A stretch of DNA of 29,830 bases, taken from positions 1 to 29,830 of the IMG/VR virus record IMGVR_UViG_3300048037_000104. The stretch is one strand, 5' to 3'. Positions 1 to 29,830 of this stretch are shown piece by piece (the stretch's first letter is position 1; each line of letters starts with the position of its first letter). Position numbers and translations under genes: made by a program. The DNA is from a virus. The notes beneath the pieces were generated by a model that saw only the letters and a list, made by a program, of their open reading frames with translations, was not told the DNA's origin and made no database searches.

Positions 1-44
1 ACGGTCACCGTAGGTCCATCCTGCACTACTTTTAATACTGACAT
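1..44 (-). CDS. Start of an unidentified gene, cut by the window edge
   Basis: An ATG at 44-42 on the minus strand opens 14 codons reading MSVLKVVQDGPTVT before the window ends. It follows gp16 in the direction of transcription, where gp17 (large terminase) or a small virion gene would be expected in a T4-like phage. The visible residues do not resemble the T4 gp17 N-terminus, so I do not name it. A late-promoter-like motif lies 24 bases upstream, overlapping the gp16 stop codon, which supports a real gene start. No clear Shine-Dalgarno sequence is visible. Confidence 0.5.
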   Translation of the reverse strand, partial: MSVLKVVQDGPTVT

Positions 45-66
45 GTTAATAATAGTTGGTTCTTAC

Positions 67-462
67 TTATTTATCCTTGGAAGCATTCTTCAACATCTTC
101 TGTAGTTCAGCGGTACTGCCTACAAATAGAGCGTTGTTGACTGTAGAAGGTCCTTTCTTTTTCTCTTCCTTGACATCCTTGGTTGTTTTTTGAAGTGCCA
201 TAAGTTTATCAGCAACGTCACCGACGTGTTTGATTAACTGTCCAGCTACCTCATATGCTCTGGGGTGATCGCTACCTTGTGCTACATCTAGAGCACCATC
301 GACTGCCTCCTGTCCTTTCTCTATGAGAGAGTATAGGTTTGACCTAGCATACTCATGATCATCAGTTATCTGATCCTCAGTAGATTGTATGGGTCTTGCT
401 TTTTTGGGTTTAGGTTCATTCATATCGAATGCTTTTTCTAAACCACCGAAATTGTTATCCAT
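67..462 (-). CDS. 16: Small terminase subunit, gp16-like
   Basis: This 131-residue acidic/basic helical protein is placed exactly where T4-like phages encode gp16, directly after gp15. Gp16 is the small terminase subunit that binds DNA and regulates the gp17 packaging motor at the procapsid portal. The central part (about residues 35-95) is predicted to be helical, consistent with the coiled-coil oligomerisation core of the family. Length is a little below T4 gp16 (164). The N-terminus is rich in Lys/Pro and the C-terminus is Lys-rich. Its start overlaps the gp15 stop by 8 bases, which suggests coupled translation. The assignment rests mainly on gene order plus size and composition, because gp16 sequences diverge quickly. 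Confidence 0.75.
   Translation of the reverse strand: MDNNFGGLEKAFDMNEPKPKKARPIQSTEDQITDDHEYARSNLYSLIEKGQEAVDGALDVAQGSDHPRAYEVAGQLIKHVGDVADKLMALQKTTKDVKEEKKKGPSTVNNALFVGSTAELQKMLKNASKDK
68..75 (-). promoter_or_regulatory. T4-type late promoter motif GATAAATA
   Basis: The minus strand reads GATAAATA, a one-base variant of the T4 late promoter TATAAATA that is recognised by the gp55 sigma factor. It overlaps the gp16 stop codon and lies 24 bases before the ATG at 44, giving a predicted leader of about 18 bases. Similar spacing occurs at two other late motifs in this window. An 8-base AT-rich match can arise by chance, so the position is the main support. Confidence 0.5.
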
Positions 463-1453
463 AGAAAGAAGTCATTTCGTTGAATCCGAAGTCATCATCA
501 CCCTCAAGGAGTTCTGTATCGGCAGATGTAATAATATCTATAACTGAACCACTTGCGTGAGCAGATTTAGATGTAGCATTTTGACCACGTAGTACAGTGA
601 TAGATGTCTCACTAGGTTTAGTTTTGATCTTCATGACCTCGTTGTTGATCTCAATGTAGTCACCTATATTAAGGACAGTTGAGTCTACAACTGGTAGTGT
701 GGATGTCTTATCATTAACAGCAGCAGTAATAGTTAGACCAGCTCCATCATTATCCTTATCACGTAAGGCAGTAGGTTCTACCTGATAAGATACACGACGT
801 ACTGGAGCCGCAGGGGTACCAGTATCGTAGTGAACCTTTGCTTTCTTGATTGGTTTCCCAGTCTGTGTAGGTCCGAAGATGTATGCTTTCATAGTAAATG
901 TAGCATCAATCGTAGTAAGTTTACGTTGATCGAAGTTACCTTCATACTCATCTGAATAGTTTATACTGTTCAGAACTATTGGTACGTCACGGTACTCATT
1001 AATTTCATCTATAATTTTAATACTAACACTGTATGCGGGTTGGAAAATAGGAACTATCTGTTCAATGATCTCCAATGCCTCATCATTTGTCTTAGATAAA
1101 ATAGAAAAACTAAAGTCTAGATTGTATGGTACAGGTGTAAATATTCTTCTTACACTCTTTCCATCTTTCTTAAAGTCAGTCGTGATAGGACTTAACTTTC
1201 TACTACTGTCATATGATATACCTGTCATCTCGAATGACACTCTAGGTAGAGTGATAGCAACCTTCTTATTTAAATCTGGTTGTCCCTCTAGTCTAGCTAA
1301 AAACTTTTGTTTAGGACCGTAAGCAAGAGGTACCTTCATCTTCTGATAGGTTGTACCACCCGTCTCTTTCCTAACTTCTATATTGTTGAATAATGTACCG
1401 AAAGCGATAACGCACTTTCTGATCACCTTATTATAAGTGTATGCACCTAACAT
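455..1453 (-). CDS. 15: Tail sheath terminator/stabiliser, gp15
   Basis: Gp15 caps the top of the contracted or extended tail tube and sheath and joins the tail to the neck. The N-terminal residues 1-200 follow T4 gp15: an opening of the form MxGxxYN, and the segment EIIEQIVPIFQPAY (128-141), which corresponds to QIVEQILPYFQPHF in T4. Length is 332, against 272 in T4. The extra length comes from a C-terminal segment at about 226-309 that contains a small beta module common in marine phage fibres (VDSTVLNIGDYIEINNE, then ITVLRGQ). The conserved acidic tail ends DDDFGFNEMTSFYG. It lies two bases after the gp14 stop and overlaps gp16 by 8 bases. Identification is secure; the role of the extra module is unknown. 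Confidence 0.9.
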   Translation of the reverse strand: MLGAYTYNKVIRKCVIAFGTLFNNIEVRKETGGTTYQKMKVPLAYGPKQKFLARLEGQPDLNKKVAITLPRVSFEMTGISYDSSRKLSPITTDFKKDGKSVRRIFTPVPYNLDFSFSILSKTNDEALEIIEQIVPIFQPAYSVSIKIIDEINEYRDVPIVLNSINYSDEYEGNFDQRKLTTIDATFTMKAYIFGPTQTGKPIKKAKVHYDTGTPAAPVRRVSYQVEPTALRDKDNDGAGLTITAAVNDKTSTLPVVDSTVLNIGDYIEINNEVMKIKTKPSETSITVLRGQNATSKSAHASGSVIDIITSADTELLEGDDDFGFNEMTSFYG

Positions 1454-1454
1454 G

Positions 1455-2789
1455 TTATGTTCCTAAACCAAATGGGTTGCCTTCACTGAAATCAATGATA
1501 TCGTCAGCAAGTGTCTCAAACGTATCAGACTCAGAGTATTTAGTATCTGTAGTCTTCATAGCGTTATAACTATGTATCGTTATTGAAGCACCGCTAGTAT
1601 TACCTACGAGTAATTCACCGATCTGGAAGTCATCTGTTGGTGATTTTAGTTTCAACCAACCCTCAGACTTATCCCAGTCTGCGATCATCGCAGTACCACC
1701 AGTCGTTCCACCTGTAACTGTCTCTCCATCTATGAAGTTTCCAGACAGTCCAGCTGGTACAGATTCTATATCAAACTGGGCAGCAGTGTATCCACTACCA
1801 CCATTGTCGATTATTATTTGACTGACTGAATCGTATCCCGACCCCTCATTGGTAATCTCAACTTTAGTGAGCGTACCATTCGAGTTAAAAGTCGGAGTGA
1901 CCACAGGTTTGGTGCCTGCAGTGTCAGGATCATTAAAATCAATACTAGATCGAGATATATCATATCCCGCACCTCCGTTAACTATTGTGAGTCCAACTAA
2001 CTTACCATCCTTTACAGTAGGATCTAAGACAGCTGGTGTTGTGGGTATAGAACCCGCTATGTTTACAACTATCATCTCAGCATGTGCTGTTGCTCCTGAA
2101 CCATCACCTGTAACAGTAACAGTAGGAGTGAAGTTGTACTTACTACCATTGGTAGTCATGATGGCTTGTGTCAAAGCACCACCATCTAGCAGTGGAGTTC
2201 CCGCTGCTGACTGACCTGGTGACACAAGATAATAGTATTGTACAGTATAACCTGTATCTATTAGCTCGTCGTCTCCCGCAAAGAACTCTCCACCTTCGTC
2301 GCTGTACTCGAAGAGTTCTGCTTTTAGTTTGTAGGTATAGTTCTTACCTAGTTGGTAGAACGGTTCTTCGTGTTCTACAAACTTGATCTCAAAATAGTTA
2401 GATGATAATGGGAAGTATATTAAATCTCCTTCTTGGGGTCTTTCTCCTACCTCTATGTCCTGATCTAATAGTAGGAACTGTGAGATAAGATCACTAAATC
2501 TCTGCTGTGATATAACCATAGTTATCTCATCAGACTGTCTGATACCAAACTTTGTCAATAGATCTCCACCACCTTGGAATCCATCAAAGTTCTCTAGGTA
2601 TGCTTCTATAATATATGAATCATCAAACTGTGATATGACTTCTTCATTGAACACATTATCTTTTGCTATCAACTGTCTGGGAATATACAATACATCCATT
2701 CCAAACATCTTGATGTATTCCTCAACAAGATTTTGTTGAAGAAACTGCTCGTTACGAGTACCATGTGTGAAGAATACGTTTCTTGCCAT
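1455..2789 (-). CDS. 14: Neck protein gp14 with large beta-repeat insertion
   Basis: Gp14 forms the head-tail connector ring together with gp13. Residues 1-165 follow T4 gp14, including MDVLYIPRQ (31-39), EGDLIYFPL (120-128) and EEPFYQLGKN (141-150). T4 gp14 has 256 residues and this protein has 444. The excess is a Gly/Thr/Val-rich insertion at about 185-410, made of repeats such as FTPTVTVTGDGSGATA, LVGLTIVNGGAGYD, VEITNEGSGYD and IIIDNGGSGY. The same GxGY module recurs in the giant fibre at about 24.0-25.2 kb. A short acidic C-terminal tail (DDIIDFSEGNPFG) resumes the family ending. The start overlaps the gp13 stop as TAATG. The insertion may decorate the neck, but that is inference. Confidence 0.9.
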   Translation of the reverse strand: MARNVFFTHGTRNEQFLQQNLVEEYIKMFGMDVLYIPRQLIAKDNVFNEEVISQFDDSYIIEAYLENFDGFQGGGDLLTKFGIRQSDEITMVISQQRFSDLISQFLLLDQDIEVGERPQEGDLIYFPLSSNYFEIKFVEHEEPFYQLGKNYTYKLKAELFEYSDEGGEFFAGDDELIDTGYTVQYYYLVSPGQSAAGTPLLDGGALTQAIMTTNGSKYNFTPTVTVTGDGSGATAHAEMIVVNIAGSIPTTPAVLDPTVKDGKLVGLTIVNGGAGYDISRSSIDFNDPDTAGTKPVVTPTFNSNGTLTKVEITNEGSGYDSVSQIIIDNGGSGYTAAQFDIESVPAGLSGNFIDGETVTGGTTGGTAMIADWDKSEGWLKLKSPTDDFQIGELLVGNTSGASITIHSYNAMKTTDTKYSESDTFETLADDIIDFSEGNPFGLGT

Positions 2790-3598
2790 TATCCGATCAT
2801 ATCCATTGGGGGCATTTCATACTTAGTTAACATCTCATCTTCTATCTTGTTCAACTCCTCTTGTGCCTGTTGATATATCTGATCACCATTCATAGTGATA
2901 CCACCTGGCAACTGTGCACCTTGGAACTTAGATAAGTTCTGTCCCCACTGTCTCTTGATAAGTTGTGTGGTATATCTCTTGAGGAAGATGTCATCATATA
3001 CTGTAGCAAATGATGAAGGATCTAATGCTCTGTAAGCATCAAAGACTATGAAGTCTCCATCGTTTACATCAGTTCGGAAGTCAAGATCCATGTATAATCT
3101 GTCTCCTCTACTCTGGAATCTTAGTTGTTTCTGTCCTTCTAGTAACCAGTATATATCTTCTAGTCTTCTGTTTACCATTTCATATGTAAGAATCTCTGTC
3201 TGAGTTAGATCCCAGAGATCATTTAATCTCCACTGGTATCTCACGTCAAATAAGTTAGTAGTATTCTTAGATGTGAAATCAAATATCTTGATGACTGAGG
3301 TGACATGCTCAGGCATAGTGATGAAGTTATTCTGCTCAAGGAAGTCTGCTTGTCTAGCTCCTACCTGTGTCACGGTAGTAGTGGTGTCAGTGACCATAGC
3401 ATCTATTGTTGCCTGATCAAACTTATATTTTAAAAACGTTCTGATATATCCTTCACTTGCTCGCTCTTGGAAAAACTGCAAAGCATCGTCAATCAGATCA
3501 TCTATCTGATCATCATCGACGTTTATTTCTAGGACGGGTGCCCCTAATTTTCTTAAAGCATACTCTGCTAGAGTTGCCTTACTATTTGGTTTTGCCAT
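2789..3598 (-). CDS. 13: Neck protein gp13
   Basis: Gp13 is the connector protein that completes filled heads so that tails can join. The N-terminus KATLAEYALRKLGAPV (8-23) is the hallmark of the family, followed by an acidic helical stretch (DDDQIDDLIDDALQFFQERA) and by RRLEDIYWLLEGQKQLRF. The C-terminus YEMPPMDMIG also fits the family. Length is 269, slightly below T4 gp13 (309). The start codon overlaps the stop of the preceding giant virion gene by one base (TAATG), and its own stop overlaps gp14 in the same way, so the three should be translated in a coupled manner. Confidence 0.92.
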   Translation of the reverse strand: MAKPNSKATLAEYALRKLGAPVLEINVDDDQIDDLIDDALQFFQERASEGYIRTFLKYKFDQATIDAMVTDTTTTVTQVGARQADFLEQNNFITMPEHVTSVIKIFDFTSKNTTNLFDVRYQWRLNDLWDLTQTEILTYEMVNRRLEDIYWLLEGQKQLRFQSRGDRLYMDLDFRTDVNDGDFIVFDAYRALDPSSFATVYDDIFLKRYTTQLIKRQWGQNLSKFQGAQLPGGITMNGDQIYQQAQEELNKIEDEMLTKYEMPPMDMIG

Positions 3599-6500
3599 TA
3601 GACTGTATCGACGTTGAATCTCACCCTTACATAATATGTAGTTGTAGGTAACAGTGTAACGTCACCTGGTAATGTATATGACAGTAGGTTGGTAGAGTTT
3701 CCTAGTGATTGGTGTACAATCGAATTGAATGTCTCTGCCTGTGAGAACTGCCAGTCAGTAGAGTTATGTCCATAGCCAGGTTTAATAGCTGGACTAACAG
3801 TATTGACAGTAGGGTTGAATGCGGGAGTGATAGTTTGTATCTCTGGTTGGTCTACTACAGGTGTAGTGAACTGTACAGGAGATGAGTAGTTACTTACTAA
3901 TCCTGCGTTATCCTTAAACTTTGCTTGAACTTGGTATGTTATCTGGAAGTCAAGAGTTCCAGCTGGTACTGTGAATGTAGTTAAGTTACCAGTGTCACCA
4001 CCTGATAGATCAGGAACTGTGATGGTAGCAGTATCATATACAGTTACGTTATCTGCCACTCTCTTAATCAACCAGTATGATGCTGCGTGAGCAGATCCTG
4101 CGTACTGTGATACAAATGCTCCAGAGGTAAATGTAGGTTGCCTATTAAATGTTAGGTTAGTTGTTCCGTCTATATCAACAGACATAGAAGCAGGAGAATC
4201 TACAAACTCAGACTCATTTACAGTGATAGTAGCGGAGTCAGATGTAACTGATATCGCATTAGCATTAGATAATACACAACGATACTCATTGTTGAGTGTT
4301 GGGAATGGTTGTGTGACTGTAGTATATGAAGCAGATGTCGCACCATTTATATTTGCCCAGTTTCCACCACTATCAACGGACTTCTGCCACTGGTAGTTAA
4401 TAGTTCCAGATGTGATAGCAGCAGTGATACTGTATGTTGCTGACTGTCCTTCAATGACTGTCTGTGGTTGTGGTTGCTGAGATATAGTAATAACTCTAAG
4501 GACTGTCTGTACAGCAAAGGTTGATGTTAGATCATTCTCAGCACCTACTAGACTTAGTGTACACTTATATCTGTCGTCATTATCATCAGCAAATACTAGA
4601 GCAGGAGTAGTGTAAGTAGCACTTACAGCACCTGGTATAGTGTTGTAGTCAACACCGTTATCAGATTTACTCCACTGATATGTGTGTGAACCACTTGATG
4701 TTGTACCCGCTACAGTGAATGATGATGTGCCTCCTTCGTTACCTGTTGCGTTAACTGGTTGAGCACTGATCTGATGAGTCCTGTAGACAGTTAGTAGAGC
4801 AGCATCAGTGAACACATCAGCGTCAGCACCCACTGCTGATAACTTACAACGATAGCGATCTGCGTTATCTGCTGCGTATGTTGCTGTTCCTGTGTTGTAA
4901 GTAGGACTTGTAGCACCACTGATATCAGTGTATGGTTCGGTAGTCAGTAAACTATTACCCTGACCTGTATGATAGTGACACCAATAGTATAGAGTGCCCG
5001 CTGCGTTTGGTGGTACTATCCATTCTATTGTTTTAGTAGTAGCAGAACCAAATCCACTGACATACTCTGCCATAGTTTTTGTGACACCATCTAACTTATA
5101 GGTAATACCCATCATGTAGTGTCCGTGACCATTATGATCACCGTCAACACCTGTACTAAACATCAAAGGATGTTCTTGAGTATTGTAGTTAGCATTAGAT
5201 GAATCAGACTGATCAAAGATATATGTTTCTCCTCTTTCAAACTCTGTGGCGTTAGGTTTCTCTACACCATCAAAGTAGAATACTCCTGTTGCTTGACCAC
5301 TAATATTATCTACACCCACTGTGACTGCGACTGTTCCACCACCATCTTTTCTCTGCCACTGGTAGTCAACTGAAGGTGCGTGGTTAGACCAGATAGAGTT
5401 GTATAGTTCTGGATCAGAAGCTGTCTCTGTCTTAGCAGAAGCACCACCACCTGAAGGTGTTGTCCAGTTACCAACTCCAAAGGAAGAGTTCAATAACGCA
5501 GTTATCTGTTGAGTTTGTACAGTACCAGCTGCTGTGAATGATGTTGTCTGTCCTTCATCTATTATACTATCATCAGGATTAGAAACAACAGATACAGCAA
5601 CTGTCTCTACCTGTAATATAGCAGCGTTGGTGAATATATTGTTAGCACCAGCTGCTGATAGTAGTACACGATACTGGTACTCATCGAACTGTGCTGTAAG
5701 TGTAGGTGTTGTATATGTTGCTGAGTTTGCTCCTCCGATTGTTGAGAAGTTATTACCATCATCTAGTGATAACTGCCACTGATAATTAATGTCAGCACTG
5801 TCCCCGTCAGATATACTAGCAGCAACTGAGAATTGAGCAGTTCCACCAACAGCACCTGTAGTTCCTTGTGGTTGTGTATCTACTGTTATAGATCTTGTAA
5901 CTGATAGTAGAGCACTATTTGATGTTACTTCACTCGCACCTGTAGCGTTGACTCTGCATCTAAAGTAGTCACCGTTATCAGCATCAAATGATGCAGGAGG
6001 TACACCACCAGTATCATATGTGGTAGCAGTAGTTGTGTATGATGAACTTGTAGCACCTGGTATTTGATGCCATACAGTGTTATCTTCTGATTTATCCCAT
6101 GCGTATGTGATTGATGCTCCGTCAGCAGTAGCAGCAGATATATTAAAGGTAGCAGCAGCTGGTGAGATCGCTGACTGTGCCTGTGGTTGAGAAGATATAG
6201 TAACAACTCTAGTTACTGTTAATGTAGCAGAGTTAGATGTTGTATCAGCAGCTGCTGTGTTAGAACCCAAGACGCATCGGTACTGCCATCCATTAAATGC
6301 ATATTGATCGTCTACAGTAAGTGTCTCTGTTGTCTCTCCACTATGTCCTGATAGACTACTAATTGATGTCCATGCTCCACCTGTACTATACTGCCACTGA
6401 TATGTGATAGTAGAAGAATCCGATACACTAGCATTAAGAGGACCGAAGGTAGCGTTAGTTCCTGCTCCTGCCTCTATCGTTGAGTCTGAAGGTTGGTCAC

Positions 6501-9500
6501 CGATTGTAACTACAACACCTGTACCCTCTGTGTGGAAATTATAATTTCTTGCTTCTCCAGAACTGTTCTCTGTGACTATGATGTCAAAGAATGTATCCTG
6601 ATATGATGATGTGACTGTACCTGATAGTACACCTGAAGATGTATTTAAAGTAAGTCCTGTGCCAGATATATCATCACCCGACAGAGTATATGATTCTCCG
6701 TTATTAAATGTCTCGTTAGCATAACTCTTGAACTCATCAACACCTACGTCTAAACTGACAGCTCCATTGTGAGCAAATCCATCACCACCTATTTTACCTG
6801 TGGTTACTAGATTACCTGTACCAGTTCCTTGTACAGTCTTGATATACAGTGGATGACTAGATCCTGCTGTAGTATCGAATACTAGAATGTCACCTATAGT
6901 AGCATTGATTCCTGCGTCGTCACCACTCTGTCCTGCTGAGGAATTTGTCTGAACAGTAATAGTACCGTACATATTGTTGTGAGCAGTACACTGATAGTAG
7001 TATACGCCAGGTGTTACGCCAGTTGTAACCCACTTGACAGTACCAGATGCTGATGCTCCACCACCTGTATATGTTCCCTGTGATACCTGATTACTTGAAC
7101 CAGTTCCCTGTACAGTCTTGAAAACAGTTGGGTGACTGCTACCCGCATTCATATTAAAGTTTATTGTATCACCAACCTGACATACAATAGCAGGGTCGTT
7201 ACCACTTACAGATCCATTCCTATCAGTACCAGCTACAATATAGTCCTGACTACCACTAGCAGTGACAGCAAAGTTATATGTATTGGTTACAAGGTTTACA
7301 TTCTGTTCTGTTATAGTATAGTTGCTACTACCAGACGCTGTTACGTTCCAGTATCTTTTGGCAGTACCACCTGATCCAGTAAGCGAAATGGTACCATACA
7401 TGTCATTGTGAGCACTACATTGATAGTAATAGTTACCAGCTGTGACTCCTGTTGTATCCCAGTAGATTCTTCCATTAGTGACACCTTGTCCCCCTGATTG
7501 ACTTAAAGATCCATTGTAGAACCATGTAACGGTCTTAGAGATGTATTGTGTGAACAGTCCCCTAACCTTACTTATTAACGCACCTGTCTGACTATAATCA
7601 AAGTCAACCCCTGTATCTACAGGTATCTGATTTATAGCACGACCTGTATGTCCTGCTTCTTCTGAGTCTAACTCGGCAAATAATGTGACGTTACCAAACG
7701 TAGGTCCGTCAGATCCCTCGTGTGTATCAGATATAATACAACCATAGTTATTACTTCCACCAGCTACCTCATTACTTGTACCACTATTGACCACAGTGAT
7801 CTCGATATAGTTGTTAGCAGCAGACTGTCCTGTGATGCTATACCAGTCGTCATTAGATATTTCTTTGATGTTAAGACCACCCACTGATAGTGAGGATGCT
7901 CCGATTCTCATCTGTAATTTTTTACCAATCTTGTTCAGGAAGGCACTAGAATCTATTGCGTTATAGTATATCTTAAGTATATTACTACCTGAACTAACAG
8001 CAAACGGGTTGGTAGGTAACTTGTATTCATGTGCTGTGTTGCTTGGATACGCTGTAGTACTGACAGCAGCAAAGTTGCCAGGATCACCTGACCCTCTTAT
8101 CCAGTTCTTACATAAGACTGGTAGTGTACCTGTGTTGAGGTTATAGTTGTTCGCTGCGATAAACTGACATACTACACCACATACAATAGGACCTGAGAAT
8201 GATGTACCTTGTATATTATCATAGTTTGATACAGATGAATAAGGTGTATTGGTAGTCCAGTCATACTGTGGTGTAGTTATGTGTTGACCTGGTGCTGTGA
8301 CTGTTACACCTGAACCATAGTTAGAGAAGTCTGCCCACCTGTCATTATAGTCTGTAGCACCTACAGAGATAGACGCGATATTTACATCAACTGTGTTGAC
8401 ATCTCCATCTGAATATCCTGCTGATCTAGTTCCTGCTTGATATCTACCCTGTAGAGGTCCTAAGAAAGCATTACTGGATGATTTGAATCCGTTACCCGCT
8501 GATCTAACGAGTACAATATTAGCATCTACTACGTCTTTCTCTGTCTCGTCATATAATTCTACGTCAAATCCTGCGTCAGTTCCTGCTTCGTTTAACTCAA
8601 TGTATGGGAAAGAACCACTAGGTTGAGTAGAACCAAAGGATGCGTTGATAACTGCGGGTCTAGTATTACCTTTATAGTTGGCATTACCACTGTCATTATG
8701 GTTGATAACTGCCTGATATGCGTTCATGATACCTGATAGTGTTCCACCACCAGCTGAACTAAAACACTTCAGAGCATACAATTTTACCTTATGTGCGACA
8801 CCATTCTTAATACCACCAATCAAGTTGGCACACCATGTACCGTGTGAGTTGTCATCTTCATTACTGTTTGCTACACCGTTAACAGTATATCCTGAACTGT
8901 AACCTGGCACCTCATACACTCTGTATGACTGTTGCTCAGATAAAGCGTTAAGGTCAGCGTTGTTTGTTACGTCAAATAATTCTGGATGTAAACCTACTCC
9001 AGATCCTGTTGGTCTCGAAGCTCCTCTAATACCAGTATCAAGTACATACACGTCAACACCGTCAGCCTCTTCCGTAGTGTTGTATACTCCATTTAAGAAA
9101 CTCCTACTTTGCTTTGATATACGGTCTAGGTGCCAGAAATCATGGATTGCTATACCACCATAACGTAGTGGACTGTCATTATAAGCACCATAGTCTGAGT
9201 TAGATACGTTGTACCAGTACAGCACAGATGCTGTGACACTATCCACTTCGATACGAGTATAAGCACCTGAAGAACCAGGTGTTCCTGCTGTTGTTACCTT
9301 GTAGGTATACTGTACACCGTCATTGTGTGTACCGTCAGGTGTCAAAGAGAATGCTATCCTGTGACCTGTATTGGATGAGTCACTCTGGTCAAAGGTATAT
9401 GTACCACCTTGTACAAATCCACTGTAGGTTGCGATACGACTGTATACACCACCCTGAGTTGATGCGAACTGAAACCTTTGATTACCACTATAGTTTGCTA

Positions 9501-9852
9501 CCTTTACATATATTGTTCCACCACCACTACCAGTTATGATCCTTGTATTTCTTGTTCCTGCTACTTCTTCTGTATTGTCTTTTATTGTATCTCCTAAAAA
9601 CTCTGCTACTGCTACTTCACCACCCTCTACTGGATCTATTTTAAATTCTTTATCATATGTCGCACCATGAACGTACGCCAACTTCCTGATCTCATCTATA
9701 GATGATTGGTCTTCAGAAGGTGCTGTAAACTGGATAGTTCTAAATGAAGGGAAAGATCTTACAAATTCTAAATAACTATGCTGACCCATTATTAGTGCTT
9801 GAGCACCATCAAGAGTCATAGAACTTGCTACCTTTACTAAAAGGGTTGCCAT
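3598..9852 (-). CDS. Giant virion protein with subtilisin-like protease, cupredoxin-like and Ig/FN3 domains
   Basis: This is a 2084-residue modular structural protein. An apparently complete S8 peptidase domain spans about 265-556: Asp in VYVLDTGI (D272), His in NSHGTW (H337), oxyanion Asn in SAGNG (N454) and Ser in QGTSFSGP (S551). Cupredoxin-like modules follow or surround it at about 146-222 (ligands lost), 772-826 (C-terminal half), 870-967 (H907, C955, H958, M961), 980-1025 (N-terminal half) and 1508-1640. A putative-Ig (He_PIG-like) segment lies at 1050-1110, six Ig-like domains with YQWQ and YRC motifs at about 1115-1879, and FN3-like beta domains from 1885 to the end. It starts behind a perfect late promoter and is coupled to gp13, so it is probably a neck- or tail-associated fibre. 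Protease activity and target are unknown; processing of itself or of host surface proteins are both possible. Confidence 0.88.
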   Translation of the reverse strand: MATLLVKVASSMTLDGAQALIMGQHSYLEFVRSFPSFRTIQFTAPSEDQSSIDEIRKLAYVHGATYDKEFKIDPVEGGEVAVAEFLGDTIKDNTEEVAGTRNTRIITGSGGGTIYVKVANYSGNQRFQFASTQGGVYSRIATYSGFVQGGTYTFDQSDSSNTGHRIAFSLTPDGTHNDGVQYTYKVTTAGTPGSSGAYTRIEVDSVTASVLYWYNVSNSDYGAYNDSPLRYGGIAIHDFWHLDRISKQSRSFLNGVYNTTEEADGVDVYVLDTGIRGASRPTGSGVGLHPELFDVTNNADLNALSEQQSYRVYEVPGYSSGYTVNGVANSNEDDNSHGTWCANLIGGIKNGVAHKVKLYALKCFSSAGGGTLSGIMNAYQAVINHNDSGNANYKGNTRPAVINASFGSTQPSGSFPYIELNEAGTDAGFDVELYDETEKDVVDANIVLVRSAGNGFKSSSNAFLGPLQGRYQAGTRSAGYSDGDVNTVDVNIASISVGATDYNDRWADFSNYGSGVTVTAPGQHITTPQYDWTTNTPYSSVSNYDNIQGTSFSGPIVCGVVCQFIAANNYNLNTGTLPVLCKNWIRGSGDPGNFAAVSTTAYPSNTAHEYKLPTNPFAVSSGSNILKIYYNAIDSSAFLNKIGKKLQMRIGASSLSVGGLNIKEISNDDWYSITGQSAANNYIEITVVNSGTSNEVAGGSNNYGCIISDTHEGSDGPTFGNVTLFAELDSEEAGHTGRAINQIPVDTGVDFDYSQTGALISKVRGLFTQYISKTVTWFYNGSLSQSGGQGVTNGRIYWDTTGVTAGNYYYQCSAHNDMYGTISLTGSGGTAKRYWNVTASGSSNYTITEQNVNLVTNTYNFAVTASGSQDYIVAGTDRNGSVSGNDPAIVCQVGDTINFNMNAGSSHPTVFKTVQGTGSSNQVSQGTYTGGGASASGTVKWVTTGVTPGVYYYQCTAHNNMYGTITVQTNSSAGQSGDDAGINATIGDILVFDTTAGSSHPLYIKTVQGTGTGNLVTTGKIGGDGFAHNGAVSLDVGVDEFKSYANETFNNGESYTLSGDDISGTGLTLNTSSGVLSGTVTSSYQDTFFDIIVTENSSGEARNYNFHTEGTGVVVTIGDQPSDSTIEAGAGTNATFGPLNASVSDSSTITYQWQYSTGGAWTSISSLSGHSGETTETLTVDDQYAFNGWQYRCVLGSNTAAADTTSNSATLTVTRVVTISSQPQAQSAISPAAATFNISAATADGASITYAWDKSEDNTVWHQIPGATSSSYTTTATTYDTGGVPPASFDADNGDYFRCRVNATGASEVTSNSALLSVTRSITVDTQPQGTTGAVGGTAQFSVAASISDGDSADINYQWQLSLDDGNNFSTIGGANSATYTTPTLTAQFDEYQYRVLLSAAGANNIFTNAAILQVETVAVSVVSNPDDSIIDEGQTTSFTAAGTVQTQQITALLNSSFGVGNWTTPSGGGASAKTETASDPELYNSIWSNHAPSVDYQWQRKDGGGTVAVTVGVDNISGQATGVFYFDGVEKPNATEFERGETYIFDQSDSSNANYNTQEHPLMFSTGVDGDHNGHGHYMMGITYKLDGVTKTMAEYVSGFGSATTKTIEWIVPPNAAGTLYYWCHYHTGQGNSLLTTEPYTDISGATSPTYNTGTATYAADNADRYRCKLSAVGADADVFTDAALLTVYRTHQISAQPVNATGNEGGTSSFTVAGTTSSGSHTYQWSKSDNGVDYNTIPGAVSATYTTPALVFADDNDDRYKCTLSLVGAENDLTSTFAVQTVLRVITISQQPQPQTVIEGQSATYSITAAITSGTINYQWQKSVDSGGNWANINGATSASYTTVTQPFPTLNNEYRCVLSNANAISVTSDSATITVNESEFVDSPASMSVDIDGTTNLTFNRQPTFTSGAFVSQYAGSAHAASYWLIKRVADNVTVYDTATITVPDLSGGDTGNLTTFTVPAGTLDFQITYQVQAKFKDNAGLVSNYSSPVQFTTPVVDQPEIQTITPAFNPTVNTVSPAIKPGYGHNSTDWQFSQAETFNSIVHQSLGNSTNLLSYTLPGDVTLLPTTTYYVRVRFNVDTV
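4216..6510 (-). repeat. Array of six Ig-like domains
   Basis: Within the 2084-residue protein, residues 1115-1879 hold six diverged repeats of roughly 90-100 residues. Each opens with a strand like VTISSQPQ or ITISQQPQ, has YQWQKS/YQWQRK near the middle, a segment GATSxSYTT, then YRC(K/R/V)LS and ends with a strand such as SATLTVTR. These are hallmarks of phage Ig-like folds. The fourth copy is about 270 residues long because it carries two insertions. Residue boundaries are estimated by eye. Confidence 0.8.
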
Positions 9853-9881
9853 TGAATATTAGTCAGTATTATCCTCTTTTG

Positions 9882-9889
9882 TATTTATA
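9882..9889 (-). promoter_or_regulatory. Perfect T4-type late promoter TATAAATA
   Basis: The minus strand carries an exact TATAAATA 30 bases before the ATG of the giant subtilase-containing gene, in the 43-base divergent gap. The predicted start of transcription near 9876 leaves a leader of about 24 bases. This would drive the giant gene and the coupled gp13, gp14, gp15 and gp16. It sits only seven bases upstream of the opposing plus-strand gene, so the two transcription units cannot be regulated wholly independently. Confidence 0.7.
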
Positions 9890-9895
9890 GAACTC

Positions 9896-10183
9896 ATGGC
9901 TGGACTTAGAGACAGAGAAGCACCAACAGGTGAATATAGACTCAGAGAACACCTCTGGAGTAGAACTGAAGCAAGATTTGATGGAAGTTCAGACACTATT
10001 CCATTTGACGTTGGCGACAAATATGACGACAGACCTATAATTTCTATAGGCATAACAAAAAACATCTACGGTAAAAGATACTATCTCATTGTTGAAGGAG
10101 ATAAAACCCATGCCCGTAGACGTTTAGAATTTGATGAGAAGCATGACTTGATATCAAGTAAGTTCCTCAAGTTTATAGATTAA
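9896..10183 (+). CDS. Unknown 95-residue protein, the only plus-strand gene
   Basis: I do not recognise this protein. It is a soluble, highly charged sequence with an Arg/Asp/Glu-rich N-terminal half (LRDREAPTGEYRLREHLWSR) and a beta-alpha looking C-terminal half (RPIISIGITKNIYGKRYYLIVEGD, quoted in part by position 46-70). The composition is that of a normal globular protein, while the overlapping minus-strand frame at 9859-10065 is Ser/Leu-rich and looks like a shadow. Its stop codon abuts the stop of the convergent gene at 10184. No Shine-Dalgarno sequence is evident; TATTAT at 9867-9872 could serve as a sigma70-like -10 box but there is no good -35 box. Opposite orientation suggests expression at a different time from the late genes. 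Confidence 0.6.
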   Translation: MAGLRDREAPTGEYRLREHLWSRTEARFDGSSDTIPFDVGDKYDDRPIISIGITKNIYGKRYYLIVEGDKTHARRRLEFDEKHDLISSKFLKFID

Positions 10184-10384
10184 TTATTTAACCTTGGCAG
10201 GTGTAGGGGGTGCTTCTGTTGCCTCCTCTTTGTCCTGCGTTGCTAATCTAAGACCTTCTATTGCTCCTTGTAGACGCAGTAGTTGGTCTTCTCTTGTTTT
10301 AAGGGCATCTTTAATTTCTGCCACTTCTGCTTTTACCTTGCTCTGTTGCTCAGTAAAGTCTGTAATCATTTCGTCAATAGTCAT
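10184..10384 (-). CDS. Small coiled-coil protein, last gene of the oxygenase run
   Basis: A 66-residue protein that is almost entirely helical: residues 5-52 show heptad-like hydrophobic spacing (MITDFTEQQSKVKAEVAEIK, then LLRLQGAIEGLRLATQ), followed by a flexible Ala/Pro/Lys tail. The start overlaps the stop of the upstream 101-residue gene in an ATGA arrangement. Size and coiled-coil nature recall T4 gp57A, the tail-fibre trimerisation chaperone, but the sequence similarity is only generic and I would not name it so. The RLQGAIEGL segment resembles RLEGACEAL in its upstream neighbour, so the two may be related. Confidence 0.7.
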   Translation of the reverse strand: MTIDEMITDFTEQQSKVKAEVAEIKDALKTREDQLLRLQGAIEGLRLATQDKEEATEAPPTPAKVK

Positions 10385-10686
10385 GCTGTAGTTGGTTCAG
10401 TACGTTTAATTTTAGATTCAGCACCGATAACTACGGTGCGTACAATGTCGAGTGCTTCACAAGCACCCTCCAAACGATTCACTTTTGTACGTGCATCGTT
10501 AAGGTCAGTTAGGTCTATACGAGTCATAAGACTAGAGTTCTTATCGAGCTCCTCTTCTTTCTCTTTGACATCATCTCTTGCTTCGGTTAGCTGAGAAACG
10601 AAGTCTTCCCATACCGCATCGAAAGTCCACTCTTTAGTTTCATTTTCAACGGTACCCATCCCTGCTGTTTCTGGTGCGTCAGACAT
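10381..10686 (-). CDS. Small acidic coiled-coil protein
   Basis: A 101-residue acidic protein, not recognised. Residues 22-90 are predicted helical with a strongly charged coiled-coil stretch (TEARDDVKEKEEELDKN) and a second helix containing VNRLEGACEALDIVRTVV. That second helix resembles the RLQGAIEGL helix of the next gene. The start ATGTCTGA contains the stop of the upstream oxygenase (8-base overlap) and its own stop overlaps the next start by 4 bases, so it is part of the same coupled unit. A scaffold or chaperone role is possible but unsupported by any motif. Confidence 0.7.
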   Translation of the reverse strand: MSDAPETAGMGTVENETKEWTFDAVWEDFVSQLTEARDDVKEKEEELDKNSSLMTRIDLTDLNDARTKVNRLEGACEALDIVRTVVIGAESKIKRTEPTTA

Positions 10687-11296
10687 AATTTTTTACTTCA
10701 TCTTGTATATCTTGCTGTGCGAGAGCAAAAGGTGTGGCGAGATAAGGACGTGTGTCATACTTCAGATCTTTATGTAGACCATCAGCATAAACATACTGCA
10801 TAAAAGCATTGATATGTTCTTTGCCTGTATACTTTTCTCTCCAGTGTGGAATGTTTCCACTGTATATTACCACATCACCTGGTTCTAAGTCAATAGAAAG
10901 AGTCTGACCTTCCCATAAAAAATTTAGATCCCACTTGATGTCACGAGCAATAGACAGGTTAACTGCCAACTCTGAGGATCGTCGATCAGTATGCCTAACC
11001 AACTCACTTCCTTCAGTATATATGCGACCATAAGAATAGGTCGGTTCGATACTTGTCTTGAGTATTTCCTCCACTTGAGGTTTCAAATGTAGACCCAATG
11101 CTTCAAAGCACAAAGGTGAATACCAAGAAAAAGTATTAGGAACAGTGGGGTCATTATAACCCTCATTGCTACCCATGGCAAGTAGGGCATCCCTCATCAA
11201 TCTAAACTCGGTGTACAAGTAATCGACTAATGGATCAGGCACTGCCTTCTTCCATACTCTAATTATCGGTTTGTATTTTGTAGTTACGTCTGTCAT
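10679..11296 (-). CDS. Putative Fe(II)/2OG oxygenase, HxD type
   Basis: From the ATG at 11296 this gives 205 residues. The C-terminal half is a double-stranded beta-helix pattern: metal ligands H102 and D104 in LVRHTDRRSSELAVNLSI, then LEPGDVVIYSGNIPHW with distal H151, followed by strand INAFMQYVYA. This is the arrangement of the prolyl-4-hydroxylase-like superfamily, whose members hydroxylate proteins or small molecules using Fe(II), O2 and 2-oxoglutarate. An alternative GTG at 11326 would add ten residues but overlap the upstream gene even more; I chose the ATG. The 38-base overlap with the upstream JmjC-like gene is the longest in the run. Substrate is unknown. Confidence 0.75.
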   Translation of the reverse strand: MTDVTTKYKPIIRVWKKAVPDPLVDYLYTEFRLMRDALLAMGSNEGYNDPTVPNTFSWYSPLCFEALGLHLKPQVEEILKTSIEPTYSYGRIYTEGSELVRHTDRRSSELAVNLSIARDIKWDLNFLWEGQTLSIDLEPGDVVIYSGNIPHWREKYTGKEHINAFMQYVYADGLHKDLKYDTRPYLATPFALAQQDIQDEVKNYV

Positions 11297-11951
11297 AGAA
11301 CTCTGGATTGAGTACAGTCGGCACACAAGGAATACTCATTGATAACCTTGTTTTATTTGGTAAAGCACAATGATATGCTCTATCAGGTATATAGAGAAGA
11401 TCGCCAGGTTTTAATATCCCTTCCCATTCAACCTCCATTATATCATAGTTTATTGGTTTGTCATTATGACATTTAAGTAATGATGATTGTTTGTTCTTAT
11501 ATACTTTCCATGGTGTCTCTCCAACACACTGAACTATAAAATTAGAGAAGTGATCACAGTGTGTCTTGAATGATGGTGAGGTACCTTTAGATCCATACAC
11601 ATGTATATCTACATTCACATTTAGAGATCTCTCTATCTCTATACACAGGTCTTGTGTCCATCTATTCATCTTACTGTACCCAGTAATTACAAAACTTTCA
11701 CCACCTTGTATGTGTTCGTATATTGTGTTCTTATCCTGACATGGTACAGGTGACCAGAATGGTTTGTACTGTTCTAGATGTTTCTTATTACCATCCTTAT
11801 TAATTAGTTCCCAGTACAAATCATCACGGGTAAGGCATCTCTCTACCTCTTTCCATGATAGGTACTCAGTTGGTTTGTCTAAGAACTGCGGTACGTGTAC
11901 TACACCGTCATCGCAGATTAGATCACGCGACGCGAAGAAACGGCTTAACAC
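11259..11951 (-). CDS. JmjC/cupin-like Fe(II)/2OG oxygenase
   Basis: This 230-residue protein shows the JmjC (cupin_4-like) signature: H131 and D133 in SFKTHCDHFSNFIVQCVG, then TPWKVY, then ILKPGDLLYIPDRAYHCALP with distal H194, and a following basic strand TRLSMSIPC. In this superfamily such proteins hydroxylate side chains of ribosomal proteins, histones or other proteins, or small molecules. The only in-frame start near the upstream stop is GTG at 11951, which gives a 29-base overlap with the previous gene; the next Met is far inside at residue 95, so an alternative start codon is required. Context suggests it acts alongside the other oxygenases; the target is unknown. Confidence 0.75.
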   Translation of the reverse strand: MLSRFFASRDLICDDGVVHVPQFLDKPTEYLSWKEVERCLTRDDLYWELINKDGNKKHLEQYKPFWSPVPCQDKNTIYEHIQGGESFVITGYSKMNRWTQDLCIEIERSLNVNVDIHVYGSKGTSPSFKTHCDHFSNFIVQCVGETPWKVYKNKQSSLLKCHNDKPINYDIMEVEWEGILKPGDLLYIPDRAYHCALPNKTRLSMSIPCVPTVLNPEFYDRRNYKIQTDN

Positions 11952-12543
11952 TTTCTTGAATTTTTCTTGCTACTATGTTGATTGTGATTGCTAACCTAGC
12001 ATCATGATGTTGAGGACACGAACTAGCATGGTAGTGCTTACCATCAAAAACAAAAAGCTTGTTCTTTTCGGGATGGCATTGATACTTGATTGTATACTTC
12101 TCGCTCTCCTTCTTCTCTTCAAATACGACTGTCGGACCATCGGAATTGTTTACGTAATAAAGGCATGTGTAGTGTTCGACCAGTGATGACTCAGGAAAGT
12201 CAACATGTGGTTGATTGTGTAGTAGATGTTCTTCTCTAAATGTAGGGAAGTTTAATCCACATCTAAGTCTAGATAGATACCACTCGTCAAATTTTAGATC
12301 AAGGGCATCAATAATGTAGTGATAAAAGAAACTAAAGTCACCATACCAACTACTCATGTTACCATCTCTATAGGGAGTATGGTGCATACCTGGTTGACTC
12401 CTGTAGTAGTCAGGTACCTCTGATCTTTCTTTGGGTGATACAGTTACATCATCTAACCAGAACCATGGGAACTCGTTGGATGTCATTTTATCATGTAACT
12501 CATTTGCCAATGAGATTGGCAAAAAGTTTTTAATCTCTCTCAT
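11923..12543 (-). CDS. Fe(II)/2OG oxygenase, prolyl-hydroxylase-like
   Basis: This 206-residue protein has the clearest 2OG oxygenase set of the island: H113-V-D115 in NQPHVDFPESS, a beta strand LYYVNNSDGPTVVFEE, then NKLFVFDGKHYHASS with distal H172, and R183 in DARLAITINI, which is at the place of the 2-oxoglutarate-binding Arg. It therefore looks catalytically complete. The N-terminus REIKNFLPISLANELHDKM resembles the opening helix of phage oxygenases. The PHVDFP motif also occurs in the gene at 13100-13906, so these two may be paralogues. The start overlaps the upstream stop by 4 bases (ATGA). Confidence 0.85.
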   Translation of the reverse strand: MREIKNFLPISLANELHDKMTSNEFPWFWLDDVTVSPKERSEVPDYYRSQPGMHHTPYRDGNMSSWYGDFSFFYHYIIDALDLKFDEWYLSRLRCGLNFPTFREEHLLHNQPHVDFPESSLVEHYTCLYYVNNSDGPTVVFEEKKESEKYTIKYQCHPEKNKLFVFDGKHYHASSCPQHHDARLAITINIVARKIQESVKPFLRVA

Positions 12544-13100
12544 CTTATATTGAATGATATTGATATTCTATCTTCATCAGATAGATTCGCTTTCACGTGA
12601 TGTTCTTGCCAAGCAGGAAAAATAAGTAATCTATTTTTCACGGGTGCATAGCACCATTCAGCATTACTATATCTAGTTGGGTTTGGTGCGACTGTTCCCA
12701 GAGCATACCCACCTGACCTAGTAAAACATATGTCACCTGATCTCTCAGGAGATGACACATAGAACACACCAGATAGTCTTGCTTCTGGGTGTACGTGTAC
12801 TTGATTGTAGGAATACTTCGGATTGATATTGATCCAAAGATTTTCTATCCAACGATCACCTTTAGGTATACCCAAATCTTTCGCTATGTTGTGTGACTCT
12901 TTGACGATATACAATACAAGTTCAGACAATGGTGTGTTACCGAACTCTTTATAATCTTCAGACTGCCACCCACCAACGTTAGATATAACTCTGCCAGGAT
13001 TTTCTTTCATACATGAGTAGCACCAGTATTTCATACTGTCTACATCAAGATCAAGATCAAAACCCCAGATAGGTGTGGAGAATATTTCGTCTAGAAACAT
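12540..13100 (-). CDS. Putative 2OG-Fe(II) oxygenase, TIGR02466-like (HxH type)
   Basis: This 186-residue protein begins with IFSTPIWGFDLDLD, the typical opening of the TIGR02466/PF13759 group found in marine phages. The core follows: VHVHPEARLSGVFYVSSP (H102, H104), SGDICF, then KNRLLIFPAWQEHHV (H167 and H168) and RISISFN with R178. In this group the classical HxD is replaced by HxH, so the exact metal ligands are less certain. The family is annotated as putative oxygenase without a demonstrated substrate as far as I know. It starts one base inside the previous stop, in a tightly packed order with the other oxygenases. Confidence 0.82.
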   Translation of the reverse strand: MFLDEIFSTPIWGFDLDLDVDSMKYWCYSCMKENPGRVISNVGGWQSEDYKEFGNTPLSELVLYIVKESHNIAKDLGIPKGDRWIENLWININPKYSYNQVHVHPEARLSGVFYVSSPERSGDICFTRSGGYALGTVAPNPTRYSNAEWCYAPVKNRLLIFPAWQEHHVKANLSDEDRISISFNIR

Positions 13101-13906
13101 TAAACAGGAACTTCTTGTGATTTAAAGACCTTTGCTAATGATTTGTATTTGAAACCAAAGCAATGAGACCATCTCCATTCTACACTATCTGCCACAAAAG
13201 GGCAATGTGGTAAGTTACCATTATAGATTGTCATCGTTCCATGCTTGACAGGAGCTGATGCTATCTTCCTAAATCCCCAGTGGAATGCTTGCTTACTGCT
13301 GAGATTCTGGAAGCCGTCTGTATGATTTTTTCCGTCTCCAACCCAATCGTGCCATTCTTGATACCGTTGGTGACGTGAATCAAGTTGGAAATCGTACCGT
13401 CCTTCAGACACCTCTCCTTTGTAGTCGTAAATGTCAGTTGTTGTTTCTCCTTCTTCATGTTCTGTTAACCATAAGTTTCCTATCCATCCCTCATCATCAG
13501 GAAAATCTACATGTGGGATGTATGAATTTACTAGAGGACGACACTCGCCCTTGAAATATATATTACCCCATTCCGATAGACGTTCATCTATCAATTCTAA
13601 CTCAGGACCTTGATGAAAGTGTTCTCTAATAACAAACTCTCTTACTGCCTCACATAGGGGTTGTGTAACCCAATATGGTAGGTGGTGCACCATGAAAGGA
13701 TTGTGATCCCAGTCTTCATCATTGTTGTTAGGGTCAACTATAGGATAAGAAGATGCTATCTTTTTGAATAATCCAAGACCACCTTCTTTAAAGATATCTT
13801 CTACTACCCAATACTTACTATAGTTCTTATACTTCCACTCACTAACTGGTTTGAAGATAGGTTTTGTTTCAGTGTATACTCTTTTTGAGATAGGAAGTCT
13901 AATCAT
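13100..13906 (-). CDS. Putative Fe(II)/2OG oxygenase with insertion
   Basis: This protein has 268 residues. A metal-binding HxD pair is seen in YIPHVDFPDDEG (H132, D134), followed by GNLWL, and a distal half GTMTIYNGNLPHCPFV (H234) with R245 in SVEWRWSHCF at the place of the 2OG-binding Arg. Between the halves lies a long charged, aromatic-rich segment (about 150-215, with RYQEWHDWVGDG) that is absent from the 206-residue relative at 11923-12543; it may form a substrate lid. The N-terminal 70 residues are unrecognised. The start ATGATTAG contains the stop of the upstream gene. Confidence 0.72.
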   Translation of the reverse strand: MIRLPISKRVYTETKPIFKPVSEWKYKNYSKYWVVEDIFKEGGLGLFKKIASSYPIVDPNNNDEDWDHNPFMVHHLPYWVTQPLCEAVREFVIREHFHQGPELELIDERLSEWGNIYFKGECRPLVNSYIPHVDFPDDEGWIGNLWLTEHEEGETTTDIYDYKGEVSEGRYDFQLDSRHQRYQEWHDWVGDGKNHTDGFQNLSSKQAFHWGFRKIASAPVKHGTMTIYNGNLPHCPFVADSVEWRWSHCFGFKYKSLAKVFKSQEVPV

Positions 13907-14507
13907 AACCTTGATAATTAAATGACATTGCTATACGAGGACCTACGGTGCTCTCGTCTACTCTATGTCTCACCCACGATGGGAAGAGAACATATTCAAA
14001 TTGTTCAGCAGGGAACTCACTTGCTATAGTATGTATCCCCTTCATCATAGCGTATGGTTGGTTACGTAGAATGTAATCATTAGGGTTACAGAATTTTATA
14101 TTACTAGATCCTTTTGGTTTTCTAAAATAGTATACACATGATATCTGACAGTTACCCCACCATCCATCATTGTGACTGTGCTCCACTGTGGTGTCTCCTG
14201 CGAAGTGCTTGTTCGCCCATCCATCTCTACATCTGATATCTGCCATCTTCTTATATCCTAGAGTATATACCCAGTATTCTTTCACAGCAAATAGTAATGG
14301 TTTCATCAACCACTGGAGTTCTTCTTTCAGATGTATCTTCATCTCATCAGGACCTGTAGATAAACCTGACTCACCTTCAAAGTCACCTAACTTTCTATCA
14401 AGAAAGATACGACTCAGCATAGTCTCAGTAGCAGCATCATCATACTCAGGTGGTACTATTCTGCCCTTAACTATAGGTACAGAAAACAGGGGGTACTCAT
14501 CACTCAT
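13899..14507 (-). CDS. Putative 2OG-Fe(II) oxygenase, TIGR02466-like (HxH type)
   Basis: This 202-residue protein opens with YPLFSVPIVKGRI, the family start. The core reads TVEHSHNDGWWGNCQISCVY (H110, H112, D114), SSNIKFCNP, then EYVLFPSWVRHRVDES (H181) and RIAMSFNY (R191). This matches the same HxH group as the 186-residue gene, but the two sequences differ strongly outside the motifs. Unlike that gene, an Asp follows at H112+2, so it may still offer a His-Asp pair to the metal. It overlaps the 265-residue gene upstream by 8 bases and the next oxygenase by 8 bases. Confidence 0.8.
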   Translation of the reverse strand: MSDEYPLFSVPIVKGRIVPPEYDDAATETMLSRIFLDRKLGDFEGESGLSTGPDEMKIHLKEELQWLMKPLLFAVKEYWVYTLGYKKMADIRCRDGWANKHFAGDTTVEHSHNDGWWGNCQISCVYYFRKPKGSSNIKFCNPNDYILRNQPYAMMKGIHTIASEFPAEQFEYVLFPSWVRHRVDESTVGPRIAMSFNYQGYD

Positions 14508-15297
14508 TCCAATACTTCTTTAATATTTTATTAGTCTTAAGTTGTCTCTGAGTTGTATTAACATTCTCAGGAAACTCATTGTACGCAGTGAATATAAACT
14601 CTTCCTCTAGTTTGTAATCTTTAGGTGTAGCTACATCAACTGACATGTCAAGATCCTCTAGCATTCTACGTGACATAGGAACATAACAGCATAGAGGTGT
14701 TCCTGCTCTAACTGTTGTGTCACCTTCCATCAGGTGCCAGAGGAGTTGGACATTGACTTCATAAGCAGTACGTGGATCGAGAATACCAGATACTGCCGAG
14801 AAGCGAGTTTCATTAACGAAAGGTACTTTTGTCTGGAGAAATACGACATCATCATCGGCTTGTACTCGCCAAGTAGTATTGATTTTTACTACTTGATCTA
14901 CTGTTCTATCCTTACTAGAATCCATCAACCATTTGGTTACATCTGTTTCATGTAGAACGACATACTCAGATGATGGAGGATTGAAAGGAGTTGTAGTGAA
15001 CAGGATTGTATGTCCGTCTCCATTGGTGTGAACTTTAAAGTCAGCAGGAGCATAGACGACATAACCTGTCCTCATAATAGAATTTATAGCAGGACAACGA
15101 CCTATAGAATTAGGATGATGTTGTTCTCCTTGTAATAGTTTTCCTACAGGACACTTACTTAGTCTTTCTCTATAGTCATCTCTCTCTTCTTTCACCCACT
15201 TCCTATCAAGATCTGCTGCCTTGGTGATAGGGTGTAGTGTGTGTACCGCAGGGTGTAAACTAAAGAACCTTGCTTTTGGTTTCTTTCTCTTAAACAT
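14500..15297 (-). CDS. Unrecognised 265-residue protein next to the halogenases
   Basis: I do not firmly recognise this protein. It is basic at the N-terminus (MFKRKKPKARFFSLHP), has a Cys-Pro motif (GRCPAINSIMRTGYVVYAPADFKV, residues 67-89 by position), a beta-rich middle, and a strand-turn motif RAGTPLCCYVPMSRR (197-211). The GY-x-x-P-x-D and GTP-x-x-x-x-x-P elements faintly recall a conserved protein family of unknown function (DUF6065) that I associate with halogenase neighbourhoods, but this is from memory and untested. Its start codon contains the stop of the halogenase at 15290, so it is likely made in step with it. It could be a partner or substrate-binding protein of the halogenase; that is inference. 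Confidence 0.7.
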   Translation of the reverse strand: MFKRKKPKARFFSLHPAVHTLHPITKAADLDRKWVKEERDDYRERLSKCPVGKLLQGEQHHPNSIGRCPAINSIMRTGYVVYAPADFKVHTNGDGHTILFTTTPFNPPSSEYVVLHETDVTKWLMDSSKDRTVDQVVKINTTWRVQADDDVVFLQTKVPFVNETRFSAVSGILDPRTAYEVNVQLLWHLMEGDTTVRAGTPLCCYVPMSRRMLEDLDMSVDVATPKDYKLEEEFIFTAYNEFPENVNTTQRQLKTNKILKKYWNE

Positions 15298-16819
15298 ATA
15301 TCCTTTGTTTCAAATACTGATAATGTGAGGGTTGGGTCTGTAAGTATTTTAGCACAGATTTTCTATAACGGAAATGTCTTTCTTTCATTTCGTTAAGATA
15401 TCCTAGTGTGAACTCTTCCCTTGCCATCTTATAGAGATAGTCTGTCTTAGATATTGGGTGATAACCTAGTCCTGCTGCTATGAATGGTAACCCACCTAGA
15501 TCTTTAGGAGCATTAGATATATTCCAACAGTGGATAAGTTCTTGATACATCCTAGGAGATCTGATCAACTTGTCAAACATCTGATCATATGATAGAGGTG
15601 ATCTGTTAGTATGGTATCTCCAATACTCTGTGTCTGTTCTAGGAGAGAGGTAGTAATGACATTCTATAAACTCTTTCATAGCTTCTAGTTCATAGGATAC
15701 AGCATGGTTGTAACCATCAATATCAATCTGTGTTATATGTCCATCTCTACGTTCAAAGCATTCTACTAACCTCAGTATATTTTCATGTGTAGTAAACAGA
15801 CCTGTAGATTCTAATGGTTCTAAGAAACCATAAGACAGACCTATACCTATGACGTTGTTACACCACCCTAGTCTTCTCTTACCATGTTTAAATTTTATAT
15901 GCTCTACGTCACCATCCCAGTCTATGTGTTGTCTAAACTCTTGCTCTGCCTGATCTTTGCTACAGAACTTACTAGAATATACATAACCTTTTCCAATGTT
16001 TTCCCATAAGGGTATAGTCCAACACCAACCATTATCCATGGCATAACCATCAGTCTGGTTAACCATCTCCTTCTCTTTGTCTTTATAAGGTACGTGTGTG
16101 ACTACAGCAGAATCGTTTGGTAGATTAGGGAACTCCATAAACTCTTGACCCATAGCTCCTTCTAGGAGCACAGATCCAAATCCACTACAGTCTATAAAAT
16201 AATCTGCCTCATAGTGATGACCTTCATCATCTACAAGTGCCTTGACGTTCTCAGCATCATCATAGAGTGTTGTTATAATTCTTGCTTTTATATGCTCTAC
16301 ACTCTGACATAAATTATCTCTTAACCACCCACCAAACTTAGTAGCATCAAAATGATATGATGTATCCCATTGCTTTTTGTAATTGCGAATGTAGATATCA
16401 TTGTCCACCATCTTGTTAGTAGATGCTAGGTAACTAACAGGGTTATAGAACTCACAGTATGTTGTGTCTGGGAATAGTTGTGGATAGGTGTAGTGTAGGT
16501 AATACCATGTTAAGAAATCACCATGAGTATAATCCATATCACCAAAGGGATATTGGAAGACATCACCTTTGTTTTGCCAGTTTGTAAATTGTATTGATAA
16601 CTTATATGTCGCATTACATTCACTCATCCAATCTTTATCTTTTACCTCTAGGCACTGTAGATAACGATTAAAATGACCAAGGGTAGACTCCCCTACACTC
16701 AATGGTTTTTGAGAAGGGTTCTCTATTAGTTTGATTTTAAAATGTGGAAATCTCTTAGCAAAGGCAGCAGCGGTCATCCATCCAGATGAACCACCACCAA
16801 GAATACAAATACTAACCAT
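15290..16819 (-). CDS. Flavin-dependent halogenase (tryptophan-halogenase family), copy 1
   Basis: The 509-residue sequence fits the family length. It has the FAD dinucleotide motif GGGSSGWMTAA (8-18), the VGEST loop (42-46), the catalytic Lys in NATYKLSIQF (K73, equivalent to PrnA K79), the halogenase signature WCWTIP (265-270) and GFLEPLESTG (331-340) containing the Glu/Ser pair equivalent to PrnA E346/S347. These enzymes use FADH2, O2 and halide to make HOCl or HOBr, which Lys activates to halogenate an aromatic ring. A cyanophage relative, VirX1 of phage Syn10, is known to iodinate many small substrates. No flavin reductase is encoded in this window, so the reduced flavin would have to come from the host. 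Native substrate unknown. Confidence 0.93.
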   Translation of the reverse strand: MVSICILGGGSSGWMTAAAFAKRFPHFKIKLIENPSQKPLSVGESTLGHFNRYLQCLEVKDKDWMSECNATYKLSIQFTNWQNKGDVFQYPFGDMDYTHGDFLTWYYLHYTYPQLFPDTTYCEFYNPVSYLASTNKMVDNDIYIRNYKKQWDTSYHFDATKFGGWLRDNLCQSVEHIKARIITTLYDDAENVKALVDDEGHHYEADYFIDCSGFGSVLLEGAMGQEFMEFPNLPNDSAVVTHVPYKDKEKEMVNQTDGYAMDNGWCWTIPLWENIGKGYVYSSKFCSKDQAEQEFRQHIDWDGDVEHIKFKHGKRRLGWCNNVIGIGLSYGFLEPLESTGLFTTHENILRLVECFERRDGHITQIDIDGYNHAVSYELEAMKEFIECHYYLSPRTDTEYWRYHTNRSPLSYDQMFDKLIRSPRMYQELIHCWNISNAPKDLGGLPFIAAGLGYHPISKTDYLYKMAREEFTLGYLNEMKERHFRYRKSVLKYLQTQPSHYQYLKQRIYV

Positions 16820-18389
16820 GTAATGAATGATGGAAATCTATACCCGCAACATCTTCATAATAGAATTCCTCTGGTGTAGGGAACGAGTCTATTAGTTTTT
16901 CGATATTTGGATCAAGTTGATATCCTGATGATAGCACTCTGAAGGAGGTCATGTCAACATTTCCTCTTCTTTCCATATAATCACATGTCCATGGTGTAAG
17001 TGGAGAATGCATGTGACCCGCACATACAAACGAATTTCCTGCTAGATTGCTGAAATTAAAATTAACTAACTCATCCATCTTCAATGGGAAGTCATCTAGT
17101 GGGTACCCACCATGTGTCTCTGCTTCTTTCTCTGCCTTGTCATCCATATAATTGATGTTCTCTGAGATATATCTCCAGTACTCACTGTCATCCTTAGTTG
17201 TCATCATGAAATGATTACCAACGAAGTGAGCAAACTGACCCATATGTTTTCTACATCTACGATTGAACTGTGCTCTGATTAGAGTATTGACTTTACTATC
17301 CTCATGCATTGACAAAGCATCTGCTAAGAATACAGCAAAGTTATGTACCGACATCAGACCATTAGATTCTAGAGGTTCTATGAATCCTGCTGACAGTCCT
17401 ATGCCAACAACGTTCTTAGTCCAGACCTTCTTAGCAATACCATTTCTCCACTCAATTAAACGTGGTTCAGATAGTAATGGTCTATCACCCAAGAACTCTT
17501 TAAACTCTGCTAGAGCATCTTCTTCTGATATAAACTTATCAGAGAAGTTATATCCTGTACCGATTCTAGTTGTAAGAGGTACATGCCACACCCAACCATT
17601 GTCTAGTGCTGTACACTGTGTATGGTTAGTCATCTCTGTTGACTTGTCTGTATATGCTGTCTTAACTGCCCATGCTTTGTTGTTGATAAGGAAGGGGAAG
17701 TCATCCCACTCAATACCCATGTATTGACCAAGTAACTGTGATCTAAATCCAGTACAGTCAACGTATAAGTCAGCAAGATAGATGTCTTTCTCACCTACAA
17801 CACTTGCTAGGTTACCATCAGTATCTTTGATACAGTCTTTAATAGTATCAACTACATGTGTCACACCACGTGGTAGACAGAAGTCTCTCTTAAGCATGTT
17901 AGCAAACTTAACTGAGTCAAGGTGATACCCTGCGTTCTTGTATCCTTTAAATGATTCAAAGTCTTCTGTTACTACTTTATTCTCTGCTATGACTCTCCAG
18001 TATGGTGTCATCCATTCAGCAAAGGATACCTCTGGATTTCCATTGGTCGCTCTGTAATGAAAGAACCACTCTAATATATCACAACTACTATTCTTAGGAG
18101 CACCACCATCCCAGAAAGGATAATGGAAATCACCATACTCACTAAAGTTTTTAAATTTTACACTGTACTTATATGTCGCTTCACACTCATCCATCCAGTT
18201 GTCTGCTAGATTTAATTCCAGTGTCCAGTCACGAAAAAATTGAGTGGTTGATTCACCCACACCAATAGTAGGTATATCATCCGACTCAATTAGAGTAATC
18301 TTCTTTTGTGGAAATGATTTAATCAGAGTAGCAGCGGTCATCCATCCTGCGGTACCGCCACCGACTATACAAATTGATTCAATTTTCAT
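16812..18389 (-). CDS. Flavin-dependent halogenase (tryptophan-halogenase family), copy 2
   Basis: The 525-residue sequence is a diverged paralogue of the following halogenase. It has GGGTAGWMTAA (10-20), GVGEST (43-48), Lys in EATYKYSVKF (K74), the signature WVWHVP (266-271, Val instead of the usual Ile), DCTGFRS (211-217) and FIEPLESNG (336-344). All residues thought necessary for halogenation are present. The C-terminal part (about 400-525) differs strongly from copy 1, and that region shapes the substrate pocket in known enzymes, so the two probably act on different substrates or positions. It is the first gene of the coupled run, with the start of copy 1 overlapping its stop by 8 bases. 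Its own start lies 10 bases after the preceding gene and has no strong Shine-Dalgarno. Confidence 0.93.
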   Translation of the reverse strand: MKIESICIVGGGTAGWMTAATLIKSFPQKKITLIESDDIPTIGVGESTTQFFRDWTLELNLADNWMDECEATYKYSVKFKNFSEYGDFHYPFWDGGAPKNSSCDILEWFFHYRATNGNPEVSFAEWMTPYWRVIAENKVVTEDFESFKGYKNAGYHLDSVKFANMLKRDFCLPRGVTHVVDTIKDCIKDTDGNLASVVGEKDIYLADLYVDCTGFRSQLLGQYMGIEWDDFPFLINNKAWAVKTAYTDKSTEMTNHTQCTALDNGWVWHVPLTTRIGTGYNFSDKFISEEDALAEFKEFLGDRPLLSEPRLIEWRNGIAKKVWTKNVVGIGLSAGFIEPLESNGLMSVHNFAVFLADALSMHEDSKVNTLIRAQFNRRCRKHMGQFAHFVGNHFMMTTKDDSEYWRYISENINYMDDKAEKEAETHGGYPLDDFPLKMDELVNFNFSNLAGNSFVCAGHMHSPLTPWTCDYMERRGNVDMTSFRVLSSGYQLDPNIEKLIDSFPTPEEFYYEDVAGIDFHHSLHG

Positions 18390-18399
18390 AATGTAAGGT

Positions 18400-18918
18400 T
18401 TATGTTCCTACGTACTTAGGTCTGTTAGTTGCGGGGTCTAATTCCCATCCTGGTTCGTAAACGGTTGCGTTTTTAAATGTTGTAACCTTTGCTCTCTTCT
18501 CAGCAGGTAGACCATTCCATGCGGGTGCTTCTTCAGTACCCATCTCAAATTCTTTTTTCCCTGCGTAGAACGTAGCATCAGCATCTGCTGTTGCTTGATT
18601 GACGATGTTTGCTTTGATCTGCGTTACATGATCCTTCCACGTGGTCGTACCATTCACCTGATCCCAATACATCATATCCATCTGGTCTTCGATGGAACCA
18701 TACTCAACTTTTCTCTTCATCTGTTGATTTCTTTCTAACCTGTCAGTGGTTGGAAAAAACTCACCATTATATAATACCCATAGGTTTGTGACAGCATCGT
18801 CATCACAAGTTACCCATCTGATAGGAGAATCATCTCCTTGATATATCTCGAACTCGTCACCAGGCTCTACAACGTCAGTGATGAATCCACGATAGTCTAC
18901 TAAACAACTTTTAGCCAT
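18400..18918 (-). CDS. Putative tail-fibre assembly protein
   Basis: This 172-residue protein contains RKVEYGSIEDQMDMMYWDQV (residues 69-88), then NGTTTW. This resembles the YPSIGDQLDMIYWDK motif that recurs in phage tail-fibre assembly (XkdW-like) proteins and in fibre-adjacent small proteins. The N-terminal 60 residues form a compact beta-type segment. It stands directly after the three adhesin-like genes and before the halogenases, and has a late-promoter-like motif 23 bases upstream. A chaperone role for the adhesins is a reasonable guess, not shown. Confidence 0.6.
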   Translation of the reverse strand: MAKSCLVDYRGFITDVVEPGDEFEIYQGDDSPIRWVTCDDDAVTNLWVLYNGEFFPTTDRLERNQQMKRKVEYGSIEDQMDMMYWDQVNGTTTWKDHVTQIKANIVNQATADADATFYAGKKEFEMGTEEAPAWNGLPAEKRAKVTTFKNATVYEPGWELDPATNRPKYVGT

Positions 18919-18940
18919 GTTTCTTTTAAATCCGTAATTC

Positions 18941-18948
18941 TATTTAGA
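18941..18948 (-). promoter_or_regulatory. Late-promoter-like motif TCTAAATA
   Basis: The minus strand reads TCTAAATA, overlapping the stop codon of the adhesin gene at 18944 and ending 23 bases before the ATG at 18918. That spacing matches the other late motif at the left edge (24 bases). CTAAATA has been reported as a late motif variant in cyanophages. If active it would drive the 172-residue gene and the halogenase/oxygenase run. Confidence 0.5.
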
Positions 18949-19699
18949 CAAACTCCATAACGATAACCGCACCAGCCATACCGTTAGCACCCTGATAAGA
19001 ACGCTGATATCCTGATGTACCACCAGAACCTCTAGCAGCTTTCAGTTGAGAACTTCTCGCTCCCTGTGCCCAGTTACCGTGAGCACTCATAGTTCCACTT
19101 CCGAAGAAAGAACCTCCACCGTGACCCATGTAGTTCATGTGTCCGATTCCACCACCACCGTAGATGTTTAAATTACCACCTGATCCACCGCCAGGAAGTC
19201 CACCACAATGTTGATAAGATTGGTTAGCACCGTTACCACCACTAGCGGAAAGATAGTTTCCGAAGGATGAGGTACCGCCCCCGCCACCATTTCCAGAGTA
19301 GTATGTACCACTTCCAGAACCACTACCTACTGTACAGTATACACTAGATATACCTCTGCAGTCAATAACTTCTTCAGAGTATCCACCAGCTCCACCAGAT
19401 TCAGCATGTCCTGATCCACCGCCACCGCCTCCTACGACTCGAACGATGATTCTATTAATACCGTCTGGTCTATTCCAAGTACCACTACTATAAAATGTTT
19501 GGATACTTGTAGGACCTATGTGTCTGAATACAGCATCAGTATTATTACTGACTAGAAACTTACCTGTCTCATCTTCTGGATCAGGAGGTATAGAAGAACT
19601 ATTCAGTATAGTACCACCCAAGGATAAGTTATATCCACTGGGTATTAATATAGATTGTCCCGACGCAGCGTCGAGTTCATTTGTATAAACGTTTGACAT
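18944..19699 (-). CDS. Glycine-rich distal tail-fibre adhesin, paralogue A
   Basis: This is a 251-residue protein of the Gly-rich phage tail-fibre type. It has an N-terminal strand-turn opening (ASGQSILIPSGYNLSLGG), a connector, then the glycine-rich core starting INRIIVRVVGGGGGGSGHAE, GGAGGYSEEVI, and conserved SASGGNGANQSYQHCGGLPG with NLNIYGGGG. It ends GMAGAVIVMEFV. Such Gly-rich tracts form polyglycine-II sandwiches in known T4-group adhesins (gp38 of phage S16), whose loops bind receptors. The region between GSFFG and GSGGTSGY varies most between the three paralogues. A Shine-Dalgarno AGG lies at 19705-19707, just before the stop of the preceding gene. The receptor-binding role is inference. 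Confidence 0.8.
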   Translation of the reverse strand: MSNVYTNELDAASGQSILIPSGYNLSLGGTILNSSSIPPDPEDETGKFLVSNNTDAVFRHIGPTSIQTFYSSGTWNRPDGINRIIVRVVGGGGGGSGHAESGGAGGYSEEVIDCRGISSVYCTVGSGSGSGTYYSGNGGGGGTSSFGNYLSASGGNGANQSYQHCGGLPGGGSGGNLNIYGGGGIGHMNYMGHGGGSFFGSGTMSAHGNWAQGARSSQLKAARGSGGTSGYQRSYQGANGMAGAVIVMEFV

Positions 19700-19701
19700 A
19701 A

Positions 19702-20463
19702 TTACCTAAAGTTCCAGACACATATGATTCCTGCCATACCACGAGCACCTCTACGAGATGTATGATAACCAGGTGATCCACCACTTCCAACAGCGGCTCT
19801 GTATTGGTGATTGTAAGCATAATGACCACCACGAGGATGACCTGTTGCTCCTGCTCCTCCAAAGAAAGAACCACCGCCAGGATAACCAGACCAGTATTCG
19901 TGACCTGAACCTCCTCCACCATATATATTCAACTGACCACCAGACCCTACGCCAGGTAGTCCTCCACAGTGCTGATAGTTACGGTTGGCACCGTTACCAC
20001 CACTAGCAGACATATAGTTACCGAATGATGTAGAACCACCGTTAGCAGCACCACCAGAGTAGTATGTACCACCCCATGATCCAGGTTGTCCTATAGTAAC
20101 AGATATAGATGATACACCTGTTACGTCAATAATTTCTTCAGCATATCCTCCTGCTCCTCCTGCTTCTCCAACACCTGATCCTGCTCCACCAGCACCAGTT
20201 ATTCTTACAAGAATTCTTTTTACTCCACTAGGTCTTGACCATGTAGTGTTACTTGTGTATACGTTCATAGACACAGCACCATGATCTTCCCAGTTACGAG
20301 ATGATCCATTACTTACTAAGATCTTACCATTCTGCCCACTAGGAGATGGCATGACACTACTAGAGTCTAGGTTTTTACTTCCTAGTCTTAGTGTGTATCC
20401 TGATTGGATTGTTACGTTAGACCCTGATTGAGGTCTCAGTTCATTTACTTTTAAAATACTCAT
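19702..20463 (-). CDS. Glycine-rich distal tail-fibre adhesin, paralogue B
   Basis: The 253-residue sequence follows paralogue A in plan: N-terminal NVTIQSGYTLRLGSKNL, glycine-rich core from RILVRITGAGGAGSGVGEAG and GGAGGYAEEIIDV, conserved SASGGNGANRNYQHCGGLPG, QLNIYGGGGSGHE and a terminal GMAGIICVWNFR. The variable zone between GSFFGG and GSGGSPGY carries HPRGGHYAYNHQYRAAV and differs from A and C in length and charge. The strong Shine-Dalgarno GGAG is at 20472-20475, eight bases from the ATG. It starts on the stop codon overlap of the upstream paralogue. Confidence 0.82.
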   Translation of the reverse strand: MSILKVNELRPQSGSNVTIQSGYTLRLGSKNLDSSSVMPSPSGQNGKILVSNGSSRNWEDHGAVSMNVYTSNTTWSRPSGVKRILVRITGAGGAGSGVGEAGGAGGYAEEIIDVTGVSSISVTIGQPGSWGGTYYSGGAANGGSTSFGNYMSASGGNGANRNYQHCGGLPGVGSGGQLNIYGGGGSGHEYWSGYPGGGSFFGGAGATGHPRGGHYAYNHQYRAAVGSGGSPGYHTSRRGARGMAGIICVWNFR

Positions 20464-21215
20464 TATTTAAACTCCCAAACTACAACCATACCGTGTTTAC
20501 CTTCAGGTCCTAGATAAGATCTAAACCATCCATTTGCTCCACCTGAACCAGGTGCTGAACGACCTTGATGGTTTCTCGAATAATCACCACCACGAGGATG
20601 ACCTCTAGCAGCAGAACCACCAAAGAAACTATATCCTCCTCCACCATTTATTCTTCCGTGGGCACTTCCCCCACCACCGTACATATTAACATCTCCACCA
20701 GCTCCAATTCCACCAAGTCCTCCTGCGTGTTGATAGGTCTGGTTTGCACCATCTCCTCCAGTTGCTGACATGAATGTACCAAAGGATGAGGAAGAACCTT
20801 GTCCAGATCTTCCAGAATAGTATGTACCTGTTCCTCCAGTACCAATAACAACAGATACAGTAGAGAGGGCTGATACATTGATAATCTTCTCGCTAAAACC
20901 ACCAGCTCCACCAGCTTCACAATGTCCTGATCCGCCACCACCCGCTGCTACGAGACGTACCATGATCTGATTGACACCTGAAGATTTTGTATATGTTCCT
21001 GATGATGTGAATACTTGCATATTGTTGGCACCGTAGGTATCGTATACGATGGATGTACCATCACTACCTACTGCTTTATTACTCTGCCCTGACGCTGAAG
21101 GTAGAACAGAGTTTTCACCAATAGTCTTTCCTCCCAACGATAATTTAGTCGTCGAAGGGATTGTAATAACTGAACCTGAGTATGCTCTCAGGTTATTAAC
21201 ATAAAGTCTTGACAT
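20463..21215 (-). CDS. Glycine-rich distal tail-fibre adhesin, paralogue C
   Basis: This is the first of the three Gly-rich paralogues downstream of the giant fibre, 250 residues long. The N-terminus SGSVITIPSTTKLSLGGKTI matches the others. The core has QIMVRLVAAGGGGSGHCEAG, GGAGGFSEKIINV, TGGDGANQTYQHAGGLGG and DVNMYGGGGSAHG; it lacks the Cys seen before GGLPG in A and B. Variable zone HPRGGDYSRNHQGRSAP lies before GSGGANGW. The ending GMVVVWEFK is conserved. The start overlaps the giant fibre stop (TAAATG). Together the three could give three adhesin variants or three parts of one tip. Confidence 0.82.
   Translation of the reverse strand: MSRLYVNNLRAYSGSVITIPSTTKLSLGGKTIGENSVLPSASGQSNKAVGSDGTSIVYDTYGANNMQVFTSSGTYTKSSGVNQIMVRLVAAGGGGSGHCEAGGAGGFSEKIINVSALSTVSVVIGTGGTGTYYSGRSGQGSSSSFGTFMSATGGDGANQTYQHAGGLGGIGAGGDVNMYGGGGSAHGRINGGGGYSFFGGSAARGHPRGGDYSRNHQGRSAPGSGGANGWFRSYLGPEGKHGMVVVWEFK
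20472..20475 (-). promoter_or_regulatory. Strong Shine-Dalgarno for adhesin paralogue B
   Basis: The minus strand reads GGAG, then eight bases (TTTAAATA), then ATG of paralogue B. It is the best ribosome binding site among the three adhesin genes; paralogue C has only a weak GGG at 11 bases. This could raise synthesis of B over C. The TTTAAATA in the spacer resembles a late promoter motif but is too close to the ATG to act as one for this gene. Confidence 0.55.
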
Positions 21216-24200
21216 TTAGATAATTACCCAACTACCGCCTGATGCGATTGATATTGTATAACCACTATTGATGGTTAGAGGACCCGCAGTAAAGCATGAG
21301 TCACCATTATTTATAGTGATACTTTCAGAGATAGATTGACGGTTTCTCTTTATTATACCATATCTATCTATCCAAGTCTTGTCTCCACCAGCTCTTAGTA
21401 CGACTGATCTTTGACCACTTGATACTCCTACAGAGTTAGAGTCAATGTTTAATCCATTGTCACCCTGAACCTGTACTCTATAAGATGTTTGAGTAGTGTT
21501 GCTACCTGGTTCGTGGAAGTTCCATGTACCGTAGTCACCATCACATGAAGCAAAGGTGTAATCAGCGTTATTACGCCAGTACATGTTGTCACCTGTTGCA
21601 TAGTATGTATGTGAGTCGTTAGAGAAGTAGAATCTTCTTTGACCTTCAGCAGATGTTATCCACTCGTTAGTTGTTCTCTTCAAGTATGGAAGACCTAACG
21701 CTGTGTATCCTTGTAGTAAGTTAGCATTTAAGTTGCTGACTTCTGTAGTAGAATCAAGCTGGAATGGAGCAGTACCTTGTGCTACACGTGATCTTATTCT
21801 TCCGAAGAAGTGTACAGTACCATCATCATAACGGTACTTCATGACACGGGAGTCAGTACCATTATTTCTTCTGAAGAATGTAATGTCATCACCAGACTCA
21901 GATGCGAACGCAGCAGGAGAATTATCTCCATTGTAAGCAATACCACCACCATAGGCTCCTGATTGTCCAACGTATAGGTAACCTGTACCTTGGTTAGAAC
22001 CGTATGCTTCAAAACCACACTTATAAGAGTCACCCGCATTTGCTAAGACAACTGTGTCAGATGCCTTACCTGTAGTACCAAATCTAACAGACTCATTAGA
22101 ATCTATTGAGTAACTAGGATTAGACTGACCAATACCTATACGTCCATTTCTGAAGTATACATTGTTGTATGATAGGTATGTGCCATTGTAACCGAATGAG
22201 TTACCATCATTACCAAATCTGATATAACCTTGAGAACTACTCTGTCTACCTTTTATAGAAAGAACGTTAGTAGTTGCCTTACCTAAACTAATACCATTAC
22301 CATCAGCTAACTGTAGGATAGTTGTACCAGTGTTAGTAAAGATACCTTGGTCAGCATATAGATCCTGTACATTGATGTCACCATCTGATTCTCTACGTAC
22401 AAGTGTGTTACCAACGTTGCTAGTGTTCTGAGTATAACCATCAACATAGTGTGCATCTAGTTGTGAGTTAACACCATCGTTACCCGCATGCCATACTGTG
22501 TTGCTGTTGATAGTAACGCTACTGGACTTGATGTCCATGAGTCCGTTACCATTACTTGAGTTACCACCTGAGAACTCGAATCTTACATCATAGTCATTTG
22601 ATAGACCACCAGATCTTACATCAAACAGTGGTGTAGAAACGATTCCTGCTCTACCCATCTCAAACAGAGCACCATCTTCAGTATTGCTAAGAGCGAATAC
22701 CTGTGAAGCACCAGTTGTAAGTAGGTTAGATGAAGTAACAGTCCACTTAGAGCCAGGGTTAGGACCGAAGACTCTGATATCTTTGTTACCGTAAGCACCA
22801 ACGAAGGTTATAGAACCAGTAACAACTGTATACTTAGCGTCTACAGTAGTATCATCTGTCTCAGTGATACCGCCTGGATCAATAGTTATTGTACCGATGT
22901 TGTTTACAGCAGCGTCGTCTGCGTACAAGGTATATGTACCACCCGATGAGAGGTTACCCGCAGGGTTTGTACCAGTAGCACAGAAGAAGTTAGGAATATA
23001 TAATTGATATTTCTCTCCAGATGATACAACGTAGAAGTTGTCAGCGACAAATTTGTTTCTACCTAATAGAGTTGGTAGAGCTGGATCGCCAAGAACACCG
23101 ATTGTTCTCTGGTCATGAATGTTGTAACCTTGCTGATACCATAGACCCTGTTGGTTATCTAAGAAGTCAGCGTTAGGACCTGGTAATGTACCACGACGAG
23201 GTTCGTTAACGTCAGGAGGACCATCATTTTCTGAGTGCCATATCTTCGCCCAGTTACCATATACGTTAGCAATATCAGAGTTACCACGTAAGTATATGTT
23301 ATCTGTAGCAGAGAATGCTAATTGAGCAACAGAGTTACCAGTAGCAGTTCTTCTGAATGTTGCGACTCCGTTTCTATCTCCACCTGCGTCAGTTGGAATA
23401 CCGTTAACGTTGTTAGATCTAAGTGCTAACTGCATACCAACGTTAGCTGCTGATACTAGGTTAGCGTTAGCAGATGATGGAGCAGTTGTCTCAGCGAATA
23501 GTACGTTAGCAAAGTCAGCAGTACCAGATATAGAAATGTTATATGTGGTGTTTGCTAGACGTTGTGGATCAATAACACCTTCAACTAGGTTGGAAGCATT
23601 CTGATAGAACGCACCTTCGTTACCGTCTAGTTTATCAGCGTTAAGTTTAGAACCCGCACCTTGGTCAATGGATACTTCACCGTTGTCTGTAACAATGAAT
23701 CCACCTTCTGTCTGATCACCAAGTGCTTGTTCAGCAGTGTTCTTTCTGAATTTAGTAATACCATAGTTACCAAATACTGAACCACCAGCTTGTAATGTTG
23801 TTGGTGTAAGTTTGTTTGCCTTTCTAATGTCAATGGATGCGTTACCAAAGAATCTAGGTAGAACACCCTTACGTGCGTTTAGTGTTGCTGTCTGTGATGG
23901 AGTACCTAGTTCATTTGGAACTGTTAGTATGAAGTCTCCATTATATCCAGTACCTGGTGTAACCACAGATACACTGGTTAGGACACCGAATGCTTGTGAT
24001 GATGTTAGTGTCGATACTGTAATATCAACTGGGTGTTGTATAGTACCACCGAATAGAGGACCATCGAAGTTTAGTATGTCACCACCTAAGTATCCAGAAC
24101 CACCATCTAGTATGAGGTCAACTGATAGTGTACCTACACTGTCAGTAACGAATCTGATGATAGCACCTAGACCCGCACCAGTTGTATTGGATGCTGCTAC

Positions 24201-27200
24201 GTCAAAGGTTGTGCTTGCTGTATATGATTCAGGTGTCTGATTGAGGTTACTTGTAGAAGCAATGATACCACCAGTAGTAACGTCGGCAACTGTGTAAGTA
24301 GCACGTGCTACTCCTGAATCAGAGATAGGTACGTTACCACCCAACATTGGGATGTTCTGATATGTACCGATTGTATATCCTGATCCTGCGACTGTTATGT
24401 CAACCTTCTCGATATATGATGTGTCAGATAGACTTGCCTCAGCAACCATACAGTCAGCAGTTGAGAACTTGATAGACTGTATAACATTCTGGTAGGAACT
24501 ATCACCTCTTAAGAATGTGAATGAGTTCGCTATACCTGTTGAACCTAAACGTTCTGGGTCAATAGTACCCGCAACGATGTTAGATGCATCAATGTTAGTT
24601 GATGATAACTGTGTCCAGTTAGAAGCGTCATTAGCAGATGTATTAACTGTTCTAATAACATCAACGATCTTCTTACGTTCATAGTTACCAGATGTTAGTA
24701 ATGCTATTGCTGTTATAACTGTGTACTCGTTAGCATTAACTGGAGTTACATCATAGAAACCAGATGGAGATGAACCAGATGTAAATTGTAAGAATACAAT
24801 ATCACCCTGACTAAATCCATGATTTAATTCTGTGACTGTGATGTCAAATGTATCGTGTACATAAGTTCCTGTAGCAACTGTCTGATTCGCTTCATCTCTC
24901 AAGAAGTCAACGTTACTGAACTTAATGTTGTTTGCTAGATCAACTTGTAATCTTGCCTCAACTCTTGCTACGTTACCTTGAGCAGTTGCTGTTGTACCAC
25001 CTGTAGGAGCAGCAGTGAAGGTTACAGTAGGTTGTGTGAAGTATCCAGAACCTTCGTCTGTAATAGTAACTGTTGAAACTTTTCCGTTAACGATTGTACA
25101 TGTCGCTGCTGCTTGTGTACCACCAGCTCCTGTTGGTGCTGAAATTGTAATACCTGGAGGACCTGTGTATCCGTCTCCAACGTCATCTACTAAGATATCT
25201 CTAACAACACCTTGCTTATAACTTGTAATTATTGCTTGAGCACCAGTAGCAGAACCAGTTACAAGTTCACTATTAGTAAATGTTAGTGTAGAATCAGGAT
25301 TGAATGCGATGAACATAGAGTCCAAATCATTCTCAAGAATGTAGGATATAGCAGCACCCTCAGTACGTAATGTATGAGTACCAGATCCTTGACTTGATAG
25401 GTTTCTGGCAGTACCACCTTGAGCATCAGATAGTGATGTAGCAAGTTTGATGTAGTCTGTGGTGTTAGCACCTACAGAGTGTACGATCACATAGTACTGA
25501 GCACCGTCTGCCAAGTTACCAATGTTACCAGTTCCTTGGAAGTAAGTTAGTATATCACCTGTTGCTAGTCCGTGACCAGGTATTGTGATGTAGTTATTAA
25601 CTGTATCAATACTAGCTGGAACAAACTCGAATGATGTAGATGTAGTTTCAATAGCGATGTCACCAGCTGAAGCATCTTCAATGCCTAGTCTTTCTGCTGT
25701 AGAAGCTACTGATGTAATATTGAATGGACGTAACGCAGGGATCTGTTCAATGTTAATCTTACCAGAGGTAGTTAACTGTACAAGAGCAGATGGAACAGCG
25801 TTAGTTGAGAATGGCTGGTTTAGGTATGGACCTAGTTTGTTAGTAATGTAATCCTTAACCGCTGCCTGTGTAGGTAGTAAGGAGTCAGAAGCGAACGCAC
25901 CACCAAGTTCGTCACTGTCTGAGAATCCAGTGATAGTAATGGATCCACCAACAATCTTGATAGATGATAGTTCAGAGATACTAACAGTACCAACGAAACT
26001 GATAGAACCAGTTCTGTTAAAGATAGTAACGAAGTCTCCAACCTTGAAGTCACCAAACTCGTTAGTACCTGATGTATAAACCTGTCCGAATCCTTCTTCA
26101 ACAGCTTCGTTAGCAGGGATACCAACACCACCGTTTTGTGGTAGTGCTAAGTATGTGTCACCCGCACCACAATATTCCCACGTATGTGAGGAAGAGTTAC
26201 ATACAGATGGTCTGTGTAATCTTATAGTCTTACCAACCAGAGTATCTAAGTTACCCTGATCATATGATATATTTGTTCCTGTTGCGGTCTCATTTAGATC
26301 AATTCCAAGACCGTCGTTTGTTGTAATATTAGCAGTAACCTGTGTACCGATAGAACCAGATAACTTCTCTACACCTAAAATGAAGTATTCTTTAGCTGGG
26401 TCAGTATTTGTATAACCATCAATCTTGATGATGTAGTCCTCAACAGGGAAGTTAGTTAGTGTTTGTCCACCGACTTCAATAATTTGACGACCTGTCTGAG
26501 CACCATTATTATCAGTTTGGTTGATGATATTTGTAATTGTACCTATATCAAACTCATATGCTTCTGATCTGAAACCAGTAGCTTTAAGAGCACGTGTACC
26601 AAAGTTGGACGCTGAGTTAGTTAGTGAAGCATATCCACCAGACTGTACAACAACACCGTCTCCACCAAAGATAACGAACACAGAAACTAACTGTGTATAT
26701 CCATCATTAAGAATGTTGTATCCAATACCACCACCGACTGATATAATCGTGAAGGCGTTAGCAACCATTGACTTACCCTGTCTTGGGAAGACAGCACGTT
26801 CTCTACCGTTAGCATCTTGATAAACACCTGGTCTTGGAACGTTAGGTTCAGCAACTTTAGCACCGTCAATTTCAGCACCTGACGCTCCTAAGAAGGAGAT
26901 CAATGATGCGTTCTGAATGTAAGGTGATGCCTCGATGACTGGTAGGTCAAGTAAGTCACCTAGCATAGGAACTATCTTAAGACCACTGTCATCTTTAAGC
27001 AGTGTGCTTGGTTCAGTTAGAGTGACACTTGCTAGTGATGTAGGTGTAGCAAGAGCATTATCTAAGATTGTATGTAATGCTGTTAGAGCATTGATAGCAG
27101 CTCCACACTCAGGTTGATTGTGATCAACTGTGGATGATGCGTTATGGAATGGAGCGATAGTTGTAAACGAAGCTTCTGGTAACTGGTTACGTATAGCAGC

Positions 27201-29830
27201 TGCTGCCATGTCCTTCGCTTTCTGATATACAGCACGTGTCTGAGCAACTTCGTTATTAACGTAGTTTATGTTTGTGCCATTTAAATATTTACCTGACGCT
27301 TCGATAGTCTTAGAGTTACCACCATATCTCAAGTCATACATCCAAGCACGTAGAACGTGTCTTACGTCATCTATACACTGATCATCAGCGATAGGATATG
27401 TTCTTGTGATACCATCAAGGTTACCAGGTGTTCCTGTTGTACCGATAGCTTGTGTGATTATACCAGTTAATGTTGAGATAGAAGAAGCAACGTCAGCACA
27501 ACGATTAACGTATGATGCTGTTCTACTTACAGATGATAGACTTCCTGTATCAATCGCAACCTCAACGATATTCATCAAGGTAGTGATAGAAGATATAACA
27601 ACGTTACAGATTGGTAAACCTGTGTCTTGTGTAATTGTGAGGTCTTTGACCTGTGCTAAGTTTGTGTATCCACCTGTAATGACATCAGCATTTTGGAATA
27701 CTTGGATAGCAACTTTCTGTGCTTCTCTTAAAGCATATATTGAATGATGTTCTTCACCTTCTAGATGAGCACCAGTAACATACATGTTAGCAGCATCATA
27801 AGTAAAGTCGTTTCCACCCATTGCTAGGTTCCAAGAAACAACCTGTAGAATATCTACTACATCATCCTTACAGTCAACGTTAGTACCTGATACCTCAACA
27901 CCGTTAGAAGTAGCAGAGAGGAATCTATGTGGGAAGTTACCACCACTCTTAACAACGACTCTGTTGATGCATCCTGTTGTAGCACTTACAAATGTGTGTG
28001 CTGTAGTGTTGGTAGGTGTTGTACCCTGTAGAGCATTGAACTCAAATGTGTCAGCTGTTACACGCTCAATCTTAACAGACTTGTTGAATATAGGATCGCC
28101 AGGTCTAGGATAAGCATGATTGGTTACATTGCTATCTTGAGCACATGTAAATACGATACTCTCTTGATCTACCTTGATATAATCTCCTGCGATCAAACCA
28201 TGACTAACCTTAGTTACTGTCATCCAACCAGTAGTTGAGTTGTAGTCAACAGTAGTTGGTGTTACTCCTGTAGCAGGAACGAATGTATGATCAGTTGTGT
28301 TAGTAGATGGTGTATTTGTTAAAGTCTGGAAGGATAGTGTTGTGTCCTTGACTGTGATACCATTTGCTGTAGCAGATACGAATGAGTGAGTAGTCTCATT
28401 AGAAGATGTTGCGATACAAATATTAAATGTATCTTTGTCAACAACTTGTACATGTCTGAACTCATTACTGTCTGGGTCTTTCTGAATAATACCATCTGCT
28501 AGAGCAGATACAAATACGTGTGTACTTGTGTTTGTAGATGGTATTATGTCTAGAGATTTGAATGAGAATGTATCCTGACTTACAGCAGTAACTGGAATAA
28601 ACTTACCGCTGATTGGGTCAGTTGATCTTGGATATGGATGATTGGTACCATTACCATCTAGGTCACATGTAAATGTGATAGCATTGTCTTTAACCTTGAT
28701 GTACTCACCTTTGAGTATGCCATGGTCTGCTACAGTAACTGTTACTATACCAGTGGCGGTATTGTAAGTAGCATCTGTTGGTGTAAATTTCTTTCTCTCT
28801 GCTCTTGGATATGGATGGTTAGTAGCATTGCTGTCATGGTCACATGTAAATGTGATTGAGTCATCAGCAATCTTAACCATAGAATCTTCTCTCAATCCAT
28901 GATCAGCAGATGTAATTGTAAGCTTACCTTCTGTTGGTACATACACAGCATTGGTTGCTGTGATTGTAGAATCACTTATAGCAGTAATCTCTACAGCAGT
29001 ATCGTATAGAGGATCCTTCTTGACTGACATGCCATTTGTTGTGGCAGATACAAACTGATGAGCAGTTGTATTTGTAGAAGGTATATTACCTAAACCTAAT
29101 ACCTGTACGTTAAATGTGTTAGTAGAAACGTTTGATACTGTTAACCATCTATCACTAGCATAGTCAGTAGATCTAGGATATGGGTGGTTAGAACCATTGC
29201 CATCTTCAGCACAAGTGAATGTTATTGATCCATCAGCAAACTTAACCTGATCTCCATTGTTGAGACCATGATTAGATGCTGTGACTATCATCACACCTGT
29301 AGAACCTTGATAGTTAGCGTTCTCAACTGTGTCTGTGTCTACAGCAGATCTTGGATAGTATTTGGTTGATACGTTACCGTCTTGTGTACATGTGAACCCG
29401 ATTGAATCAGGAGCAAGTCTCATGTATGTTCCAACCTTGAAGTTGTTAGTACCGACGTTAGCGGTCATTATACCTGTGGTTGGGTTATATGCTGCGTCTC
29501 TTACATCGTAACCATCAACGTTTGTAGGTCCTACATTGATGTCAATAGTATTGACACTAGCAGATACAACTGGTGACCAACCATTTCCATTAGCAGGGTC
29601 TGATGCTCTTGGGTATGTGTGAGTGGAGTTACCATCATCCATGTCACATGTCCAAGTCATGCTATCAGTAGCAATCTTAAGATACTTGGAGGTGTCAACA
29701 CCATGACTTAGAATAACAGCACCGCTTAGGGCATTCTGGAATACATGAGTTGATGTATCACTAGAAGCACCAACGTTAACTGTAATAGTTGTACCAGTAA
29801 CAGCAGTGATCGCAACGTCTTGCTCATATG
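21216..29830 (-). CDS. Giant tail-fibre protein, 5' end beyond the window
   Basis: The frame stays open from the ATG at 29660 up to the window edge (56 more codons in the same repeat style), so at least 2870 residues are visible and the start is missing. Order from the visible N-terminus: six repeats with FTCxxDxNxxNHPYPR (about 28.09-29.66 kb); a helical section with two paralogous motifs (CKDDVVDIL near 27.85 kb and CIDDVRHVLRAWMYDLRYGG near 27.35 kb); a beta-solenoid-like part with GKSMVANAFTIISVGGGIG near 26.7 kb; GxGY beta repeats (about 24.0-25.2 kb); WHSENDG and WHAGNDG fibre motifs near 23.2 and 22.5 kb; and a C-terminus ending SIASGGSWVII. This is the plan of very large cyanophage tail fibres. 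It is coupled to the adhesin genes that follow. Confidence 0.85.
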   Translation of the reverse strand, partial: YEQDVAITAVTGTTITVNVGASSDTSTHVFQNALSGAVILSHGVDTSKYLKIATDSMTWTCDMDDGNSTHTYPRASDPANGNGWSPVVSASVNTIDINVGPTNVDGYDVRDAAYNPTTGIMTANVGTNNFKVGTYMRLAPDSIGFTCTQDGNVSTKYYPRSAVDTDTVENANYQGSTGVMIVTASNHGLNNGDQVKFADGSITFTCAEDGNGSNHPYPRSTDYASDRWLTVSNVSTNTFNVQVLGLGNIPSTNTTAHQFVSATTNGMSVKKDPLYDTAVEITAISDSTITATNAVYVPTEGKLTITSADHGLREDSMVKIADDSITFTCDHDSNATNHPYPRAERKKFTPTDATYNTATGIVTVTVADHGILKGEYIKVKDNAITFTCDLDGNGTNHPYPRSTDPISGKFIPVTAVSQDTFSFKSLDIIPSTNTSTHVFVSALADGIIQKDPDSNEFRHVQVVDKDTFNICIATSSNETTHSFVSATANGITVKDTTLSFQTLTNTPSTNTTDHTFVPATGVTPTTVDYNSTTGWMTVTKVSHGLIAGDYIKVDQESIVFTCAQDSNVTNHAYPRPGDPIFNKSVKIERVTADTFEFNALQGTTPTNTTAHTFVSATTGCINRVVVKSGGNFPHRFLSATSNGVEVSGTNVDCKDDVVDILQVVSWNLAMGGNDFTYDAANMYVTGAHLEGEEHHSIYALREAQKVAIQVFQNADVITGGYTNLAQVKDLTITQDTGLPICNVVISSITTLMNIVEVAIDTGSLSSVSRTASYVNRCADVASSISTLTGIITQAIGTTGTPGNLDGITRTYPIADDQCIDDVRHVLRAWMYDLRYGGNSKTIEASGKYLNGTNINYVNNEVAQTRAVYQKAKDMAAAAIRNQLPEASFTTIAPFHNASSTVDHNQPECGAAINALTALHTILDNALATPTSLASVTLTEPSTLLKDDSGLKIVPMLGDLLDLPVIEASPYIQNASLISFLGASGAEIDGAKVAEPNVPRPGVYQDANGRERAVFPRQGKSMVANAFTIISVGGGIGYNILNDGYTQLVSVFVIFGGDGVVVQSGGYASLTNSASNFGTRALKATGFRSEAYEFDIGTITNIINQTDNNGAQTGRQIIEVGGQTLTNFPVEDYIIKIDGYTNTDPAKEYFILGVEKLSGSIGTQVTANITTNDGLGIDLNETATGTNISYDQGNLDTLVGKTIRLHRPSVCNSSSHTWEYCGAGDTYLALPQNGGVGIPANEAVEEGFGQVYTSGTNEFGDFKVGDFVTIFNRTGSISFVGTVSISELSSIKIVGGSITITGFSDSDELGGAFASDSLLPTQAAVKDYITNKLGPYLNQPFSTNAVPSALVQLTTSGKINIEQIPALRPFNITSVASTAERLGIEDASAGDIAIETTSTSFEFVPASIDTVNNYITIPGHGLATGDILTYFQGTGNIGNLADGAQYYVIVHSVGANTTDYIKLATSLSDAQGGTARNLSSQGSGTHTLRTEGAAISYILENDLDSMFIAFNPDSTLTFTNSELVTGSATGAQAIITSYKQGVVRDILVDDVGDGYTGPPGITISAPTGAGGTQAAATCTIVNGKVSTVTITDEGSGYFTQPTVTFTAAPTGGTTATAQGNVARVEARLQVDLANNIKFSNVDFLRDEANQTVATGTYVHDTFDITVTELNHGFSQGDIVFLQFTSGSSPSGFYDVTPVNANEYTVITAIALLTSGNYERKKIVDVIRTVNTSANDASNWTQLSSTNIDASNIVAGTIDPERLGSTGIANSFTFLRGDSSYQNVIQSIKFSTADCMVAEASLSDTSYIEKVDITVAGSGYTIGTYQNIPMLGGNVPISDSGVARATYTVADVTTGGIIASTSNLNQTPESYTASTTFDVAASNTTGAGLGAIIRFVTDSVGTLSVDLILDGGSGYLGGDILNFDGPLFGGTIQHPVDITVSTLTSSQAFGVLTSVSVVTPGTGYNGDFILTVPNELGTPSQTATLNARKGVLPRFFGNASIDIRKANKLTPTTLQAGGSVFGNYGITKFRKNTAEQALGDQTEGGFIVTDNGEVSIDQGAGSKLNADKLDGNEGAFYQNASNLVEGVIDPQRLANTTYNISISGTADFANVLFAETTAPSSANANLVSAANVGMQLALRSNNVNGIPTDAGGDRNGVATFRRTATGNSVAQLAFSATDNIYLRGNSDIANVYGNWAKIWHSENDGPPDVNEPRRGTLPGPNADFLDNQQGLWYQQGYNIHDQRTIGVLGDPALPTLLGRNKFVADNFYVVSSGEKYQLYIPNFFCATGTNPAGNLSSGGTYTLYADDAAVNNIGTITIDPGGITETDDTTVDAKYTVVTGSITFVGAYGNKDIRVFGPNPGSKWTVTSSNLLTTGASQVFALSNTEDGALFEMGRAGIVSTPLFDVRSGGLSNDYDVRFEFSGGNSSNGNGLMDIKSSSVTINSNTVWHAGNDGVNSQLDAHYVDGYTQNTSNVGNTLVRRESDGDINVQDLYADQGIFTNTGTTILQLADGNGISLGKATTNVLSIKGRQSSSQGYIRFGNDGNSFGYNGTYLSYNNVYFRNGRIGIGQSNPSYSIDSNESVRFGTTGKASDTVVLANAGDSYKCGFEAYGSNQGTGYLYVGQSGAYGGGIAYNGDNSPAAFASESGDDITFFRRNNGTDSRVMKYRYDDGTVHFFGRIRSRVAQGTAPFQLDSTTEVSNLNANLLQGYTALGLPYLKRTTNEWITSAEGQRRFYFSNDSHTYYATGDNMYWRNNADYTFASCDGDYGTWNFHEPGSNTTQTSYRVQVQGDNGLNIDSNSVGVSSGQRSVVLRAGGDKTWIDRYGIIKRNRQSISESITINNGDSCFTAGPLTINSGYTISIASGGSWVII
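21308..21315 (-). promoter_or_regulatory. Internal T4-type late promoter motif TATAAATA
   Basis: An exact TATAAATA on the minus strand lies inside the 3' end of the giant fibre gene, 93 bases before the adhesin paralogue C start. It could give an adhesin transcript separate from the very long fibre transcript. An exact 8-mer of this composition is expected about twice by chance in a window of this size, so support is moderate. Confidence 0.45.
28085..29660 (-). repeat. Six diverged FTCxxDxNxxNHPYPR protein repeats
   Basis: Copies read TWTCDMDDGN, GFTCTQDGNV, TFTCAEDGNG, TFTCDHDSNA, TFTCDLDGNG and VFTCAQDSNV, each followed by a (T/S)(N/T)(H/K)xYPR segment. Most units also contain a partner segment (TNTTAHTFVSATTNGI). 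Units are roughly 60-180 residues apart. Conserved Cys, Asp, Asn and His hint at metal or calcium binding or a structural cross-link. A further TNTT-type half unit lies upstream of 29660, so the array continues past the window edge. Confidence 0.8.

Follow-up and report, generated by a model that had tools for sequence, protein, structure and literature searches.

A late-promoter-associated halogenase and oxygenase module linked to fibre-tip genes in T4-like cyanophages, with a proposed role in fibre-tip tailoring

The window analysed here (29,830 nucleotides; positions 1 to 29,830 of IMG/VR virus record IMGVR_UViG_3300048037_000104) is part of a T4-like cyanomyovirus contig (marine cyanophage), and encodes on its minus strand an island of two flavin-dependent halogenases, the protein U265, six putative Fe(II)/2OG oxygenases, and two small proteins. 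The best explanation of this island, which we hold with moderate confidence, is a late module for halogenation and hydroxylation of the receptor-binding fibre tip; we infer the tip protein as the substrate, as well as the modified residues, the part played by U265 and the advantage gained (in host recognition or fibre stability). Counted in favour are the conserved gene order, the late motif, the halogenase neighbours of the tips, the block exchange, the match of halogenase clades to tip type, the open active site of VirX1, the protein hydroxylases of the JmjC_2 type, and the Tyr/Trp/His content of the tips; counted against are mirror-tree distances at parity with gp13, halogenases located away from fibres, loci lacking oxygenases, and small-molecule enzymes of the HygX type among the fold matches.

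All ORFs of the island were found where the initial annotation had placed them, each on the minus strand (Table 1), and overlap by 1-38 bases, provided that gene 10679-11326 begins at its internal ATG. The described packing of two halogenases and six oxygenase-type genes was confirmed by the ORFs, the PF04820 matches and the conserved order. The gene for a 2084-aa protein (3598-9852) separates the island from the neck genes gp13-gp16. The unit starts earlier than the island, with a late-promoter motif followed by three Gly-rich fibre-tip genes and then the island. The small protein CC66 is assigned to the neck-side flank because S-RIM44 isolates without the module keep it; CC101 is missing from the S-RIM44 isolate that lacks the module. 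The window yielded neither a match to Rfam nor a tRNA.

Table 1. Features of the fibre-tip and enzyme region and its flanks (window coordinates).
Feature	Coordinates	Strand	Remarks
T4-type late promoter motif TATAAATA	21308..21315	-	inside end of long-fibre gene
Gly-rich fibre-tip protein paralogue 3, 250 aa	20463..21215	-	phrog_863-type family seen in its paralogue
Gly-rich fibre-tip protein paralogue 2, 253 aa	19702..20463	-	
Gly-rich fibre-tip protein paralogue 1, 251 aa	18944..19699	-	phrog_863, phrog_21412 tail fibre; Pfam Gly_rich_2 slightly under cut-off
P172, phrog_1787, putative fibre chaperone	18400..18918	-	function inferred from position
Halogenase A, flavin-dependent, 525 aa	16812..18389	-	PF04820 E 1e-89; catalytic K74, E341
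Halogenase B, flavin-dependent, 509 aa, VirX1 subfamily (by sequence)	15290..16819	-	PF04820 E 3e-102; VirX1 6qgm E 6e-133; K73, E337
U265, phrog_7084, predicted dUTPase-like (beta-clip) fold	14500..15297	-	
OX5a, PF13759 oxygenase-type protein	13899..14507	-	H-x-H motif
OX268 oxygenase-type protein	13100..13906	-	H132/D134/H234/R245 invariant; PHROG label 'minor coat protein'
OX5b, PF13759 oxygenase-type protein	12540..13100	-	H-x-H motif
OX206 oxygenase-type protein	11923..12543	-	H113/D115/H172/R183 invariant; PHROG label 'endonuclease V'
JMJ, JmjC_2 oxygenase	11259..11951	-	PF08007 E 8e-19; H131/D133/H194
OX215, prolyl-4-hydroxylase-like oxygenase	10679..11326	-	PHROG label 'ferrochelatase'; probable start = internal ATG 11296
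CC101, small protein, phrog_20247	10381..10686	-	travels with module
CC66, small protein, phrog_580	10184..10384	-	neck-side flank
Second exact TATAAATA	9882..9889	-	30 bp upstream of gene 3598-9852; past unit's end

The order tip, chaperone-like protein, halogenases, U265 and oxygenases is kept in dozens of viral contigs as well as in Syn9, S-RIM44, P-TIM40 and S-CREM1, and hence is not due to chance; the module occupies two genome positions, the second being that of Syn9, P-TIM40 and S-CREM1. The module is not confined to this phage but is present in published cyanophage genomes, and has passed without remark as a unit in the literature found; a megablast search of the island against GenBank phages yielded no near relative. 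In GenBank, all 14 phage records that have this type of tip also have a halogenase beside it, and other-clade halogenases likewise adjoin fibres and further tip families, while some cyanophage halogenases of other subfamilies lie away from fibre genes. Among 70 loci retrieved with the halogenase as the only query, a recognised fibre or tip gene is present in only 34, many of the loci being short pieces, and 13 are without a nearby oxygenase; such locus counts are not independent, since the loci are related.

The first tip gene (paralogue 3) is preceded, at a distance of 93 bp, by an exact T4-type late-promoter motif, and 45 of 56 related loci have a late motif at this place, against about four expected. 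Tips and island thus probably form one late transcription unit, and it is by this motif that the late expression proposed in the initial annotation is supported.

Among S-RIM44 isolates, whose neck genes are about 97% identical, the fibre C-terminus, the tips and the enzymes are replaced as one block, and natural block exchange is seen across S-RIM44/Syn1. Phage Sf-CH11 carries a third cassette in the same slot, such that the slot ahead of gp13 holds at least three alternative cassettes. The halogenase clades track the tip type, with 18 changes compared to 45.5 in shuffled data (none of 500 shuffles was as low). In mirror-tree comparisons the enzymes are tightly co-inherited with nothing specific to the tip, the tip-to-enzyme correlation (0.59-0.70) being no better than that of tip to gp13 (0.64). 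As for the linkage check set out beforehand, the enzyme genes show tight linkage, both among themselves and with the fibre-tip genes, and are swapped along with the tip, so that this check does not refute the initial proposal.

The two halogenases score 343 and 302 bits against PF04820 (cut-off, 21), with the GxGxxG motif, the catalytic Lys and Glu, and a WxWxxP-type motif. Residues 3-508 of halogenase B align to residues 6-527 of VirX1, i.e. over the full length including the C-terminal part, and by this alignment halogenase B is a member of the VirX1 subfamily; halogenase A (1-478) aligns more weakly to VirX1 (2-489). VirX1 originates from cyanophage Syn10 (PDB 6QGM), and both Syn10 and Syn9 carry the tips, a second halogenase, U265 and the oxygenases as in the window; unlike here, VirX1 has been studied as an isolated biocatalyst, and the VirX1 literature found gives neither genome context nor native substrate. 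Its active site is open to large substrates, and many small aromatic molecules are halogenated in vitro (PMC8407142).

Pfam recognises three of the six oxygenase genes (OX5a and OX5b, PF13759; JMJ, PF08007 JmjC_2). The 2-His-1-carboxylate triad (H-x-D...H) is conserved at 100% in OX268, OX206, JMJ and OX215, across 27-61 diverse members per family. OX5a and OX5b have H-x-H...H in place of the canonical triad, as do their PDB relatives 3bvc and 2rg4, which makes these two less certain members of the Fe(II)/2OG oxygenases. An AlphaFold model of OX215 (pLDDT 88) matched prolyl-4-hydroxylases, PHD2 and HygX in Foldseek, with SnoN and MysH also among the fold matches, which indicates a double-stranded beta-helix fold for OX215, the one tested among OX215, OX268 and OX206. 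The PHROG labels for OX268 and OX206 were rejected on the basis of the invariant H-x-D...H, and that for OX215 on the basis of the same motif and the prolyl-4-hydroxylase-type fold match. PDB profile searches with the OX268-, OX206- and OX215-type families gave nothing usable, and hhalign matches among these oxygenase families were weak. The PDB relatives of JMJ are YxbC, NO66, YcfD and MINA, of which those of known activity are protein hydroxylases. JMJ resembles the JmjC_2 protein hydroxylases YcfD/RoxA, NO66 and MINA53 in sequence and in the metal-binding H-x-D...H; in contrast to JMJ, these act on ribosomal proteins, and the match is weak (E 1e-4 to 5e-3), YxbC/1vrb being closer.

U265, initially listed as an unrecognised protein, belongs to phrog_7084, with a weak link to DUF6065 by way of relatives. 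Its predicted fold (pLDDT 90) is dUTPase-like (Foldseek probability 1.0, E 3e-4, TM by target 0.43-0.59). Inspection of the conserved columns showed that dUTPase motifs 1, 2, 4 and 5 are missing and that D174 in GILDP alone resembles motif 3, hence U265 is not called a dUTPase, the remaining catalytic motifs being absent. A role as flavin reductase for the halogenases was considered and dropped in view of the predicted fold. No cellular origin was found among 84,980 genomes; the two hits were both phage sequence, one a short contig of a Prochlorococcus single-cell genome that bears the phage module, the other a contig from a P-TIM40-like phage within a Nonlabens assembly.

A secondary-metabolite pathway, in which the enzymes produce a halogenated and hydroxylated small molecule (antibiotic or toxin) protecting the infected cell, is unlikely, but is the foremost of the alternatives. 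Antibiotic protection has been suggested for prnA in cyanophages (PMC2984593; PMC9964418), and a halogenated metabolite or capsule decoration has been put forward for the S-SSM6a cluster (Iyer et al. 2021, PMC7824862); the in-vitro activity of VirX1 and the small-molecule enzymes HygX, SnoN and MysH among the OX215 matches point the same way. The S-SSM6a/S-SSM7 cluster also combines a halogenase with several oxygenases; it differs in its carbamoyltransferases, methylase and sugar enzymes, in a halogenase of another subfamily (27% identity) and in the lack of U265, and the S-SSM7 copy, too, lies between fibre genes and gp13, which counts against the pathway reading. In addition, no biosynthetic, carrier-protein, export or resistance genes are present in the window block or annotated in six isolate loci, and the pathway genes (carbamoyltransferase, methylase, PrnB-D) are absent beside the halogenase in the same loci; nor would a small-molecule pathway predict block exchange with the tip or a single late motif preceding the tips. 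Tailoring of the host surface or of glycans (host envelope proteins, glycans or fibre sugars, e.g. against superinfection or re-adsorption to debris) appears improbable: modification on the receptor side would fit the linkage to a receptor-binding gene equally well, and some distant halogenase loci adjoin glycosyltransferase genes (L118), but the window block contains no glycosyltransferase, and late timing, as judged from the motif, better suits virion assembly.

The view of these genes as serving host metabolism, with oxygenases that deplete 2-oxoglutarate or take part in DNA repair and a halogenase that is an unrelated neighbour, is standard in the literature (PMC3037559, PMC9146016, PMC9602691), but is very improbable here, as it leaves unexplained six oxygenase families in fixed order with halogenases and tips, the late motif, and the exchange with the tip. 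Least probable is that the post-fibre slot is merely a gene-exchange site, as its alternative cassettes might suggest, with the enzymes hitch-hiking without functional tie to the tip, since the halogenase clades follow the tip type, and since the module recurs behind this type of tip in the second genome position, for which the slot alone does not account.

The initial proposal of a late surface or virion-tailoring system is therefore partly supported and narrowed, with linkage, block swap and late motif in its favour, and the fibre tip is the favoured one of the substrates listed. The flavin halogenases of RiPP pathways (e.g. MibH) would be the precedent for halogenation of a peptide made by the ribosome, although they act on small precursor peptides in secondary metabolism and not on virion proteins. 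The tips contain 8-13 Tyr, 2-4 Trp and 5-6 His per ~186 residues; like the T4-type gp38 Gly-rich adhesins with their fibre chaperone, they are small Gly-rich proteins encoded after the long-fibre gene, and their Syn9 relative is named gp38. We know of no halogenase or oxygenase accompanying the gp38 adhesins of T4-like coliphages. Nothing useful emerged from the literature searched for a similar halogenase/TonB-receptor cluster in bacteria.

According to the proposed fibre-tip tailoring, the island would supply the enzymes of a fibre-tip cassette that is expressed late and can be exchanged. Its late promoter would drive a single run of overlapping genes, those for three Gly-rich tips, the putative chaperone, both halogenases, U265 and the six oxygenases. 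Side chains of freshly synthesised tip proteins would, late in infection and before or during fibre assembly, be hydroxylated by the oxygenases (JmjC_2, prolyl-hydroxylase-like) and halogenated by the halogenases, to give a receptor-binding surface with a chemistry beyond the 20 amino acids. Candidate sites to consider first are conserved residues in the Gly-rich domain of paralogue 1, namely Tyr (Y134), His (H164, H187) and Asn (N159, N178). U265 might be a non-catalytic partner, e.g. for binding of the substrate or of the complex.

Halogenase (prnA) and 2OG-oxygenase genes are counted in many cyanophage papers as auxiliary metabolic genes, with suggested roles in antibiotic defence, DNA repair or the nitrogen metabolism of the host. 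The enzymes described here probably decorate the host-contacting part of the virus, and their usual filing as metabolic genes is probably wrong; the broader proposition, that cyanophages carry dedicated halogenation-plus-hydroxylation modules that tailor their own fibre tips, each enzyme set being exchanged along with its adhesin, we regard as evenly balanced. If true, many 'auxiliary metabolic' halogenase and 2OG-oxygenase genes of cyanophages would be reclassified as virion-maturation genes, and a large class of ocean-virus genes would shift from host metabolism to host recognition. There would then be a viral protein-halogenation system, and VirX1 would gain a natural substrate, a question that is now directly addressable, with S-RIM44 isolates that have the module (Np_42_0711) and lack it (Sn_08_0709) as a ready comparison; enzymes with halogenating and hydroxylating activity on a repetitive Gly-rich protein would also be of interest as biocatalysts.

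The window, an IMG/VR virus record of 29,830 bases, carries T4-like virion genes on the minus strand in the order long fibre, three Gly-rich fibre tips, an island of enzyme genes, a 2084-aa protein, gp13, gp14, gp15 and gp16. Its relatives are the Kyanoviridae (T4-like cyanomyoviruses), and a clue to the host comes from a short contig in the single-cell genome of a Prochlorococcus; because a protein on this contig is 88% identical to the island protein U265, the host is likely Prochlorococcus or a close relative. The 2084-aa protein comprises a subtilisin-like protease region (phrog_3677) with plastocyanin/azurin-like and Ig-like repeats, and has no counterpart at that position in S-RIM44. Extra repeat-like regions outside the core domains of gp15 and gp14 match baseplate-wedge and tail-fibre families. 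A 95-aa plus-strand ORF, kept in at least 14 related loci, is probably a real small gene amid an otherwise one-strand region; the overlapping minus-strand ORF is conserved too and is perhaps merely its shadow.

Coordinates of features in the window
Feature	Position	Strand	Remark
TATAAATA	21308-21315	coding	93 bp upstream of first tip gene
TATAAATA	9882-9889	coding	30 bp upstream of gene following island
PF13759 pair	12540-13100, 13899-14507	-	
2084-aa protein	3598-9852	-	between island and gp13
gp15 and gp14	455-2789	-	
95-aa ORF	9896-10183	+	between island and 2084-aa gene
Overlapping ORF	9859-10065	-	

Re-examination of the island confirmed the contents, gene positions and overlaps of 1-38 bases of the initial annotation: two PF04820 halogenases (A and B), six oxygenase-type proteins, one unknown (U265) and two small proteins. 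Across relatives, the catalytic Lys and Glu are kept in both halogenases, and H-x-D...H in four oxygenase families. The PF13759 pair has an invariant H-x-H...H...R, not the canonical Fe(II)/2OG H-x-D...H (H-x-H...H is likewise present in PDB 3bvc and 2rg4); the pair may have a three-His site or be no 2OG oxygenases in the usual sense. Three of the six oxygenases are recognised by Pfam. The PHROG label 'ferrochelatase' was rejected, the AlphaFold model having a predicted prolyl-4-hydroxylase-type fold (Foldseek), and 'minor coat' and 'endonuclease V' were reassigned, solely from motif conservation, to putative oxygenases. The model of U265 (pLDDT 90) has dUTPases as nearest solved folds; its relatives give a weak link to DUF6065.

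The T4 late-promoter consensus TATAAATA has just two exact matches in the window; late-promoter motifs are not enriched over the whole window, and the position is the informative part. Among 56 distinct loci that are related and have both halogenase and tip, 45 show ATAAATA between -300 and +60 relative to the first tip gene (about 4 expected from a background rate of 235 per 1.16 Mb), the 56 loci being mutually related and thus not independent. The motif stays in position while the surrounding sequence diverges, and several relatives have a further motif at about the start of the chaperone-like gene. The island was first described without the tips; its content stands, but the unit is larger. 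The natural reading is a single late unit that runs from the tips and the chaperone-like protein through the two halogenases and U265 to the six oxygenases and the small proteins.

Comparative genomics, suggested initially as a check on co-occurrence, was performed on 167 loci annotated with profiles built from the window proteins, and the halogenases and oxygenases were found linked to each other and to tip genes. Down to about 35-40% identity the genes keep one order, from tip through chaperone-like protein, halogenase A/B and U265 to oxygenases, with the module located either ahead of gp13 (window, S-RIM44, Sf-FR1, Sf-FP1) or elsewhere, behind a different fibre-gene set (Syn9, P-TIM40, S-CREM1). 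A halogenase adjoins the Gly-rich tip in all 14 GenBank phage records having that tip (about six independent lineages). An oxygenase lies within 5 kb in 115 of 128 distinct halogenase loci, and in 85 a fibre or tip gene could be recognised no more than 8 kb away; for loci from the halogenase query alone, many of them short pieces, the figures are 57/70 and 34/70. Where distant halogenase clusters lack the Gly-rich tip, they adjoin different fibres and different tip-like families (phrog_2295, phrog_4474). Halogenase A, B and the phrog_2295-linked type form separate clades, and halogenase clade matches tip type: the label 'Gly-rich tip' requires 18 changes on the tree versus 45.5 in shuffles (0/500 as low).

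In loci L117 and L126 the cluster is very large, combining JmjC with some nine genes that are of PF13759 type or related, 3-4 tandem U265 copies and one halogenase. A 188-kb contig of a Nonlabens xiamenensis assembly (NZ_RMVE01000006.1) resembles a P-TIM40-like cyanophage genome and is probably contamination. In Pelagibacter phage HTVC008M a halogenase is placed between gp16 and gp17, and the other strand carries, ahead of gp13, four 2OG oxygenases and a 'ferrochelatase', possibly a related arrangement outside cyanophages.

In the neck genes and past them, the S-RIM44 isolates Np_42_0711 and Sn_08_0709 share 96.6-98.1% identity; upstream, their fibres are 71-80% identical over about the first two thirds, beyond which similarity stops. 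Np_42_0711 then continues with tips and the chaperone-like gene, two halogenases along with U265, and six oxygenases; Sn_08_0709 continues with another tip-position protein, phrog_2415, then the small protein phrog_2504 and a single oxygenase. By hit lists, four S-RIM44 isolates have the module and four lack it, the region being read in one of each. Syn1 (neck identity 97.1%) likewise holds the short cassette, and in Sf-CH11 that slot is filled by a third, with another tip-position protein, an other-subfamily halogenase and four oxygenase-type genes. Tip and tailoring enzymes are therefore exchanged as a single block.

The tip protein would be the substrate of the halogenases and oxygenases. 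By composition, the tips are rich in residues open to halogenation or hydroxylation (8-13 Tyr, 2-4 Trp, 5-6 His and 7-11 Asn per ~186 residues, some invariant). VirX1, the Syn10 halogenase to whose subfamily halogenase B belongs, has an open active site accepting large substrates and no native substrate given (PMC8407142, PMC7948982), a combination consistent with a protein target. Those JmjC_2 relatives whose activity is known are protein hydroxylases; the prolyl-hydroxylase-like fold also includes small-molecule enzymes. Against the tip as substrate count an enzyme-to-tip distance correlation no better than that of tip to gp13, and the siting of cyanophage halogenases of other subfamilies away from fibres. 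A halogenated metabolite has been proposed for the S-SSM6a cluster (PMC7824862); because the S-SSM7 cluster, which is similar in type, is likewise located between fibre and gp13, tip modification may extend to it. Antibiotic protection (PMC2984593, PMC9964418) and 2OG drawdown with DNA repair (PMC3037559, PMC9146016) are also offered in the literature, and the functions of viral 2OG genes are described as not specifically investigated (PMC9602691).

Every single gene of the module falls in a known family, and the block is already in published genomes such as Syn9, not remarked on as a unit in the literature searched. New here are a late cassette of tips and enzymes, now defined as such, the observation that it is exchanged together with the tip, the predicted dUTPase-like fold of U265, and three corrected oxygenase labels. 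We place the module, as a candidate, with phage-encoded tailoring of virion proteins, and infer its substrate; if tip halogenation were shown, the module would merit a separate kind of its own.
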